NCBI RefSeq assembly: GCF_029714205.1
Contig: NZ_CP121648.1
Span: 4,415,001-4,479,000 of the forward strand
Length of the DNA: 64,000 nt
Direction of reading: 5' to 3'
From: Methylobacterium sp. CB376
GTDB taxonomy: Bacteria; Pseudomonadota; Alphaproteobacteria; Rhizobiales; Beijerinckiaceae
Shown: piece after piece, positions 1 to 64,000 of the stretch
Numbering within the stretch: the stretch's first letter is position 1
How the letters are laid out: each line of letters starts with the position of its first letter
Program-made: the position numbers and the translations under genes
Notes under the pieces: model-generated
What the model was told of the DNA's origin: nothing
Databases searched by the model: none
The model's input: the letters and a program-made list of their open reading frames with translations, nothing else

Positions 1-402
<402 letters not shown>

Positions 403-509
403 GGCGAGGCGGGGGCCTTGTAGGCCGGCCCGCTTCACCCTGTCAATTCCCTTCCCGCTCCGAACCGCACGCCGTGCCTTCTCGGGCGACGAGGACCTAC
501 GGACCGCGC

Positions 510-797
510 ATGCGCTCGCTTCTCTGGCTCATCGACAACGTCATCACGCTCTACGTCTATCTCCTGATCGCGAGCGCGGTCCTGAGCTGGCTCGTCGCCT
601 TCAACGTCGTGAACGTCCGCAACCCCATCGTCTCCCAGATCGAGGATTTCCTGTTCCGGGTGACCGATCCGGCGCTGCGGCCGATCCGGCGCATCCTGCC
701 GAATCTCGGCGGGATCGACATCTCGCCGATCATCCTCGTCCTGCTCCTGTTCTTCCTGCGCAACCTGATGTTCGAACTCTTCGCGACGCTGGCCTGA
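510..797 (+). CDS. YggT family membrane protein
   Basis: This 95-residue integral membrane protein has two hydrophobic segments, at about residues 4-28 and 67-92, typical of the YggT family. Between them lies the family-like stretch [21 protein letters not shown] chose the ATG at 510 over the upstream in-frame ATG at 474 because the extra 12 residues are charged and not family-like. The stop is one base before the DUF167 start at 799, so the two are probably co-transcribed. YggT proteins are linked to cell-envelope or osmotic functions and division-site organisation in several bacteria, but no precise biochemical role can be read here. Confidence 0.88.
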
Positions 798-798
798 C

Positions 799-1113
799 AT
801 GACCCGGCCCTGGCGCCTCCTGACGGACGGGCTCGAAGTGCGGGTGCGGGCGACCCCGCGGGGCGGCCGCGACGCCGTCGAGGGGATCGAGACCCGCGCG
901 GACGGCCTGCCGGTCCTCAAGGTCCGGGTGCGGGCAGCCCCCGAGGACGGGGCCGCCAACGCGGCGATCCGCGCCGTCCTCGCGGAGGCGCTCGGCTGCC
1001 CCGCCCGCGCCGTCACCCTGGCGGCGGGCGCCACCGCGCGGGTGAAGCTCTTCCGCGTGGCCGGCGACGGCCAGGCCCTGGCTGCCCGCATCGGCGCCCT
1101 GCTCGGGCCCTGA
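799..1113 (+). CDS. DUF167 (YggU-type) protein
   Basis: A 104-residue soluble protein of the DUF167/YggU family. It shows the family core with the motif VRVRAAPEDGAANAAIRAVLAEAL near residues 43-66 and the later basic stretch ending in KLFRVAGDG. The family is small, conserved and of unknown biochemical function. The gene is adjacent to yggT with a 1-bp gap, the order seen in many proteobacteria, and this supports both calls. A strong hairpin follows the stop. Confidence 0.9.
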   Translation: MTRPWRLLTDGLEVRVRATPRGGRDAVEGIETRADGLPVLKVRVRAAPEDGAANAAIRAVLAEALGCPARAVTLAAGATARVKLFRVAGDGQALAARIGALLGP

Positions 1114-1124
1114 CGAAAGGCGTA

Positions 1125-1150
1125 TCGCACCGCGCCGCGCCGCGGTGCGA
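1125..1150. terminator. hairpin between the DUF167 gene and meaC
   Basis: A perfect 10-bp inverted repeat: TCGCACCGCG at 1125-1134 pairs with CGCGGTGCGA at 1141-1150, across a 6-base loop. It lies 11 bases after the DUF167 stop and before the meaC ribosome binding region. There is no T-tract, so it may be an mRNA 3'-end stabiliser or a weak terminator. Confidence 0.5.
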
Positions 1151-1189
1151 CAAGGCGCCGAGCTCCGCACGCTCCTCCGAGGGACGACG

Positions 1190-2236
1190 ATGAAAACGAA
1201 TCCGGGCCGGTTCTTCGAGGATTTCCGCCTCGGCGAGACCATCCGCCACGCCACGCCCCGCACCGTGACCACCGGCGACGTGGCGCTTTACACCGCCCTC
1301 TACGGGCCGCGCTTCGCGGTGCAATCCTCGGACGCCTTCGCGCGGGCCTTCGGCTACGAGCGGGCGCCCCTCGACGACCTGCTCGTGTTCCACGTCGTCT
1401 TCGGCAAGACGGTCCCGGACATCTCCCTCAACGCGCTCGCCAATCTCGGCTACGCGGAGGGCCGCTTCCTGCGGCCGGTCTATCCGGGCGAGACCCTGTC
1501 CTCGGTCTCGGAGGTGATCGGCCTCAAGGAGAGTTCGAACCGCCAGACCGGCGTGGTCTACGTGCGCTCGACGGGCTACGACGCGGGCGGGGCGCCCGTC
1601 CTGACCTATTGCCGCTGGGTGCTGGTGCGCAAGCGCGACCCCGCCGCGGCGATCGCCGAGGAGGCGGTGCCGACGCTTGCCAAGGCGGTCGAGGCCGCCG
1701 ACCTGGCCGCCTCCCTGCCGCCCTTCGATCCGGCCGCCTACGACACGGTTCTGGCGGGCAGCCCGCACCGCTTCGGCGACTACGCCCCGGGCGAGCGCAT
1801 CGACCACGTCGACGGCATGACCGTCGAGGAGGCCGAGCACCAGATCGCCACCCGCCTCTACCAGAACACCGCCAAGGTCCATTTCGACGCGCACGCCGTG
1901 AAGGAGACGCGGTTCGGGCGGCGGCTGATCTATGGCGGCCACGTCATCTCGCTGGCGCGGGCGCTCAGCTTCAACGGGCTGGCCAACGCGTTCTCGATCG
2001 TGGGGATCAATGCGGGCCGCCACGTGGCGCCGCTCTTCGCGGGCGACACCGTCTACGCCTGGAGCGAGGTGCTCGCCGCCGCCGACCTGCCGGGCCGCAG
2101 CGACGTCGGGGCCCTGCGCCTGCGCACGGTCGCGGCCAAGAACCAGCCCTGCGGCGCCCATCCGGACCGCGCCGGGGACGGGTACGACCCCGCGGTCATC
2201 CTCGACCTCGATTACTGGGCGCTGATGCCGAAGTGA
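1190..2236 (+). CDS. meaC: mesaconyl-CoA hydratase (MaoC-type double hotdog)
   Basis: This 348-residue protein has two MaoC-like hotdog domains, at about 8-165 and 195-340, matching the mesaconyl-CoA hydratase/beta-methylmalyl-CoA dehydratase family. The enzyme hydrates mesaconyl-CoA to beta-methylmalyl-CoA in the ethylmalonyl-CoA pathway, by which Methylobacterium regenerates glyoxylate during C1 and C2 growth. Telling segments are LRPVYPGETLSSVSEVIGLK in the first half and RLIYGGHVISLARALSFNGL in the second. The ATG at 1190 follows GAGGGACGACG, a plausible ribosome binding site; the in-frame start 45 bases upstream would add a non-family extension. The symbol is by analogy with the Methylobacterium gene. 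Another acyl-CoA hydratase of the same family cannot be excluded. Confidence 0.85.
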   Translation: MKTNPGRFFEDFRLGETIRHATPRTVTTGDVALYTALYGPRFAVQSSDAFARAFGYERAPLDDLLVFHVVFGKTVPDISLNALANLGYAEGRFLRPVYPGETLSSVSEVIGLKESSNRQTGVVYVRSTGYDAGGAPVLTYCRWVLVRKRDPAAAIAEEAVPTLAKAVEAADLAASLPPFDPAAYDTVLAGSPHRFGDYAPGERIDHVDGMTVEEAEHQIATRLYQNTAKVHFDAHAVKETRFGRRLIYGGHVISLARALSFNGLANAFSIVGINAGRHVAPLFAGDTVYAWSEVLAAADLPGRSDVGALRLRTVAAKNQPCGAHPDRAGDGYDPAVILDLDYWALMPK

Positions 2237-2248
2237 GCGGCGGGGGCC

Positions 2249-2740
2249 TCAGGCGTCGCCGCTCCCGGCCGTGAAGCGCCGGAAGGCGTCGAGGGTCTCG
2301 CGGCTGACATGGTGCTCGATGCCCTCGGCGTCGCAGCGCGCCACGTCCGGGCTCACCCCGAGGGCCAGCAGGAAGGCCTCCACGACCCGGTGGCGCTCGC
2401 GCGATTCCGTCGCGAGCGCCCGGCCCGCCTCGGTCAGGAAGACGCCCCGGTAGGGGCGCTGCTGCACCAGCCCGTCCTCGGCGAGGCGCTTGAGCATCTT
2501 GGCGACGGTCGGCTGCGCCACGCCGAGGCGCGCCGCGATGTCCACCTGCCGGGCCTCGCCCGTATCCCCGATCAGGTCGGCGATCAGCTCGACGTAATCC
2601 TCCACCAGTTCGAGCCGGCGCGCCTCGCGCACCTGCCGGAAGCCGGCCGAATGCCGCTCGGCGTCGACGAGGCCGGTCTCATCCTGGGGGTCGCGCGCCG
2701 GAGGGCTGTCCGCCGCGTCGTCGTGGGGCAGGTGCTGCAT
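2249..2740 (-). CDS. mntR: MntR-type manganese-responsive transcriptional regulator (DtxR family)
   Basis: A 163-residue DtxR/MntR family repressor. A winged helix-turn-helix occupies about residues 45-110, with recognition region [20 protein letters not shown]. The C-terminal metal-binding and dimerisation part contains [19 protein letters not shown], the family's metal-ligand signature. The longer N-terminal tail and the missing SH3-like domain fit proteobacterial MntR, which represses manganese uptake genes when Mn2+ is sufficient. It converges on meaC with a 12-bp gap and is divergent from the tungstate transporter operon. Whether it also controls that operon is not evident. Confidence 0.88.
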
Positions 2741-2950
2741 GGGTCGGGACGATCCACCTCGGGGTCGGCTGCGCGTCGCGCGCCCTTCTTAGACGAGGGG
2801 GCGGCGGGTGTGCAGGGGGACGAGTCCGCGGCCGGGAACAAGTGGAGCGCGGCCGCCGCGGCGGAGCCGCCGCATATGCAACGGTTTTCCTATTGTGTGG
2901 CCGGCAGCGCCCATTGCATCAGCAGCGCAACCGGGAGATGCGCGAAGTCG

Positions 2951-3646
2951 ATGGGCGAGACCGTTCGCGAGACGCTGGCGAAGCTGGCGGGCCTCGACCG
3001 CGAGGTCGTGGCGATCGCGTGGCTGTCCCTGCGGGTGAGCCTCTCGGCGGTGCTGATCGGGGCGGGGCTCGGCATCCCGCTCGGGGCCCTGGCGGCCGTG
3101 GCGCGGTTTCCGGGCCGGGACGCGCTCGTGAGCCTGCTCAACGCCCTCATGGGCCTGCCGCCGGTCATCATCGGACTCCTCCTCTACCTCCTGCTGTCGC
3201 GCTCGGGGCCGCTCGGGCCGCTGGGCCTGCTCTTCACCCCCGCCGCCATGATCGCGGCGCAGACCGTCCTGGTCACGCCGCTGGTCGCCGCCCTGGCGCG
3301 CCAGATCCTCGCCGACGCGGAGGCGCAACTCGGCGAGCAGCTGCGCTCGCTCGGGCTCGGCCCGCTCCGGCGCGCGGCGGCGCTCGTGCACGACGCGCGC
3401 TTCTCCCTGGTCACCGTGGTGCTGGCGGCCTTCGGCCGCGCCATCTCGGAGGTGGGGGCCGTGCTCGTGGTCGGCGGCAACATCGCGGGTCAGACCCGCA
3501 CCATGACGACGGCGATCTCCCTCGAGACGCAGAAGGGGGACCTGCCCCTCGCCCTCGCCCTCGGCCTCGTGCTGATCGGCCTCGTGGTCGCCCTCAATGC
3601 CGCCGCCGCCCTGCTGCGCGGCTACGCGGCGCGGGCCTACGGATGA
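2951..3646 (+). CDS. tupB: tungstate ABC transporter permease
   Basis: A 231-residue inner-membrane permease of the molybdate/tungstate type with about five transmembrane helices. The cytoplasmic EAA-like loop, at about residues 135-160, reads GEQLRSLGLGPLRRAAALV. The family signature FGRAISEVGAVLVVGGNIAG is near residues 160-180. The combination with a TupA-type binding protein two genes downstream identifies the substrate as tungstate rather than molybdate. The start at 2951 gives the usual family length. Its stop overlaps the next start (ATGA at 3643-3646), indicating translational coupling. Confidence 0.88.
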   Translation: MGETVRETLAKLAGLDREVVAIAWLSLRVSLSAVLIGAGLGIPLGALAAVARFPGRDALVSLLNALMGLPPVIIGLLLYLLLSRSGPLGPLGLLFTPAAMIAAQTVLVTPLVAALARQILADAEAQLGEQLRSLGLGPLRRAAALVHDARFSLVTVVLAAFGRAISEVGAVLVVGGNIAGQTRTMTTAISLETQKGDLPLALALGLVLIGLVVALNAAAALLRGYAARAYG

Positions 3647-4374
3647 GCCCGGCCCTGCCGATCCTCCTCGACGGCCTGTCGTTCCGCGCCGGGGGGCGCA
3701 CCATCCTCGACCGCGTCAGCCTGCGCATCGAGGAGCCGGGCATCACCGCGCTGATCGGGCCGAACGGGGCGGGCAAGAGCGTGCTGCTGCGCCTCCTCGA
3801 CGGGCTTCTGCCCCTGAGCGCCGGCGCGGTGCGGATCGGGCCGGGCGGGGCACCCGCCCGGCGCGCCTTCGTGTTCCAGCGGCCCGGCCTCGTGCGGGCG
3901 AGCGCCGGGCACAACATCCGCCTCGCCCTCGCGGCGGCCGGCTGGCGCCGGGCCGAGGCGCGGGCGCGCTGCCGCGCGGCCCTCGCCCTGGTCGGGCTCG
4001 CGGACCGGGCGCGGGATCCGGCGACGCGGCTCTCGGGGGGCGAGCAGCAGCGCCTCGCCCTGGCCCGCGCCTGGGCGGTGGCGCCGGACCTCTTGCTCCT
4101 CGACGAGCCCACCGCCAACCTCGACCCGGCCGCGGCCGAGCGGGTCGAGCAGGTGGTCGCCGGGATGGCGCGGGAGGGCGTGAAGGTGCTCCTCGTCTCG
4201 CACCATCTCGGGCAGGTGGCGCGGCTCGCCCGCGACGTCGTGGTCCTGTCGGGCGGGCGGGTGGCGGAGCACGGCCCGGTCTCGCAAGTCCTCACCCATC
4301 CCCGCGCGCCCGAGACCCGGGCCTACCTCGCCGGAGAATTGCCGTGGACCGCCTTCGCCGCCTGTTCTGCCTGA
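3643..4374 (+). CDS. tupC: tungstate ABC transporter ATP-binding protein
   Basis: A 243-residue ABC ATPase. Walker A is GPNGAGKS near residues 35-42, the signature is LSGGEQQRLALARA near 127-140, and Walker B is LLLLDEPTANLDP near 149-161, followed by a switch histidine in VSHHLG. It energises tungstate import with the TupB permease encoded just upstream. The ATG overlaps the tupB stop by four bases, and its own 3' end overlaps tupA by 31 bp. The operon order is tupB-tupC-tupA. Confidence 0.87.
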   Translation: MSPALPILLDGLSFRAGGRTILDRVSLRIEEPGITALIGPNGAGKSVLLRLLDGLLPLSAGAVRIGPGGAPARRAFVFQRPGLVRASAGHNIRLALAAAGWRRAEARARCRAALALVGLADRARDPATRLSGGEQQRLALARAWAVAPDLLLLDEPTANLDPAAAERVEQVVAGMAREGVKVLLVSHHLGQVARLARDVVVLSGGRVAEHGPVSQVLTHPRAPETRAYLAGELPWTAFAACSA

Positions 4375-5159
4375 CTCTCGCCGCCTGGCTCGCCGCCGCG
4401 CCGGCGCGCGCCGGGGAGAGCATCACGGTCGCCTCGACGACCTCGACCGAGCAGTCGGGCCTGTTCGGTCACCTGCTGCCGCGCTTCACCGAGGCGACCG
4501 GAATCGGCGTGCGGGTGGTCGCCCTCGGCACCGGTCAGGCCCTCGACGTCGGCCGCCGCGGCGACGCGGACGTGGTCTTCGTTCACGATCAGCCCGCCGA
4601 GGAGGCCTTCGTGCGCGACGGCTTCGGCGTGGAGCGCTTCCCCGTGATGTACAACGACTTCGTGGTGATCGGGCCGAGGGACGACCCGGCGGGGATCGCC
4701 GGGCGGGACGTCGCCCAGGCCTTCCGCAAGATCGCCGCCGCGAGGGCGCCCTTCGTCTCGCGCGGGGACCGCTCGGGCACGCACGCCGCGGAGCTCAGGA
4801 TGTGGCGGGAGGCCGGGCTCGACCTCGGCGCGGTGCGGGGCGAGTGGTACAAGGAGATCGGCCAGGGCATGGGCCCGGCGCTCAACGCCGCCGCCGCGAC
4901 CAACGCCTACCTGCTCGCCGACCGCGGCACCTGGCTCGCCTTCAAGAACCGCCAGGACCTCAAGGTCCTGGTCGAGGGCGACCCGCGCCTGTTCAACCAG
5001 TACGGCGTGATCCTGGTCAATCCGGCCAAGCACCCGCACGTGAAGGCGCGCGCGGGTCAGGCCTTCATCGACTGGCTGGTCTCCCCCGCCGGGCAGGGCG
5101 TGATCGCGGGCTACCGGATCGGCGGCGAGCCGCTCTTCGTCCCCAATGCCGGGACGTGA
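4344..5159 (+). CDS. tupA: periplasmic tungstate-binding protein
   Basis: A 271-residue secreted solute-binding protein. An N-terminal signal peptide (about residues 1-23, hydrophobic core LFCLTLAAWLAAAPARA) precedes the TupA anion-binding motif ASTTSTEQSGLF. Later family segments are FVSRGDRSGTHAAELRMW and NQYGVILVNPAKHPHVKA. I chose the GTG at 4344 because GGAGAA lies at 4332-4337, six bases upstream, although the gene then overlaps tupC by 31 bp. Tungstate is used by enzymes such as W-dependent formate dehydrogenase, which is a link to methylotrophy. The link is known for the genus, not shown in this window. Confidence 0.9.
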   Translation: MDRLRRLFCLTLAAWLAAAPARAGESITVASTTSTEQSGLFGHLLPRFTEATGIGVRVVALGTGQALDVGRRGDADVVFVHDQPAEEAFVRDGFGVERFPVMYNDFVVIGPRDDPAGIAGRDVAQAFRKIAAARAPFVSRGDRSGTHAAELRMWREAGLDLGAVRGEWYKEIGQGMGPALNAAAATNAYLLADRGTWLAFKNRQDLKVLVEGDPRLFNQYGVILVNPAKHPHVKARAGQAFIDWLVSPAGQGVIAGYRIGGEPLFVPNAGT

Positions 5160-5160
5160 C

Positions 5161-5178
5161 GCGCCGGCTTGCCGGCGC
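5161..5178. terminator. hairpin after tupA
   Basis: A perfect inverted repeat: GCGCCGGC at 5161-5168 pairs with GCCGGCGC at 5171-5178, with a 2-4 base loop. It begins two bases after the tupA stop. It lacks a T-tract but sits exactly at the operon end. Confidence 0.5.
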
Positions 5179-5232
5179 GCGGCGCGCGGTGCATGGACGC
5201 GCTCCCGGGGATCCGCGGCGGAGACGACGTCA

Positions 5233-6876
5233 GTGCCTGCTTCGAGCCTGTGGCGCCGCGCGCGCGCCCTCCTCGGCCCCCGCGGTGCTGGCGAGGAGGC
5301 CTTCGATCCGGACTTCTACGCCCGCCGCTACCTCGACGCGCGGGCGCTGTCGCCCGAGGAGCGGGCGCGGCACTTCGCGGTGACCGGGCGCCGGGAGGGA
5401 CGCGCGCCCAACGCGGAGGTCTTCCTGCACCGGCTCGCCGCGCATTACGGCCCGCCCGAGCCCGATTTCGACCTCGCCTTCTACCGCCGACAGCCCGACC
5501 TCGCGGAGGTCTTCGCGCAGGATTGGGAGTTCCTCGCCCATTACCTGGAGCGCGGGCGCGGGGAAGGGCGACCGCGCAACGTGGCGGACCACCTCGCGCG
5601 GCTCGAACGGGCGCACGGCCCGCTCGGGCCGCATTTCGAGATCGACGCCTACCGGCGCAACGAGGATCTGGCGCTGCTGTTCGACGACGAGTGGCAGTTC
5701 GTCGCCCATTTCCTGCAATGGGGCCGCGCGGAGGGGCGCTTCTTCCGCCACGCGCAATTCGCGCTCTGCGACGCGGCCCGCGAGGCGCGGGTGGCGGGCC
5801 GCTTCGAGGAGGCGATTGGGCACGCCCGCGCCCTGGTCGCCGCGCTGCCGCGCAACCGCGAGGCGGCGTCCCTTCTGGTCCACCTCCTCACCGTGACCGG
5901 ACGCGAGCGGGAGGCGCAGGCGGCCCTCGCCGAGGCCGGGCTCGCCCCCGCGGAGGGCGCCGCGCTGCGGGCGCTCGGGGCCTATCTGCGGCGGGTCCCG
6001 CGGGAGCAGGCCCTCGCCCTCGTCGACGGGCTGCCGGGCCGCTTCACCTACCTGGAGCCCGGCGGGGTGGCGGAGCGCATCCTCGCCGCCAAGGCGGCGC
6101 GGCGCCCCTTCGCGCTGCTCCGCCTCGGGGATGGCGAGGGGTGCCTCCTGCGCGTCGACGCGGCCGACGAGGCCGCCTTCGCGCCGCTCTACGCGGCCAA
6201 CCGCGAGACCTTCGCCCGGATCTGGTTCGGCGACCGGTTCGACGCGGCGGGGAGCGGCTTCTCGACCCTGGCCGCGGGCCTGTCCGAGGCGGCCGCCGAG
6301 GCCGACATCCTCGGCGTGCCCTACCGGGCCTGGATCGAGCACGAGTACCGGATCGTGACCCCGTCGGGCGTCCCGGGCGTCACCAACGTCCTGCGCTGGC
6401 TCGACGCCCGCGCCGCCGCTGGCCTGCCCGTGCCGCCGCTCTGCCAGCAGACGATCCACGTGGCCCTCGGCCAGGGCGACTTCTTCCGCGACCTCCTCGC
6501 GGGGGAGGCGGAGGTCGGGCTGATCGCCTGCTTCCCGGACCTGCCGGAGGCGATCCGGCGCCGCTTCGGGGTCGGGGCGGTCGAGTTCCACAAGATCCCG
6601 GGCGAGCAGATGTCGCGCCGTCTGATCGGCGAGCAGGCGGCCGGGGGCGCGCATTACCCCGACGTGTTCGAGGCGGTGACCGCCCGGCTCTCGCGCCCCC
6701 TCGACGGCCGGATCTTCCTGGTGGCGGGCGGGCTGCTGGGGAAGTTCTACGCCCTCACGATCCGCCGGCACGGCGGCATCGCCATCGACATCGGGTCGCT
6801 CGCGGATGTCTGGATGCAGAAGGTCACGCGGCCGGGCTACGAGCATCTCGCCGGACTCGCCCTGACCGAGACCTGA
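5233..6876 (+). CDS. GT-D fold glycosyltransferase with N-terminal EGR-repeat module
   Basis: A 547-residue protein. The N-terminal part (about 15-185) holds three degenerate repeats of the form FD-x-x-FY...HY-x-x-x-G-x-x-EGR-x-x-N, the same module found in three proteins at 49-59 kb. A short helical stretch rich in Ala/Arg follows. The C-terminal half (about 280-545) contains LLRLGDGEG near residues 295-303, the signature of the GT-D glycosyltransferase fold (DUF1792). It probably transfers a sugar during surface glycan or glycoprotein assembly. The GTG at 5233 is preferred because GGAG lies nine bases upstream at 5220-5223; upstream in-frame codons give low-complexity sequence. It is isolated from other glycan genes here, lying between tupA and ctrA. 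Confidence 0.7.
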   Translation: MPASSLWRRARALLGPRGAGEEAFDPDFYARRYLDARALSPEERARHFAVTGRREGRAPNAEVFLHRLAAHYGPPEPDFDLAFYRRQPDLAEVFAQDWEFLAHYLERGRGEGRPRNVADHLARLERAHGPLGPHFEIDAYRRNEDLALLFDDEWQFVAHFLQWGRAEGRFFRHAQFALCDAAREARVAGRFEEAIGHARALVAALPRNREAASLLVHLLTVTGREREAQAALAEAGLAPAEGAALRALGAYLRRVPREQALALVDGLPGRFTYLEPGGVAERILAAKAARRPFALLRLGDGEGCLLRVDAADEAAFAPLYAANRETFARIWFGDRFDAAGSGFSTLAAGLSEAAAEADILGVPYRAWIEHEYRIVTPSGVPGVTNVLRWLDARAAAGLPVPPLCQQTIHVALGQGDFFRDLLAGEAEVGLIACFPDLPEAIRRRFGVGAVEFHKIPGEQMSRRLIGEQAAGGAHYPDVFEAVTARLSRPLDGRIFLVAGGLLGKFYALTIRRHGGIAIDIGSLADVWMQKVTRPGYEHLAGLALTET

Positions 6877-6936
6877 TCCGGCGCGCCGTCACCGCGCCGC
6901 GGCCGCGCCGCGCGGCGGCGCGGGCCGGACCGGCCC

Positions 6937-7638
6937 TCAGACGGCGATTCGATCCTCGTCGTCGGTCGGCTCGCGCAGCACGTAGCCGCGGCCCCACACC
7001 GTCTCGATGTAGTTCTTGCCCTGGCTGGCATTGGCCAGCTTCTTGCGCAGCTTGCAGATGAAGACGTCGATGATCTTCAGCTCGGGCTCGTCCATGCCGC
7101 CGTAGAGGTGGTTGAGGAACATCTCCTTGGTGAGGGTCGTGCCCTTCCGCAGCGAGAGGAGTTCCAGCATCTGGTACTCCTTGCCGGTCAGGTGGACCCG
7201 GGCGCCCGAGACCTCGACGGTCTTCTGATCGAGATTGACGATCAGGTCGCCCGTGGTGATCACCGACTGGGCGTGCCCCTTCGACCGCCGCACGATCGCG
7301 TGGATCCGCGCGACGAGCTCGTCCTTGTGGAAGGGCTTCGTCAGGTAGTCGTCCGCGCCGAAGCCCAGACCCTTCACCTTGTCCTCGATCCCGGCCATGC
7401 CCGACAGGATCAGGATCGGCGTCTTCACCTTGGCGACGCGCAGCGACCGCAGCACCTCGTAGCCCGACATGTCGGGCAGGTTCAGATCGAGGAGGATGAT
7501 GTCGTAGTCGTACAGCTTGCCGAGGTCGACGCCCTCCTCGCCGAGATCTGTCGTATAGGTGTTGAAGTTCTCGGACTTGAGCATCAACTCGATGCTCTGC
7601 GCCGTGGCGCTGTCATCCTCGATCAGAAGTACGCGCAT
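6937..7638 (-). CDS. ctrA: cell-cycle response regulator CtrA
   Basis: A 233-residue OmpR/PhoB-type response regulator that matches the alphaproteobacterial master regulator CtrA essentially throughout. The receiver domain carries the phospho-acceptor Asp51 in [11 protein letters not shown] and the acidic pocket EDD near residues 7-9. The winged-helix DNA-binding domain includes [20 protein letters not shown] and [15 protein letters not shown]. CtrA controls replication initiation, division, flagellar and pilus genes, and in Rhizobiales is phosphorylated through CckA-ChpT. The ATG at 7638 gives the canonical N-terminus MRVLLIEDD. It is divergent from fliI-fliJ, an arrangement common in the order, and the two share a 0.5-kb upstream region. 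Confidence 0.97.
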
Positions 7639-8140
7639 CTCAGTCCCCAAGCCCTGGCCCATGAGGGTGAGGCAAACACCCGCCGCCCATCCGCCACCGG
7701 CCCGTGGCGGATGCCCGTCTGCATTCGACTCGCGACGCTATGCCCAAAGCGTTAACAAAGCCTGATTCCGTCCCGCAAGCGCCTCGAATCCGCCAAGCCC
7801 GGCAATCCGTTGCACGTTGTCGTTCCGTTCCGGCCCGCCATCGCCCGCGAGCCCTGTCGGTCCGCCCTGGGGCCGGGCTAACCGGCTCCAGGGATTCGCA
7901 TTCATCCCTTTTGTGACTTCCGCGACACGCCCTCGGATTTCCGCCCTCGGGCTGCCGCTCGTCCGTTACCGCGCAGTGTTAAGGAGACGGGTAAATGGAA
8001 GGTTGATGGTGTCCCCGCGCCCGCGCCCATCCACAGAGCGTGGAACGGGTGCGGCGAGGCACGGTCGCCCCTTGTTCCACAAATTGCCGGGGGCGTCGAA
8101 AGGTTTCTGGGACGGGGCGAGGGGACGGGGCGAGGGTGCG
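7639..8140. promoter_or_regulatory. ctrA/fliI divergent upstream region with clustered GANTC sites
   Basis: The divergent intergenic region contains four GANTC sites, the target of the cell-cycle methyltransferase CcrM: GACTC at 7727, GATTC at 7764, GAATC at 7786 and GATTC at 7893. CtrA-like TTAA half-sites lie at 7752 and 7979. In Caulobacter the ctrA promoter is controlled by GANTC methylation and by CtrA itself, so a similar control is plausible. No full TTAA-N7-TTAA site was found. The rest of the region shows no gene. Confidence 0.5.
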
Positions 8141-8214
8141 ATGGGGCAGGAAGGCGGGGGGCGGGGCGGCTCGCGGCGGCCCGGGCGGCGCTCGACGGGG
8201 TCGAGACCCTGGAG

Positions 8215-9495
8215 GTGTTCGGCCGGGTCGTGGCGATCCGCGGGCTCCTCGTGGAGGTGGCCGGCCCGGTCGCGGCGATGCGGCTCGGTGGGCGGCTCGA
8301 CATCGCCGTGGAGGGGCGCGGCGGCGAGGGCAGCGTGCCCTGCGAGATCATCGGCTTCTCGGGGTCCCACGCCCTGGCGATGCCGTTCGGGTCGCTCCAG
8401 GGCGTGCGCCGGGGCTGCCCGGCCCGGGTGGGCGCCGAGGAGGCGGGGGCGATCCGGCCGTCCCCGGCCTGGCTCGGGCGGGTGGTCGACGCGCTCGGGC
8501 GGCCCGTCGACGGGCGCGGGCCGCTGCCGCCGGGACCGCTCCCCTATCCGCTCCGCGCCGACCCGCCGCCCGCCCACGCGCGGGCCCGGGTCGGGCCGCC
8601 CCTCGACCTCGGGGTGCGCTGCATCAACACCTTCCTGACCATGTGCGTGGGCCAGCGGATGGGCATCTTCGCCGGCTCGGGCGTGGGCAAGTCGGTGCTG
8701 CTCTCGATGCTCGCCCGGGCCGCCGCCTGCGACGTGGCGGTGATCGGCCTCGTCGGCGAGCGCGGCCGCGAGGTGCAGGAATTCCTGCAGGACGATCTCG
8801 GCCCCGAGGGCCTCGCCCGCTCCGTGGTGGTGGTGGCGACCTCCGACGAGCCGGCGCTGATGCGCCGCAACGCCGCCTACGTCACCCTCGCGCTCGCCGA
8901 GTCTTTTCGCGACGCGGGCGCGCAGGTGCTCTGCATGATCGACTCGGTCACCCGCTTCGCCATGGCGCAGCGGGACGTGGGCCTCGCGGCCGGCGAGCCG
9001 CCCACCGCCAAGGGCTACACGCCGACCGTGTTCAGCGAGCTGCCGCGCCTGCTGGAGCGGGCGGGGCCCGGCACCGGGGCGGGCTCCATCTCCGGCCTGT
9101 TCACGGTGCTGGTCGAGGGCGACGACCACAACGAGCCCGTCGCCGACGCGGTGCGCGGCATCCTCGACGGCCACATCGTGATGGAGCGGCGGATCGCCGA
9201 GGGCGGGCGCTACCCGGCGATCAACGTGCTGCGCTCGGTCTCCCGCACCATGCCGCGCGCCTGCGACCCGGCCTTCCTGCCGACGGTGCAGCGCGCGCGC
9301 TGGCTCCTCTCCACCTACGCCGACATGGAGGAACTGATCCGCCTCGGCGCCTACCGGCCGGGCTCCTCGCCCGACGTCGACGAGGCGATCGGCCTGATGC
9401 CCGACCTGGAGGCTTTTATGAGGCAGGGTAAGGAAGAAGCAACCTCCCTGGGGGAAGGATACCAGCGCCTGGCGGCGATCGTCGGCGGGCCCTGA
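8215..9495 (+). CDS. fliI: flagellar export ATPase FliI
   Basis: A 426-residue ATPase of the flagellar type III export apparatus. The P-loop is [14 protein letters not shown] near residues 150-163, Walker B lies in [13 protein letters not shown], and [20 protein letters not shown] is the conserved catalytic-loop region. It powers delivery of flagellar subunits with FliJ and FliH. The open frame starts only at the GTG at 8215, but family proteins usually extend further upstream. In-frame sequence upstream encodes [16 protein letters not shown], which fits a FliI N-terminus but lacks a start. Inserting one G in the six-G run at 8156-8161 would join it to an ATG at 8141. Either the start is the GTG, or there is a homopolymer error or real frameshift. 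Confidence 0.93.
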
Positions 9496-9621
9496 GCCGG
9501 ACCGCCGCAGCCGACGCCCTGAGCCGGGATCGCATCCCGGGCCTCGCGGCGCGTGCGCCGCGCCGCGCTCGGGCGAGAGCGAGGGTGGGGACACCGCCCG
9601 ACGGCGTGGAGTGGGAGCACG

Positions 9622-10029
9622 ATGAAATCGCGGGATACGCTCATCCGGTTGCGACGCTTCCAGGTGGACGAGAAGCGCCGCCGCGTCACCCAGATCGAGT
9701 CGATGATCGCCGATTTCGCCCGGATGGCGGCGGAACTCGACCGTGAGGTCGCGCAGGAGGAGCAGCGCGCCGGGATCACCGACCCGGCCCATTTCGCCTA
9801 CCCGACCTACGCGCGGGCGGCGGCTCAGCGGCGCGACAACATCCGGCGCTCCGCCAGCGACCTCGACGCGCAGCTCGCCGAGGCCAAGGCGGCCCTGGCG
9901 GAAGCCTTCGAGGAGCTGAAGAAGGTCGAGATCCTCGACGACCGCGAGCGCTCGGCCGAGCGGGCCGCGGACGCGGCGCGCGAGCAGTCGGATCTCGACG
10001 CGATCGGGCTCGGCCGCGCCCGGGCCTGA
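9622..10029 (+). CDS. fliJ: flagellar export chaperone FliJ
   Basis: A 135-residue, highly charged, almost entirely alpha-helical protein with heptad-rich coiled coils (about 10-60 and 75-125), typical of FliJ. FliJ sits in the FliI hexamer and couples export to the proton-motive force. The start MKSRDTLIRLRRFQVDEKRR is characteristic of alphaproteobacterial FliJ. It lies 126 bp downstream of fliI, separated by a GC-rich hairpin (9546-9561), and probably belongs to the same transcription unit. A dispersed repeat follows 88 bp after the stop. Confidence 0.88.
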   Translation: MKSRDTLIRLRRFQVDEKRRRVTQIESMIADFARMAAELDREVAQEEQRAGITDPAHFAYPTYARAAAQRRDNIRRSASDLDAQLAEAKAALAEAFEELKKVEILDDRERSAERAADAAREQSDLDAIGLGRARA

Positions 10030-10117
10030 GCCGCGGGCGGGATGTGCCGGTCGTTGCCCGGACGGCGCCTCTGCGGAGCTGGCGTCCCCGGCAGCGACAG
10101 ACGATCAGCGTGTCATC

Positions 10118-10303
10118 CGCTGTCCGGACGATCACGTCCGGACAGCGTCTGCCAAGCCCGCGCGGCGCTTGAGCGAAGCCCCAATCCGCCATCCCGAAGG
10201 GATCAAGCGGATTTGGTATGACGAGCCCGCGCGGCGCTTGAGCGACGCCGACATCCGCATTGCCGAAATGGGAGATGGCGACGCAATCCGTCGAATGTCG
10301 GAT
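10118..10303. repeat. dispersed hairpin-plus-module repeat, copy 1
   Basis: It opens with a perfect 13-bp hairpin: CGCTGTCCGGACG at 10118-10130 pairs with CGTCCGGACAGCG at 10135-10147, loop ATCA. Two tandem copies of a module beginning AGCCCGCGCGGCGCTTGAGC follow, at about 10154 and 10220. The second module ends exactly at the stop codon of the downstream GNAT gene. Related copies lie at 17941-18059 (reverse orientation) and 61201-61381. All lie at 3' ends of genes. Confidence 0.8.
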
Positions 10304-10893
10304 CAGGCCAGCACCGGCACGTGCGGCGCTGCCTCGCGCGGGAGGTGGCCCGAGAGGCGCGGGTCCGGCACCACCTCGATCGCGCGGGCGAACGGCGTGA
10401 ACCCGCTCGCTTGATAGAAACCGATCGCGGAGGGGTGGTCGAAGGTGCAGGTGTGCACCCAGACCCGGGAGACCGGTCGCGCCCAGGCGCGGCGCAGGGC
10501 CTCTCCCATCAGCTGCCGCCCGATCCCGCGCCCCACCGCCTCGGGAACCAGACCCAGGAAGGCGATCTCGACCTCGCCCTCGACCCGCGCGTCGAGTTCA
10601 ACGAGGCCGATGTCGTGGCCGTCCCGCGTGAGCGCGAGCGCCTCGACCGCTGGGTCGGTCAGGATGGCGGCGAGCGCGGCGTCCGCCATCCGCCGCCGGC
10701 TGAACCAGAGCCAGGGCGTGCCGATCCGCGCGAACAGGGCGCGGTAGCGGGGGAGGTCCGCACCGAGCGCCGCCAGCGGCAGTTCCGGCGCGTCCGGCAG
10801 GGGAGGGCGGTTGCGCATCTCGAGCGAGGTCACGACCGCCGCCACGTGCGTCGCCGGGATGGGGGTGAGCCCGTCGCAGTTCAAAGGCGTCAT
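10303..10893 (-). CDS. GNAT family N-acetyltransferase
   Basis: A 196-residue GCN5-related acetyltransferase. The acetyl-CoA pyrophosphate-binding motif is seen as LGLVPEAVGRGIGRQLM near residues 110-126, and the C-terminal motif around HPSAIGFYQASGF near 150-162 is typical of the fold. The substrate cannot be predicted. The ATG at 10893 was chosen over 10953 because the extra residues are low-complexity Gly/Ala. Its 3' end abuts the dispersed repeat. Confidence 0.85.
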   Translation of the reverse strand: MTPLNCDGLTPIPATHVAAVVTSLEMRNRPPLPDAPELPLAALGADLPRYRALFARIGTPWLWFSRRRMADAALAAILTDPAVEALALTRDGHDIGLVELDARVEGEVEIAFLGLVPEAVGRGIGRQLMGEALRRAWARPVSRVWVHTCTFDHPSAIGFYQASGFTPFARAIEVVPDPRLSGHLPREAAPHVPVLA

Positions 10894-11043
10894 GGCCGGC
10901 CCCCTACCGCAGGGTGAGGCGCCGCCGCAAGCCCCGCCCAAAGCCCCGCACAAGCCGCCGAGGGCACCTCATGCGGGCTGGCAGCGTTTGCAGCGGGCGC
11001 GCGCCGCGTTAGATCCGCCGGCGGGCGGTGCGGGAGCGGGGCG

Positions 11044-11931
11044 ATGACGCAGGACAACGGGACCGGGGTCCACCGCTTCCCCGTCGCGGCCGGCCCGGAG
11101 GGGCCGACCGTGTCCGACATGATGGCCCGCCCGGACGGCCCGGCCCTCGAATGGGTGGAGGCGCGCCCCCTCGGCCAGCCCCGCGGCGCGCCGCTGCTTT
11201 TCGTGCACGGGGCCTTCGGGGGCGCCTGGATCTGGCAGGAGATCTTCCTGCCGCACCTCGCCCGGCGCGGGCGGCGGGCGCTGGCCTTCAGCCTGCGCGG
11301 CCACGGCCGCAGCCAGGGCGCCCGCCAGCTGAAGGAGGCCTCCCTCGCCGACTACCTGTACGACCTGCGCGCCGCGATCGCCCGCTGCGGCGAGCCCCCG
11401 ATCCTGGTCGGCCACTCCCTCGGCGCCCTGCTCGCCCAGCGCCTGATCGGGCAGGTGCCCCTGCGCGGGCTCGTGCTGCTCGCGCCCCTGCCGCCGGACG
11501 GCCTCGCCCTCGTGGGCGCCCGCATCGCCCTCACGGATCCGGGCTTCTGGGTCGAGGCCCTGGCGGGCGCCCTGCTGCCCGGCCGCGGGCCGGCGGTGGC
11601 GCTCTCCCGCCACTGGCTGTTCTCGGAGGGCCTCTCCTTCGAGCGCGCCCGCGCCTACGCGGCCCGGATGTCGGCGGAGAGCCCGGTGGCGCTGGCCGAG
11701 GCGCATTGGCCGGCCCCGACCGTCCCGGCCGCCCTGATGGGACTGCCGGCCCTGGTGGTCGGCGGCGCCCGCGACCGCATGATCTGGCCGGTGACGACCT
11801 GGCGCACGGCGCTCTACCACGGCGCGCAGCACCGGACCGTGCCGGACATCGCCCATTTCCTGCAGCTCGATTACGGCGCCGAGGGCGTCGCCCGCCTCCT
11901 CATCGACTGGGCGGACGAGCGCGGCCTGTGA
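11044..11931 (+). CDS. alpha/beta hydrolase
   Basis: A 295-residue alpha/beta-hydrolase fold enzyme. The oxyanion region is LFVHGAFGGAWIWQE near residues 54-68, and the nucleophile elbow is GHSLG near 121-125. A C-terminal catalytic His is likely in VPDIAHFLQLD near 265, and the acid probably lies in GGARDRMIWPV. The substrate is unknown; esterase, lipase-like and thioesterase activities are all possible. It stands alone between a divergent GNAT gene and a membrane-protein gene. Confidence 0.85.
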   Translation: MTQDNGTGVHRFPVAAGPEGPTVSDMMARPDGPALEWVEARPLGQPRGAPLLFVHGAFGGAWIWQEIFLPHLARRGRRALAFSLRGHGRSQGARQLKEASLADYLYDLRAAIARCGEPPILVGHSLGALLAQRLIGQVPLRGLVLLAPLPPDGLALVGARIALTDPGFWVEALAGALLPGRGPAVALSRHWLFSEGLSFERARAYAARMSAESPVALAEAHWPAPTVPAALMGLPALVVGGARDRMIWPVTTWRTALYHGAQHRTVPDIAHFLQLDYGAEGVARLLIDWADERGL

Positions 11932-12060
11932 GGGGTCGCGGTGGCACGAAACCGTCATGATCGCGTGAAAGGAGGGCGCCCGGCCGCGACGCGCCTCCTT
12001 GCGGCCAGGACGGCGCTCGGGCATCAAGCGCCCCGACCCGGGAGTGCGACGGACATCGCC

Positions 12061-13113
12061 ATGAAGAAGATTCGTGAGTTCATTTGGCCGGCGATCGGCC
12101 TCGCGGCCGTCGTGGTCTCGATCTACCTGCTCTGGCACCAGTTGAAGGGGCTCTCGATCGCCGATGTCGAGGCGAGCCTCAAGGCGATCCCGCCGCACCG
12201 CTACGCGCTCGCCGCCGCCTCGACGCTGATGGCCTACATGGCCCTGGCCTGGTACGACCGGATCGCGCTGATCCACCTCGGCGTGAAGGGCATCTCCTGG
12301 CTCTTCGTCTCGCTGTGCTCCTTCACCACCTACGCGCTGTCGCACAATATCGGCGCCTCGGTCTTCTCGGGCGCCCTCGTGCGCTACCGGGCCTACACGT
12401 CGAAGGGGCTCACGGCCGCGCAGGTCGCGGTGCTGGTGGCCCTGTGCTCCTTCACCTTCGGCCTCGGCACGATGCTGCTCGGCGGCCTCGTCCTGACCCT
12501 GCAGCCGGACCTGCTGACCCGCCTCACCGGCATGCTCCCCGGGGTGATGACCAACCCCGCCACCGCCCGCATCCTCGGCGCCGGCCTGCTCGGCGTGGTC
12601 GGGCTCTACGTCGTGGGCTCGATCCTGCACCTCAAGCCGCTGACGATCCGCAGCTTCAAGCTCGAATACCCCCGCCCGAACGTGATGGTGCGCCAGCTCA
12701 TCGCGGCGCCGCTGGAGCTGATCGGCGCGGCCGGCATCATCTACTTCGCCCTGCCGGAGGCCGGGAATCCGGGCTTCCTCGTCGTGCTGGCGGTGTTCCT
12801 GGCCTCGTTCTCGGCCGCCCTGGTCTCGCACGCGCCGGGCGGGCTCGGGGTGTTCGAACTCGTCTTCATCACGGCGATGCCGGACCTGCCGAAGGTCGAG
12901 GTGCTCGCCGCGGTGCTGATCTTCCGCCTGTTCTACCTGCTCCTGCCCTTCGCCATGGCGATCGTGGTGGTGCTGCTGTTCGAGCGCGGCCGCCTCGCCG
13001 CCGCGATCCGCGGCAAGGCCGAGCTGTCCCCCGGCGCCCCGGCCGCGCCGGTCGACGGTCCCGGCCTCAAGCCGGACCTCCCGGCCTCGCCGCCGATCCG
13101 CAAGGTCGGCTGA
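12061..13113 (+). CDS. YbhN/UPF0104 (LPG synthase-like) integral membrane protein
   Basis: A 350-residue polytopic membrane protein of the lysylphosphatidylglycerol synthase transmembrane-region/YbhN family. It has about eight hydrophobic helices, the first at residues 9-28. Family hallmarks are SLCSFTTYALSHNIGASVFSG near 80-100 and the strongly conserved SHAPGGLGVFELVF near 258-271. It lacks the C-terminal aminoacyl-transferase domain of MprF. YbhN-type proteins are implicated in lipid translocation or envelope homeostasis. The ATG at 12061 places the first helix at the N-terminus; the frame open from 11941 would add about 40 polar residues. The methyltransferase gene follows after 6 bp, so the two are probably an operon. 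Confidence 0.83.
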   Translation: MKKIREFIWPAIGLAAVVVSIYLLWHQLKGLSIADVEASLKAIPPHRYALAAASTLMAYMALAWYDRIALIHLGVKGISWLFVSLCSFTTYALSHNIGASVFSGALVRYRAYTSKGLTAAQVAVLVALCSFTFGLGTMLLGGLVLTLQPDLLTRLTGMLPGVMTNPATARILGAGLLGVVGLYVVGSILHLKPLTIRSFKLEYPRPNVMVRQLIAAPLELIGAAGIIYFALPEAGNPGFLVVLAVFLASFSAALVSHAPGGLGVFELVFITAMPDLPKVEVLAAVLIFRLFYLLLPFAMAIVVVLLFERGRLAAAIRGKAELSPGAPAAPVDGPGLKPDLPASPPIRKVG

Positions 13114-13119
13114 CCCGCG

Positions 13120-13971
13120 ATGGGCCGCGCGCGGCTGCGCCGGGCGCGGCTCGGCTTGGCGGCCCTGCTCGGCCTCCCGGGCGGGGGCTACTTCATCCCC
13201 TACCGGCACGCCGCGGCGAGGGCGGCGCAGGAGGGCTACCCGGCCCTGGAGCCGCTGTTCCGGGAGGCCGAGCCGGATTTCCGCGCGCACCTCGCCGAGA
13301 TCGCCGCCCGGGCCGGGGATCTGCGGCGCGTCGCCGAGGGCGGCCCCGGGCTCCTCGGGCCGCGCCCGCCCCGCCTGACCCAGGACTGGTTCCCGCGCCT
13401 CGACGCCGCCGCCGCCTACGCGATGGTGCGGCGGGCGCGGCCGCGGCGGATCGTCGAGGTCGGTTCCGGGCACTCGACCCGCTTCCTCGCGCAGGCCGTG
13501 GCCGATGGCGGGATGCCGACCGCGCTCACCTGCATCGACCCGCGCCCGCGCGCGCCGCTGCCGGCCCTGCCCGGCCTGCGGCACGAGGCGCGGCTGTTCG
13601 GTCCGCGCGACGGCGAGGCCCTGGCCTCGCTCGCGCCCGGGGACCTGCTCTTCATCGATTCGAGCCACGTGGCGATGCCGGGCAGCGACGTCGACCGGCT
13701 CCTCCTCGACGCGCTGCCGCGCCTCGCCCCGGGCGTGCTCGTCCACCTGCACGACGTCTTCCTGCCCGACGCCTACCCGCCCGAATGGGCGTGGCGCGGC
13801 TACAACGAGCAGGTCGTGGTGGGCGCGCTGATCCAGGGCGGCGCCTTCGCCCTCGCCTTCGCCAGCCGCTACGTGGCGACGCGCACGGATTGGCTCGCCG
13901 GCAGCCCGCTGGCGGGCCTGCCCCTCCCGCCGGGCGCCTTCGAGACCAGCCTCTGGCTGCGCAAGCGCTGA
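13120..13971 (+). CDS. class I SAM-dependent methyltransferase
   Basis: A 283-residue protein whose centre has a Rossmann-type SAM-binding motif IVEVGSGHSTRFLAQAV near residues 109-125. The segments LTCIDPRPRAPLP and DLLFIDSSHVAMPGSDVDRL follow, as in the Methyltransf_24 family. The substrate is unknown; relatives occur in glycan and natural-product clusters. A short hydrophobic stretch near residues 10-22 could anchor the N-terminus. It starts 6 bp after the YbhN-type gene and is likely co-transcribed with it. Confidence 0.8.
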   Translation: MGRARLRRARLGLAALLGLPGGGYFIPYRHAAARAAQEGYPALEPLFREAEPDFRAHLAEIAARAGDLRRVAEGGPGLLGPRPPRLTQDWFPRLDAAAAYAMVRRARPRRIVEVGSGHSTRFLAQAVADGGMPTALTCIDPRPRAPLPALPGLRHEARLFGPRDGEALASLAPGDLLFIDSSHVAMPGSDVDRLLLDALPRLAPGVLVHLHDVFLPDAYPPEWAWRGYNEQVVVGALIQGGAFALAFASRYVATRTDWLAGSPLAGLPLPPGAFETSLWLRKR

Positions 13972-14211
13972 GGCGCCCTCGGGCGGGATCAGGTCGCCTC
14001 GCCCGCGGATCCCGCTCCGGGTTCTCGATCCCGCCGCATCGTCTGCGACGGTCCGGCGGCCCCGTCGCCGGGCGATCCGCGCAGCAGAATTGCACGGGGC
14101 AATCCTGCTTGGGTCTCTTGGTGTCGCATCGCGTTTCGCTGACGCGGTGCTTCGGTTCGCCGCCGAAAAGGTGACCACGTCGGCACCGGCCGGTCCCGGC
14201 CGGAAGGATGC

Positions 14212-15156
14212 TTAGACGACGTGGTCCGGGGCGAGCGCGCAGGCCGGGCCGCCCGCGATCTCCACCTGCAGCGTCGCGTGCGCGATGCCGAAGCGCTCCC
14301 GCAGCACCTGCCCGCACTCGGCCAGGAAATGGTTGCCCGGGTGCCCGGCCGGCATCACCAGGTGGGCGGTGAGCGCCGTCTCGGTGGTGCTCATCGACCA
14401 GACGTGCAGGTCGTGGACCTCGGCGACGCCGGGCCGCTCGGCGAGGCAGCGGCGCACGGCCACGGGGTCGATGCCCGGCGGCACCGCCGCGAGCGACATG
14501 GTCACGCTGTCGCGCAGCAGGCCCCAGGTGCCCGCGACGATCACCGCCACGATCACGAGACTCACCAGCGGGTCGATCCAGGTCCAGCCGGTGAGCACGA
14601 TCGCGAGCCCCGCCAGGACGACCCCCGCCGAGACCGCCGCATCCGCCACCATGTGCAGGTAGGCGCCGCGGATGTTGAGGTCGCCCTTGCGCCCGGAGGC
14701 GAACAGCCAGGCGGTGAAGCCGTTGATGGCGATCCCGATCAGCGCGACGGTGATCACGGTGCCGCCGGCCACGGGGGGCGGGTCGGCGAAGCGCAGGATC
14801 GCCTCCCAGGCGATGGCCCCGACCGCCACCAGCAGGAACACGGCGTTGAACAGGGCGGCGAGGATCGAGCTGCCGCGCAGGCCGTAGGTGAAGCGCGCGG
14901 AGGGCGCGCGCCGCGCCAGCACCGCCGCCGCCCAGGCGATCAGGAGGCCGAGCACGTCCGAGAGATTGTGGCCCGCATCCGCCAGCAGCGCCACGGAGTC
15001 GCTCAGGACGCCGAACACCGCCTCGACCAGCACGAAGCCGGTGTTGAGGGCGACGCCGATCGCGAAGGCGCGGCCGAACTCGGCCGGGGCGTGGACGTGC
15101 CCATGGCCGTGATGATGGCCGTGATCGTGGTGGTGGTGCGCGTGGTCGTGTCCCAT
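14212..15156 (-). CDS. cation diffusion facilitator (CzcD/ZitB type) metal exporter
   Basis: A 314-residue CDF transporter that exchanges Zn2+ or related divalent cations for protons across the inner membrane. It has a His-rich N-terminus (MGHDHAHHHHDHGHHHGHGH), six transmembrane helices and the two metal-site helices DAGHNLSD (about residues 48-55) and HMVADA (about 156-161). A C-terminal cytoplasmic dimerisation domain starts near residue 205. I prefer the ATG at 15156 because it gives the canonical His-rich start; an in-frame GTG at 15177 would add seven residues. The metal specificity cannot be fixed from sequence. Confidence 0.93.
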   Translation of the reverse strand: MGHDHAHHHHDHGHHHGHGHVHAPAEFGRAFAIGVALNTGFVLVEAVFGVLSDSVALLADAGHNLSDVLGLLIAWAAAVLARRAPSARFTYGLRGSSILAALFNAVFLLVAVGAIAWEAILRFADPPPVAGGTVITVALIGIAINGFTAWLFASGRKGDLNIRGAYLHMVADAAVSAGVVLAGLAIVLTGWTWIDPLVSLVIVAVIVAGTWGLLRDSVTMSLAAVPPGIDPVAVRRCLAERPGVAEVHDLHVWSMSTTETALTAHLVMPAGHPGNHFLAECGQVLRERFGIAHATLQVEIAGGPACALAPDHVV

Positions 15157-15245
15157 GGCACCGACATAGTCGATCACGCTGGGTCAGGCGAGCCTGGTCG
15201 GGCGGGCGGACAGGGTGTCGGCGCGGCCTGCGCATCGCGGCGCCG

Positions 15246-16682
15246 TCAGGCGGGCGGTGATTCCGCCCAGGAAGCGGGCCGCGATCCCAGCGGCCTCGCC
15301 GGCCGGTCCCAGCGCACCGGCGTTCCGGCGATCGAGACCGGGGGGCTCGCGCGCCGCGCCGGCCCCCAGCCGGTCGCCTCGACGGCCGCCTCCGCGAAGT
15401 CCGTCGCGACGTCGGTCTGTGTCGCGCCCTCGGAGCCGGGCGGGGCGGCCTCGCCTTGAACCGCCGCCAGCAGCGCCGCGGTCCGGGCGAGGGAGAGCCG
15501 CGCCGAGAGGCCCCGCCCGTCCGTCAGGCGATGGCGCAGGGCCCTGAGCACGGCCGCCGCCGCCAGGTAGCCGGTGGCGTGGTCCAGGGCCTGGACGGGC
15601 AGAGGCACCGGGACGCCGGCCCCGCGCCAGCGCATCCCCGCTTCGGCGATCCCGGAGGACATCTGGACGAGGCTGTCGAAGCCGCGCCGGGCGCGCCAGG
15701 GTCCCGACCAGCCATAGGCGTCGAGCGAGACGTCGATCAGGCCCGGCCGGAGGGAGCGGCGCGCGGCCTCCCCGTAGCCGAGGGCGTCCAGCGCCCCCGG
15801 CCGGTAGCCGTGCACGAGGACGTCCGCCCCGGCGAGCAGGCGCTCGAAGGTCTCGCGGTCGCGCGGCGCCCGGAGATCCAGGCGGGCGCAGCTCTTGCCG
15901 AGGGTGACCTCCGGGGCGACCGCGTCCTCCTCCCAATCCGGCGGGTCGATGCGCAGGACATCGGCGCCGAACCCGGCCAGGAAGCGCGTCGCCACCGGCC
16001 CGGCCAGGATGCGGGTCAGGTCGAGGATCCTCAGCCCGGCCAGCGGCCGGCCGGGGCTCGGCCGCCAGGCCGAGGGGGAGGTCTCCGCGGGCGCGAACGC
16101 CACCAGCGGCTCGGCGGCGACGGCGCACCCCTGCGGATGGCGGGCCCACTCGGCGGCGGACCGCATCGCCGCCGCGCATCCGCCGGCCGCGACCACCGCC
16201 TCCTCGAGCGCGGCGGCCTCCCAGCGCGACGCCGCGGCGGCGACGGAGGGTCGGTCGGCACCGCATCCCAGAACGGACAGCGCGGCGGCCCGGTGGCGCG
16301 GCGCGTTGGTGTGGAGCCGGATCCAGCCGTCGCGCGACGCATAATCGCCGGCGACGGGATCCCAGGCCGGCGGCAGGGTCCAGCCGATCGGCAGCAGGGA
16401 TCGCGCGAACCAGAGCGCCGAGAGCGGGCGGGAGACGCGGATGGCGGGCGCTGTGGCGGTGGCGGCCAGTTCGGCGACGGCGAGCGCGGCCGTCCCGATC
16501 GCGGCCGCGGCGAGGGCCGCGACCGGGAAGGCGGAGGGCAGGAGCGCGGTCCCCTCGAAGCGGAGCGGCCCCGCGCGGCTTTCGGCGAGGCCGATGGCGG
16601 GCAGGATCCGGGCGAGGATCGGCGCCTCGCCCGACCGGCCGTCATCGCCCGCGGGCGGGGCGCCGCGCATCCGCTCCGACAT
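15246..16682 (-). CDS. CaiB/BaiF (family III) CoA-transferase
   Basis: A 478-residue protein with a family III CoA-transferase domain in its C-terminal two thirds. The motif is GLRILDLTRILAGPVATRFL, followed by ADVLRIDPP and LVHGYRPGALDALGYG. The N-terminal ~190 residues are a degenerate, Ala-rich copy of the fold, as in larger members. Such enzymes move CoA between carboxylic acids through an enzyme-bound anhydride. The substrate pair is unknown. The gene is divergent from a citrate-synthase-like gene with about 60 bp between them, suggesting shared control and possibly a shared acyl-CoA pathway. Confidence 0.8.
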   Translation of the reverse strand: MSERMRGAPPAGDDGRSGEAPILARILPAIGLAESRAGPLRFEGTALLPSAFPVAALAAAAIGTAALAVAELAATATAPAIRVSRPLSALWFARSLLPIGWTLPPAWDPVAGDYASRDGWIRLHTNAPRHRAAALSVLGCGADRPSVAAAASRWEAAALEEAVVAAGGCAAAMRSAAEWARHPQGCAVAAEPLVAFAPAETSPSAWRPSPGRPLAGLRILDLTRILAGPVATRFLAGFGADVLRIDPPDWEEDAVAPEVTLGKSCARLDLRAPRDRETFERLLAGADVLVHGYRPGALDALGYGEAARRSLRPGLIDVSLDAYGWSGPWRARRGFDSLVQMSSGIAEAGMRWRGAGVPVPLPVQALDHATGYLAAAAVLRALRHRLTDGRGLSARLSLARTAALLAAVQGEAAPPGSEGATQTDVATDFAEAAVEATGWGPARRASPPVSIAGTPVRWDRPARPLGSRPASWAESPPA

Positions 16683-16730
16683 GGTGCAGTCTCCTTGACG
16701 TGAGAGCCGCCAGCCTCTCGGCTGTGCCGC

Positions 16731-16745
16731 GGAGGATTAATCTTG
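16731..16745 (+). promoter_or_regulatory. ribosome binding site fixing a TTG start
   Basis: GGAGG at 16731-16735 lies seven bases before TTG at 16743. The next in-frame ATG (16761) is 25 bases from this site, too far. The citrate-synthase-like gene therefore most likely starts with TTG. Confidence 0.7.
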
Positions 16746-17903
16746 ATCGACACGATCAACATGCGGGAATGGATCGACCGCGACGCGGCGCTGCACGCGC
16801 TCGGCATCAAGCCCCAGACGCTCTACGCCTATGTCAGCCGCGGCCGCATCGGGATGTGCCCCGATCCGGGCGATCCGCGGCGCAGCCTCTATCGGGCCGA
16901 CGACGTCGCGGCCCTGAGGGCCCGGCATATCCGGGGCCGCAAGCTCGCCGACATCGCCGCCGGCGCCCTCGCCTGGGGCGAGCCCTCGCTGGCCACCAGC
17001 ATCTCGACCGTGCACCAGGGCACGCTCCTCTATCGCGGCGTGGGCGCGGTCGATTGGGCGCGGGCGGCCACCCTCGAGGACACGGCCGCGCTCCTCTGGC
17101 AGGGCGATCGGGAGATCCGCTTCCCCGCGCCGCGGGTGCGGCCGCGCGAGCCGTTCGCGGCGCTGGCCGCGCTCGCGGCGTCGGGCCGGGCAACGCTCGG
17201 GCTCGGCGGGAATGGCCTGCGCGGCGACGCCGCGACCGCGATCGGCCATCTCGCCGCGAGCCTCGGCGCCGCGCGGGGCGACGCGCCGGTGCACCGCCGC
17301 CTCGCCGAGGCCTGGTCCCTCGGCGAGAGCGAGGGCGAGCGGATCAGGCTCGCGCTGATCCTCCTGGCCGAACACGAACTCAACGCCTCCACCTTCGCGG
17401 TGCGCGTCGCGGCCTCGACGGGCGCTTCCGTCGCCGCCGGGCTGCTCGCCGGTCTCTGCGCGCTCTCGGGACCCCGCCATGGCGGGGCCGGCATGGCCCT
17501 GGCGGCCCTGATGGGGGATGCCCGCCGCTGCGGCGCCGGCGAGGCGGTCGCCGCGTGGCTGGCCCGCGGCCGGGCGCTCCCCGGTTTCGGCCATCCGCTC
17601 TACCCGGCCGGCGATCCGCGCGCGAGGGCGCTGCTGGCGGAGCTCGCGCCGGACGAGACGGCGCGCGCCCTGCAGGAGGCGGCCTTCGCCGAGACGGGGG
17701 ACCTGCCCAACGTCGATTTCGCGCTCGCCTGCCTGGCCGAGGCGTTGCGGCTGCCGGGCGACGCGCCTCTGTCCCTGTTCCTGCTCGGCCGCAGCGTCGG
17801 CTGGAGCGCCCACTTCATCGAGCAATCCGCCGAGGGCGGCCTCATCCGCCCGCGCGCCCGCTACCGCGGGCCGGGGCCGCGATCGGGCCCGGCCGGGCCC
17901 TGA
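16743..17903 (+). CDS. citrate synthase-like enzyme with N-terminal helix-turn-helix
   Basis: A 386-residue member of the citrate/2-methylcitrate synthase family, preceded by a MerR-like helix-turn-helix segment (about residues 7-60, including DRDAALHALGIKPQTLYAYV). The catalytic triad appears intact: His in GPRHGGAG near residue 246, His in GFGHPLYPAG near 284, and Asp in NVDFALACL near 326. Such HTH-fused citrate synthases are widespread in alphaproteobacteria and are not the main TCA enzyme. Condensation of acetyl- or propionyl-CoA with a keto acid is the expected chemistry. A strong ribosome binding site supports the TTG start. It is divergent from a CoA-transferase. Confidence 0.83.
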   Translation: MIDTINMREWIDRDAALHALGIKPQTLYAYVSRGRIGMCPDPGDPRRSLYRADDVAALRARHIRGRKLADIAAGALAWGEPSLATSISTVHQGTLLYRGVGAVDWARAATLEDTAALLWQGDREIRFPAPRVRPREPFAALAALAASGRATLGLGGNGLRGDAATAIGHLAASLGAARGDAPVHRRLAEAWSLGESEGERIRLALILLAEHELNASTFAVRVAASTGASVAAGLLAGLCALSGPRHGGAGMALAALMGDARRCGAGEAVAAWLARGRALPGFGHPLYPAGDPRARALLAELAPDETARALQEAAFAETGDLPNVDFALACLAEALRLPGDAPLSLFLLGRSVGWSAHFIEQSAEGGLIRPRARYRGPGPRSGPAGP

Positions 17904-17940
17904 CGGGGGTCGCGGGCCGGGTTCGCCCGCGGGCCGGTTC

Positions 17941-18059
17941 ATCCGCCATCCGGTTGATGGCTTCGCCATCTCCGATTTCGGCCATGCGGATGTCGGCGTC
18001 GCTCAGGCGCCGCGCAGGCTTGTGATCCGGGATCCGCTTCGATCAAGCGGATCCCGGAT
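17941..18059. repeat. dispersed hairpin-plus-module repeat, copy 3 (reverse orientation)
   Basis: It holds a perfect 15-bp hairpin: ATCCGGGATCCGCTT at 18025-18039 pairs with AAGCGGATCCCGGAT at 18045-18059, loop CGATC. Next to it is one copy of the module on the minus strand, in which AAGCCTGCGCGGCGCCTGAG matches the modules at 10.2 and 61.3 kb. The hairpin ends on the first base of the flhA stop codon and may terminate or protect the flhA mRNA. Confidence 0.8.
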
Positions 18060-20185
18060 CAGACCGACCCCACCGTCTTGAGCCTCGCCCGTGGGTGGAT
18101 CTCCGCCTGGCTCATCACCGGCGTCTCGCGCCGGAAGCGCTCGATGATCGAGCGCACGAAGGGGCGGGCCTGGACCGAGGTGACCAGCACCGGCATCTCG
18201 CCCATCCGCGCCGCCTCCTCGAAGCGGTCGCGCACGGTCGTCACGAATTCCGACAGGCGCGAGGGCTGCATCGCGAGGTGACGCTCGTCGCCCTGGCCGA
18301 CGATCGCGTCGAGGAAGGCGCTCTCCCAGGCCGGCGACAGGGTGATGATCGGCAGCACCCCGCCCGGGCCCTGGTACTGGGCGCAGATCTGCCGGCCGAG
18401 CCGGGCGCGGACGTGCTCGACGATGTCGCGCGGGTTCTTCACGTGGCCCGCCACCTCGGCGATCCCCTCCACGATCGTGCCGAGGTCGCGGATCGAGACC
18501 CGCTCGGCCAGGAGGTACTGGAGCACCCGCTGGATGCCGGTCGTGGCGATCTGGCTCGGGACGATCTCCTTGAGGAGTTCGGTGTGCTCCTTGGGCAATT
18601 CCCGCAGCAGCTTCTGCACCTCGACGTGGTTGAGGAGTTCGGAGACGTGGGCCTTGATCACCTCGGTGAGGTGGGTCGAGACGACCGTGGCGGCATCCAC
18701 CACGGTGTAGCCGCGCAGCTGGGCCTGGTCGCGCAGCGAGGCGTCGATCCAGGTGGCCGGGAGCCCGAAGGTCGGCTCCAGCAGGTGCTGGCCGGGCAGC
18801 TGCACCTGGCCGCCCATCGGGTCCATCGCCATGAACTGGCCCGGGAAGACCTGGCCCGTGCCCGCCTCGATCTCCTTGACCCGGACGATGTAGGTGTTCG
18901 CGTCGAGCTGGACGTTGTCGAGGATGCGCACGGAGGGCATCACGAAGCCGAGCTCCGCCGCGAGCTGCCGGCGCAGGGCCTTGATCTGCTCGGTGAGCCG
19001 GTCCTGGCCGCCCGGGCCGTTGACCAGGGCGAGGAGCGCGTAGCCCATCTCGAGCTTCAGGTCGTCGAGGCGGAGCAGGTCCGCGACCGTCTCCTCCTTG
19101 GGCTGCGCCGCGCCGGCGCCGGGCGCGCCGCCCGCCGCCGGCGCCTCCGGGTCGACCGGCTTGGGCATCCGCGCGATCCGGCGCGCGAGGTAGGCGGCCC
19201 CGCCCGCGAGGAAGAGGAAGGGCAGCATCGGGATGCCGGGCAGGAGGGCGATCAGCAGCATCACCGCCGCCGACATCCCGAGCGCCTTGGGGTAATTGGC
19301 GATCTGGCGCCCGAGCGCCCGGTCCGCGGCGCCCCGCACGCCCGCCTTCGAGACCAGCAGGCCCGCCGCCGTCGAGACGATCAGGGCCGGCACCTGACTG
19401 ACCAGCCCGTCCCCGACCGTCAGCAGCGTGTAGGATTGCGCCGCGGCGCCGAAGCCCATCCCCTGCTGCATCGTCCCGATGATGATGCCGCCCACCACGT
19501 TGATGAAGGTGATGAGCAGGGCCGCGACCGCGTCCCCGCGCACGAATTTCGAGGCGCCGTCCATGGCGCCGAAGAAGGCGCTCTCCTCCTCCAGCGCCTG
19601 CCGCCGGGCGCGCGCCGTCTTCTCGTCGATGAGCCCGGCCGAGAGGTCGGCGTCGATCGCCATCTGCTTGCCCGGCATGGCGTCGAGGCTGAAGCGCGCC
19701 GCCACCTCGGCGATGCGGCCCGAGCCCTTCGTGATCACCACGAAGTTCACGATGATCAGGATCGCGAAGACGATGATCCCGATCAGGAAGTTGCCCCCCA
19801 TCACGAAGTGCCCGAAGGCCTCGATCACCTGGCCCGCCGCCGCCGTGCCCTCGTGCCCGTGGCCGAGGATGAGCCGGGTCGAGGCGAGGTTGAGCGCCAG
19901 CCGCAGCATCGTGGCGATCAGCAGGACGGTCGGGAAGACCGTGAATTCCAGCGGGTTCTCGATGAAGAGCCCGGTCATCAGGATCAGCACGGACAGGATG
20001 ATCGACACGGCGAGGAGCAGGTCGAGCAGCAGCGCCGGCAGCGGGAAGATCAGCACCACCAGGATGCCCATCACCGCGATGGCGAGGACGAGGTCGCTGC
20101 GCCGCGTCAGGCCGACGAGGTCCGCGCGCGTCGGCAGCGCGAAGGCGCGCAGCGCATCGAGCCCCGTCGCCTTCGCGTCGCTCAT
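18059..20185 (-). CDS. flhA: flagellar biosynthesis protein FlhA
   Basis: A 708-residue core component of the flagellar type III export gate. The N-terminal half has about eight transmembrane helices (residues 30-325). The conserved cytoplasmic FHIPEP loop begins near SGRIAEVAARFSLDAMPGKQMAIDADL. The large C-terminal cytosolic domain, from about residue 350, docks substrates and chaperones. The ATG at 20185 gives MSDAKATGLDALRAFALPTR and the normal family length; the frame open upstream to 20371 is spurious. It is separated from fliI-fliJ by about 8 kb, as in many Rhizobiales with scattered flagellar genes. Confidence 0.97.
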   Translation of the reverse strand: MSDAKATGLDALRAFALPTRADLVGLTRRSDLVLAIAVMGILVVLIFPLPALLLDLLLAVSIILSVLILMTGLFIENPLEFTVFPTVLLIATMLRLALNLASTRLILGHGHEGTAAAGQVIEAFGHFVMGGNFLIGIIVFAILIIVNFVVITKGSGRIAEVAARFSLDAMPGKQMAIDADLSAGLIDEKTARARRQALEEESAFFGAMDGASKFVRGDAVAALLITFINVVGGIIIGTMQQGMGFGAAAQSYTLLTVGDGLVSQVPALIVSTAAGLLVSKAGVRGAADRALGRQIANYPKALGMSAAVMLLIALLPGIPMLPFLFLAGGAAYLARRIARMPKPVDPEAPAAGGAPGAGAAQPKEETVADLLRLDDLKLEMGYALLALVNGPGGQDRLTEQIKALRRQLAAELGFVMPSVRILDNVQLDANTYIVRVKEIEAGTGQVFPGQFMAMDPMGGQVQLPGQHLLEPTFGLPATWIDASLRDQAQLRGYTVVDAATVVSTHLTEVIKAHVSELLNHVEVQKLLRELPKEHTELLKEIVPSQIATTGIQRVLQYLLAERVSIRDLGTIVEGIAEVAGHVKNPRDIVEHVRARLGRQICAQYQGPGGVLPIITLSPAWESAFLDAIVGQGDERHLAMQPSRLSEFVTTVRDRFEEAARMGEMPVLVTSVQARPFVRSIIERFRRETPVMSQAEIHPRARLKTVGSV

Positions 20186-20522
20186 CCCGGATTCCGCCCC
20201 GCCCTCACCCGGCAAGATCTGCCGGGTGCATGGTGAAGGATCCGTTAAGACACCCGCCCGGCCCGGCCGTTCCCGCGGCGCAGCGCCGTCGCTCTCATCA
20301 CCGGTTGTTGGCCGGCTGCTCTTCGCGGCAGTGCAGCAAGGCAAGTGACATGCCCCGCTGTGCCGCAGCAAAAAACAAGCACAGGACCGGAACCGTGACG
20401 GTCAAGTTCGATCAATCCGGGAAGAACGACGTGGTGGCCCTGCGCCACCTCGGCGATTTTGCGGAACCAAGTGGCGGCATAACGATTGAGACGGTAACCC
20501 AAACCGACACGTCGAGGAGATC
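20186..20522. other. divergent upstream region of flhA and a small secreted protein
   Basis: No gene is visible. The right end contains GAGGAG just before the start at 20523. Two GGAACC motifs (near 20387 and 20463) resemble the -35 of general-stress EcfG promoters, but no partner at the right spacing was found. Confidence 0.4.
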
Positions 20523-20912
20523 ATGCGCACCACCCTGATCACCGTCGCGACCCTGAGCCTGCTCGGGGCCGGGATCGCGCAGGCCCAGACGACCGTGACC
20601 GGCGAGCCGGCGCGGGATGCCAAGCCCAGCACGCAGTCGCAGGGCCAGGAGGCCGTCACCCGGCCGAACACCGACACGGTCGACAAGGGCAATCCCGGCA
20701 CCACCGGCACGCTCACCAACGCCAAGCTCGAGCCCGGTGCCAACAGCTTCACCGAGGGCCAGGCCCGCAGCCGCCTCGAGAAGTCCGGCTTCACCGAGAT
20801 CAAGGACCTGAAGAAGGACGACCAGGGCATCTGGCGCGGCCACGCGATGCAGTCCGGCAAGTCCGTCCAGGTCGGGCTCGACTTCAAGGGCAACGTCGCC
20901 GCCAACCCGTGA
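20523..20912 (+). CDS. small secreted PepSY-like protein
   Basis: A 129-residue protein with a clear Sec signal peptide (residues 1-21, TLITVATLSLLGAGIAQAQ). A Thr/Asp/Gly-rich linker follows, then a small C-terminal domain, FTEGQARSRLEKSGFTEIKD to VGLDFKGNVAANP. That domain resembles PepSY-type folds found in many short periplasmic proteins of Methylobacterium. GAGGAG lies just upstream of the ATG. Function is unknown. The following gene starts 45 bp downstream and is a general-stress-type protein, so envelope or desiccation stress is a reasonable guess but no more. Confidence 0.75.
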   Translation: MRTTLITVATLSLLGAGIAQAQTTVTGEPARDAKPSTQSQGQEAVTRPNTDTVDKGNPGTTGTLTNAKLEPGANSFTEGQARSRLEKSGFTEIKDLKKDDQGIWRGHAMQSGKSVQVGLDFKGNVAANP

Positions 20913-20957
20913 CCGCTGCCCGCGACGCACAGGATTCCTCTCACGAAGGAGCGCCCG

Positions 20958-21782
20958 ATGGCGACCCGCACAATCTCGGCCCTGTTCGATTCCTACGATG
21001 ACGCCGCCGCCGCCGTGCGGAAGGTGGAGGCGGCCGGCGTGCCGCATTCCGACGTCAGCATCGTCGCCAACAACGAGGGCGACCGCTATTCCGGCCACGC
21101 GACCGCGCACGACACCGCCCACAAGACCTCGGACGGGGCGGGGGCGGGCGCGAGCGTCGGCACGGTGCTCGGCGGCGGCGCCGGGCTCCTCGCCGGCCTC
21201 GGCCTCCTCGCCATTCCGGGCGTGGGCCCGGTCGTCGCGGCGGGCTGGCTGGTCGCGACCCTGACCGGCGCCGGCGTCGGCGCGGCGGCGGGCGGCCTCC
21301 TCGGCTCGCTCACCGGGGCCGGCCTGAGCGAGGACGAGGCCCACGCCTACGCGGAGGGCGTGCGCCGGGGCGGCACCCTGGTGACGGTGCGGGCGGACGA
21401 CGCCACCGCCGACCGGGTGACGAGCCTGCTCAAGGAGCACGGCTCCGTCGACATGGACCAGCGCATGCAGGGCTGGCGCAGCGAGGGCTGGACCGGCCGC
21501 CACGACGCCACCGGCTCCTACAGCAACCCCGCCACGGTGGCGGGCGGCGAGGTCGGCAGCACGGCGATCGGGGCCGCGGGCTCGACCACGACCGGCCTCG
21601 GCACCGGCGCCCCGCTCCCGACGAGCGGCGTGCCGTACGGGGCCGGCCCGACCCCGGCCGGTCAGGCCATGGACGCGGCGGTCGAGCGCGACACCCTCGC
21701 GGGCACCACGCGCGAGCGCCACGCCGCGATCGAGGACGAGCTCCCCCCGGTCCGCCGCCCGGTCGAGACCGACCGGCGCTGA
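20958..21782 (+). CDS. general stress protein 17M-like membrane-spanning protein
   Basis: A 274-residue protein. It begins with a domain like general stress protein 17M/YflT (ISALFDSYDDAAAAVRKVEA, about residues 6-50). A Gly/Ala-rich hydrophobic hairpin follows at about 65-120, similar to glycine-zipper membrane segments. Next comes a second alpha/beta part (GGTLVTVRADDATADRVTSLL) and a low-complexity Gly/Thr-rich tail. The architecture is common in alphaproteobacteria and associated with stress-induced envelope proteins, with unknown biochemical role. AAGGAG lies a few bases before the start. Confidence 0.75.
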   Translation: MATRTISALFDSYDDAAAAVRKVEAAGVPHSDVSIVANNEGDRYSGHATAHDTAHKTSDGAGAGASVGTVLGGGAGLLAGLGLLAIPGVGPVVAAGWLVATLTGAGVGAAAGGLLGSLTGAGLSEDEAHAYAEGVRRGGTLVTVRADDATADRVTSLLKEHGSVDMDQRMQGWRSEGWTGRHDATGSYSNPATVAGGEVGSTAIGAAGSTTTGLGTGAPLPTSGVPYGAGPTPAGQAMDAAVERDTLAGTTRERHAAIEDELPPVRRPVETDRR

Positions 21783-21854
21783 CGCGATCCGGCGTCCGGA
21801 CGCTCGGTCGGGACGCCGGACCACCGCGCGGCGCGACCGAGCGGATGACGGGTG

Positions 21855-21979
21855 ATACCACCGGGCATTTCCAATGACCGGTGGTGCTGCGCTCGAATTT
21901 TCGCCAAGCCCTTGGCTTGAAATCGAAAATTCGAGATGGATCAACGGCTCGATGCGTCAGCATCCTGAGCCGTTGGTAT
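21855..21979. repeat. cluster of three compound hairpins
   Basis: Three adjacent long palindromes fill 120 bp after the stress-protein gene. Hairpin 1 pairs ACCACCGG (21857-21864) with CCGGTGGT (21878-21885) and continues inward with CATT/AATG. Hairpin 2 pairs CTCGAATTTTCG (21892-21903) with CGAAAATTCGAG (21924-21935), with inner CAAGCC/GGCTTG. Hairpin 3 pairs CAACGGCTC (21942-21950) with GAGCCGTTG (21967-21975), with inner GATGC/GCATC. ATACCA at 21855-21860 can alternatively pair with TGGTAT at 21974-21979, closing a multi-branch structure. Confidence 0.85.
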
Positions 21980-21998
21980 GACGTGCAGCTTGGCTGAC

Positions 21999-22032
21999 GG
22001 CCCGGCCGGGGATGCCCCGGCCGGGCCTTCTT
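21999..22032 (+). terminator. strong intrinsic terminator
   Basis: A perfect 13-bp stem: GGCCCGGCCGGGG (21999-22011) pairs with CCCCGGCCGGGCC (22015-22027), loop ATG, followed by TTCTTC. It terminates plus-strand transcripts coming from the stress-protein genes through the hairpin cluster. Confidence 0.85.
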
Positions 22033-22318
22033 CGTGGGCGGTCGGCCGGGTCCCGGCGGCCTGCGCCGCGAAAGCTGCTCGGCCCGCGGCGCGGGCGGCC
22101 TTGCCGGACGACCCCGCACTCCCCCCGTCGAACGATCCTCCCGGGCGCCCGGTGCGCCGATCGCCCCGCGAACCGAGTCCCGGGTTGAGGCCGCCGCGTC
22201 GCTAGGCGTGGCCGAGGGCGGGGGCGTAGACTGCGCCATCGTTGGCAGTTCCGACTCCGTAGGCGCCGACGGCTGAGAGACCCTGTGTGCTCCCGCTTAC
22301 GTCAGGCAGGAGCCCACC

Positions 22319-22630
22319 ATGCGGACGCCACGCGCGGACGCCTCCAGACTCGTCCGGCAAACGGAAGCGAGCATCGCGCGGTCGCGCCAGGTGCTGGCGC
22401 AATCCTACGCGATCCTCAGGCGCGCGAACCTGGTGCTGAACTCGCTCCGTCACGGTCGCGGCACGCGCTCCGCGCCGGGGGACGACGGGCCCGCCGAGGC
22501 GGGCGCGCGGGAAGTCACCGCCGCGAATCCCGACGATCCGGCCGGCAACGCCGGCACGTCCGGCACGCGCAGCCCGGACGGCGGGGATGCGCGGCCGCTC
22601 GCGGGGCACCCCGTCGCGCCCCGCCGCTGA
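22319..22630 (+). CDS. hypothetical protein
   Basis: A 103-residue protein with no recognised domain. Residues 1-45 are basic and predicted helical (DASRLVRQTEASIARSRQVL); the rest is Gly/Asp/Pro-rich and probably disordered. AGGAG lies about six bases before the ATG. The helix-plus-tail form resembles short hypothetical proteins common in Methylobacterium. It could also be chance in this GC-rich DNA. Confidence 0.5.
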   Translation: MRTPRADASRLVRQTEASIARSRQVLAQSYAILRRANLVLNSLRHGRGTRSAPGDDGPAEAGAREVTAANPDDPAGNAGTSGTRSPDGGDARPLAGHPVAPRR

Positions 22631-22851
22631 GCCGGGGCGGCCAGCGGTGCGGCGGCGGCAATTCTGCGGGACCAGGATCGTGAGAGGGATCGCTGCGGGC
22701 GATCCCGCGCGGGGCGAGGGTGTCGGCGAAGGGTGTCGGCGAAGGGTGTCGGCTGCGGGCGTCCCAGGCCTCCGCGGTGAGCGCGTCGGCAGTCGGGGCG
22801 GCGGTGACGGCGGGGCTCGGGGACGCGGCCCTCGCCCGGCCCGTGGCGCCC

Positions 22852-24156
22852 TCAGGCGCGCCCGAGGTCGGGGCCGAGGTCGGGCTGCCGCCGCTGCCGC
22901 CCTCGGAGGTGATGCTGCACGCGCGCGACCAGGGCGCGCGCGCCGCGGGCGCCCTCAGGCTGATCGCCGGGGCCTTCCGGGCGGCGCCGGGCTGAGGGGC
23001 GCCGGAAGAGGAGGCGGCCGATCACGGTGCCGAGCCTTCGGCAGAACAGGGCCGCGGCGAGGAACCACGCGGCGGCGAGCCAGAGGGCCTGGAGCAGCGT
23101 GAGCGCCGCCGCGCCGAGCACCAGGGCGCCGCGGCCGAGGAGGGCGAGGGCCCCGCGGGCGCGGGTGCCGAGCCGTTCCGAGAGCCGGCCCGCCCGGCGC
23201 AGGTCGTCCGCGCTCTCGGCGAGGGAGAGGGCCTGCAGGATGCCGCGGGTACCGACCCGCCGCTGCAGGGCCGCCGCCTCCTCGCCGAGCCCGCGCAGGC
23301 GGCGCAGGGCGGCGGGGCGCAGGGCCCCGCCGAGCGTCGCCCGGGCGCCCGCGAGATCGAGGCGCGCGAGGGCCGCGAAACTGCCCCGGAGCGCGCCCGC
23401 ATCGACCAAGCCCTCGGTGGCGCGGGCGAGGATTCCCTGCAGCGGCTTCGACAGGCGCCCGGTCCGGGTCGCGAGCTTGAGGGTGGTGGTGCCCGCATGG
23501 GCCGGCACGCCCGCCCCGGCGGCGAGCCCGAACGAGGCGACGGTGGCGCCCGTGAGGGTGAGGCCGACCGCCGAGAGGCCGAGCAGCATCGGGTCGTAGG
23601 CTTCCCGGCGCAGGAACTTGCCGCCCTCGCTCCAGAGGTCGCGCAGGTCGCCGTAACCGACGAGGTCGCCCGCGAGCGCCCCGGCGAGGCCCGGCACGCC
23701 CTCGCCCTGGCCGGTGGCGAAGCCGCGCGCCGCCTCCGCGACGGCCCGCGCCGCCGCGCTTTCCTCCAGGGCCGCCACCGCCGCCCGGCGCGCCGGCGCC
23801 ACCGCCGCGCCCTCGTGCTCCGCCACCGCGACGAGGCTGCGGGCGAGGTCCGGATCGCCCGCCGCCAGGGCGGCATCGATCTCCCGGCCGAGGCGCTCCG
23901 GCGTCGCGGCCTCGCGCAGCCGCAGGGCCGCGAGCGCCCCCGGGTCGTCGGCCGCCTCGCGCAGCTGCCAGGCCGCCCCGGCCCGCGGCAGCAGCGCCGC
24001 CGCCGCGGCCGCGAGGAGGCAGGCGGCGCCCGCGAGCAGCAGCGCGCCGGCCGCGCGGCGCGGCCGCGCCGGGCGGGGAGGCGGGGGAGGGCGCAGGAGG
24101 GCATGCGAGCGGGATCCTTCTCGGCGAGAGATAGGAGCGCCCCCGCGCGCCCGCAC
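22852..24156 (-). CDS. hypothetical membrane protein
   Basis: A 434-residue protein with no family I can name. It has an N-terminal hydrophobic helix (ALLLAGAACLLAAAAAALLP, about residues 37-56) and a long Ala/Arg/Glu-rich helical middle. There are further hydrophobic segments near 185-215 and a C-terminal pair (ALVLGAAALTLLQALWLAAAW) ending in basic residues. The alternative frames across the same bases lack hydrophobic patterning, so this frame is the real one. The start is a GTG at 24156 with no strong ribosome binding site, so the N-terminus is uncertain. It is divergent from a small gene at 24255. Confidence 0.65.
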   Translation of the reverse strand: MRARGGAPISRREGSRSHALLRPPPPPRPARPRRAAGALLLAGAACLLAAAAAALLPRAGAAWQLREAADDPGALAALRLREAATPERLGREIDAALAAGDPDLARSLVAVAEHEGAAVAPARRAAVAALEESAAARAVAEAARGFATGQGEGVPGLAGALAGDLVGYGDLRDLWSEGGKFLRREAYDPMLLGLSAVGLTLTGATVASFGLAAGAGVPAHAGTTTLKLATRTGRLSKPLQGILARATEGLVDAGALRGSFAALARLDLAGARATLGGALRPAALRRLRGLGEEAAALQRRVGTRGILQALSLAESADDLRRAGRLSERLGTRARGALALLGRGALVLGAAALTLLQALWLAAAWFLAAALFCRRLGTVIGRLLFRRPSARRRPEGPGDQPEGARGARALVARVQHHLRGRQRRQPDLGPDLGRA

Positions 24157-24254
24157 GTGGCGGCCCCGCCACGCGGCCCGCTTTCCCGGGGGGCCCGGCC
24201 ACGGGGCGGCCCACCTTTACCGGCGCTTAACCATGGCGCCCGCCCTATGCGGCC

Positions 24255-24464
24255 ATGCCGCACGACGCTTCGCCCCCGCCTTCCTCCTACGATCCGCTGG
24301 CGGATGCGCGCGCGCTGCATGCCCGCATCGAGGCCCTGCGCCACGCCATGCGCCTGCAGATCCGCGCGCTGGACGGCCTGGAGCGCCGCCTGACGCCCCT
24401 GCGCCCCGAGGGACGGCAGGGCGCGGCGCGGCTTCGCGACCTCAAGGCGCTCGGGATGCTGTAG
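24255..24464 (+). CDS. small hypothetical protein
   Basis: A 69-residue, probably helical protein (LADARALHARIEALRHAMRLQIRALDG region) with no recognised domain. It is divergent from the membrane-protein gene at 24156. The even heptad pattern suggests a short coiled coil. Confidence 0.5.
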   Translation: MPHDASPPPSSYDPLADARALHARIEALRHAMRLQIRALDGLERRLTPLRPEGRQGAARLRDLKALGML

Positions 24465-24768
24465 CCTCCGCGGCGGCACCCCGCCGGGCCGTGCCGAGGG
24501 CTGCGGGTTTGCCTGGCCCGATCGTGTCCCCTGGTGGGTGTCGTGCGCGACCGCCCGCGGCGGCTGCCGCGAGGGGCGAACCCCGCAGTTCCTGCTCGCG
24601 AACGGTCCTGGGGCCGCGGCGTCTCGCGCGCGCGGTCCTGTCGCGGAAGGACGGACTCCGCGGCCCTCCGGAAACGCGGTGAGGAACGGATAACCTTGGC
24701 GGGAGGACGCCCGGGACGGCCCGCGGGTCCGCGCGTTGAGCAAGGGAGCCGAAGGCGGGGAGCAGCGC

Positions 24769-24999
24769 ATGCAGGACCGGTGCGGCCCGACCCCGGTGAC
24801 GATCCGGCTCCGCGATCGGACGATCACCGCGAGCGTGCGGGCCGTGGGCGGGACCCTCGATCTGCCCCTCTGGCCCGACGGCCCGCCCCGCCGCCTGCGC
24901 CAGATCGTGCTCGATCTCGGCGCGGCGGGCGCGCCGGTGGAACTCTGGCTCGACGAAGCGGCGGCCGCCGGCCTCAGCGGGGGGCCATCACGGTCCTGA
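24769..24999 (+). CDS. small hypothetical protein
   Basis: A 76-residue protein with alternating hydrophobic residues suggesting a small beta-rich fold (VTIRLRDRTITASVRAVGG). GGGGAG at 24757-24762 precedes the ATG at 24769 by six bases; the frame is open to a TTG at 24736. Its 3' end overlaps the end of the convergent response-regulator gene by 26 bp. No function can be assigned. Confidence 0.5.
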   Translation: MQDRCGPTPVTIRLRDRTITASVRAVGGTLDLPLWPDGPPRRLRQIVLDLGAAGAPVELWLDEAAAAGLSGGPSRS

Positions 25000-25375
25000 G
25001 CACCTCCAGGATATCGTCGCCGCGGCAGGGCCGGGCGACGAACTGCGCGTCCTCGGGCATCCGGTCCGGATCGGGCTTGGCGCGGCCCGACACGATCACG
25101 GTCGGCAGGCCGGGGCGCAGCTGGGAGGCCGTGCGGGCGAGGTCGAATCCGTCGGTCTTGCCCGACAATTCCACGTCCGTGATGAGGGCGACGATGTCGG
25201 GACGGCTCTCGAGCAGGGAGAGCGCCCGCTCCGCCGAGGCCGATTGGAGGGCCTCGAAGCCCGCCGCCTCCAGGACGTCGCTCAGGTCCATGATGGTGAG
25301 TGCCTCATCCTCCACCACCAGCACGACGGGCCGCTCGCCCGGCACGGTCTCGTTCTCGGTCCCCACGGTCACCAT
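24974..25375 (-). CDS. single-domain response regulator
   Basis: A 133-residue stand-alone receiver domain. The acidic pair ED is in [17 protein letters not shown], the probable phospho-acceptor Asp is in [11 protein letters not shown], and the switch region is [11 protein letters not shown]. There is no output domain, so it probably signals by protein contact; many such FixJ/CheY-like regulators act in alphaproteobacterial stress signalling. The ribosome binding site GGAGG directly abuts the ATG at 25375. Translation may therefore really begin at the in-frame GTG at 25366, nine bases from the site. Confidence 0.82.
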
Positions 25376-25777
25376 CCTCCGCGCTCGGCCCATCCGGCCG
25401 GTACGCCCGGTGGGCGATCCATGCGGAGGGCGTGTTGATCTGCGCCGACCGCCGGTCCACCGCCTGATGCGCCGACCGATGATCGAAACGAGGGACGGCA
25501 CGCCCCGGTTGCAGGCCGCCCCGGGCCGGCGCCGCAGCGCCCGGCCGCGCCGCCCCGACGCGGTGGGGCGACACCCCTAAGGTTGGCCGGCCAGGCGTGG
25601 ATGTCCAGCCCGGGCGGGTCCGCGGCCGGTGCGGCCGGCGCCGGGCCGTGGCCGCGCGGCCACAGCCTGCGCGGCCCGGGCAGGGGTTCGCGGGGTGCGC
25701 CCGCTTGCGCGGAGGCCCGCACCCCGCTAGAGGACGGCGTCCCGCCACCACGGCCCCGCGCCGCGGCGGCCCGGGTC
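25376..25777. other. intergenic region before tRNA-Ser
   Basis: Very GC-rich, with no convincing gene. It holds the promoters of the response regulator (minus strand) and of tRNA-Ser (plus strand), but no clear -35/-10 pair stands out. Confidence 0.5.
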
Positions 25778-25867
<90 letters not shown>

Positions 25868-26329
25868 AGCCTTGAGCGTAAGCCCTTGAAGAAACGTGTT
25901 TTTTAGGGGCGCTTGTTGCGCTTGCCCCAACTATTACCCCAATGCGTTGCACGCTCGCACGAGGGGAGGCGCATTGTCGTCGCGGCCGGTCGCTCGCAGC
26001 GCCGGCCGGTCCAGGTCCCGTTTGATCAAGCACTGGCCGCGGGCGCGCTCATCCTCACGGGCGCGGGCCCATCGGCTCCACGGTTGACGTCGGTTGGGGC
26101 GCAGGCCGGCCCGCGCGGCACGGCGGGAGGCCCGAACGGCCACCGCGCGGGCGGCGCCCTCATCACGAGTCGGGGTCGGGCTGCTTTCCACCGGAGCCTG
26201 TCGGCCCTGGCCCGTTCCGGCTGCCGTCATCATGTCGGCTCGGCGGGCGGGACGATCGCCGCCCGTTCCGAGACGCGCCGGATTGTGCGCGTCAGTGCGC
26301 CCCTACGCGCGACCTCGGGAGGCGGCAGG
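25868..26329. other. island left-end region without gene
   Basis: No supported gene. A CCCCAA pair at 25924 and 25937 begins a segment, ACCCCAATGCGTTGCACG (25936-25953), that matches 15 of 18 bases of 48172-48189 at the other end. This makes it a candidate integrase arm-binding site. The rest is GC-rich and featureless. Confidence 0.5.
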
Positions 26330-27157
26330 ATGCGGCACGTCCTCGGGCTCGCTACGGGCTTGGCGCTCCTCCTCGGCGACGAGCCGGGTCGGGCGAACCC
26401 GTCGCGGCATGATCAGGTCCGCATCGTCTACGACCGTCCCAAGAGCGCGGAGGCGCTCGCGATCTACCGGGACCTCAAGGGACGCCGCGTGCTCGAAGGC
26501 CTTCGGGAGATCGTCGGCGGGGTGCGCCTGCCGCGTTCGCTCACCCTGCGGTTCGCGGCGTGCAACGGTGAGGCCAACGCGTGGTACGCGCCCGAGAACC
26601 GGACCGTCACCCTCTGCTACGAGTACGTCCGGTACGTGCAGGACCGGGCGCCCAAACAAGCGTCCACAGCTGGGATCGGGCGCCGCGACGCGGTCTTCGG
26701 TCCCCTGGCGCAGGTGTTCCTGCACGAGGCCGGGCACGCCCTGTTCGATCTCCTCGACGTACCGGTGCTCGGCAGGGAGGAGGATGCCGCCGACCAGTTC
26801 GCGGCTCACGTCCTGCTCGAACTGCCGCCCGCGCAGGCTCGGCCCATCATCGACGGCATCGCACACCTGTACCGCAGCCACGCGGTCGAGGAAGAGGCGG
26901 AGGAGGCCGTGCTCGCCGACGATCACAGCCTCGCCTTGCAGCGCCTCTACAACCTCCTCTGCCTCGCCTACGGGGCGGACCGCCGCGCCTTCGGCTACCT
27001 CGTCGCGGGCGGTGCCCTGCCGCAGGCGCGCGCCGAACAATGCGGGGCGGAGTACGACCTCGCCACGGACTCGCTGCGCAGGCTCTTCCGGAGCCACCTC
27101 CGCGGCGGACGGCTGGAGCGCGCACGCGTCCGCCGCGCATTCCGATGGATGTTCTGA
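26330..27157 (+). CDS. secreted DUF4344-type metallopeptidase
   Basis: A 275-residue protein with an N-terminal signal peptide (residues 1-21, HVLGLATGLALLLG). It contains the zinc-peptidase motif HEAGH in FLHEAGHALFDLLDVPVLGR near residues 130-149, followed by REEDAADQFAAHVLL, which probably supplies the third metal ligand. This matches DUF4344 putative metallopeptidases, thought to be periplasmic. The ATG at 26330 follows GGAGGCGGCAGG, a reasonable ribosome binding site. Being beside a RiPP cluster, it could in principle process the precursor, but family members also occur without such clusters, so this is speculative. Confidence 0.8.
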   Translation: MRHVLGLATGLALLLGDEPGRANPSRHDQVRIVYDRPKSAEALAIYRDLKGRRVLEGLREIVGGVRLPRSLTLRFAACNGEANAWYAPENRTVTLCYEYVRYVQDRAPKQASTAGIGRRDAVFGPLAQVFLHEAGHALFDLLDVPVLGREEDAADQFAAHVLLELPPAQARPIIDGIAHLYRSHAVEEEAEEAVLADDHSLALQRLYNLLCLAYGADRRAFGYLVAGGALPQARAEQCGAEYDLATDSLRRLFRSHLRGGRLERARVRRAFRWMF

Positions 27158-27431
27158 CCCGTTGGCCGGATGCGGCTGGCGCTCGCCTTTTCGACCCGAA
27201 GGTGACGACCCGAACGGCACGGATCGCGTGCGCCTCGGCGTCGGCCCACACTCGGGGGCCAACCGCCGCCCCGAGTGGAGCGCTGCGATCGGCTCGAGCC
27301 TTGCCGGATGGTCTTGCCGAAACGGATTTCGGAGGACCGCGATAGGTCGATCGTCCGGTCCATGCGATGATGCGGGCGGCCCTTGGCGGCGATGCTCCGC
27401 GATGGGTGTGGCCCACCTCGGCGAAAGGCCC

Positions 27432-28352
27432 ATGACTCCGTCCCAAGGCCGGTTCGTCTGGTTCGAGTTGATGACCTCCGACATGGTGGCGGCGCGGGCC
27501 TTCTACGCCGACGTCGTGGGCTGGGGCATGAGAGACGCCTCCGTGCCGGGCGCGCCCTACACGCTCCTGACGGTCGGCGGGACTTCGGTCTGCGGGATCA
27601 TGGGGCTGTCCGGTGCGGCGCGGCGGGCGGGGGTGCAGCCGAGTTGGATCGGCTATGTGGGCGCCGGCGACATCGATGCCGCAACCGATCGTGCCGTGCG
27701 TCTCGGCGGCACGTTGCACATCCCACCGGCGGAGATCCCGGGTGTGAGTCGCTTCTCCGTCGTGAGCGATCCGCAGGCGGCGCGGCTCGGACTCTTCAAA
27801 TGGCTGATGCCCCGCCCGGACGTGGTCGATCCAGCCAGCCGTCCGGGCCATGTCGGCTGGTCCGAACTCCTCGCCGCCGAGAGACGGGGCGCGCTGGACT
27901 TCTACCGCGAACTCTTCGGCTGGGATGATGCGAAGGACGAGGCGGCCGAATCGGCGGGCGAGTACAGCGTGTTTGCGATGGACCGGCAGCCGATCGGCGG
28001 CGTCCTCACCAAGCCCGAGTTCGTGCCGGCTCCGTTCTGGCTGCACTACGTTGTCGTTCCCGACATCGCCGCAGCGGCCGCTCGGGTCGCGGCGGGAGGC
28101 GGCCGGATCCTCAACGGGCCGGTGGAAGGCCCCGGAGACACCTGGATCCTGCACGCCATGGACCCGCAGGGCGCCCTGTTCGCACTGATGGGGCGAGGAT
28201 ATGCCCGGACCGTCACGGCGACGTGGAGGAGCGATTGGGAGAGGCGCCCGACCGGCGGCAAGGTCTCAATCACGCGCGTCGGATCAGTTCCCGGAGACGC
28301 TCCCGGGACGCTTGATGAGCCGCCGGACCGCCCGCGGGGCCGGCGAGCGTGA
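27432..28352 (+). CDS. two-domain VOC family protein (glyoxalase/bleomycin-resistance fold)
   Basis: A 306-residue protein with two tandem vicinal-oxygen-chelate modules. The first is about residues 7-118 (GRFVWFELMTSDMVAARAFY), the second about 133-250 (GHVGWSELLAAERRGALDFY). Each has the beta-alpha-beta-beta-beta pattern with the paired glyoxalase motif. Such proteins act as metal-dependent isomerases or dioxygenases, or sequester drugs. A self-protection role for the neighbouring RiPP cluster is possible but not shown. The C-terminal ~50 residues are basic and disordered. The gene converges on the SagB-type gene. Confidence 0.82.
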   Translation: MTPSQGRFVWFELMTSDMVAARAFYADVVGWGMRDASVPGAPYTLLTVGGTSVCGIMGLSGAARRAGVQPSWIGYVGAGDIDAATDRAVRLGGTLHIPPAEIPGVSRFSVVSDPQAARLGLFKWLMPRPDVVDPASRPGHVGWSELLAAERRGALDFYRELFGWDDAKDEAAESAGEYSVFAMDRQPIGGVLTKPEFVPAPFWLHYVVVPDIAAAAARVAAGGGRILNGPVEGPGDTWILHAMDPQGALFALMGRGYARTVTATWRSDWERRPTGGKVSITRVGSVPGDAPGTLDEPPDRPRGRRA

Positions 28353-28542
28353 CCTCTTGAGCCCACCCGGCGACGCGCCGGACTCTCCAGGCCGTCCGGC
28401 TCGCCAGCGCCCGGCGAGGCGCCCAGGGGGGCGTCTTGCCCCCACGAGCGCGGCGCGCCGGCTGCGCGGGCCGCGCGCGCGATCGCGGCCCTGGCCCCGC
28501 GTGACGCACGGAGGAGCGGACCGTGAGCGGCGCGTCCGTGGA

Positions 28543-30018
28543 CTATGCCGGGCCGTCTGCCTCCTGTTCGAGCCCGCGCCCCAGGGCGAACTGGCCGACG
28601 GCGCCTTCGACGTGGTGCGGCAAGCCCGTCATCCTCGCGAACAGCTCGATGTCGGCCGTGCCGATCGCGCAGCCGCCGAGCCCCATCTCCGTGGCCACGA
28701 GGTACAGTGTCTGGGTGAGGACTCCGACGTTCTTCAGGATCAGCTCATAGGCCACGGCGCTGTACTTCCACGATACCCGGCCGAAGCGCGCCGCGATCGT
28801 GATCAGCACCTGTGGCAGGCAGGGCTCGCCCATCGCGTAGGCGCCGGCCGTGAGCAACGCATTGAGGTCCTGCGGGCGCACGGGGAGGAGCGTGAGGGCG
28901 TGCCGGCCTGCATCGTAATGGTAGTAGCCGGGCGCGAGCCCGTCGCAGTGGCGGATCGCAAGGTAGAGTTCGAGTTCGTAGCTCGCTCCCGCCGAAGGAT
29001 AGGGTCTCGTCGTGTAGGACAATATCGGGCCGTCATGCTTGGCATCGAGCGGGCTGCGCCAGGTCGCCTGGACCCGCGCCACGCTGTCGAGGAGCTGCGC
29101 CAGCTCGGCGCGCGTGAGCGGGGCTTGGTCGTCATAGCTGCGGGTCGAACGGCGCTTGCGTAGCAGGGCCGAGACCGGCCGCACGGTCGTGCCGGGAACG
29201 TCGGAATCCTTGCGCAGGTCGATGGCTCGGCCGGGCCAGCGGGGGCGGACGGCCGGCAAAGGGTTAAACAGGCCGACATAGGGGTAGCGCCCACCCAGGG
29301 GATTGGCGTGTCGGCCCTCCGTACTGCGGGCGTGGAAGAGCAGATCGTGGAAGTCCCAGAGCACGAGGTGCTCGTCGCCCTCCGTCGCGCGCAGGCCGGC
29401 ATCGCCATCGGCCTCGATCCGAAGGAGGATCTGGCTGTCGAGCAGCAAGGCCAGCAGCTCGGCGCCTGGCAGGCCGTCCTGGCGGCGGAGCCGCGCGACG
29501 GGCTGCGGCTCGGAGAGGCCGGCGAGCAGCGCGGCGACGGCGGGATCGCCGATGCGGAACAGGGCCGCGGAGCGGGGCGATTCCAACACCATGTCGCTCG
29601 CGCGCCGCCGCAGGTAGGCAAACCGCGAGAGGACCACGCTGTCGCCGTCGGTCAGGTCCGGCAGCCGCGGCCAGTAATCCGGAACCTGCGGCTCGATCAC
29701 GACCTCACCGCGGTGATCCGCGCCGGCAAGGCTGTACTCGACGAGGCCGCTCCGGGCGAGGCGCTGGACGAGCCGCAGCACGTCGCGGTCGACGCGGTCC
29801 GGGCTCGCGACCAGCGCGCCGACCGGCAGCCCTGCCGATAGCGCGCGCATCCGCTCCACCACACACTCGTCGAAGCGGCCGAGACTGATCTCCTGATGCT
29901 CGACGCGGACCAGGATCTCGCCGCCCGCGCCGGCATCGAGCGCGATGTGGCGGCGAAGACGAACCGACAGCGTTGCCGGCGACGCATCCTGCGTGCCCGC
30001 ATTCCGGGAGGCTTGCAT
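28543..30018 (-). CDS. SagB-type azoline dehydrogenase (TOMM B protein)
   Basis: A 491-residue flavoprotein of the SagB/ThcOx family. The C-terminal ~210 residues are a nitroreductase fold. FMN-binding motifs are RRSTRSYDD (about 289-297) and PYPSAGASYELELYL (about 339-353). WKYS near 417-420 falls where the Lys-Tyr pair of azoline dehydrogenases is expected. The N-terminal ~250 residues form a SagB-associated domain. It is expected to oxidise thiazolines made by the cyclodehydratase to aromatic thiazoles. It starts 13 bp after the cyclodehydratase stop on the same strand, in an obvious operon. Confidence 0.92.
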   Translation of the reverse strand: MQASRNAGTQDASPATLSVRLRRHIALDAGAGGEILVRVEHQEISLGRFDECVVERMRALSAGLPVGALVASPDRVDRDVLRLVQRLARSGLVEYSLAGADHRGEVVIEPQVPDYWPRLPDLTDGDSVVLSRFAYLRRRASDMVLESPRSAALFRIGDPAVAALLAGLSEPQPVARLRRQDGLPGAELLALLLDSQILLRIEADGDAGLRATEGDEHLVLWDFHDLLFHARSTEGRHANPLGGRYPYVGLFNPLPAVRPRWPGRAIDLRKDSDVPGTTVRPVSALLRKRRSTRSYDDQAPLTRAELAQLLDSVARVQATWRSPLDAKHDGPILSYTTRPYPSAGASYELELYLAIRHCDGLAPGYYHYDAGRHALTLLPVRPQDLNALLTAGAYAMGEPCLPQVLITIAARFGRVSWKYSAVAYELILKNVGVLTQTLYLVATEMGLGGCAIGTADIELFARMTGLPHHVEGAVGQFALGRGLEQEADGPA

Positions 30019-30031
30019 GGCGGCAACCCTC

Positions 30032-32290
30032 TCAGGTCGGCGGGAACAGCGGATTGAGGTCGCGCTCGGGGACGCTCCGGTCGAGCCAGCCGAGGGCGAG
30101 CGGAACGTCGTAGAGCCGGCCGGGTCCGAAACGCGGGTAGAAGTGCCGCATCCCGGGAACGATCACCTTGACAACCGGCACGCCGATATCCGGCCGCGTC
30201 TGGTCGAGGACGAGGAATTCGAGTCCGCGGGACGCCATCAGGTCCACGCAGGCGAGGACTTGGTCCCGGCGATCGAGGCGCGCGAAACCGGAGCGGAAAT
30301 CCGGTGGGAGCCTCGGCTGACCGTCGGGCACGAAGTACGGATTGTTGTCGAGGCGCCACCGATGGGCGCTGTCGTCACCCGGATCCACGCTGTGCCGGCG
30401 CGCCATGAGCCCGATCGAGAAGAACTGATTGAGTTCGGTGATGGCGCGTAGCGCAGCGATCCGCGTGTCGAAATGGGAGCCCGAGCCGAACTCGACGCAC
30501 TCCTCACCGTTCTCCGTCCAGTGCGAGATCGCCACGAAGCTGGGGATGCCGAGATCGTTGGTGATGTCGAGCACCCACAATCGGCGTCCGGCCTCCGTCA
30601 ATTGGGCGCGCAGGTCGCGAATGTAGGAGTCATCGAGTGCATCCAGGTCCAGGGGCGGTCTTTGCAGCCGATTGTACCACCAGATCGCGTACGCATCCCG
30701 CTCGACGAGTTCGAGGAAGCCCTGCACGATGGCCTCCTCGATCGTGTTCCCGGCCGCGCAGCCGTTCGAATCCGCACTGGTCTCGGCGTGGCCCGATCCC
30801 CTGCAGAAATAGTACAGGAAGCTCGTGGGCAGGTACTTGAACGCTGCGTCCCGCAGCGACCAGACCGGCGACCACGCGATCGCGGCGGAGGGGTCGAAGG
30901 GAGCCGGTATGAAGGATTCGTGATCGTGCGCGCCCGTGAGGCCCTGACGGTACTGCGCGTCGCTGAAGAGCATGACGTCGTTCGGAGCGATCGCCTCGCC
31001 GGCCCCGAACTCGTCGAAACGCCGGACCACCCTGATCTCGTCGCCTTGGAAGATCCCGGAATACCGCTCGATCGCCTCCATGAGGGCGCTGGCCTGCGCC
31101 TGCTCGCTCGTGCTTCCCTTGCCGTAGCTGTCGCTGCCCAACCCGGCCTTGAGCGCAGGGACCGTTTCGGGGCGCGGCGAGAAGTTGTGGCGCGCGACGT
31201 AGCTGGTGTTCAGGGACAGGTCGGCTTCCATCGGCTCCAGCCGCGAGACGACCCCCGTGAGCGGGCTCACGTGCTTGCGGTAGCGCGCGAGCGTGGCCTC
31301 GGGCGACAGCGCTCGGTATCCCCCGCTCGTCAGCACGAGCTTGCCGCCGGCCTTGAGTTCGAGCGGGTTCGCCGGACGGTTCGGGTCGCGCTGCTCCGGA
31401 TGGCCGCATGCAGGGCATTGCGGACGCGCCGCCACGAAGTGCCGCGCGATCGTCGCCCCCGTCAGGTCGAAGCTGATCACGTGATCGCGCAGGTCCGTGC
31501 GAAAGTCGGTGGCGATCGCCTTCGCGATCTCGATGGCTGCGAACGGCGTCGCGCTCTGCCCGACCGGGTTGCGGACCAGGGGCGACAGCGCCACCGGGTC
31601 GGCCCGCTGCCGTTCCAGAAACGCCTTCACCTCGCGGTTCCACCGCATGCGGTCGGCGAGGCAGGTCCAGCAGGCGCCTTTTCCCGGAGCGAGCAGAGGC
31701 CCCACTAGCGGGAAGATCCCGGAGGGCTGGACGATCAGCCAGGGCGTCTCGTCGGACAGGTGCCGCCGGTTCGTCTCCGCGAGGCGCGCATCGAGGTAAT
31801 CGTTCACCAGCACGACCGTTAGGTCGGCGGTGCGCTTGACCACGCGCACGCCGAGACCGGTCAGCGCCGCCGCGAGGTCGTCGGCGCCCGATACGTCGAG
31901 CGCGCGGATCCGCACCCTGCAGTTCCGGAGGTTCCACTCCGCTGCGCCGGGCGGCAGGCCGAGACTCGCCCAGAAGGCGGCTGCCGCGTCGTCGGCCGCG
32001 ACGCGGTCGAGCAGGACGAAGCGTCGCTCGACCAGCCGCCTGAGGGCTTCGGTGATCGCCTGAGCCGGGAAGTCGAGCGTCAGCGCGTCGAAGATCGCCT
32101 TGAGAGTCCTCCCGGCAGCCAGTTGCGGCGCGAGCGCGGCATAGAGGTCGCCTTCGAGGAAGAACTTGCGGTGTTCCGAATAGAGGCAGACGACGTTGGG
32201 CGGCAGCACGTAGACGGAAAAATTCGGTGCGAACCGCGGAATCTCCCGACCGTCGCGCCGAATCGCAGCACCTCCGCGATCAGCTGTCAT
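30032..32290 (-). CDS. fused TOMM cyclodehydratase (ThiF-like partner plus YcaO)
   Basis: A 752-residue fusion. Residues about 20-300 resemble the E1-like/ThiF (SagC or Ocin-ThiF) partner that binds the leader peptide. It includes a four-cysteine zinc site, CWTC at 207-210 and CPAC at 292-295. Residues about 315-752 are a SagD-type YcaO domain with ATP-binding signatures EQAQASALMEAIERYSG (about 396-412) and GCAAGNTIEEAIVQGFLELV plus the following ERDA. Together they convert Cys, Ser or Thr of a precursor into azolines using ATP. The C-terminus LNPLFPPT is a degenerate form of the Pro-rich tail of these enzymes. The ATG at 32290 is favoured over a GTG at 32308. Confidence 0.95.
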   Translation of the reverse strand: MTADRGGAAIRRDGREIPRFAPNFSVYVLPPNVVCLYSEHRKFFLEGDLYAALAPQLAAGRTLKAIFDALTLDFPAQAITEALRRLVERRFVLLDRVAADDAAAAFWASLGLPPGAAEWNLRNCRVRIRALDVSGADDLAAALTGLGVRVVKRTADLTVVLVNDYLDARLAETNRRHLSDETPWLIVQPSGIFPLVGPLLAPGKGACWTCLADRMRWNREVKAFLERQRADPVALSPLVRNPVGQSATPFAAIEIAKAIATDFRTDLRDHVISFDLTGATIARHFVAARPQCPACGHPEQRDPNRPANPLELKAGGKLVLTSGGYRALSPEATLARYRKHVSPLTGVVSRLEPMEADLSLNTSYVARHNFSPRPETVPALKAGLGSDSYGKGSTSEQAQASALMEAIERYSGIFQGDEIRVVRRFDEFGAGEAIAPNDVMLFSDAQYRQGLTGAHDHESFIPAPFDPSAAIAWSPVWSLRDAAFKYLPTSFLYYFCRGSGHAETSADSNGCAAGNTIEEAIVQGFLELVERDAYAIWWYNRLQRPPLDLDALDDSYIRDLRAQLTEAGRRLWVLDITNDLGIPSFVAISHWTENGEECVEFGSGSHFDTRIAALRAITELNQFFSIGLMARRHSVDPGDDSAHRWRLDNNPYFVPDGQPRLPPDFRSGFARLDRRDQVLACVDLMASRGLEFLVLDQTRPDIGVPVVKVIVPGMRHFYPRFGPGRLYDVPLALGWLDRSVPERDLNPLFPPT

Positions 32291-32467
32291 TCCAAGACCG
32301 CCTGCCACGACATCGGCGTCATCCTTTGCATGCGCAGGCCGAGCCTTCCGGCTCTCGCTTCAGGACTAAAGGGCAATCGCGTTCACCCACCGGGCACGGC
32401 GAACACCCGCGATGACCGGACCATCACTCGTCTCGCCAGCGGTCGAGCCGCCCACACCATTGACGAG

Positions 32468-32519
32468 GAGGTGCCACATGCCCGGCGTTTCCCGGCTAGG
32501 GACGCGGGCAGGGCACCTC
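32468..32519 (-). promoter_or_regulatory. long hairpin between RiPP precursor and cyclodehydratase genes
   Basis: An imperfect stem of 19 base pairs. GAGGTGCC (32468-32475) pairs with GGCACCTC (32512-32519), GCCC (32480-32483) with GGGC (32506-32509), and GCGT with ACGC. CCC/GGG closes a GGCTA loop. It lies about 60 bases after the precursor stop on the minus-strand transcript. No U-run follows, so it is more likely an mRNA-stabilising or attenuating structure than a plain terminator. Confidence 0.65.
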
Positions 32520-32581
32520 GACCATCCATCGCCGAAGCGCGAACGCAGGAGATCTGCGGGCCGTGCGACTGCGGCATGGCG

Positions 32582-32971
32582 TCAGCACCGGCAGCCGCCG
32601 CACCCTCCGCAGCCGCACCGGCATCCTCTGCAGCCGCACCGGCATCCTCTGCAGCCCCTCCACACCCGGCAGCCGCGGCAGCCCCTCCACACGACGTACG
32701 CCTGCTGGACCAGGCCTTGCGTCGGATTGGCCATCTCGTCGTCGAAGACGAAGAACGTCGCGAGGCTCACATCGCTGACTTCTTCCTCGTGGAGACCGAG
32801 CGCGATGTCGGGCCGGGGCGCGCCGTCCTGTGCTGCGGCATCCGCCGCAGGAGTGCTGACGGCAGCGGACGCCCCGCTTGCCATCGACAATGTCAATCCG
32901 ACGACACCCGCCGCCGGTACAACGTCGTTCAGAATCTTGTCCTTGGACAAACGCGGCACGGCACTCTCCAT
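32582..32971 (-). CDS. TOMM precursor peptide with Cys/Arg/Gly core
   Basis: A 129-residue precursor directly upstream of its modifying enzymes. The leader (about 1-94) contains a hydrophobic, signal-like stretch near residues 14-37 (VVGLTLSMASGASA), then an acidic, probably recognition segment DIALGLHEEEVSDVSLATFF. The core (95-129) is made only of Arg, Gly, Cys, Trp and one Val. Its 12 cysteines are at 98, 101, 107, 110, 112, 114, 117, 119, 121, 124, 127 and 129. There is no Ser or Thr, so only thiazoles could form. The core is encoded by tandem DNA repeats: a 21-bp unit lies at 32609-32629 and 32630-32650. A promoter-like sequence lies about 60 bp upstream. Confidence 0.9.
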   Translation of the reverse strand: MESAVPRLSKDKILNDVVPAAGVVGLTLSMASGASAAVSTPAADAAAQDGAPRPDIALGLHEEEVSDVSLATFFVFDDEMANPTQGLVQQAYVVWRGCRGCRVWRGCRGCRCGCRGCRCGCGGCGGCRC

Positions 32972-33031
32972 TGATGGAGTGAGGATCCTACGCGTTCCAT
33001 GCCGGCGCGCGCAGTTGCGCCAAGCTGCTGC

Positions 33032-33059
33032 AGCATACCTTCTTCCGAGACTGCGTCAA
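33032..33059 (-). promoter_or_regulatory. candidate promoter of the RiPP operon
   Basis: On the minus strand, TTGACG (33054-33059) and TATGCT (33032-33037) are separated by 16 bases and resemble housekeeping sigma -35 and -10 boxes. The precursor ATG is about 60 bases downstream. The surrounding DNA is more AT-rich than the window average. Confidence 0.5.
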
Positions 33060-33678
33060 CATGACATCAATAGTCAAGCTTGCTGCTGCACGCGCAAGCC
33101 AATCGATCGGCGCGTCGGAGCATAAAATTCGAAGATTTTCTCATTGAATCATCATTTTGGCCGGCTTGGGTGCGCCTTGTTGAGCAGGGAGATGTCCACC
33201 ATCCGCACCGGTGAGGCAGATTGAGAGGCGTGTCACCTTGCCGAGTAGCCCACCTTACTGCGGCTGACCGAGCGCCGTAGCCGGTGAGACTGCATCGCCG
33301 TCCAAGCCGAAAATCGGTTCCCGTCCGAGATTACACAGCGCGCCGTCTGCATGTATCTGCGCTTCACCCGTCGTAGTCGCAACGTGGAAGGCCTCCTGGC
33401 CGCGCACCCCATCTCCCGTCGCCCACGAGATCGTTCGTCGATGGGCCCTCAAATCAGTCCGGCCACCGCCATCTCCGCGTTCTCGCCCGGGTCCGCACGG
33501 GCGATGGCACCTGAATGACGTGTCCGTTCGGATCGCCGGCCCGCAGGTATGCCTGTGTCCGGCCGTCCAAGCCGAAGGCGAGATGCGGGAGATGTGTGTC
33601 AGGAAATCAAACGCCCCGAACACCTTCGCTACCGGACCTTGCCGACGCGCGCCGCGAAGGGGCGCTTCGGGTCGAGGG
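33060..33678. other. non-coding stretch upstream of the RiPP operon
   Basis: It begins AT-rich (33060-33160), then returns to average composition. A 151-codon minus-strand frame (33255-33710) crosses into the MITE-like element and shows no domain or ribosome binding site, so I do not call a gene. Confidence 0.4.
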
Positions 33679-33840
33679 TGTGTGAAAACGCGGGGGCTTG
33701 CCGAAATCATAGAACAATTTTCTATGTGACAGGCACTCCAGGCCCCCGAATGCCGCTTCTGAGGCAGACAGGATGCCTATCCCGGCACCGCCCAGAGCGT
33801 CTGAGGGAAAATCCTTCTACCGCTTGCGCGTTTTCACACA
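33679..33840. mobile_element. MITE-like element with 14-bp terminal inverted repeats
   Basis: TGTGTGAAAACGCG at 33679-33692 is exactly inverted as CGCGTTTTCACACA at 33827-33840, bounding 162 bp with no transposase. Terminal sequences of the TGTGTGAAAAC type are known from IS1182-like elements (from memory). An internal palindrome ATAGAA-N5-TTCTAT lies at 33709-33725. No clear target-site duplication was seen. Confidence 0.65.
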
Positions 33841-33948
33841 GGCTCGGTCATTCAGAGCCATGTAGCGCCACGCTTCGGAGGCGCCGCGGCGGTTGCGACC
33901 GCGGCGCCCATCTCAGATCTCGGTCTGCTCGGACAAGACCAGGAAAGA

Positions 33949-34097
33949 GGGCGGGCTACATCACCACGGCCGCGGAGCGCGGGGCGGACATGGCCCGGAT
34001 CATGGATCAAAGCGGCCATCGGGACCCGCGGACGGTGGTGGGCTACATTCGGCGGGCAAACGCCTTCAAGGGCCACTCGGGGGCGGGGTTTCTGTGA
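33949..34097 (+). pseudogene. tyrosine integrase C-terminal relic 1
   Basis: About 50 codons encode the end of a tyrosine recombinase. [20 protein letters not shown] is followed by [15 protein letters not shown], with the box-III GH and the nucleophile Tyr, and the tail ends in GHSGAGFL. Everything N-terminal, including the catalytic HxxR region, is missing. A second relic at 40416-40580 is nearly identical, indicating duplication or successive insertions. Confidence 0.75.
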
Positions 34098-34155
34098 GAG
34101 GTCCAGGTCGCGTCGGCATGGCTACCGGCCCGAGGATTACGTCCGCCTGCGGGAG

Positions 34156-34449
34156 ATGATGCAGGACGCTGACCGGCTACCCACCAGCTACGAAGTTTGG
34201 CGCATCTCGGCGGAACAGGTGGAGGGCCAGGTGACACGCAGCGGCGTCGTCGTGGTCCCCATTCTCGTTGAGCCCGATGAGTTCGTCGCCCGGTGCAACG
34301 AGCGCGGATTGCGAACGACATCCGCCCGCTCGGCCGCTACGCTGACGGCGAGCACGGCCTGCGCGTTGCCGTCGAGGTGGCTAGCGCTGCGATCCGAGGG
34401 CCGCATGAACAAAGAGATCCGCGCTGAACCAGGCACTCTGCGCGGATAA
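34156..34449 (+). pseudogene. hypothetical gene, probably frameshifted
   Basis: The first ~55 codons (SYEVWRISAEQVEGQVTRSG, VVVVPILVEPDEFVARCNER) read like a real protein. Protein-like sequence then continues in another frame (NDIRPLGRYADGEHGLRVAV to a stop near 34430), suggesting a one-base indel near 34310-34320. Protein-like codons also precede the ATG (GYRPEDYVRLREMMQ), so the true start is uncertain. No function is recognised. Confidence 0.4.
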
Positions 34450-34504
34450 GGCCCCGGGGATCGCGCTGTGGCGAAACAGCAGCGGCCCGGGGCGACCCCT
34501 TCCA

Positions 34505-34690
34505 CAAAGGACGAAGCGCATGACGCCGATCTGCTTCGACCCGCAGGCCGAGCACCGGAGCCGCAGGGTGATATTGGGGAACGGCAGGGTCGGCGGGGAA
34601 GCGATCAGTGCTGATGGTCGCCTCGTGGCCGCAGCTAGTCGCGTTGTAGTGGGCAAAGGCCGTGCGGTCGCCCTCGGACCGGAGCCAGCC
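34505..34690 (-). pseudogene. frameshifted small zinc-ribbon protein
   Basis: On the minus strand, HYNATSCGHEATISTDRFPA in one frame is followed, after a one-base shift, by LPFPNITLRLRCSACGSKQI and GVM in another. Joined, they look like a short treble-clef or zinc-ribbon protein with a CxxC pair (CSAC), of a type common in Rhizobiales genomes. The break lies near 34590. It is adjacent to other decayed genes. Confidence 0.4.
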
Positions 34691-34700
34691 CAGGGTAGGC

Positions 34701-35045
34701 AGCGGGCGCCCGGCCATTTCCACTGGGCCGCACCCGCGCCTTGCTCGGAGGCTGATCCGAGAGCCGGCGGCGATGCTCGCGCCTCGCGCGGCCGGCGCCC
34801 CAGCACAGCGCGACAAGCGGCGGCCAAGATGTACTTCAACGCTGCCCTGCGCCGTCGTGATACTCTCGTTGGTCCAGTCGGACCGGGGAAGGCACGGCCT
34901 CCACTCACCCTTGCCTTGGGCCGGTCCGCGCAAGCCGCCATGCCCGCGAGGTCCCATGGCGGGCTGAGCGGGTGAAGCGGGGCAGCCGGACCTGGGTGTC
35001 GTACGGCGGTGAGCTGCGGGCAAGCGGTAGTCCGGCGCCCGGCAT
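34701..35045. other. stretch with no supported gene
   Basis: Several overlapping frames exist but none has a ribosome binding site or recognisable motif. It is probably residue of decayed mobile DNA. Confidence 0.4.
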
Positions 35046-35432
35046 TCAGTGATCGTCCGTGGCGGGATCTTTCGGTCTTCCTTGCCGGTCGAAACGGAGC
35101 TTGCGGCGTGCCGCGGCTGGGGACGTGGTCCCTACCTCCTGCGCAGCAATCGCGTCCGTGTACCGCGCGGGCCGAGCGAGCATGATCGCCGTCCTAACGG
35201 CCATCCGCATCTCGGCCTCGGACGAGGCCCTCGCGGCTAAGACCTCGCGAGCGTGCGGGTTGGCCGCTATGACCGCGCAAACGTCGATCGCGATGCCCTC
35301 CGCGAGCGGGCGAGCGCCGGGCTTTGGATCGTTCAGGAAGTTCGTCACGGCCGCGTCGAGCTGCTCGTCGGTGACGCGCTTGAATTCGTATAGGTCGCTG
35401 ATGGTACAGATATCACTCTTCATAAGGACCAC
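35046..35432 (-). CDS. small hypothetical protein, paralogue of the one at 36694
   Basis: A 128-residue protein of unknown function. Its central part (RVTDEQLDAAVTNFLNDPKP, then GIAIDVCAVIAANPHAREVL, then MRMAVRTAIMLARPA) is clearly related to the 85-residue protein at 36694-36951, so both come from a duplicated gene. It carries an extra basic C-terminal tail of about 35 residues. Helical content is high; no signal peptide or membrane segment is present. A 71-codon frame directly upstream (35445-35660, minus strand) may or may not be a gene. Confidence 0.65.
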   Translation of the reverse strand: MVLMKSDICTISDLYEFKRVTDEQLDAAVTNFLNDPKPGARPLAEGIAIDVCAVIAANPHAREVLAARASSEAEMRMAVRTAIMLARPARYTDAIAAQEVGTTSPAAARRKLRFDRQGRPKDPATDDH

Positions 35433-35726
35433 GGATACCTGAAGCTAGGGCAACGACATGCTGCCGAGGGCGTACCTCGGCGCAAGTTCCGATAAATGAT
35501 TCAAGGCCAGTTCGCGCAAGCCGCAGCAGCGACCAATCAACTCATCCTCGATTAGAGCCAGCCGCACAGCCCACCCCACGCAGGCGAGCACAACCTTCGG
35601 CACGCCGTCCGCGATCCGCGGGAGCTGCCTTCGCATGTGGGACCTGTCGTGTGTGAGCACACCTCACGGCCGAAGCTGGCTGCCCTACTCCTTGTGGAGG
35701 CGCAAAATCCACTTGGGAATTCAGCG

Positions 35727-35996
35727 ATGCGTGTCGTTCGTAAGCTGCAGGCCAATTGGCTTCTCCGCAGGGCCAACAAGCAGCTTGAGGAAGCTATAGC
35801 CCTTCAGGAGACCGCGACGGCTCTCAGGTTGAAGGCGGAGGCGAACATCGCCGCTGCCGACAAGATGCTGGTGCGCGCTTCGAGGCCGGGGCTGTTTCGG
35901 GACGTCATAGTCGGCGCGCTACTCGATTCAATCTCAGGTCGGGACCAACGACGGGTCCAGAGTTCAGCTGCTTCGTTACCTCGGACGATGCCCTGA
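35727..35996 (+). CDS. small hypothetical coiled-coil protein
   Basis: An 89-residue protein. The first ~55 residues form a probable coiled coil (RANKQLEEAIALQETATALR, then LKAEANIAAADKMLVRA). GGGAA seven bases before the ATG could serve as a ribosome binding site. The frame stays open upstream to 35637, but that part is not protein-like. No function is recognised. Confidence 0.5.
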   Translation: MRVVRKLQANWLLRRANKQLEEAIALQETATALRLKAEANIAAADKMLVRASRPGLFRDVIVGALLDSISGRDQRRVQSSAASLPRTMP

Positions 35997-36044
35997 ACGC
36001 CACGTCGTGCTTGGTCGGGACCCCGACGGGGTCTGCACGTCACG

Positions 36045-36085
36045 ACGCGACGGCGCTCAACCTGCGGAACGTGTAGATGGCGATA
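36045..36085 (+). repeat. relic of a duplicated gene 3' end, copy A
   Basis: It encodes the tail DATALNLRNV and a stop. The segment at 39195-39237 encodes DATAFSLRNVQTAT and a stop with clearly related DNA. Both copies are followed, within about 250 bp, by the same 69-bp terminator-containing repeat. They look like the conserved ends of a decayed, duplicated locus, possibly phage-derived. Confidence 0.5.
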
Positions 36086-36160
36086 GAGTAGCCCAGGTGA
36101 ATGTGCCGGGCCGGCAAGTGTGGTGGGGTGGAGGGGCCTCACCGATGCAAACGCACCTCT

Positions 36161-36201
36161 GCCCGCCCGGTATTCCCCCTCGCCGTGGCGGGCTCTTTCT
36201 T
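36161..36201 (+). terminator. conserved terminator T1
   Basis: GCCCGCC (36161-36167) pairs with GGCGGGC (36187-36193), followed by TCTTTCTT. It is the first of a family of near-identical terminators at 36-39.7 kb. Confidence 0.8.
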
Positions 36202-36252
36202 CGGCGCGGGGCGTGGGTAGTGCGAACTGCCAAGTTGCGGATCGGCAGCTGG

Positions 36253-36321
36253 GCATGCTTCTCTGGCGGGGTTCTACTCTACACAGCCTTTCAGCCCGCC
36301 CGGCCCTGCCGTGGCGGGCTT
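36253..36321 (+). repeat. 69-bp repeat, copy A
   Basis: It is identical to 39292-39360 except for two substitutions. It starts GCATGCTTCTCT, continues GCGGGGTTCTACTCTACACA, and ends in the T2 terminator hairpin. Confidence 0.9.
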
Positions 36322-36325
36322 CCTT
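36293..36325 (+). terminator. conserved terminator T2
   Basis: AGCCCGCC (36293-36300) pairs with GGCGGGCT (36313-36320), followed by TCCTTC. It forms the end of the 69-bp repeat. Confidence 0.8.
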
Positions 36326-36377
36326 CTGCAAGGCGTCACGCTCTATGGCTAAACCGCTCACGGCGGGGAGGCAGCGC

Positions 36378-36577
36378 ATGGCCGACGACCTCGACGTTCG
36401 GGACGCGCTGGAGGCGCTCCTCCGCGAGGCCGGCAGCATCTGGGACGTGCGCGACCGCGACGACGAGTGGCGCCTGGAGGCGAGCTTCATGGTGGAGCAG
36501 CACGCCCCGCCTGCTGCGAGGACCTGAACGGCCTGGAGGGCCGCGAGCGCTTCAAGGTGATGAAGCGGGAAGCCTGA
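36378..36577 (+). pseudogene. frameshifted paralogue of the small protein at 38005
   Basis: The start MADDLDVRDALEALLREAGS matches the intact 66-residue gene at 38005 closely, and the end (CCEDLNGLEGRERFKVMKRE) also matches but in another frame. One base is missing near 36507-36513, giving a premature stop at 36527. Upstream DNA (GGCGTCACGCTCTATGGCTA versus GGCGTCACACTCCACGGCTA) is also shared, so the whole cassette, including the preceding terminator, was duplicated. Confidence 0.75.
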
Positions 36578-36660
36578 GGCAAGGTCCGTGGGATCTATGT
36601 TACCGCCGCGGCCAGTCCTGGCCGCATGGCAAACACCTCCGTCTGCCTACCGTACCAGCT

Positions 36661-36690
36661 CGCCCGGCGGCCCACCGGGCGGGCTTCGTC
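36661..36690 (+). terminator. terminator-like hairpin T7
   Basis: CGCCCGG (36661-36667) pairs with CCGGGCG (36675-36681), followed by GGCTTCGTCG. It lies between the frameshifted small gene and the 3' end of the gene at 36694. Confidence 0.55.
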
Positions 36691-36693
36691 GTC

Positions 36694-36951
36694 TCAGGCC
36701 GGCCGCGCCTGCAGGATTGCCGTCCTGACCACGATGCGGCGCGCGCGATCACCGAGGGCGGGATCGTCCAGCACGTCCCGGGCGATCTCGTGGTTCGCCA
36801 CGGCCGCGGCGACGTCGATCGCCACGCCCTTCGCGATCAGGCGCATGCCGGGCGTGGGATCATCCAGGTACTCCCGCACGGCGGCGTTGATCTGCTTGTC
36901 GGTGACGGCGTTGAGCTCGAGCAGCTCGCCGATGGTGGGTGTGTCGGGCAT
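36694..36951 (-). CDS. small hypothetical protein, paralogue of the one at 35046
   Basis: An 85-residue protein. VTDKQINAAVREYLDDPTPG, GVAIDVAAAVANHEIARDVL and RRIVVRTAILQARPA align with the 128-residue protein at 35046 over their whole length. It lacks the basic tail of that paralogue. Function is unknown; a helical, probably soluble protein. It faces the tape-measure relic. Confidence 0.65.
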   Translation of the reverse strand: MPDTPTIGELLELNAVTDKQINAAVREYLDDPTPGMRLIAKGVAIDVAAAVANHEIARDVLDDPALGDRARRIVVRTAILQARPA

Positions 36952-36989
36952 GGCGGGGATGTAGGCGTACAGCCGGGCCGGAGCGAGTC

Positions 36990-37253
36990 GGCGAGGATCG
37001 CAAGCCAGAAGCCTACGTGCCGCTCCCGAACGGCAAGTGGATCCCCGTCACGACGCAGGCTGGCGCCAACTCGAACCAGTCGACCGCGCCGAACTGCGTA
37101 GCGATCAACATCGACGTGACCGGCGCCAAGGGCAACACTGAGATCCACGAAATGGTGAGTAGCGGTGGGAGAGCTGGGTTCCAGGCGTATGCCGCTGGCC
37201 TCGACCGAACTATTCCCAGCAAGGTGGACAATGCCCGCCGCTGCCGCGGCTGA
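36990..37253 (+). pseudogene. phage tail tape-measure C-terminal relic
   Basis: The frame encodes VGEDRKPEAYVPLPNGKWIP, then AINIDVTGAKGNTEIHEMVS and GFQAYAAGLDRTIPSKV. This is the pattern of the C-termini of tape-measure proteins (VGE-x-GPEA-x-x-PL...). Only about 85 codons remain, with no start or upstream gene. It shows that part of this island came from a tailed prophage or a related element. Confidence 0.6.
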
Positions 37254-37275
37254 GGACATGAGGGAGAATGCGTCA

Positions 37276-37533
37276 ATGGCCGATCAAGAACCGGTTTCCG
37301 TCGACGCGATTCAAACAGGAACAGCCCTGATGCTCCGGCACATTTTGCGTGTATTGGAGCGCAGCGGGCTTACCAACGAGGAAGAAACAGTTTCGATCCT
37401 CGATGGATTCATTGCAAATGTCGATCTTGGACACGCATCTTTTCTGCAAGCGATCAGATACACGTACTCGCTACACCATCGTATGAGTTTTTCGGTCATC
37501 GACGGCGGCAAGCAAGATACCGACGATACGTAG
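37276..37533 (+). CDS. small hypothetical protein
   Basis: An 85-residue, probably helical protein (ALMLRHILRVLERSGLTNEE, then TVSILDGFIANVDLGHASFL) with no recognised domain. AGGGAGA lies eight bases before the ATG at 37276. Base composition is lower in GC than the flanking chromosome, in keeping with a horizontally acquired region. Confidence 0.6.
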   Translation: MADQEPVSVDAIQTGTALMLRHILRVLERSGLTNEEETVSILDGFIANVDLGHASFLQAIRYTYSLHHRMSFSVIDGGKQDTDDT

Positions 37534-37916
37534 CGCCGAAATGACCGATAAGCTGGAGCCATAAACTGGACCGATCATGATCCCGTGCCGGCGGAGCACT
37601 TCGGTGCCGGCCAGCTCGCCTATCTTACGGGGGGCCGGCAACCGTATCCAGCACTGGCAGGCAGAGCAGGCAGGGATGGCAACTTCGACCGCGTGTCCGA
37701 GACGCTCATCATCGAGCCGACCGACACGGGCGATTGGTTCTTCAACGCCAGCCGGCCGCCGGCTTGCTCGCACGTCGTCGTGAACCTCGCGCCTCAGCAC
37801 TCTCCCGTGTGCACGACATGAGCATGAGGAACGCGCAGGAGGCGATCCGCTAGCTTAAGTTAGCGCGCAGTGCCGGCAGGCGTGGTGGGATAGCAACTTC
37901 ATGCGGAACCCGTACT
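37534..37916. other. stretch with no supported gene
   Basis: A 78-codon plus-strand frame (37585-37821) contains a protein-like patch, TLIIEPTDTGDWFFNA, but its rest is not convincing. It may be another relic. Confidence 0.35.
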
Positions 37917-37951
37917 AGCCCGCCCAGCGCCCCCGCTGCGGCGGGCTTCCT
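37917..37951 (+). terminator. conserved terminator T3
   Basis: AGCCCGCC (37917-37924) pairs with GGCGGGCT (37940-37947), followed by TCCTTG. It immediately precedes the cassette with the gene at 38005. Confidence 0.75.
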
Positions 37952-38004
37952 TGTGGAAGGCGTCACACTCCACGGCTATGCCGCTCACGACAGAGGGGCA
38001 GCGC

Positions 38005-38205
38005 ATGGCCGACGACTTTGACATCCGGGACGCGCTGGAGGCGCTCCTCCGGGAGGCGGGCCAGATCTTCGACGTGCGCGACCGCGACGACGACTGGGCC
38101 CTGGCGGCGTCGTTCGTCGTCGAGATCCAGGCCCGGGCGTGCTGCGAGGATCTCAACGGCCTCGAGTGCCGGGAGCGGTTCAAGGTGGTCAAGCGCGGGG
38201 CCTGA
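38005..38205 (+). CDS. small hypothetical acidic protein (intact copy)
   Basis: A 66-residue protein: MADDFDIRDALEALLREAGQ, then FDVRDRDDDWALAASFVVEI, then CCEDLNGLECRERFKVVKRG. A paralogue at 36378 is frameshifted. AGGGGCAGCGC before the ATG may be the ribosome binding site. The acidic N-terminal helix and adjacent cysteines are its only notable features; function is unknown. Confidence 0.65.
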   Translation: MADDFDIRDALEALLREAGQIFDVRDRDDDWALAASFVVEIQARACCEDLNGLECRERFKVVKRGA

Positions 38206-38670
38206 GGCGCCCTTCCGGGCCGACGGAACCGCCCGGAGCCGCCGCGCGATGAGCCGTCATCACGGATCTCCACTCTGACGCCGGCCGGGCGCACCCTCCC
38301 GAGCCGGCGTTCCTTTGTGCGGGCCGGGCCGTCAGGGGGGCCATCAAACCCGGCCCGCTGCCCTGCTCCGGGCGTGCGGGCCTGGAGCGGACGGCCGAAG
38401 ACTTACACAGTCGAGGCAGCGGCCCGCAAGGCCCCGCCGGAGGCCGAAAGACTGCCCCTCGACTAGGACCAGCCACGCGGCCCGCGGGAATGCTTCCAGG
38501 GACTGTCCGGCGGGCCTGTTTCGAGTTCCATAAACCGGCTTACGCGCCCCGCGCCGCCCCGCGCGCGAGATGCCGGCCTGACAGGGTTCGTTGATCCGGC
38601 CGCAGGTTGCGCGATCACGCCGTGGACAGTATTGTTTTCATACTCACAAGTCTGTTAGACCTGCTTAGCT
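38206..38670. other. stretch with no supported gene
   Basis: GC-rich at first, AT-richer from about 38620. It probably holds the promoter of the AraC-type gene; no clear boxes are seen. Confidence 0.4.
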
Positions 38671-39117
38671 ATGAGTTCCAATAATATCGTACCCGCTCCA
38701 GAGATGACAGACACGTTCACTCAACGTTTGCGCGCCTTTGTGACTGAAATGCCAATCAGTGGGATAGAAGTCGCAGAGGTGATTGGGTTTAGTCGGCGCA
38801 CACTAAGCCGCCGGCTGAAGTCCGAGGGTGCAACTTTCAAGGAAGTTATCAACGAAGCGCGGTTTAATGTTGCGAAGCAGTTGTTGGTTAACACTGACAT
38901 GAGCTTGGCGGAAATCTCGGCCGCGCTGGAGTTTTCTGAGCCGGCCGCGTTCACGCACGCCTTCCGGCGCTGGACCGGCACGACGCCAAGCGCATGGCGG
39001 AAGAAGCACCAGCAGGTTGAACCGCTATGTTGCGCGGACCGTCCAGACGGTGCTCGTGTTCGTCAGCGCAGACGTCGGGCTAGGAAGGCGCGGAGGGTGA
39101 GCCGTCGGGCGGAGTGA
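38671..39117 (+). CDS. AraC-type DNA-binding protein lacking a sensor domain
   Basis: A 148-residue protein containing only the C-terminal double helix-turn-helix of AraC regulators (about residues 20-115). The segments EVAEVIGFSRRTLSRRLKSE and MSLAEISAALEFSEPAAFTH, then AFRRWTGTTPSAWRKKH, are all present. Typical AraC regulators are near 300 residues with an N-terminal effector domain. This is either a stand-alone DNA-binding protein or a truncation. The last ~30 residues are Arg-rich. Base composition is AT-richer than surrounding genes. Confidence 0.7.
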   Translation: MSSNNIVPAPEMTDTFTQRLRAFVTEMPISGIEVAEVIGFSRRTLSRRLKSEGATFKEVINEARFNVAKQLLVNTDMSLAEISAALEFSEPAAFTHAFRRWTGTTPSAWRKKHQQVEPLCCADRPDGARVRQRRRRARKARRVSRRAE

Positions 39118-39194
39118 ATGGGCCACCCGGCGCCTTTCCGCCGTAGCAGACGTTCTCGCCCCATACTGCGGCTTATGCGAACGGCCGGCTTCGC

Positions 39195-39237
39195 CGACGC
39201 CACGGCGTTCAGCCTGCGAAACGTGCAGACGGCGACG
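39195..39237 (+). repeat. relic of a duplicated gene 3' end, copy B
   Basis: It encodes DATAFSLRNVQTAT and a stop at 39237-39239. The related copy is at 36045-36085. The 69-bp repeat follows at 39292. Confidence 0.5.
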
Positions 39238-39291
39238 TGATGAGGATTGTGTAGGGGGCGACTGAGCAGCGCCTTGCCAGCTTGGCCGCTA

Positions 39292-39360
39292 GCATGCTTC
39301 TCTAGCGGGGTTCTACTCTACACAGCCTTTCAGCCCGCCCGGTCCTGCCGTGGCGGGCTT
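39292..39360 (+). repeat. 69-bp repeat, copy B
   Basis: 67 of 69 bases match 36253-36321. It ends with the T4 terminator hairpin. Confidence 0.9.
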
Positions 39361-39365
39361 TTCTT
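39332..39365 (+). terminator. conserved terminator T4
   Basis: AGCCCGCC (39332-39339) pairs with GGCGGGCT (39352-39359), followed by TTTCTTG. Confidence 0.8.
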
Positions 39366-39486
39366 GTGGCCTTGCCAAGCTGATGCGGCGGCACAGCTTA
39401 GATTGGGCCCTAAGTGCTATTCTGACCACCGATCGGTGGGCCTACTCTGACCGCTCCTCATAAGACGATCTTCGAGACCCGCCTTG

Positions 39487-39525
39487 GCCCGCCCGGTATT
39501 CCCCTTGCCGTGGCGGGCTTCTCTT
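39487..39525 (+). terminator. conserved terminator T5
   Basis: GCCCGCC (39487-39493) pairs with GGCGGGC (39512-39518), followed by TTCTCTTA. The loop CGGTATTCCCC matches that of T1. Confidence 0.8.
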
Positions 39526-39613
39526 AGCCTCGTTCACCCGCACAGCGCAGCATGATTATAGTTTCGTTGCCGGGGCCATCGTGGTCTGCTGTGCACTTCT
39601 CCAAAGTCGTACT

Positions 39614-39841
39614 TCAGCCCACCCGGTCCTGCCGCGGTGGGCTTTCTTCGTCGGCCTTGGGCCCACAGAGCATGACGTGTGTTGGGACCAGCAGGAGATC
39701 GCGGCTGAGCGCGATGACGTGGCTGGAGCGGCCGAATGGCTCGAGGACGAAGGCGTAGTAGGCGCTTGTGGCGAAGAGCCTGAGCCGGGGAGCGGCGGCG
39801 GCGATGCCGCAATCAGTCAGCAGCTGGGCGGTGTCCGTCAT
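39614..39841 (-). CDS. small hypothetical protein
   Basis: A 75-residue frame with protein-like composition (TAQLLTDCGIAAAAPRLRLF, then YYAFVLEPFGRSSHVIALSR). It reads into the T6 hairpin at its end. No ribosome binding site or known domain was seen, so it is uncertain. Confidence 0.4.
   Translation of the reverse strand: MTDTAQLLTDCGIAAAAPRLRLFATSAYYAFVLEPFGRSSHVIALSRDLLLVPTHVMLCGPKADEESPPRQDRVG
39616..39649 (+). terminator. conserved terminator T6 with compensatory changes
   Basis: AGCCCACC (39616-39623) pairs with GGTGGGCT (39636-39643), followed by TTCTTCG. Relative to T2 and T4, a G-to-A change on the left arm is matched by C-to-T on the right, so the stem is preserved. Confidence 0.8.
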
Positions 39842-40048
39842 GGCTCAGCTTGCTGGTCCCTGACGCCGGCTCGCGCATTCACGCACGCTCGCATTGCCCG
39901 CCCGGAGACGCCCTGATCCAGGTCAAGGTGCTGTCGGCTGGCGATGCCTCTGCTGCGGGGACTTCGCGTGTGTCGTGACGCACGTCGGGCCGTTTACGGG
40001 TTCCTACCTGGATCGGCACACCCTGGTTGTTCCTCCCTAGGGGCGTGC

Positions 40049-40240
40049 ATGGCGCAGATCCGCATCCTCGACCCGCTGAGCGGTCGCGTGGTCTTGGTTG
40101 ATCTCCCGCTGCCTGCGGTTACGCGTCCCGCTCCACGCGCTGCCGAAGGTGCTCGAGAGCCGCGTCCACGGCCGGTACAGGGCGCGACGGCGCCAGAGAA
40201 GCCGCTGGCGGTGCCGCCGGGCGTCGTCCCGGCAGCTTGA
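40049..40240 (+). CDS. small hypothetical Pro-rich protein
   Basis: A 63-residue frame. The start [20 protein letters not shown] looks like a short beta strand pair; the rest is Pro/Ala-rich. No domain is recognised. It may be a relic next to the second integrase fragment. Confidence 0.4.
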
Positions 40241-40415
40241 AGAGGCTCCAGAGCCGGATCGAGGGGCGACAACGGTGCGGCCGATCTGGAGGGCCGTGGA
40301 CGGGCGCGGCGGTGTGGACGGGGTTTTTGCGGGCGAGCGGCAGAACAGGCGCTACGGGCTGCCTGAGCCGCCCTGTTGGGCTTCGCGGACGCGGTGCCGT
40401 GACGCCTCGTCGTTC

Positions 40416-40580
40416 GGGGGCCACAGCCTGCGGGCTGGCTACATCACCACGGCCGCGGAGCGCGGCGCCAACATGGCCCGGATCATGGATCGGTTGGGGC
40501 ACCGCGATCCACGAACCGTGGTCGGATACATCCGGCGAGTAAATGCCTTCGAGGGCCACTCGGGGGCGGGCTTTCCGTAG
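40416..40580 (+). pseudogene. tyrosine integrase C-terminal relic 2
   Basis: It encodes [20 protein letters not shown] and then [20 protein letters not shown]. This includes the catalytic HxxR (HSLR), the GH of box III and the nucleophile Tyr, ending GHSGAGFP. Upstream domains are absent. It is close to relic 1 at 33949 but retains about 12 more residues. Confidence 0.75.
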
Positions 40581-40799
40581 GCTGACGCCTCGCAACACGG
40601 CCGGCGCACAATCCAGGGCTTCGAGGCGATGCTGTAGCCGCGCAAGGGCTTCGAGTTCGTTAGCGCCTGCACTCCGCGAGAGCAGCTGGTTCTGCTCGCG
40701 CATTGTGACCTTGCTCCCTGCCTCAAGCCACGTACTTGTGAGCACGATGCATGCCTCGGCCGCTGGTCTGGGCGATGCATGTTGGGACGGAGACCCTCG

Positions 40800-41786
40800 A
40801 TGAGACGACGGGAGTTGCTGGCGGGCGCGGCGGCTGGGTTCCTGTCCTCGACCTGCTTAGTTCACGCGAGGCCGACAGGAGCTGCCCGCATCGGGGTGCT
40901 GTGGCACGCCCGGGACGCGCAAGAGGAGGCGCCGTTCCAAGTCCCGTTCCTGAAAGGGTTCACAGACCTCGGATATGAGCCTGGTCGAGACGTGCTTTTC
41001 GAACACCGCTATGCAAACGAGCAGTACGATCGCTTCGTGGCGTTGGCGAACGAGCTGATCGCCCTGAAGCCCGACGTGCTGGTCGCCGTGACCCGGCCAG
41101 CCGCTGAGGCAGCCAAGAGGGCGACCAGCACCATCCCGATCGTGTTCGTTGTCGTGCCTGATCCCGTCGGTTCCGGCTTGGTCGAGAGTCTTGCTAGGCC
41201 CGGCGGCAACGTGACGGGCCTGTCCAACGTGGCCACCGACCTCACCGCCAAGCGGCTCTCGATCCTCAAGGAAGCCGTCCCGAACGTGAGACGCGTCGCC
41301 CTGCTGCTGAACCCGACCGATGCCGGATTGGCGCGCCGCTTCCTGGAGGACTCGCGGGCCGCTGCCATTCGGCTCAGACTGGAGGTCGTTCCGGTCGAAG
41401 TGCGTTCCCGTGATGACATCGACGGAGCGTTCGAGCAGATCGACGCAGCGCACGCGGACGGCCTCGTGATTAATAACGACCCCATGATCATGAACGAGCG
41501 GGCGAAAGTGAATGCGGCCACTCTCAGCCGTCGCTTGCCCACAATGCTCTTCATTCCACTCATGGTGAAGAGCGGTGGCCTAATGTCTTACTCTCCAGAT
41601 ATTCCAGGAATATTTCGACATACCGCAACATTAGTGGATCGCATCCTCAAGGGCACCAAGACAAGCGATCTTCCCGTTGAACAGCCGGACGTTTTCCGCC
41701 TGACGATCAACATGCAAACTGCGGAGGCGATGAAAATTACCCTGCCGCCTGCGCTACTCGCCCGTGCCGACGAGGTAATCGAATGA
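40800..41786 (+). CDS. ABC transporter substrate-binding protein (ABC_sub_bind family)
   Basis: A 328-residue secreted solute-binding protein of the TrpX/ABC_sub_bind type. Its N-terminus MRRRELLAGAAAGFLSSTCL resembles a Tat or Sec signal. The body contains PIVFVVVPDPVGSGLVESLA and RPGGNVTGLSNVATDLTAKR, which are family hallmarks. No permease or ATPase gene is nearby, so it is an orphan; such orphan copies are abundant in Rhizobiales. The ligand is unknown. I chose the ATG at 40800 to place the Arg-rich signal at the N-terminus. Confidence 0.82.
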   Translation: MRRRELLAGAAAGFLSSTCLVHARPTGAARIGVLWHARDAQEEAPFQVPFLKGFTDLGYEPGRDVLFEHRYANEQYDRFVALANELIALKPDVLVAVTRPAAEAAKRATSTIPIVFVVVPDPVGSGLVESLARPGGNVTGLSNVATDLTAKRLSILKEAVPNVRRVALLLNPTDAGLARRFLEDSRAAAIRLRLEVVPVEVRSRDDIDGAFEQIDAAHADGLVINNDPMIMNERAKVNAATLSRRLPTMLFIPLMVKSGGLMSYSPDIPGIFRHTATLVDRILKGTKTSDLPVEQPDVFRLTINMQTAEAMKITLPPALLARADEVIE

Positions 41787-42258
41787 GCCGACGATGCGGA
41801 TATCATGCTTTCCAGATTGCCGGATCTATGCCCGTCCTACGCATCCCTTCGACCGCTGAAAATGGTCCGGGTGGATGCCGATCCAGCGAGCCGGCTCTCC
41901 TCATAAGGTAAGGGCGGCGAAGGGCTAAACAGCCTCCGCGGTGGTAGCACGCTCGACCATCTGCTTCAGCTCGCGACCGGCGCGAGCGCGGCAACCGAAG
42001 GGACCATCCGAGTCCGCCAGCAACGGGGCTCGGCGCTACTTCATCCGCTCTATTCGCTCCTCGAGCTGAGGGATGCCCGCCTCAGTCGCGACGACAAGGC
42101 GCTTTAGCTCAAGACTTTCAGGGGCGATCTCGGCTCACCCTACTTACTCGCCGGCGGCCCAGAGCGGAGAGGTCCACAGCAGATTGCGCTTCATGCTGCT
42201 TGAGGGAGGACCGAACCCTGCGAAAACGGTTATCCTTGATACCTGCAACGAGGGAGCC
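41787..42258. other. stretch with no supported gene
   Basis: Only a short minus-strand remnant with a protein-like run, LELKRLVVATEAGIPQLEER, near 42045-42125 (no start codon) was noticed. Otherwise nothing. Confidence 0.35.
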
Positions 42259-42918
42259 ATGCGACGCAGATCGAAGACTGGGAACCTCCTCCTCGGCGCC
42301 GCCCGAGTCCGGGCTGAGAACAAGGGCGCGCCGTGCCCCCTCACAGACCGGTACGAGGCAGAGGCTCGGACGCCACTCCCGCCCGACACGCCCCGCGCGG
42401 CCGGGGGCGAGTTGCTGCCGGGCGACGACTTCACCGGCAAAACCTTCCCGGCCATCCTCGACACGCTCGCGGATCCCACAGCCGTCAGCGCCGACGCCAG
42501 CCGCGATCGCCTTGACCTCGCCCAGCAGGCCGGATCGCTCGAAATGGCTCTCGACACCGCCGACAGCATCCAGGCCGCCGACGCCCTGGAGCGCATGCTC
42601 GCCCATCAGCTCGCCACGGCCCATGTCGCCGCCATGAAGGCTGCCGCCCTGATGCGCCAGCACCTGGACGTGGCGGATCAAACGCGGGGTGCCGCCCAGC
42701 AGGCTGCGGGCATTGAGGCCGCCAGGATGGCGGGCGCGTTCACGCGGCTCACGGGCTCGTTCCAGGCAGGTATGGCCACGCTTCAGCGGATGCGGTCGGG
42801 CGGTCGGCAAGTTGTCGTTGTGCAGCACAATCACATCAACAAGGGCGCGCAGGCGGTGGTGACGGGAACCGTCGCACCCGGGGGATCTGCACACGTGAAG
42901 GGTAGGGGGCAGGGATGA
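42259..42918 (+). CDS. hypothetical protein of mobile elements
   Basis: A 219-residue helical protein. Its C-terminal part (GRQVVVVQHNHINKGAQAVV, then TGTVAPGG) has a beta-rich tail seen in proteins that accompany HGG-motif genes on rhizobial mobile elements. GAGGGAG precedes the ATG at 42259. The stop overlaps the next start (ATGA at 42915-42918), so the two are translationally coupled. Function is unknown. Confidence 0.6.
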   Translation: MRRRSKTGNLLLGAARVRAENKGAPCPLTDRYEAEARTPLPPDTPRAAGGELLPGDDFTGKTFPAILDTLADPTAVSADASRDRLDLAQQAGSLEMALDTADSIQAADALERMLAHQLATAHVAAMKAAALMRQHLDVADQTRGAAQQAAGIEAARMAGAFTRLTGSFQAGMATLQRMRSGGRQVVVVQHNHINKGAQAVVTGTVAPGGSAHVKGRGQG

Positions 42919-43241
42919 AATCAGCCGACGGACCCTATACGCCCGACTGGCGCGCCGCTCTGGTAGGAGCGAACGCGGCTCCGCGATGCGGGGCCAAGCG
43001 GCGGGATGGTGGGTCCTGCCTCGGGCCCGCGATGGCGAACGGGAGGTGCCGGATGCATGGGGGCGCCAGCACGGGGCCGAAGACTCCGGAAGGGCTCGCC
43101 AGGGCACGGCGGGGCAACTGGCGGCATGGGCGGCGAGCGGCGGAAGCCGTCGCGCTCCGGCGCGCCATCGCTCAGGCGGGGAGGGACCTTGCAGCGACTA
43201 TCCGAGCTACTGAGGCTTGGCTATCCGGACGGAACGGCTGA
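42915..43241 (+). CDS. HGG-motif protein of mobile elements
   Basis: A 108-residue protein with the conserved segment RCRMHGGASTGPKTPEGLAR near residues 46-65. The pattern C-x-A-K-R...C...C-R-M-HGG suggests a small metal-binding site (Cys at about 25, 34 and 45, then His). Proteins with this motif are frequent in phages and islands of Rhizobiales; their role is unknown. It is coupled to the preceding gene by a 4-base overlap. Confidence 0.7.
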   Translation: MKSADGPYTPDWRAALVGANAAPRCGAKRRDGGSCLGPAMANGRCRMHGGASTGPKTPEGLARARRGNWRHGRRAAEAVALRRAIAQAGRDLAATIRATEAWLSGRNG

Positions 43242-43340
43242 GGAACGCGTAGGCCCGCATCGCACGCTCGACGTTTGCGACGTGGGGACTCAGTGGGTGA
43301 TCTCGAGGATGAACGCCTTTGACCGCCGCGCTGCGGGGCC

Positions 43341-43385
43341 GCCGGACAACCGGGACATTCGGGACATTTGTCCCGGTTGTCCGGC
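43341..43385. repeat. 17-bp perfect palindrome near the primase gene
   Basis: GCCGGACAACCGGGACA (43341-43357) is exactly inverted at 43369-43385 across an 11-base loop that itself carries another GGGACA. It is located between convergent genes, beside the end of the primase-helicase gene. Confidence 0.85.
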
Positions 43386-43395
43386 GCCCACAGCG

Positions 43396-43436
43396 GGACG
43401 GACGGGACAGGGACACTAGGAGTGTCCCGTCCGTCC
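43396..43436. repeat. 14-bp perfect palindrome overlapping the primase 3' end
   Basis: GGACGGACGGGACA (43396-43409) is exactly inverted at 43423-43436. A competing inner hairpin, GGGACACT/AGTGTCCC (43410-43417 and 43421-43428), is also perfect. With the palindrome at 43341 this gives a cluster of GGGACA/TGTCCC motifs, a candidate replication origin or bidirectional terminator. Confidence 0.8.
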
Positions 43437-45602
43437 GGTGTGGGTGTCCCTGTTGTGGGGGTCTGGCTTCAGCCAGAGGTGATCGACACCCTTCAGCTCA
43501 ATGGAGCCGATTAGTTCGCGCTTCGTGCTGTCGTCCAGGGCGCGCTTGAATGCCTTGCGCTTGGCTTCACGGCGTTTCACCTCGTCATCAGCGTCCGCGG
43601 GGTAAATCGCGTAGAAGGCACCCCTGACCTTCTGTAGTGGCACGGCACGATGTTCAGGGCCGCTGCCACCGTAGGGCCAAGCCCGTATCCCGTGCTCGTC
43701 CAGGGCGGTGTTCATTGCCTGGCGGAAAACCCTGAGCGAAGTAGGCCACCGCTCCCTACCGCCGATCACGGCGGCTTCGCTGACCCGGTTCGTCTGCCAG
43801 TTCACCACGCAGGTGGTGATAGGCTCTCCCCATTCATCCTCGCCCACCTCCACGACCTCCAGCGTGTAAGGTGTTTCCATCCCTGTAGGCGCACCGCGCA
43901 CCTTGCGCACTGCCAGCCGCAGGTTGCTCACGTTGCCGGCCTCGTCGCGGCTCGCCAGTGCCGCCAGGACGGTATCGGCCGCCGCCTCCTTGGCGCTGGA
44001 GCCCCGCGTGCCAGTCTCGGCCACCTTGCCGAAGTGATCCACTCCCAGCACGAAAGCCCCAGTGTGCTGACTCAGCCGCCCCAATGCGTTCATCACCTTC
44101 TGCGTCTCGGCCGCGCTGTTCTCATCATCGAATCCGGCGCCGGCCGCCACCGTATCGACGATGATGAGGGCCAGGGGCAGGTCGTAGCGCTCTCGCAACT
44201 CCGCCGCCGCAACACCGGCCGTGAGCGTCAGCTGGTCGGTGGCGTCGCGGTCGACCAAGCGCGGGCACTCCTCAATCCAAGCGAACGGCAGATCGTTGGG
44301 GTTGACGGTCGGCATGCCGGTCACCTTCTGCGCCAGCACCGTGCCGGCTAGCTTGCCGGCTACGAGGCCCTTGAGACGGATCGGGATCTCAAAGGCGCCT
44401 TCCGGGGCGATGAACAGCACACCTCCGCGGCGCAGCACCCGCCGGCCCGCGAATGGCTCGCCGGTCATTATGCAGCCGGACAGGTCCAAGGCGATGAAGG
44501 TCTTTGCCGAGCCCCACTGACCGGAGAGCAGGCCCTTGCCCTCGGTCGAGAGGAGGTCGCGCACGAGCCACGTGCGCTCGGCTTCCGACTGGGCTTCGCG
44601 GTGCCAGTGCAGCGGGATGGCTGTGGGCTCCTCCCGCTTCTCCTGGCGGCGCTCCTGTCGCTGCTCCCGGCCGGTCTGGCGCGGTGCGTCGCCCTTGTCC
44701 CATGATCGCTCAATCTCGGCGCGCAGCCGCCCCTCGTACTTCTCTGCCACGCCGCGAGGGTGGGCTGCCATCAGAGCTTCGATCTTGTCTACGCTCCAAC
44801 CGTAGTCCTTCAGCCAGCATACCGCATGGTGGAACGCGGCGCTGCGGTCTGAGCCAGCTCCGGGTCCGAACCGGATTAGCTTGTACAGCTCGCGGGGCAG
44901 GCTGTCGTACCCGCCGTAAATCTGCGATCCCGCTCCGTCCGCGGTTCGCTCACCCTTGCTCTGACGCGTCACCTCCTGCTCCGCTTCGCGGCAGGCCCCC
45001 CGCTCGGCCACCTTCTCCGCCCGCTTCGCCTCATCGAGTGCAGCAACCGTCTCGTCGATCACTTCGTCGAGCTGCGCCAGCGCCTCGGGCGCGTCCAGCA
45101 GGACGTCCCCAGTGACGGTGATGAACCGCCCGGCGCGCCGAAACGTCTCGACCGCGCCGTCGGTGGTCATCGGCACGCGCTGGCGCCGGTGCACCTCGTC
45201 GCCGATCGCCCGCCCGATGATGCGGATGCCCTCGCCGCTGGGCGTGACCTCGGCGTAGCTCTGAGCGCGTTCCAGAAGCTTGAGCGCCCACGGGGCGATC
45301 TCGTGGGTCTCTCGATCCCGGCAGTTGTCGAGGTCGAAGGCAGCGACCTCGCCCCCGTGTAAAGCGTAGCCGATCCCGTCCGCGCGTCCGGCCTCAACTG
45401 CCCGGACAGCCGTGGCGTAGTCGCTCCAGGTGCGTCGGTCCGTGCTGGACCCTTTCACGTTCGGAGCGTCGGCGCGGTATGGGACCTTCGTCGACTTGCC
45501 CTTCTTGTTCGGCTCCCACTTCCATACCAGCCAGCGTCGATCGGCTACGAGGGGCACGAGCGCCGGCGGCAAAGCAGCAGCCGTGTGGGTGCTCTCAGTC
45601 AT
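43416..45602 (-). CDS. mobile-element primase-helicase (prim-pol plus RepA-like ATPase)
   Basis: A 728-residue protein. Residues about 15-190 resemble the NrS-1/prim-pol type primase found in mobile elements (WLVWKWEPNKKGKSTKVPYR, AAFDLDNC with a likely metal-binding Asp, and a later GRFITVTGD). A linker with charged repeats follows. Residues about 345-560 form a RepA/AAA_25 ATPase, with P-loop GQWGSAKTFIAL and Walker B LALIIVDTVAAG. This is the replication initiator of P4-like satellites and integrative elements. It is last in a minus-strand operon with overlapping genes starting at the HTH gene at 46379. Palindromes flank its stop. Confidence 0.85.
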   Translation of the reverse strand: MTESTHTAAALPPALVPLVADRRWLVWKWEPNKKGKSTKVPYRADAPNVKGSSTDRRTWSDYATAVRAVEAGRADGIGYALHGGEVAAFDLDNCRDRETHEIAPWALKLLERAQSYAEVTPSGEGIRIIGRAIGDEVHRRQRVPMTTDGAVETFRRAGRFITVTGDVLLDAPEALAQLDEVIDETVAALDEAKRAEKVAERGACREAEQEVTRQSKGERTADGAGSQIYGGYDSLPRELYKLIRFGPGAGSDRSAAFHHAVCWLKDYGWSVDKIEALMAAHPRGVAEKYEGRLRAEIERSWDKGDAPRQTGREQRQERRQEKREEPTAIPLHWHREAQSEAERTWLVRDLLSTEGKGLLSGQWGSAKTFIALDLSGCIMTGEPFAGRRVLRRGGVLFIAPEGAFEIPIRLKGLVAGKLAGTVLAQKVTGMPTVNPNDLPFAWIEECPRLVDRDATDQLTLTAGVAAAELRERYDLPLALIIVDTVAAGAGFDDENSAAETQKVMNALGRLSQHTGAFVLGVDHFGKVAETGTRGSSAKEAAADTVLAALASRDEAGNVSNLRLAVRKVRGAPTGMETPYTLEVVEVGEDEWGEPITTCVVNWQTNRVSEAAVIGGRERWPTSLRVFRQAMNTALDEHGIRAWPYGGSGPEHRAVPLQKVRGAFYAIYPADADDEVKRREAKRKAFKRALDDSTKRELIGSIELKGVDHLWLKPDPHNRDTHTGRTGHS

Positions 45603-45984
45603 TGACCGCCCCCACGATCTCGCGCAGCTCGACCTGGATCTGCGCGCTCTGCGCTTGCGGTTCGGCCCGTGTTTTCAAGACGTCCCGGCAAGAAGCTTGA
45701 GGTAAGCCGCGCTCATCGGCGTCCGGGCCGAGCCAGGATGTCCGGAGAGGCGCTCCGGGCGTGATCTGCCGGGTTAGGGCGTAGTAGCGACGCACTTGCA
45801 GGGCGTCTGGCGCTCCATCGATGAGCATCACGAGACCCACCTTTGCTGCGTTCGCGAGGCAGATGCGGTGCTCGTGGCAGGAGTGCTCGTCGGAGGAGCG
45901 CCAAACCTCGGCGACGAGATCGGCGCCCGCCGCGGCCCGGACGAGCTGGCGCCGCGACTGGCGGAGGAGGACGAACGCCGTCAT
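45595..45984 (-). CDS. hypothetical protein of the island replication operon
   Basis: A 129-residue protein with no recognised domain (LVRAAAGADLVAEVWRSSDE, LANAAKVGLVMLIDGAPDAL). Its start overlaps the previous stop by ATGA, and its end overlaps the primase start by 8 bp. This tight coupling is the main evidence that it is expressed. Confidence 0.6.
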   Translation of the reverse strand: MTAFVLLRQSRRQLVRAAAGADLVAEVWRSSDEHSCHEHRICLANAAKVGLVMLIDGAPDALQVRRYYALTRQITPGAPLRTSWLGPDADERGLPQASCRDVLKTRAEPQAQSAQIQVELREIVGAVND

Positions 45985-46181
45985 GTCCGGCGCTCGCTGG
46001 AAGAGTAGTGAAGTTCGGCCTCAGCACGGGCGCGCGCGAGGCTGAACCCGAAACGCCGCATGAGTTGGCGGGTCTGGTGCTCAATGGGGTTCAGTAGTAT
46101 CTCTAGGCCGTCAGCAGCGAAGCAGACATTTCCCAGAGCCCTCGCCGTTCCCGCGGCGGGGGTTTTGACATTCTGGGACAT
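45981..46181 (-). CDS. small hypothetical protein of the island replication operon
   Basis: A 66-residue protein (MSQNVKTPAAGTARALGNVC, then LNPIEHQTRQLMRRFGFSLA). It lies 6 bp after the HTH gene and overlaps the next gene by 4 bp. No domain is recognised. It could be a small accessory or regulatory protein. Confidence 0.55.
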   Translation of the reverse strand: MSQNVKTPAAGTARALGNVCFAADGLEILLNPIEHQTRQLMRRFGFSLARARAEAELHYSSSERRT

Positions 46182-46187
46182 GGTCGA

Positions 46188-46379
46188 TCACGCGGCGCGT
46201 GATTTTAGATCCGGGAGGTTGGAGAGCCAAGCCTCCAGATCATCCGACATGATCAAGGTGCGCCGACCGAGCTTCTTGGCCTTGAGGCGCTGGGCAGCGA
46301 TCTCGGCGTAGATGGTGGTGCGGCCGGCCCCGGAGATCTGGACGACCTCCGCGATGGTGTGCGCGCGCTTCTCGGACAT
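46188..46379 (-). CDS. excisionase-like helix-turn-helix protein
   Basis: A 63-residue DNA-binding protein of the excisionase/AlpA type. HTIAEVVQISGAGRTTIYAE and then KLGRRTLIMSDDLEAWL form a winged MerR-like helix-turn-helix. Such proteins direct integrase towards excision and often activate island genes, as AlpA does for the E. coli CP4-57 element. It heads the operon to the primase gene. Confidence 0.8.
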   Translation of the reverse strand: MSEKRAHTIAEVVQISGAGRTTIYAEIAAQRLKAKKLGRRTLIMSDDLEAWLSNLPDLKSRAA

Positions 46380-46461
46380 GTGAGTGCTCCTGAACGTGGC
46401 CGGGCAATCCGGCGTTCAGGAGCACGGTAACGAACCGCCTCTGCCGCTCAGGAAGATTTAC

Positions 46462-46974
46462 TCAGAATTCAAGTTCGCCATCGCCAACGTCGCTCTTGAG
46501 GCGCTTAAGCAGGGGTCTCACTTTCTCAATACACGTCTCAACCATGCGCGGCGTTACGTTCTTTCCAAAATGTCGAGAATAATATTGAGACATGCATTTG
46601 ATAAGACGCTTGCGAAATCGGTAAGGTCGAACTATTCTGCCCGATACAATGCGACTTCCATTAAATTTACTATCGATTTTATCTTGAATATCACCACTGA
46701 TGTCATCTATTGAATGATTTCCATCTCCTATCGGGATGCGTCCCCGTCTTCCTTGAAATCGTTTTTGCCTCTCTTGCAAGCTAACTGACCACATATGTGT
46801 TTGCAATTCATGGATTTCTTCCAAGATTTTTTCGGTTTGCCGGTTAAAGCGAACACCGTTGCGCATTTGTATCTTATACAATATTAGTCCATATTTTGTA
46901 CCAATTATATCAACTTCTTCCTCACTTAGAACCTGAGGGCGTCCCGCACCCTCCCTTCTACCTCCGTGCCCCAT
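46462..46974 (-). CDS. AT-rich hypothetical protein co-transcribed with integrase
   Basis: A 170-residue protein starting MGHGGRREGAGRPQVLSEEE. The GxREGAGRP motif is a common N-terminal start of phage terminase small subunits and DNA-binding proteins. The rest is helical and charged without a known domain. It starts 1 bp after the integrase stop, so it is co-transcribed. Its DNA is strikingly AT-rich against the rest of the window, implying separate origin. A role in packaging or DNA binding is a guess. Confidence 0.65.
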   Translation of the reverse strand: MGHGGRREGAGRPQVLSEEEVDIIGTKYGLILYKIQMRNGVRFNRQTEKILEEIHELQTHMWSVSLQERQKRFQGRRGRIPIGDGNHSIDDISGDIQDKIDSKFNGSRIVSGRIVRPYRFRKRLIKCMSQYYSRHFGKNVTPRMVETCIEKVRPLLKRLKSDVGDGELEF

Positions 46975-46975
46975 G

Positions 46976-48151
46976 TCACTCCCCTTTGGCGCAATAGGCG
47001 GCCCATTCCTCCATCAGTTTCCTTCGCTTCTCCAGCGCATCGCCACGCCTGTAGGCCCTCTCCGTCGCATCCCCAACCACATGCGCCAGCGCGGTTTCGG
47101 CGATCTCGCGCGGGTACGACGTGCGCTCACCCGCCCAGTCCCGGAACGAAGAGCGGAAGCCATGGACGGTGTACGGCACCTGCATTCGCCGCAGCAGCAT
47201 CTCCATCGCCATCACCGAGAGAGGACGGTTCCGCTTCTGGCCGGGGAAGACGAGGTCACCGGCCCGGACCGCCTCCACGTGGTCCAGGATCTCCAGCGCG
47301 CGGGAGGTGAGGGGAACCCGGTGCTCCCGACCTGCCTTCATCCGCTCTGCCGGAACGATCCAGACCTTCGCTTTGCGATCGATCTCGCCCCAGCAGGACC
47401 CCAGCACCTCTCCTGACCGCGACGCGTTCAGGATGCAGAACTCAAGGGCGAGTGCTGCGGCAGCCTCGCGCTCTCGCAGGGCCGCGAGGAACGCCGGCAC
47501 GTCCTCGAACGGCATGGCCGCGTGGTGCCCGCGCGTGAGCTTGCGGCGAGCGGGGAGCAGTTTGTCGAGGTGGCCGCGCCAGCGCGCTGGGTTCTCGCCC
47601 GTGCGCAGGCCCTTTGCCTTGGCGGCGTCCAGAACGCGCTCGATGCGTCCCCGCAGTCGCGAGGCGGTCTCGCTCTTCGTCTGCCAGATCGGCTCGAGCA
47701 CCCTGAGCACATCCTCCGTGCCAATCGCCTCGACCGGCATGGGGCGCAACGGCGCCGCGTAGGTGGTGAGCGTCATGGCCCACTGAGCCTTGTGCTTGTC
47801 GTTCCGGAAGCCGGGCGCCAGGTCGGTGACGACTTTGTCGGCGAAGGCACCGAATGTGACCAGCGCCGCCTCGTCCGATTTGGCAGCCCGCCGCTGCTCT
47901 ATCGGGTTACGTCCTGACTTGACGAGCCGGCGCGCCTCAGATGCAGCTTCACGCGCCTCGGCGAGAGATACGGTCGAGAGGCCACCCAGGCCCATCTCCT
48001 TCAGCTTGCCATGCCAGCGAAACAGGAACAGCCAGCGCTTGGCGCCGCTGGGATCGACGACGAGATAGAGGCCGTCACCGTCTGCGTGGCGGCCGGGCTT
48101 AGTGATGGTTGCGACTGAGCGGGCGCTCAGCCTTTTCACTGGACGGGCCAC
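46976..48151 (-). CDS. int: P4-type tyrosine integrase of the island
   Basis: A 391-residue tyrosine recombinase. The N-terminal DUF4102-type arm-binding domain (about 1-95) includes HADGDGLYLVVDPSGAKRWL. The catalytic residues are all present: Arg245 in LNASRSGEVL, His330-x-x-Arg333 in VHGFRSSFRDWAG, His357 in LAHVVGD, and the nucleophile Tyr367 in ATERAYRRGD. It therefore looks functional. It begins about 150 bp from the attR core at 48299 and would catalyse recombination between the tRNA-Ser end and the repeated core. Confidence 0.93.
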   Translation of the reverse strand: MARPVKRLSARSVATITKPGRHADGDGLYLVVDPSGAKRWLFLFRWHGKLKEMGLGGLSTVSLAEAREAASEARRLVKSGRNPIEQRRAAKSDEAALVTFGAFADKVVTDLAPGFRNDKHKAQWAMTLTTYAAPLRPMPVEAIGTEDVLRVLEPIWQTKSETASRLRGRIERVLDAAKAKGLRTGENPARWRGHLDKLLPARRKLTRGHHAAMPFEDVPAFLAALREREAAAALALEFCILNASRSGEVLGSCWGEIDRKAKVWIVPAERMKAGREHRVPLTSRALEILDHVEAVRAGDLVFPGQKRNRPLSVMAMEMLLRRMQVPYTVHGFRSSFRDWAGERTSYPREIAETALAHVVGDATERAYRRGDALEKRRKLMEEWAAYCAKGE

Positions 48152-48189
48152 CCCAACTCACCCCAACATTCACCCCAACGCGTGACACG
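48151..48189. promoter_or_regulatory. CCCCAA direct repeats upstream of integrase (candidate arm sites)
   Basis: Three CCCCAA units occur at 48152, 48161 and 48173. The last lies in ACCCCAACGCGTGACACG (48172-48189), which matches 15 of 18 bases of 25936-25953 at the opposite end of the island, in the same orientation. This is what integrase arm-type binding sites look like. Confidence 0.55.
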
Positions 48190-48298
48190 GATTGTAGCGA
48201 ACATGGGCGGACGTCGGAAGACTGGTTGGGAGATAAACCACTGATTCTGCAGGATCTCGTGAACGATGCTGGACGTCCATGAACCATAGTATGGCGGA

Positions 48299-48312
48299 CT
48301 CTCTCTCCGCCA
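48299..48312 (+). other. attR core
   Basis: CTCTCTCTCCGCCA duplicates the 3' end of tRNA-Ser at 25854-25867. Here it lies within the palindrome TGGCGGA (48292-48298) / TCCGCCA (48306-48312), a possible core-type recognition pair. Confidence 0.8.
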
Positions 48313-49308
48313 GTTCATCTTAAATCACTGTCGCGCATCGATTTATTCGAGCTTTCGCCGGCTCGCCTGCCGACATCATGTCGCTTTGGACTTAGCCTAG
48401 GTGAGGTCCGCAAGGCGTCCTGCGGAGTGCCTGTGCGGCGTCGAGGGCGGTGGCTGGTGGGCCCTGGGGGTTCCCCCACCTCCGGGCGGCATCCGGTCGG
48501 TCCCCTCTCGTGGGGTCGCTCGATACCATTCGTGAGGCTGCCGCGCGGGAGCGGAGCCGGGTCGCGCCGGCGCGGCTCCGGGCGGGGATCGGCTTCGGCG
48601 GCGACGTGCTCCCGCGATCGGGAGCGGTCCAGAAGGCCGCGAACCGCCGGTCGATTGTCCAGCGCCGGCCGTCGAGACCTGCCGCTTCGGGGTCGGATGC
48701 GCCACCCTCGCGCCCGCTGGCGCGGGCCAAGCAGGGACGGTCCTGATGCCGCTGCCCGATGCCGGCCCGTTGCCCTGTGGTCACGCGGGCGTCAGGATGA
48801 TACTTGCAGCGCCGTATCGAGGTGGCGCCCACGGAGGACCGTCCGCGCCAAGGGCTCCCCGGATCCGAGAGGGTCGGCCCAGGCGGGTGAGGCGCAGCGC
48901 GACCGGCTGTGACGAGTTCGCTCGGTCCTGCGCGAACATGAAGGAGCGTTTTGGCCAATGTGACCGACCCGTCGATGCACGATCTCGGCACCGATCAGGT
49001 TGGGGCACCGGTGATGCCTCCCGCAACTTGGCTCAGCCGGGATCCGGCGCACGGAGCTGATCGCGCCGATGCGAATGCCGACCGAAATGTCGCGGAGATT
49101 CGTTACAGAAGTGCATTCGGCTAGTGAAAATAAGCAAGCTTGATGTCCGATCGCGGGACTGTCCTAGGTGATTGAATCAGCTCCTGCGTGATCAAGAAGC
49201 GCGATCGAGCTGCCGTAATGCGTATTTCGAGTTCGCCGTGGTCCTGCGACCGGCAGACATCCACGTTGTGGAGTCATGATGCAAGGCTGTGCTGGAAGGT
49301 AGCAGAAA
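48313..49308. other. about 1 kb without a supported gene right of the island
   Basis: Several GC-rich frames overlap on both strands at 48392-49060, but none shows a domain or ribosome binding site. The last 150 bp are AT-richer and probably hold the promoter of the gene at 49309. Confidence 0.45.
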
Positions 49309-51243
49309 ATGCTGTGGAGACGCAAAAAGAAGACTAGATCTGGTGTCATTGCCTCGATTGGCGGGTTCGATCAGACATATTACAGGCTCAAGAATCCTGA
49401 TGTGGCTGCGTCCGGCGTTGATTTGCTGGATCATTTTCTCAATCACGGATGGAAGGAGGGCCGGGATCCGTCCCGCCACTTCAGCGTGAGCGGATATTTG
49501 CAGGCCAACCCGGATGTCGCTGCCGCGAACATCAATCCGCTGGTGCACTTTTGGGCATTCGGCCTGGCGGAGGGGCGGTCAGGATGGCAGGTCGCCGAGG
49601 CCGCCACGGCCTTCCAGGAGGGGAGATACAAGGACGCCCTGTCGGCCTCGAACCGCATCGCGGAAACCTCTCCGGGTTTGCCGGGAGCATATTACTGGGG
49701 CTCGTTGGCAGGGATCTACGACGGCGATTTTCGCGGTGTCTGCGATCTCGGAATGCGGGCGATCAAGAATGGCATCGCTGAACCCCTCGTGCTCACGGCG
49801 CTGGGAACCGCGTTCTGGCGCCTCGATCTTCCGGATTTTGCGCTGATCGCGCACGAACGCGCTTTCAAGCTCGACCCGGGGAGTTCTCACGTTCGCCTCG
49901 GCCTGGCGCGCGCCTGCATCCGCATGGGCGATCTCCAGCGCGCCATCGACGTGGCGGGGCCGATGGGCGACCATCTCGCGCCAGATCGGTCGACCTCCTT
50001 CGAGCTGACCACCGCAGAAGAGTTGGCATTGAGTAACCTGACTTGGCCGTTCGGTATCTACCAAGCCGGGATATCGGCTTTTCGAAGGGAGGACTGGGAC
50101 ACGGCCGTCCACCATTTCTCAAGAGCTTTCCACTTGTTTCTCACCCAGCAGAACGTCAATATGATTGATATCTGCGGTGAATATTATTGCAACGCTAAAA
50201 TATGCTCGGAAAACAAGTCGGGGCTGCGCGCCATTTCGGATGCCGCGTCGCCTTTCCTGCCGGACGCGCGATGGCCCAAAGTGTACGCCGGCGCGCAGGA
50301 TCTGCTGGAAGGGCGAACGGACGACGGGCTGCGCAAGATCGTCGAAGCCCAGCCCTTACCCCCGCGGGAACTCGGTGATCTTCTCGGCCTGAATTCGCTT
50401 CTGCTGCCCGAGGCCGTGACGCTCTCGCGCCGCGAGCGCTCGCCTCGCCTCTCGTCGGGGGCCGTCTCGGACTTTCGCGCGGCGCAAGCGCGGGTCGGAT
50501 CCGGCCGCGCGATCCTCGCCGCCTGTGATGGAACCTACTTTTCCAAACTGTCCAATCTGTACGTGGGCTCACTCAACATTGTTGCGCCTGGATCGCATCT
50601 GCATTTTCACATCATGAATCCGCTGGACAGCACGGAGGCGCTGATCGGCCACTTGCGCACTCGCTATCGTGACGTCGAAATAAGTTTTTCTCGCGAAAAC
50701 ATAGATAAGTCAGACAAGAATTTGAAAGCGATCTACGCGACGCGGAGATTCGAAGTCGCTTTCGAGCTCATCCAAAAGCTCAGTGTGAATCTGCTCGTGA
50801 CGGATGTCGATATATCTTTCGAATCTCCTGTCGCAGATTTCATTTCGAAACTGCGAGGCTCGGATGTCGGATTGATGTTCGAGGGACGTGTACTGCCTTG
50901 GTTCAGCAATCCAGCCACCATCGCATTCTTCTCGAATACGCCATCATCCTTGAAGTTCCTGTCCTACGTCAATAGCTACGTGGCCTTGGCGTTCGCATCG
51001 CTGCGTGATACGAACATCTGGTTTGTGGACCAAAATGCGCTGTATGTCTCTCGCCAGATCATGGGATCATCCCTTCAGATTGCCAATCTGAATTCGATCG
51101 AACCCGGCATATTCGGCTGCTATACGACTGAGGGGCGCGATCTCTATACCGAGAGGCGATCGCGCGAGCTTGGCTTGTCGGATCCGGACGGAGCTCCCGA
51201 GACCGTCACGGCCGCCGCCCGTGCCGGCGGCGGCAGGCTCTGA
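49309..51243 (+). CDS. EGR-repeat and TPR protein with GT-A-like C-terminal domain
   Basis: A 644-residue protein. Residues about 19-95 contain two repeats (NPDVAASGVDLLDHFLNHGW then KEGRDPS, and NPDVAAANINPLVHFWAFG then LAEGR). Tetratricopeptide-like helices follow at about 100-360. The C-terminal part (about 390-620) has VTDVDISFESP, a DxD-like metal site, and the pattern of nucleotide-diphospho-sugar transferases. It is probably a glycosyltransferase of surface-polysaccharide assembly. AAGGTAGC lies upstream of the ATG. Confidence 0.65.
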   Translation: MLWRRKKKTRSGVIASIGGFDQTYYRLKNPDVAASGVDLLDHFLNHGWKEGRDPSRHFSVSGYLQANPDVAAANINPLVHFWAFGLAEGRSGWQVAEAATAFQEGRYKDALSASNRIAETSPGLPGAYYWGSLAGIYDGDFRGVCDLGMRAIKNGIAEPLVLTALGTAFWRLDLPDFALIAHERAFKLDPGSSHVRLGLARACIRMGDLQRAIDVAGPMGDHLAPDRSTSFELTTAEELALSNLTWPFGIYQAGISAFRREDWDTAVHHFSRAFHLFLTQQNVNMIDICGEYYCNAKICSENKSGLRAISDAASPFLPDARWPKVYAGAQDLLEGRTDDGLRKIVEAQPLPPRELGDLLGLNSLLLPEAVTLSRRERSPRLSSGAVSDFRAAQARVGSGRAILAACDGTYFSKLSNLYVGSLNIVAPGSHLHFHIMNPLDSTEALIGHLRTRYRDVEISFSRENIDKSDKNLKAIYATRRFEVAFELIQKLSVNLLVTDVDISFESPVADFISKLRGSDVGLMFEGRVLPWFSNPATIAFFSNTPSSLKFLSYVNSYVALAFASLRDTNIWFVDQNALYVSRQIMGSSLQIANLNSIEPGIFGCYTTEGRDLYTERRSRELGLSDPDGAPETVTAAARAGGGRL

Positions 51244-51372
51244 CGGCCGCGAGGAGGGAGGCGCGAGTGTCGCCACCCGCGTGGCGAGCGGTGTCGAGGG
51301 GCGCGCTTCGCCCTCGGCCGCCCCCGTGAGCCGGTGCCGTCCGTCACCTCGCCCAGGACCTCCGCGGGCGCG

Positions 51373-52956
51373 TCACGCCGCGCTCTCGCCCGCCGCGGGC
51401 GGTCGCGGATCGGCCTCCGATCGCTCCAGGATCGCCACCGATGTCGGTTCGAACACGTAGAGACACGTCTCGGACCACGCGTCACGGACGCTGACCTGAG
51501 CTCCGCGACTGCGCGCGGCGCTCTCGAAGCTCTCGTCGGTATGGACGGCGACCACGCGATCGTACTGCGCGCACAGCGCGGTCACGTCCACGGCCGAGGG
51601 CGCGTCGCGCGGCACGCTCACGACGCAGAGCGATGCGGCACCGCCGAGTCCGCAACCCGGTTCCGTCGCGCGCATCGTCGCCACGACCGCGTCACCGGTT
51701 CCGGACGGGTACGTGATCTCCGCGCCGTCGCTGCGCAGAAGTTGTCTTCCGACGTGAATGCCGACTCGTCTCGCCGCGTCGAGCTCACAGCCCGTGCAGA
51801 CCACCCTCGTCCTCGTCCCGGGCGAGCCCGCGACCGCTTCCTGCTCGAGCACGAAGTCCGTCCGGCCGCCACAGCGTATGCAGTGACCGGTCAGCGCCGC
51901 CGCCCGCGCGGCTTCCGCGAGCCGCGCCTCCGCCGACGCCCTGACGGTCCTGACGGCATCGGGCAGGTTCGGCCGGTCGCCCCGCGGGGTGAGGTGAAGA
52001 TGAGGGGAAGCCGCGTGCTTCGGGCGATTCTCGAAAATCTCCAGCAGCGTGTGCTCGTTGCGACCGGAAGCGCCTGACCAGTTGAACCCGTATTGCAGGG
52101 AGGAGTAGTATCGATGCCCATTCTTGTAAATGAGAGAGCGATATTGAGTCAGTAGTTCTCCGATCACTCCGAAAGAGTGAATGTTGAATTCATGACTGTG
52201 TCGAGAGAATACAGCTTCATCTTCAATGATATTCCCGCTGAAGTGAAAAAAGCGAAGTGGGAAGCCATTGACGCTCCAAGTTCCGTCCGTCCTCGATAAT
52301 CTTCTCTGGCTCAAGTTCCAGTAGGCAACATTGTACCCGACATGGCGAAGGATGAAGGTGTTGTCGATCATCGCGGGAAGAAGGTCTGCCCACTTCTGGT
52401 CCACGAAGCGGCCGCGCGGCAGGTCGATGCTGCAATCCGATTCGAGGCGGCGCGACCACCAGGAGACGACGCGTCGAACCTGCGGGGTATCGGCAAAACA
52501 GCAGAATCCGAGATTGTAGATCCCGTACAGCAGGAACATGCCGTCATTCATATCGGCGAACTCGGCCGGTTCCGTGATGTGCGGCGTCAGAACACAGGCG
52601 GCGCCCTCGTCGAGGCATGATCGCAACTCGTCCAAGGGAGAGAGCACCATGATGTCGGGGTCGAGATAGACGACGCGACTGCCGGGATGCCTGTCAAATA
52701 AATAGAGGAACATGAAAGGTTTTAGAGAAGTATTGAGCTCCGTAATGTTGTAATTTTGTTTCATATTCTCCAAATTCGGCACACCAAGTTGGTCGATGTA
52801 TATAATTTCGAAGTCATACATGCCGGCATCGACGGAGTCCTCGCGGTCACAAAGCAGGAGGTAGAAGGTCGCATCTTTCTCGTGCGCCAGGATCGTCTCG
52901 CGCAGCGTGAGCGCGTATCCCATGAAATTGGCTGAACATACTGTGAAGAATATCAT
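51373..52956 (-). CDS. GT8-like glycosyltransferase with zinc-ribbon C-terminal region
   Basis: A 527-residue protein. Residues about 1-300 form a GT-A fold: MIFFTVCSANFMGYALTLRE is a typical start, and VVYLDPDIMVLSPL carries the DxD metal and UDP-sugar site. The C-terminal ~200 residues include four cysteines in CIRCGG and CTGCELDAARRVG, a likely zinc ribbon, then an alpha/beta segment like an incomplete nucleotide-binding domain. The ATG at 52956 gives a family-like N-terminus; the 40 extra codons upstream are low complexity. It lies downstream of the glycosyltransferase at 54955 on the same strand. Confidence 0.72.
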   Translation of the reverse strand: MIFFTVCSANFMGYALTLRETILAHEKDATFYLLLCDREDSVDAGMYDFEIIYIDQLGVPNLENMKQNYNITELNTSLKPFMFLYLFDRHPGSRVVYLDPDIMVLSPLDELRSCLDEGAACVLTPHITEPAEFADMNDGMFLLYGIYNLGFCCFADTPQVRRVVSWWSRRLESDCSIDLPRGRFVDQKWADLLPAMIDNTFILRHVGYNVAYWNLSQRRLSRTDGTWSVNGFPLRFFHFSGNIIEDEAVFSRHSHEFNIHSFGVIGELLTQYRSLIYKNGHRYYSSLQYGFNWSGASGRNEHTLLEIFENRPKHAASPHLHLTPRGDRPNLPDAVRTVRASAEARLAEAARAAALTGHCIRCGGRTDFVLEQEAVAGSPGTRTRVVCTGCELDAARRVGIHVGRQLLRSDGAEITYPSGTGDAVVATMRATEPGCGLGGAASLCVVSVPRDAPSAVDVTALCAQYDRVVAVHTDESFESAARSRGAQVSVRDAWSETCLYVFEPTSVAILERSEADPRPPAAGESAA

Positions 52957-53224
52957 CGGCGGTCTCTCTGCGCCCGAGCCCCGTGGGCGGGCAGGACTGG
53001 GTGCCGAACCGTGCCGGCGCTGACGGGGACGAGACGTGCCTCGGATCGCGGCGCTTCCGGGGAGGGGGCGGCGCATCCCTGCCCCGCGAGGACCGGTCCG
53101 GCCGCGGTCGCGCCATCGGCGGACATCCCGGCCGGTCGGGAGCGGCCGACACAGCTCGCCGCCCCGTCGCCGCGACCGCCCGCCGGCCCGGCCGTGGCCG
53201 GGCCGTGCGGACCACGCCCGCCCG

Positions 53225-54955
53225 TCACGGCTGCGCTCTCAAGGCCACGCCCGCGCTGCCGAGGATCCTCCCCATGATCTCCGCTCCGCGGCTCACGTCG
53301 TGAACCTCGGCCGCGCGACGGTAGCCCGAGGCGGAGATGTGCTCCCACAGGCCGCGGTCCCGGTGCAAGCGGCAGACCGCCTCGGCGAATTCCTCGGGGC
53401 TGTCCGAGACCATGACGTCCCTCCCCGCGACCAGGTCCATGCCCTCGGCGGCGACCGAGGTCGCCACGGTCGGCACCCCGTGGATCAGGCTGGACACGAT
53501 CTTGCCCTTGGCCCCGGCTCCGTAGCGCAGGGGGGCCACCATCACCCGAAGTCCCTCCAGTCGCTCGCCGATGTCCTCGACGTACCCGACATACACGACG
53601 TTCCTGTCGCGCCGCAGCCTGAAGCGCGGCGGCAGATCCGATCCCAGGACGTAGAGCTTGATGGCCTCGTCGCGCCCGCTCACCAGCGGCCAGATCTCGT
53701 CGAGGAGAAACAGGAGCGCGTCCACGTTCGGCGTGTGGCCGAACCCGCCGATGAAGCCGACCCCGTCGCGGGCGTCGAAACCCGCCCGGGGCTCCGCGAG
53801 GTCGCGCAGGAGCGGAACGACGTGAACGTTGGCCCCCGGAACGTTCTCGCGCAGGAGCCTCGCCTCCAGGGAGGACACCACGATGGTGGCGTCGCACATC
53901 CGGCTCAGATAGTATTCCCGCTCCCGCGTCCACTGGCTGCGGTTGAGCGACACCCGGTCATCGTTCAGCAGCGCCTCGCGCTGCTCGCGCACGTGGTGCA
54001 GATCTACGGTATTGAAGATGATCTTCGCGCTTTGAGACGATTTCCTCGCAAACTTATAATAATTGCCGCCGCAATGAACTCTCGATAGGAAGAACACGTC
54101 AAAATTCTTGCCGCATCTAGCCAGAAAATCTTCGACCGATTTATACTTGTAGTAGTCGACGCCGTAGACGCCGATGTTCTCTATCTGGCGCCGATAGCAA
54201 TTGTCGTCTTGGAATTCGGCGGAGGCAATGAACGTGATGCGAAATCCCATGTTCAAGAAAATACGAAGGAAATTGAATGCGTCCAGTGAACCGGAATCCC
54301 GATTGGGCCTGGGGTATACGCCGTCGATCACCAGCAGCTTCGGGCCGTTCCCGGCCCGGGTCGACGCAGGTCCCGGCCTTGCCGTTCGGCCGGAGAGGTT
54401 CTCATCCGTGCCCATATAGTGCTCCAACGCAGCGATGTTCGAATCCAGCGGGAGCGAATGGCTATCGATGTAAGATGCAAGGTCGAATAGAGGGTTCGGA
54501 TTGTAACGGCTATCCTCGTTGCGGGTGAGAAAATGGGCGAGCGGATGGAGGCCGGCCGCGGCGGCATCGGGGTAGGACGCGTCGTACCAAGCGGTATCGA
54601 AGAGCGGATGCGGCTTCAGACCGTGCTCGACCCCGTGTCGGATGTAGTGGACGAGCGGGTTGACATCCGCGGTACGCACGTGCGGGTAGGAATCGAGGTA
54701 CCAGTGCGGCCTGAACAGCGGGTTGGGCATGCGCCCTTCCCGGGAGCCGTGATCCACGTAGTGCCGGATCGGATCGGCACCCGAGGCGCTCACGTCCGGA
54801 TAGGTTCTGCGATACCAATCGACGTCGAACATTCCCGGGCAGGATGCAATGGTCTCGTAATCGCTCGCGGTCGAGGCTTCGGAGCGACGCTCTTTCCTGG
54901 CGAGATGGTTGGTTAATTTAGCAATATTTCTGAGAATATTCTTGGATTTCCGCAT
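53225..54955 (-). CDS. EGR-repeat glycosyltransferase (GT-B, family 4-like)
   Basis: A 576-residue protein. Residues about 40-190 carry four repeats of the FD-x-x-WY-x-x-x-YPDV...HY-x-x-H/N-G module (for example DVDWYRRTYPDVSASGADPI). A GT-B glycosyltransferase follows (about 205-570). LLVIDGVYPRPNRDSGSLDA opens the N-terminal Rossmann half, and VMVAPLRYGAGAKGKIVSSL is the donor-binding motif of the C-terminal half. It most likely transfers a sugar from a nucleotide donor in surface-glycan assembly. The ATG at 54955 begins a basic helix MRKSKNILRN. Confidence 0.82.
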   Translation of the reverse strand: MRKSKNILRNIAKLTNHLARKERRSEASTASDYETIASCPGMFDVDWYRRTYPDVSASGADPIRHYVDHGSREGRMPNPLFRPHWYLDSYPHVRTADVNPLVHYIRHGVEHGLKPHPLFDTAWYDASYPDAAAAGLHPLAHFLTRNEDSRYNPNPLFDLASYIDSHSLPLDSNIAALEHYMGTDENLSGRTARPGPASTRAGNGPKLLVIDGVYPRPNRDSGSLDAFNFLRIFLNMGFRITFIASAEFQDDNCYRRQIENIGVYGVDYYKYKSVEDFLARCGKNFDVFFLSRVHCGGNYYKFARKSSQSAKIIFNTVDLHHVREQREALLNDDRVSLNRSQWTREREYYLSRMCDATIVVSSLEARLLRENVPGANVHVVPLLRDLAEPRAGFDARDGVGFIGGFGHTPNVDALLFLLDEIWPLVSGRDEAIKLYVLGSDLPPRFRLRRDRNVVYVGYVEDIGERLEGLRVMVAPLRYGAGAKGKIVSSLIHGVPTVATSVAAEGMDLVAGRDVMVSDSPEEFAEAVCRLHRDRGLWEHISASGYRRAAEVHDVSRGAEIMGRILGSAGVALRAQP

Positions 54956-55369
54956 TGTGATCGATGCTCGCGATACGTGTAGGGCGCCCGCTTCATGAAC
55001 GGCGCCGATTCCCGGCAATCCCACGGGCTGCCGGGATCCGACTCGGCCGGAGCCGACACGGCATTAGCAAATTCGTGAGCTTTCGGAAGCATGCCCGGAT
55101 GCTCGCGCGGTCGCCGCGGGGCGCGGCGGCAAACCGCGACCTGCCGGGGCCGGACCGGCGGCATCTCTCCGGACGCGGTGGAACGGCCCGCACTGCCGGC
55201 GGGTCCGACCCGCGGCGCGATGCCGCCCGCGCGTCCGCCTCGCGCCGCCGCGGCTCGGCGCCCGCCCGGTCCACCGCGTCCGGCGCGGCGGTCCGATCGC
55301 GATCCGGGAACTTGCATCCCGGCAGGTGGGGCATTAAGGGCATGCCGGAATCCTGTGGAAATTTCATCA
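54956..55369. other. divergent intergenic region between glycosyltransferase genes
   Basis: GC-rich except near its left edge. It contains the divergent promoters of the genes at 54955 (minus) and 55370 (plus). No gene and no clear promoter boxes were recognised. Confidence 0.4.
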
Positions 55370-56929
55370 ATGGATCCTTACCGCGTCGGGCCTGATCGTA
55401 AGGCTCTGGAGGAGCTATTCTTTTTCAGTCCGCTTCCCCCTTCACGGAACGGCATTGCCGATTACGCGACGCGTGTCTTGGCGGAGCTTTCGTCCCACTA
55501 CGACGTGACGGCGTTCAGCGACTCACTATTTTCCGAGGTCCCGCCGGGCGTGACGCTGGCCGATGAGGCTTGCGCGTTCCAGTATCTCCGGCCCGGCGCC
55601 AAGAATGTGTACCAGATCGGCAACAATCCCGGACACGTCTTCGTGTTACGTGCTGCGCTGCGCCATCCTGGTGTGGTCGTATTGCATGATCCGCGCCTTC
55701 TTTATCTGTATCAGACGGCAGGAACCTCGACTCAGGATCTCTACGATCTGATGGCCGCATCGAATCCGCGCGCCGCGGAGCTGGTTCGCGCGGCGCGCGT
55801 CGATGGTCGTGGGCCGACCCGGGCCGATCACGTCCTGTTCGACGCCCTGGCGGATGTTGTGAGGGCGTCCCGCGCCGTCGTGGTGCATTCCGACTACGCC
55901 CGCCAGCTGATCCGCAAGCAGCACGGGGACGTCGCCGACAAGGTCGTGGTCATCCCGCACTTCGCGTACCCGCCCGTGACGCTCGCGCGGGCGGCGGCGC
56001 GCGCGGCCATGAACGTCGCCGCGGACGCCTTCGTGGTGATCACGGCGGGCTTCGTCCATCGACGCAAGCGCTACGAGTGGCTGATCGAGGGCCTTGACCA
56101 AGCCTTGCAAACCATCCGGCAGCCGGTGGTCTGGATCCAGGCCGGCGAGTTGCGGGAGGAGGAGGTGCCCCTCGCGGAGCTGCTGGACCTCCACCCGGCG
56201 GTCAAGGCGGTCTCGCGGGTCACGGGCTACCTGTCCGAGAGCGACCTCGACACCGCCGTCGCTGCCGCCGACGTTCTGGTGAACCTGCGCTTTCCATCGG
56301 AGGGCGAGAGTTCGGGATCGCTGGCGCGGGCGTTCGGGAACGGCACCTGCTGCCTCGTCTCCGATACGGCCGCGTTCCGGGAGATCCCGGACGATGTCGC
56401 GATCAGGATCCCGACGGTCGATGCGCCGCGGGCGATCGCGGCGGCACTGGACGCGCTCGCGGCCGCTCCCGCCCTCCGCGACGCCTTCGGCGCACGGGCC
56501 GCGCGCTACGCCGCGACGGAGCTGTCGATGAGCCGCTACGGCGAACGGCTCCGAGGCGTCCTCGACAGGCTCGACGCGTTCCCGGTGACGGCAGCGGCCC
56601 CCGCCGGGGCGGCGCTGCCCACGCTCCGCCTGCCGCCCGATCCCGCCTCGGCGCGCGCGCGCCTCGAGGCGCAGCTCGCCGCCCACCCGGCGGGCATGAG
56701 CGTCGAGATCGGCCCGATCCAGGCCCTCGTCGACGCGCGCGCGATCCTGGCATCCGTTCTGCCGGGAGGCGCCGAGGCGCGGCACGTGCGGGTCGTGCCG
56801 GTCTCGGCGGACGGCCCGGCCGACGAGGCGTCCTATCAACTCCGGCTTCACGTCTCCCGCCAAGCCGTGTCGCGCACCCAAGCCGTCTCGCGCACCCAAG
56901 CCGTCCCGCGCCCCCCGGCGACGGCCTGA
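55370..56929 (+). CDS. glycosyltransferase (GT-B, family 4-like)
   Basis: A 519-residue protein. Its N-terminal half begins FFFSPLPPSRNGIADYATRV, typical of GT4 enzymes, and has VVLHDPRLLYLYQ. The C-terminal half has FVVITAGFVHRRKRYEWLIE and NLRFPSEGESSGSLARAFGN, the nucleotide-sugar site with the conserved Glu. The last ~95 residues are an extra domain ending in a low-complexity tail made by an 18-bp DNA repeat. Likely role: sugar addition in polysaccharide synthesis. The ATG at 55370 is preferred because the open frame upstream is not protein-like. Confidence 0.85.
   Translation: MDPYRVGPDRKALEELFFFSPLPPSRNGIADYATRVLAELSSHYDVTAFSDSLFSEVPPGVTLADEACAFQYLRPGAKNVYQIGNNPGHVFVLRAALRHPGVVVLHDPRLLYLYQTAGTSTQDLYDLMAASNPRAAELVRAARVDGRGPTRADHVLFDALADVVRASRAVVVHSDYARQLIRKQHGDVADKVVVIPHFAYPPVTLARAAARAAMNVAADAFVVITAGFVHRRKRYEWLIEGLDQALQTIRQPVVWIQAGELREEEVPLAELLDLHPAVKAVSRVTGYLSESDLDTAVAAADVLVNLRFPSEGESSGSLARAFGNGTCCLVSDTAAFREIPDDVAIRIPTVDAPRAIAAALDALAAAPALRDAFGARAARYAATELSMSRYGERLRGVLDRLDAFPVTAAAPAGAALPTLRLPPDPASARARLEAQLAAHPAGMSVEIGPIQALVDARAILASVLPGGAEARHVRVVPVSADGPADEASYQLRLHVSRQAVSRTQAVSRTQAVPRPPATA
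56861..56912 (+). repeat. 18-bp tandem repeat at a gene 3' end
   Basis: Nearly three copies of CAAGCCGTGTCGCGCACC (56861-56878, 56879-56896, partial to 56912), with single-base differences. They encode the QAVSRT-type tail of the glycosyltransferase. Confidence 0.85.
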
Positions 56930-56967
56930 TCGACGCGCATCCCGGTCCCACCCGCATCGAGGCTGAC

Positions 56968-58533
56968 GTGGCTTCCCTTCGCAGCATCCTGTCGGTCGTT
57001 CGAGCCTTTCGGTCGGCGGACGCCCGGAGCCTGATTGAGTCGGGCCTGTTCGACGCCGCATGGTACCGGAAGCGCTACCCGGCTGCCCGCCGCGGCCTCG
57101 TCTCGCACTACCTCGCCTCCGGGGCCGCGGAAGGTCACTGGCCCAACCCGCTGTTCGATCCCGTCTGGTACGCGACGGCCTACCCGGAGGCGGTGGCGGA
57201 CGGGACCTTGCCGATCCTCTCCTATCTCCGGGACGGGCTCGCGACCGACCGGCGGCCCAACCCGGTCTTCGACACAAGGTGGTACCTGGAGCGCTATCCG
57301 GACGTCCGCGACTACCGGTTCCACCCCCTCGTGCACTACCTGAGGCACGGCGTCGAGGACGGCCGGGATCCGAGCCCCGACTTCAGCACGCTCTGGTACC
57401 TGGAGCAGAATCCGGACGTGCGGAATGCCGGTGAGCACCCGCTGGTCCACTACCTGCACTTCGGGATGCACGAGGGGCGCGCTCCGCGCCCGGCCTCCCC
57501 GGGAGACCGGGCGGCCGTCCACCGGACCGAGCCCCTCACCCGCCTCGAAGCGATGGTCCGGCGGGCGCAGGCCGGGGAGACGGAGCCCGCGGACCGGGCC
57601 GATCCCGTCTTCCGCTCCCTCGCCGAGGCGGTCGCGGCGATCAGGCTGCGCGATCCGGACGCCCGCTTCGTCGACGCCACCTATCCGGATCATGTCCTGC
57701 CCGGCCTCGTGCCCGATGCCGTGCTGGCCGGCCCGGCGGCCTTGCTGGCGCAGGAGGGTCCGTTGGGGTTCTACGCCGCGTTCCGCCAGCAGGGCGGTCG
57801 CCAGCCGATCTTCGTCGGCGGCCTACCGCGCCGGCCGCCTCCCCACGAATGGGTCTACGTCGGCGCCTGCGACGCGCTGCCCCCCCGCCTCGGGCCGGCC
57901 CTCGCCGCGCGATCGTTCCTGGTCCGGGACGAGCCCGACCGGATCGCGCAGGTCGCCGCGCGCGCCCCGGCCGAGATCGATTCGCTCGATCTCGGTCCGC
58001 CCGATGCCGAGGGCCTCGGGGTCGCCGCGCTGCTCGCGCCGGGGCGGCGCGCGGCCTTGACCGAGCCGGTCGGCACGGCCGAGTTGCCGAACCTGGACCG
58101 CATCCTGCTCCTGCCGGATCACGCGGTCTCGACCCCGGGCGAGGTCGAGACCGCCGGCGATTTTTCCTGGATCTGGTGCGGGCCGGACCGCATCCAGCGG
58201 TTCGCGCTCGGGCGGCGGCCCTTTCCCCGTACGACGATCGGGATCGCGTTCAGGGCCGCCGATGTGGGGATCGGGTCGCGGTGCCGCGACCTGCTCCGCT
58301 TCCAGGTCAATGGCCGCACGGTCGAGGCCGTCGTGGCGGTGTCGGGTCGGGACGGGGCGGCCCTGATCGCCGTCCCGCCGGCCGGGCCGGCCGGGCCGCT
58401 GACCCTCTCGATCGGCTGCCGGGACGGCGTGCGGGCCCCGGGAGACCCCCGGCGGCTCACGGTGCACGTCACCGCCATCACCCTCACGCCGGCCCGTCCG
58501 GAGACGGCATCGCAGGAGATCGCAGCCCGATGA
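56968..58533 (+). CDS. EGR-repeat protein with beta-rich C-terminal region
   Basis: A 521-residue protein with four repeats in residues about 25-180, the clearest in the window (DTRWYLERYPDVRDYRFHPL, then VHYLRHGVEDGRDPS). The remaining ~340 residues form no family I recognise. The last part (TIGIAFRAADVGIGSRCRDL, then LRFQVNGRTVEAVVAV) looks like a beta-sandwich or carbohydrate-binding domain. The GTG at 56968 is the start, 38 bp after the upstream glycosyltransferase. Its stop overlaps the next start by ATGA. Probably glycan recognition or assembly. Confidence 0.65.
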   Translation: MASLRSILSVVRAFRSADARSLIESGLFDAAWYRKRYPAARRGLVSHYLASGAAEGHWPNPLFDPVWYATAYPEAVADGTLPILSYLRDGLATDRRPNPVFDTRWYLERYPDVRDYRFHPLVHYLRHGVEDGRDPSPDFSTLWYLEQNPDVRNAGEHPLVHYLHFGMHEGRAPRPASPGDRAAVHRTEPLTRLEAMVRRAQAGETEPADRADPVFRSLAEAVAAIRLRDPDARFVDATYPDHVLPGLVPDAVLAGPAALLAQEGPLGFYAAFRQQGGRQPIFVGGLPRRPPPHEWVYVGACDALPPRLGPALAARSFLVRDEPDRIAQVAARAPAEIDSLDLGPPDAEGLGVAALLAPGRRAALTEPVGTAELPNLDRILLLPDHAVSTPGEVETAGDFSWIWCGPDRIQRFALGRRPFPRTTIGIAFRAADVGIGSRCRDLLRFQVNGRTVEAVVAVSGRDGAALIAVPPAGPAGPLTLSIGCRDGVRAPGDPRRLTVHVTAITLTPARPETASQEIAAR

Positions 58534-59705
58534 GCCGCCCCACCTCCGTCGGAGCCGGCCCCCGCATCCTCGTCGTCTCCCCCATGGCGTCCCATCCCGC
58601 GAACCAGGGCAATTCGCTCCGGCTCCTGGCGTTCAACCGGGAGCTGATGAGGCGCGGCAGCCGCATCGACCTCGTCTATTACGGCATGGAGGGGCTGACG
58701 CCGGAGAGCGAGGCCGCCATGCGGGCCGCCTGGAACGACTTCATCTTCGTTCCGAGCCGGCCGCTCGGACGTCCGTCCTACGCCACGCACTGGGGCATCG
58801 ACGACTGGTGCTCCGACGCGCTCTGCGAGGCCGTGGAGCGCCTCACCGCCGAGCGCCGCTACGACGCGGTCGTGGTGAACTACAGCTGGATGTCCCGCGT
58901 GCTGGAGTTCTGCGACGGCCCGGTGAAGGTCCTCGACACGCACGACGTGTTCGCGGGCCGCCGCGACAAGATGGTCGAGGCCGGCCTCGACCCGCGCTGG
59001 TTCTTCACCTCGGTGGCGCAGGAGCGCGAGGCCTTCGCGCGGGCGGACATCGTCATCGGCATCCAGGAGGCCGAGAGCGGCCTGATCGCCGAGCATTGCG
59101 CCGGCCGGGTGCTCACGGTCGGGCACCCCCTCGCTCTCGACTTCCTGCTCGAGGAGGCGGGGACCGAGCGCCCGCTGCCATTCGGCTACTTCGCGAGCGG
59201 CAACCCCTGGAACAAGCGCTCCGCCCTGGCCCTCGACGCGGCGCTGGCGACCCGTCCGTTCCGCAACTGGGCCATCGCCGGCACGATCTGCGACAGCCGG
59301 CTGCGCCTGAGGACTGCACCGCTCGAACTCGGTCGGGTCGCGCATCCGCGCGAGTTCTACGACCACGTGGACTGCGTCGTGAACCCGATGATCGGCGGCA
59401 CGGGGCTCAAGATCAAGACGATCGAGGCGCTGTCCCATGGCCGGTCGGTCATCGGCACCACGGCCGCGTTCGAAGGGCTGCGGCCCGCCCACCCGTTCCA
59501 CCGCTTCGCCTCGGCGGAGGCGCTGGCGGAGGGCATGCAGGATCTCGCGAGGGATCCCGCACTCCGGGACGAGGTGGCCCGTGCGAGCCGGACCCTCGCC
59601 GTGGCCTATGCGGGCGCGGTCGCCGCCCAGTTCGACATGTTGATCGCTTCCATCGAGGACCTCGCCCATGATCGCCGAAGCCAGCGCCACGAAGAGCTCG
59701 CCTGA
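58530..59705 (+). CDS. glycosyltransferase (GT-B, family 4-like)
   Basis: A 391-residue enzyme. ILVVSPMASHPANQGNSLRL is the first Rossmann strand with its Gly-rich acceptor loop. VKVLDTHDVFAGRRDKMVEA and CVVNPMIGGTGLKIKTIEAL follow, the latter a typical donor-site motif. It belongs to the group often annotated as glycosyltransferases of exopolysaccharide clusters. It overlaps the previous gene by 4 bp and the next by 38 bp, so the genes from 55370 to 61038 form one transcription unit. Confidence 0.85.
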   Translation: MSRPTSVGAGPRILVVSPMASHPANQGNSLRLLAFNRELMRRGSRIDLVYYGMEGLTPESEAAMRAAWNDFIFVPSRPLGRPSYATHWGIDDWCSDALCEAVERLTAERRYDAVVVNYSWMSRVLEFCDGPVKVLDTHDVFAGRRDKMVEAGLDPRWFFTSVAQEREAFARADIVIGIQEAESGLIAEHCAGRVLTVGHPLALDFLLEEAGTERPLPFGYFASGNPWNKRSALALDAALATRPFRNWAIAGTICDSRLRLRTAPLELGRVAHPREFYDHVDCVVNPMIGGTGLKIKTIEALSHGRSVIGTTAAFEGLRPAHPFHRFASAEALAEGMQDLARDPALRDEVARASRTLAVAYAGAVAAQFDMLIASIEDLAHDRRSQRHEELA

Positions 59706-61038
59706 GCCCCGCCCGGCGGTTCCCGCGCATGCCGGGCGCGATGCCGGGGATGCCGCGGCCTTTCCGTTCGGCCGGGCGCGCGTCCTGCCCGGCCACATCG
59801 TCCTGATCGCCGAAACCGAGGCGCGCCTGCACGGCCCTCTGCTGGCCCTCGTCGAGGGCATCGAGATCGGCCGCAGCCGGCCGCTGGATCGCTGCGCCGC
59901 GGGTGACGAGGTCTCGATCCCGATCCGGCGCTTCCCGTTCGTCCCGCTCCCGTGCGAGGTCCGCTTCTCCGGCGAGGACGGCCTCGATGCGGCGGCGCCG
60001 ATCGCGCTCGCCTCGGAGGCCGAGGCGGTGCGGCTCGCGGGCCCCGGCGAGGTGACGTGCGACGATCTGCGGATCGAGAACGGGATCGTGACCGGGACGC
60101 TCACCAACGCGGTCAACGGGCTCGCGGTCCCGGTGCTGGTCGGGCAGATCAACGGCGTGTTCCGGCAAGTCCAGGTTGGGCCGCTGCGCATGCGGGACGA
60201 GGGCGGCAGCACCTGCCGGCTCTCGCTGGCGCTCGAGGCCGGCGACCTCACCGAGACCGGCGCGACCATTCGCGTTCACGCGCTGCCGAACCTCGCACCG
60301 ATCGCCCAGATCGGCTTCTCACGCGCCGACAAGGATGCTCTGGCGGAGGCCGTGACGCGCCTGGAGGCGAAGGTGGCGCAGCTCGCCATGAGGGCGCGCA
60401 TCGACGCGGCGGGCGCTCAGCGCGTCCTCGAGGAGGCCGTCGCGCGCCAGCAGACGCGCCTCGACGCGATGACGGAGTACTTCGCGGCCCTCGTCTACGA
60501 CCGAGGGGCGGGGGTCCCGGACGATCAGGCGGCCGCGGCCGAGGTCGACCGCGTCCTCAAGGCCTTCTACGAGACCGTGCAACGGCCCGACGACGGGCGG
60601 GCCGTATCCTCCACCCGGAACATGGTCCGCCTCGCGCCGACGGACCCGAGCTTCGGCGACGACTGGCACGCGCCGGAATACTTCGACGGCGTCTCCTTCC
60701 GCTGGATGCCGGTCGCCGCCACGATCCTCAATCCGGCCGCGGATCGGCGCGCGACGGGGTTCCTCGTCAGCGTGTTCTCCTATCTCGGCGAGGTGCCGCC
60801 CGACGTTTTCGTCTCGCTCGACGGTGGGGAGCCGGTCCGCGGCGAGAGGATCGGCCTGGTCGACGGGCAGTCCTACACGGTCCGGATTATCCTGCCCTCG
60901 CCGCAGCATTTCGGGGTTGCGCGCCTGATCTCCAGCCAGGCGAGGCGGCCGAGCGAGCTCGACCCGACCTCCCACGATCGGCGCATCCTGTCGTTCAGCG
61001 TGACCGGAATCAGGCTGCTGCTCGAGCCCGACGAGTGA
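59668..61038 (+). CDS. hypothetical coiled-coil protein of the polysaccharide operon
   Basis: A 456-residue protein with no named family. Residues about 40-210 look beta-rich (RVLPGHIVLIAETEARLHGP, then VSIPIRRFPFVPLP). A coiled coil of about 50 residues follows (ALAEAVTRLEAKVAQLAMRA). Residues about 310-450 form a second beta-rich domain (GDDWHAPEYFDGVSFRWMPV). The layout could suit a glycan-binding or secretion accessory. It overlaps the upstream glycosyltransferase by 38 bp, so it belongs to the same operon. Confidence 0.6.
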   Translation: MIAEASATKSSPEPRPAVPAHAGRDAGDAAAFPFGRARVLPGHIVLIAETEARLHGPLLALVEGIEIGRSRPLDRCAAGDEVSIPIRRFPFVPLPCEVRFSGEDGLDAAAPIALASEAEAVRLAGPGEVTCDDLRIENGIVTGTLTNAVNGLAVPVLVGQINGVFRQVQVGPLRMRDEGGSTCRLSLALEAGDLTETGATIRVHALPNLAPIAQIGFSRADKDALAEAVTRLEAKVAQLAMRARIDAAGAQRVLEEAVARQQTRLDAMTEYFAALVYDRGAGVPDDQAAAAEVDRVLKAFYETVQRPDDGRAVSSTRNMVRLAPTDPSFGDDWHAPEYFDGVSFRWMPVAATILNPAADRRATGFLVSVFSYLGEVPPDVFVSLDGGEPVRGERIGLVDGQSYTVRIILPSPQHFGVARLISSQARRPSELDPTSHDRRILSFSVTGIRLLLEPDE

Positions 61039-61200
61039 GGCCGGGCGCTGACGGCGGCACCGTCGAATTCCACGCCCAGGTCACCGGCGACGACGCTCCT
61101 GCCGAGACGAGACGCCGGACGACGCTCTCGGGTGCAGGCCCCGGCACCGGGCGGCGGTCACGGCCGAGGATGCCGGCGGTGAGGACGTCGGGGCGAAGTG

Positions 61201-61381
61201 ATCCGCTGTCCGGACGCTCACGTCCGTTCAGCGGATGACAAGCCCGCGCGGCGCCTGAGCGAAGCCCCAATCCGCATTGCGACGCAATCCGTCGGATCAC
61301 GAGCCCGCGCGGCGCTTGAGCGAAGCCGACCTCCGCATGGCCGAAATGGGAGATGGCGAAGCAATCCGTCGGATGTCGGAT
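61201..61381. repeat. dispersed hairpin-plus-module repeat, copy 2
   Basis: It opens with a hairpin, ATCCGCTGTCCGGACG (61201-61216) against CGTCCGTTCAGCGGAT (61221-61236), with a two-base mismatch. Two modules follow, starting near 61241 and 61303, the second matching copy 1 at about 90% over 84 bp. It lies downstream of the operon ending at 61038. Confidence 0.8.
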
Positions 61382-61539
61382 GACCCGCCTCGACGCTCCG
61401 GCGCGGGCCCGCCGCATGTCGCGCCAGCCCGCGCATCCGGACGCGGCCCGCGACGATGACGCCCGCACTCTGCGCCTGTCGATTGCCTCACTGCCAGTCC
61501 GGTCGTGTCATCCAGAACCGCGTTCGCTGCGCCGAGCCG

Positions 61540-62139
61540 TCAGGTTGGCTGGTAGTCAACCTTCATGAACGGAATTGGAACTCGCCCGAGAAACTCACAT
61601 ATGTCCCGCCCAACCGATGGACTTCCGAGATCCGTCATCAGCAACTGGCCGGTCCCGCGAAAGAAGTCATACACCTCAGCCGCATGCTGCTCCATCACGG
61701 CTTTCAAGCTTCCGTCGCTGACGTCGGAAATCTTCTGCGGGAGATCGTGCAAGTAGCGGGTATAGACCACTTTCTCATACGGATCGAAGTCTCGCCTGCC
61801 GATGTGCCGCCGGACCGACCGAATCCAGTCTTCAGCCGGCCGGTGTAACACGATGAATTGCGAGGATGGAAACCGTCTCGCCAGAACATCGTAGATTCCG
61901 CAGATTGGCACGTCGCTGACGGCATCATGTTCATACAGGACTTTATTCAAGCTGTAGGAAACGTGCCACCTGTCCGCTTCACGGCCTCGGATCTCTTCCT
62001 CAAGATCGATGCCATCGTAAAACTTAGGCCAGTGGATCGATTTCAGCCCGAGATCACACAGCAACCTATGGACACTTTGAGTTCCGCAACGGTGGAGACT
62101 CGCCACGAACACTTTTCTGCTCCGCAAGAGCTCAGTCAT
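61540..62139 (-). CDS. small sulfotransferase-like protein
   Basis: A 199-residue protein with features of the PAPS-dependent sulfotransferase family. KVFVASLHRCGTQSVHRLL (about residues 9-27) is the 5'-phosphosulfate loop. FIVLHRPAEDWIRSVRRHIG (about 94-113) is the 3'-phosphate motif. It would transfer sulfate from PAPS to a sugar hydroxyl, fitting its place among polysaccharide genes. It is shorter than most family members but looks complete. AT-richer codon use than its neighbours suggests acquisition. Confidence 0.75.
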   Translation of the reverse strand: MTELLRSRKVFVASLHRCGTQSVHRLLCDLGLKSIHWPKFYDGIDLEEEIRGREADRWHVSYSLNKVLYEHDAVSDVPICGIYDVLARRFPSSQFIVLHRPAEDWIRSVRRHIGRRDFDPYEKVVYTRYLHDLPQKISDVSDGSLKAVMEQHAAEVYDFFRGTGQLLMTDLGSPSVGRDICEFLGRVPIPFMKVDYQPT

Positions 62140-63123
62140 GGTGCTCCGCTATCGTCTCCTGAACGGCGCGCCGCCTGCCGTCATCCGTACCGTGCGCACC
62201 CCATTGGGGTTTATTTCTCATAGAGACACAGAATATAACGGAGACCCATGAAATCAAGCGGAATCTCAAAGTGCTGCGAATGGATCGTCAGCACGGCCGC
62301 GATACGTCGGCCTTCGGATTTGATTTGGACCGCTTTACCGAGCGAAAGTAAAATGCCGAGCTTCGCGAATTCTCGTCGATTTCTAGATCGACGACCGATC
62401 AACGCCGGCACCCCACAGAGGATCCCAGCGAAGGGGCTCGGATCCTCGGAGATTGAAGGGCGCGGCCAAGGGCATGCCCTTCCATCGTGAGTCCGGTCGC
62501 TCAACCGGCCTCGCGCATCAGGGTGCCGATGCGCGCCAGCCTGAAGCTGGTCGCGATCACGGCGGCCCGGACGTGCGCCGCCGCGGGCTCAGGCCGCGGC
62601 CGTGCGCGGTCCCGGGCCGGCGGGACGGGCTGGCGGCGCGGGCGGCCGCACGACCCGAGAGGCTGAGGCGCCGACCCGTGTGCGGATCGGGGTGCGGCCA
62701 TGGGCGGGCGGCGTGCGCGGCGCCGGAGCCGCGGCGCCCTCGGTTCGACCCCCGAAGACGATCCCGACGTCGCCTCCGGCGACGAGCCCGCGCCTCCACC
62801 ACCGACTCGTCGCGGCGGCAGTGGCGAGCGCGACGCGGCGTCTCGGCGGTCGCCAGGAGGGTGCGCCCCGCGGTGCGGTGCGGGAGGTGTCGTCGCACCG
62901 CATCCCATTCTCATCCAGTCTCCCGCGCAACTCGGCCGCCGGCACCGGGGCCCGTGACAGGTCGGGAACCTCCTGCTATGACGGTCCGAGGTATAACGCC
63001 GACACGCGTGTGCTCTCTTGCCAAAACTGAAACCTGCTCATTTGCTTACGAAATACGTTGAGGAGAGCGGGCCACGCGAGAGATGATGCGAGTTGGTATA
63101 TTAATCATCTGGGAGATGACGTC
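62140..63123. other. about 1 kb without a supported gene
   Basis: A 97-codon minus-strand frame (62211-62504) has a protein-like end (LDFMGLRYILCLYEK) but no support. The section 62510-62960 is GC-rich low-complexity sequence. The right edge is AT-rich and leads to the gene at 63124. Confidence 0.4.
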
Positions 63124-64000
63124 TTGAAATTTGTTCGTGCAACAATCTTATCCGATGATCCCCTCATCATATTCACGGGAGGCTCGGGTGATGCGCCGGT
63201 TTCCGGATCGTCGCTCCTGGCGGAGCCTCTGCGTGATCGGAAAGTAACGTTTCTAATCTTGACCTTATGGTCGGCCGAGAGCAACGATCATGCCGACAAC
63301 TTGATGAATTTCGTAAAGAAATATGAGGCCGATTATCCAAATCACGAATATATCGTTTTTTGCAATACACAAGCTGAAGTCGAAAATCTTGCGCGCCGGG
63401 GCGTGCGGGCTTATTTTGGACAGCAGAACTCTTTCATCGATCCGAATGTTTATAAACCGATCGATGGCATCCCGAAAGATCTACAGGCAGTCTATACGGC
63501 ACAGCTTCACCCGTTCAAGAGACATGCTCTCTGCGCCGACCTCGACTCCGTAGGCCTCGTGTATCACTCGTTCGGAGAAGAAACGCGTGCGTACTACTCG
63601 GAGCTGAAGCAGCAGATTCCGGGCGCTCGCTTCATGAATGAAGAGCTGACGAGCCCGCCGCACGGGAATCTCTCGGCGCCGGAAGTCGTCACCATCATGA
63701 ATCGGGCGCATGTGGGACTCTGCCTCTCCGCCGAGGAGGGCGGCATGCATGCCAGCGTCGAGTATCTGCTCACCGGCCTGCCGGTCGTCTCGACGCCGTC
63801 CAAGGGCGGGCGCGATTTCTTCTTCGACAACAGCTTCGTCGAGATCGTGGATCCGACGCCGGCCGACGTTGCGAGGGGGGTGAGAGAGATCATCGGGCGG
63901 GCGCCGCCGGCGCAAGAGATCCGCAACCGGACGATCGACCTCCAGCGCAAGCAGATCGCTCTGTTTCAGGATTACCTGGACGGCTTGGTCAAGCAGAATG
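63124..64000 (+). CDS. glycosyltransferase, 3' end outside window
   Basis: The frame stays open to the window end (at least 292 codons). It reads LKFVRATILSDDPLIIFTGG, and later MNRAHVGLCLSAEEGGMHAS, then VEYLLTGLPVVSTPSKGGRD. This last run is the donor-binding region of GT-B glycosyltransferases, with the conserved Glu pair. GGGAG at 63111-63115 lies eight bases before TTG at 63124, the most likely start; no in-frame ATG lies nearby, and the frame is open back to 63031. Codon use is AT-richer at the 5' end than in neighbouring genes. Confidence 0.75.
   Translation, partial: MKFVRATILSDDPLIIFTGGSGDAPVSGSSLLAEPLRDRKVTFLILTLWSAESNDHADNLMNFVKKYEADYPNHEYIVFCNTQAEVENLARRGVRAYFGQQNSFIDPNVYKPIDGIPKDLQAVYTAQLHPFKRHALCADLDSVGLVYHSFGEETRAYYSELKQQIPGARFMNEELTSPPHGNLSAPEVVTIMNRAHVGLCLSAEEGGMHASVEYLLTGLPVVSTPSKGGRDFFFDNSFVEIVDPTPADVARGVREIIGRAPPAQEIRNRTIDLQRKQIALFQDYLDGLVKQN

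Follow-up and report, generated by a model that had tools for sequence, protein, structure and literature searches.

An island-borne azole-RiPP cassette in Methylobacterium with a signal-like precursor leader and an adjoining VOC gene

The window, by which we mean the whole stretch of 64,000 nucleotides analysed here, carries a real and conserved member of a family of azole-RiPP (TOMM/LAP) cassettes, which is no new class and has been in print before. Taken as a whole, the locus is, on balance, probably a horizontally acquired azole-RiPP cassette with possible Sec-type export and a VOC partner. As far as we found, the signal-like leader and the VOC partner are two features that have not been remarked on in the literature searched.

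The cassette, its enzymes and its integrative island

A preliminary description of this DNA had placed an azole-RiPP pathway on three minus-strand genes. ORF translation bore out the coordinates of all three, and the class is well supported by the enzyme families together with the adjoining Cys-rich precursor. Its picture of a three-gene pathway with no immunity gene within 10 kb is doubtful, as a VOC gene with a candidate role accompanies the cassette. The extent of the cassette should be widened to about 27317-33062. The features are as follows:

27317..33062, strand-less: cassette unit shared at the DNA level with the cassettes of two further Methylobacterium genomes, its limits being the farthest points that similarity reaches in either of the two comparisons
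27432..28352, plus strand: gene of a two-domain VOC protein (glyoxalase/bleomycin-resistance-like), convergent with the SagB gene
28543..30018, minus strand: gene of a SagB/ThcOx-type dehydrogenase, 491 aa, TIGR03605
30032..32308, minus strand: gene of a fused E1-like and YcaO cyclodehydratase, 758 aa, TIGR03882 and TIGR03604
32582..32971, minus strand: precursor gene, 129 aa counted from the ATG
32582..32689, minus strand: precursor core including the stop codon, the last 35 residues being WRGCRGCRVWRGCRGCRCGCRGCRCGCGGCGGCRC

The 758-aa protein exceeded the NCBIfam cut-offs for both TIGR03882 (161 bits, cut-off 36.9) and TIGR03604 (246 bits, cut-off 219), which confirms the fused ThiF-like/YcaO cyclodehydratase proposed earlier, and its translation contains the CxxC...CxxC pair as CWTC and CPAC. 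The 491-aa protein likewise lies above the TIGR03605 cut-off (162 bits, cut-off 78), in agreement with a SagB-type dehydrogenase. In Pfam, YcaO was found in the cyclodehydratase (E 2e-98), and ThcOx and nitroreductase in the SagB protein, PF22767 being among the models that the latter matches. A winged-helix domain (PF21084, 24.9 bits against 24.1) covers residues 27-96 of the cyclodehydratase; such domains bind leader peptides. The best solved relatives were LynD (3.6e-149) and TruD (4.2e-141) for the cyclodehydratase, and a SagB-type dehydrogenase (8pz5) and CyaGox (5lq4), at 8e-59, for SagB. These closest solved structures assign the two enzymes to the cyanobactin type.

That the cluster is island-borne, as had been suggested, is upheld by an integrase island in a tRNA-Ser gene and by a same-species genome with an empty site:

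25778..25867, plus strand: tRNA-Ser(GGA), the attachment site, with the left repeat as its final 14 bases
25854..25867, plus strand: left att repeat, CTCTCTCTCCGCCA
25868..48312, strand-less: island of 22,445 bases, counted with one copy of the repeat; the same-species genome lacks it
46976..48151, minus strand: tyrosine recombinase (Arm-DNA-bind_3, Phage_int_M and Phage_integrase), located near the right-hand boundary of the island
48299..48312, plus strand: right att repeat, the second copy of CTCTCTCTCCGCCA

The cyclodehydratase is absent from the same-species genome G423 (93% complete), in which the counterpart of window positions 16000-25867 (99%) joins that of 48299-55900 (100%), with the 14-base repeat as overlap. 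From this empty site, the repeat, whose left copy ends the tRNA gene, and the recombinase, the cassette is seen to lie within an integrative island of 22.4 kb that occupies tRNA-Ser. No precursor match was found in PLSDB at 1e-5 that would point to plasmid spread.

Conservation of the cassette and of the precursor core

In a contig scan, the cyclodehydratase had 112 confirmed relatives; the loci of 80 were kept for analysis and the other 32 were left out. The hosts of the 80 loci are mostly Bradyrhizobium, Methylocystis and other Hyphomicrobiales or Alphaproteobacteria, with one locus under Frankia. SagB lies downstream of the cyclodehydratase at every one of these loci, and a Cys/Gly-rich precursor precedes the enzyme at 73 of them; at the other seven, the contig starts at most 486 bases before the enzyme. 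The protein database yielded 2353 relatives of the precursor at E ≤1e-3, a count that the Cys/Gly repeats may inflate, and the best 120 were examined. At genome level, the cyclodehydratase occurs in 38 of the 397 genomes of the family and in three of the 111 Methylobacterium genomes, the window's own included. In comparison with the two Methylobacterium relatives, dN/dS was 0.21-0.39 for SagB, the cyclodehydratase, the VOC gene and the precursor, the last compared over its leader only (core left out), which indicates purifying selection on all four genes, in the case of the precursor in its leader part. A chance or repeat artefact was rejected on the strength of this selection and of the conservation across genera.

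The same survey bears on the substrate of the enzyme. In 2010, Haft et al. (PMC2887384) paired the fused cyclodehydratase of Methylobacterium sp. 4-46 with a distant NHLP precursor, and on this published proposal the cyclodehydratase of the window would serve such a precursor and the adjoining ORF would be incidental. The genome does hold two NHLP-like stretches. Both, however, score too low for the NHLP model (38.1 and 36.2 bits, cut-off 50.9); one, an ORF of 123 aa, contains no Cys, and the other, judged by eye, resembles an alpha subunit of the nitrile-hydratase type and carries CTLCSCYPW. Two YcaO proteins were found in the genome, and the one outside the cassette does not match TIGR03882. 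The NHLP model TIGR03793 was not among the five families matched by 17 aligned precursors at E up to 10. Given, in addition, that the Cys-rich precursor stands beside the enzyme wherever the contig is not cut off, we consider an NHLP substrate elsewhere in the genome most improbable. If the strain of the window is 4-46 or a near strain, the 2010 assignment is probably wrong.

The adjoining precursor ends in a core of 35 residues with 12 Cys, 9 Arg, 11 Gly and neither Ser nor Thr, in line with the Cys count and the lack of Ser and Thr given in the preliminary description. To describe the core across the family, precursors were extracted from 70 of the 80 loci and joined by those of locus L120 and the window, the core being taken to start at the first Cys after residue 60; these 72 precursors gave 68 distinct cores, composed of 36% Gly, 30% Cys and 13% Arg. 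Without the C-terminal tail, the distinct cores amount to 2937 residues, among which there are 881 Cys, 1187 Gly, 378 Arg, 21 Ser and 9 Thr, and not a single Asp, Glu or Lys. Since a single base change turns the Gly codons GGC/GGT into codons for Ser or Asp, the scarcity of these residues would point to selection against them. The most frequent gap between Cys residues in the 72 precursors is two residues. A CxSWG tail, which contains a Ser, closes 56 of the 68 distinct cores and is missing from 15 of the 72 precursors (three from Methylobacterium and 12 of the Methylocystis type), and 12 distinct cores are free of both Ser and Thr. Cys-only cores are therefore not the rule in the family, and for the window, judged by its composition, a product chemistry restricted to thiazoles is plausible.

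Precursor leader and possible routes of export

The precursor is built, in this order, of a signal-like N-terminus (approximately residues 1-36, ending ASA|A), a recognition block EEEVSDVSLATFFVFDDE and the 12-Cys core. Several relatives start at a position that aligns with a GTG four codons after the ATG. In Pfam, nothing matched the precursor at 0.1, and in NCBIfam there was a chance-level match alone (E 0.46). In an alignment of 17 precursors, a basic N-terminus and a hydrophobic, Gly/Ala-rich stretch, mostly ending in AxA, are followed by a variable linker and by the block EEEISDVSLATFYVFDKE directly before the core. The recognition block, written as [EDQ]E[ILVM]x4L, is present in all 72 extracted precursors. 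It shares its hydrophobic-x4-Leu spacing with the L(X)4L motif that is described for PatE/LynD and MprE7/MprC and that binds the LynD-type domain (PMC12455567).

The N-terminal part was scored by a home-made signal rule, which asked for a mean hydropathy of at least 1.5 over 10 residues lying within a charge-free run of at least 14, a net n-region charge of at least +2 and an AxA nearby. By this rule, which is not a published predictor, 66 of the 72 leaders passed, compared to 1.5% of shuffled leaders, and AxA lies at residues 21-50 in 71 of the 72. Among the best 120 database relatives, 91 passed (0.9% of shuffles; 39 of 738 neighbouring ORFs); 29 were missed, and in nine of 12 misses inspected the sequence seems to start ahead of the homologous start. 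The leader of the window is itself one of the failures, with a net n-region charge of 0 from the ATG and, by eye, of +1 from the GTG. The others are L120, with a low n-region charge, L091, with no AxA in range, and L040, L048 and L090, in which the AxA falls just outside the scored position. The leaders thus have the architecture of signal peptides, and, as far as sequence can tell, the chance that this is a functional Sec signal is about even. According to a 2025 survey (PMC12452194), Sec signals are highly unusual in bacterial RiPP precursors, and their use in the natural host has been shown only for bufferins.

Other kinds of leader were also considered. A Tat signal was rejected, as no Tat model, such as TIGR01409 of NCBIfam, was among the matches of the 17 aligned precursors at E up to 10, and the leader of the window has no Arg pair. 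A double-glycine (C39) leader seems less likely, the GG (SG in the window) lying about 30 residues before the core-adjoining block. The sequence LAGAAC in Methylocystis leaders is a possible lipoprotein signal.

The hydrophobic segment is conserved in its letters and not merely in its character in the alignment of 17, which would fit a role in enzyme recognition as well. This is what would be expected of a conventional linear azole antibiotic of the microcin B17 or phazolicin kind, in which the whole leader serves recognition and is cut off by an unlinked protease, with export left to a pump encoded elsewhere or in loose linkage. The cassette has the full set of LAP enzymes, and in a subset of loci, nearly all Bradyrhizobium, an oligopeptide/dipeptide-type ABC transporter (ATPase at 11 loci, solute-binding protein at 10, permease at eight) starts roughly 1-4 kb beyond SagB. 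Judged by its binding protein, however, this transporter looks like an importer; for this reason, and because it lies outside the unit shared by the Methylobacterium cassettes, it was not counted into the cassette. The shared unit, as defined at the DNA level, contains neither a transporter nor a protease, and no S8 protease (PF00082) was found in the 64-kb window, the five matches of the genome lying elsewhere. Among the 30 neighbour families listed over the 80 loci, none occurs at more than 18 loci, the number reached by OpgC, once the four cassette families and one family that overlaps the precursor in another frame are set aside. With the AxA of the leaders counting against it too, a conventional antibiotic is in our judgement a somewhat unlikely explanation.

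Ten further neighbour families were scanned. Besides the three of the transporter, they comprise a carboxyltransferase, DUF192, a cold-shock protein, a dehydratase, a histidine kinase, a cyclase and one family without a match. An amidase family (PF01425, one member scanned) with an RR-bearing N-terminus directly follows SagB at nine loci, eight of them of the Methylocystis type, where it may substitute for processing or protection.

The cassette could alternatively handle metals in the periplasm, as bufferins do: a Sec-exported, Cys-rich RiPP would bind metal through its thiazoles or leftover thiols and would not be an antibiotic. Consistent with this, RiPP precursors with Sec signals are known chiefly from the copper-binding bufferins (PMC12452194), the cassette has no dedicated transporter, and four of the 72 cores (L035, L043, L045 and L080) contain 4-6 His. 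The other 68 cores, however, have fewer than two His, Asp and Glu are absent from the cores, and nothing related to metals was recognised among the neighbour families scanned, which are a subset of all. The sporadic presence of the cassette in Methylobacterium also speaks more for a trait tied to conflict or to a niche than for a housekeeping one, and we regard metal handling as improbable.

The VOC partner, the proposed pathway and known systems

In the window, the stop codon of the VOC gene lies 190 bp from that of SagB. The gene adjoins the cassette at 63 of the 80 loci, upstream and divergent at 53 and downstream and convergent at 10, so that its side varies between lineages while it is always on the opposite strand. 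Its protein has the paired beta-alpha-beta-beta-beta modules by which the VOC superfamily is defined, and it matches Ble-like_N (PF22677, 31.1 bits against a cut-off of 24.5), which is a family resemblance only. As no His occurs in the invariant or near-invariant columns of an alignment of 26 VOC sequences, the classical His/Glu metal site looks absent.

The gene might be a passenger, kept by synteny and without a role in the pathway. Such VOCs are common, being found in 140 of the 397 family genomes at 1e-20, against 38 for the cyclodehydratase, and 13 Methylocystis-type loci have no adjoining VOC, which implies that it is not indispensable. A passenger would not, however, be expected to switch sides between lineages and still adjoin the cassette. 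Moreover, in the VOC tree a single clade (support 100/99) unites 40 cassette rows and excludes all 24 other VOC rows, and the gene is common to the cassettes of three Methylobacterium genomes with differing flanks. A mere passenger is hence a decidedly improbable reading, and the VOC very likely belongs functionally to the cassette system, as a candidate for self-protection or tailoring; between these two, a protective role is evenly balanced against a tailoring one. The idea of an acidic VOC acting as a charge sponge for a cationic product was not supported, the cassette VOCs being less acidic than others (mean net charge -4.2 for 74 cassette VOCs and -9.8 for 29 others, with near-copies included).

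We propose the following pathway. The winged-helix domain of the cyclodehydratase would bind the EEEVSDVSLATFFVFD block, and the Cys residues of the core would be converted to thiazolines in an ATP-driven reaction; SagB/ThcOx would then oxidise the thiazolines to thiazoles, giving a cationic chain of Arg, Gly and thiazole. From the enzyme families, we hold these two steps to be highly probable. The basic-hydrophobic-AxA N-terminus would next act as a Sec-type signal, by which the modified peptide would leave through the general secretory route, signal peptidase taking off only the N-terminal third. For this export step we would not lean to either side; it would explain the absence of a transporter and of a leader protease from the cassette. 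Finally, there are faint indications that the VOC may bind the product in the producer, in a self-protection resembling bleomycin resistance, or carry out a further tailoring as AbxF does. The role of the product itself might be antibacterial or related to the envelope or to metals. In its fullest form, which we put forward tentatively, the cassette would be an azole counterpart of the bufferins: a Sec-exported YcaO RiPP, whose thiazole chain, with a residual acidic segment (EEE..FDKE), reaches the periplasm or the outside, a dedicated cytoplasmic VOC shielding or handling the chain. Such cassettes would be widespread in Bradyrhizobium and Methylocystis, and an integrative island would have brought this one to the Methylobacterium studied here.

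If the signal peptide is real, an azole-forming class joins the short list of Sec-using RiPPs and the transporter and protease problem of the family disappears, and how the cell restrains a signal-bearing precursor until it is modified becomes a question. If the VOC binds the thiazole chain, this would be a type of self-protection without precedent among azole RiPPs in the literature searched, and a handle on the function of the product. The family is large and resides in legume-associated and methane-oxidising genera, and we know of no product or activity for any of its members. In the literature searched (titles and abstract openings, largely without subscription papers), these precursors were linked to no named product or family, and neither a VOC partner nor a Sec signal for any YcaO RiPP came up. 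The phazolicin paper (PMC10128002) reportedly contains the words Bradyrhizobium and YcaO.

The core composition had been described as not recognised among named products. This may hold for named products as such, but a putative thiazole bacteriocin precursor that repeats Cys-Arg-Gly, from Bradyrhizobium japonicum (Lee et al., 2008), was already cited in 2009 (Haft, PMC2674419, as excerpted), and, with relatives numerous in Hyphomicrobiales, the cassette is not unique. Judged by repeat and genus, the Bradyrhizobium precursor very probably belongs to the same family; the mention in the excerpt of Haft 2009 includes neither the signal-like leader nor the VOC partner. In the main text of PMC4603692, the string 'rhizob' is not present. 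A database search for the precursor, which the preliminary description had proposed as a check, returned many relatives, and no named product turned up in the literature searched.

Compared to known systems, the cassette shares with TOMM/LAP azole-RiPPs the Cys-rich core with a leader, the YcaO cyclodehydratase with an E1-like partner domain and the SagB-type FMN azoline dehydrogenase. The heterocycloanthracin model TIGR03601 was weakly matched by 11 of the 17 aligned precursors (best 5e-5), and the precursor of the window did not match it at E up to 10. The cyanobactin enzymes LynD, TruD and CyaGox are the closest solved relatives, and the hydrophobic-x4-Leu spacing is common to both; in contrast to cyanobactins, the cassette has no S8 protease of the PatA/PatG kind, a long Cys/Gly/Arg core and an alphaproteobacterial host. 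The two-domain VOC proteins Rv0577 and AbxF are 27-31% identical to the cassette VOC, the substrate of AbxF being an antibiotic of another chemical class. With bufferins, the cassette has in common a Cys-containing precursor with a signal peptide, predicted here, in place of a plain leader. Bufferins, however, rely on an MNIO enzyme and a DUF2063 partner, neither of which is among the cassette proteins (YcaO, SagB and VOC), whereas the chemistry of the cassette is that of YcaO and SagB. From the closest azole-RiPP systems, it is set apart by the combination of a fused LynD-like enzyme, a signal-like leader, a linked VOC and a unit without transporter or protease.

Variation in gene content and spacing among related cassettes

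In Methylocystis-type cassettes, an amidase-family gene often lies immediately downstream of SagB in loci without the VOC gene. The encoded protein has an N-terminus that looks like a twin-arginine signal. A subset of the Bradyrhizobium loci has an oligopeptide-type ABC transporter past SagB.

L057:11716-13302, L068:11639-13282 and further loci: amidase-family gene, directly after SagB
L093, L096, L106, L112 and others, at about 12.6-16 kb in the locus: oligopeptide-type ABC transporter

The spacing of the cassette genes also varies, with about 2 kb of extra DNA separating SagB from the VOC gene in L120, and SagB starting about 0.8 kb past the cyclodehydratase gene in L097. Such extra DNA in some relatives suggests insertions.

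The island and the precursor

The island (window 25868-48312) holds many short ORFs beside the cassette, and it contains diverged internal duplicates, one pair at 36301-36507 and 37928-38134 (81%) and another at 33949-34095 and 40432-40578 (83%). Comparison with G423, the same-species genome with an empty island site, revealed scattered relatives of island pieces. The exact window precursor is also present in the database (P0001), on a contig of 7,659,055 bases, about 22.6 kb apart in length from the 7,636,458-base contig of the window's own genome.

A second YcaO protein and an NHLP-type ORF

G000 C1 2575891-2576952 (L002): second YcaO protein of the window's genome, weak TIGR03604 match
L113:1486-1857: NHLP-type ORF of 123 aa, scoring under the NHLP cut-off

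The second YcaO protein reached 73.7 bits against TIGR03604 (cut-off 219), and a profile scan of the protein found no TIGR03882 match. Inspection by eye suggests that an oxidoreductase and a sugar-isomerase-like protein are encoded next to it. The NHLP-type ORF has a GG and lacks Cys, and it is possibly a Ser/Thr-type or a decayed RiPP precursor.
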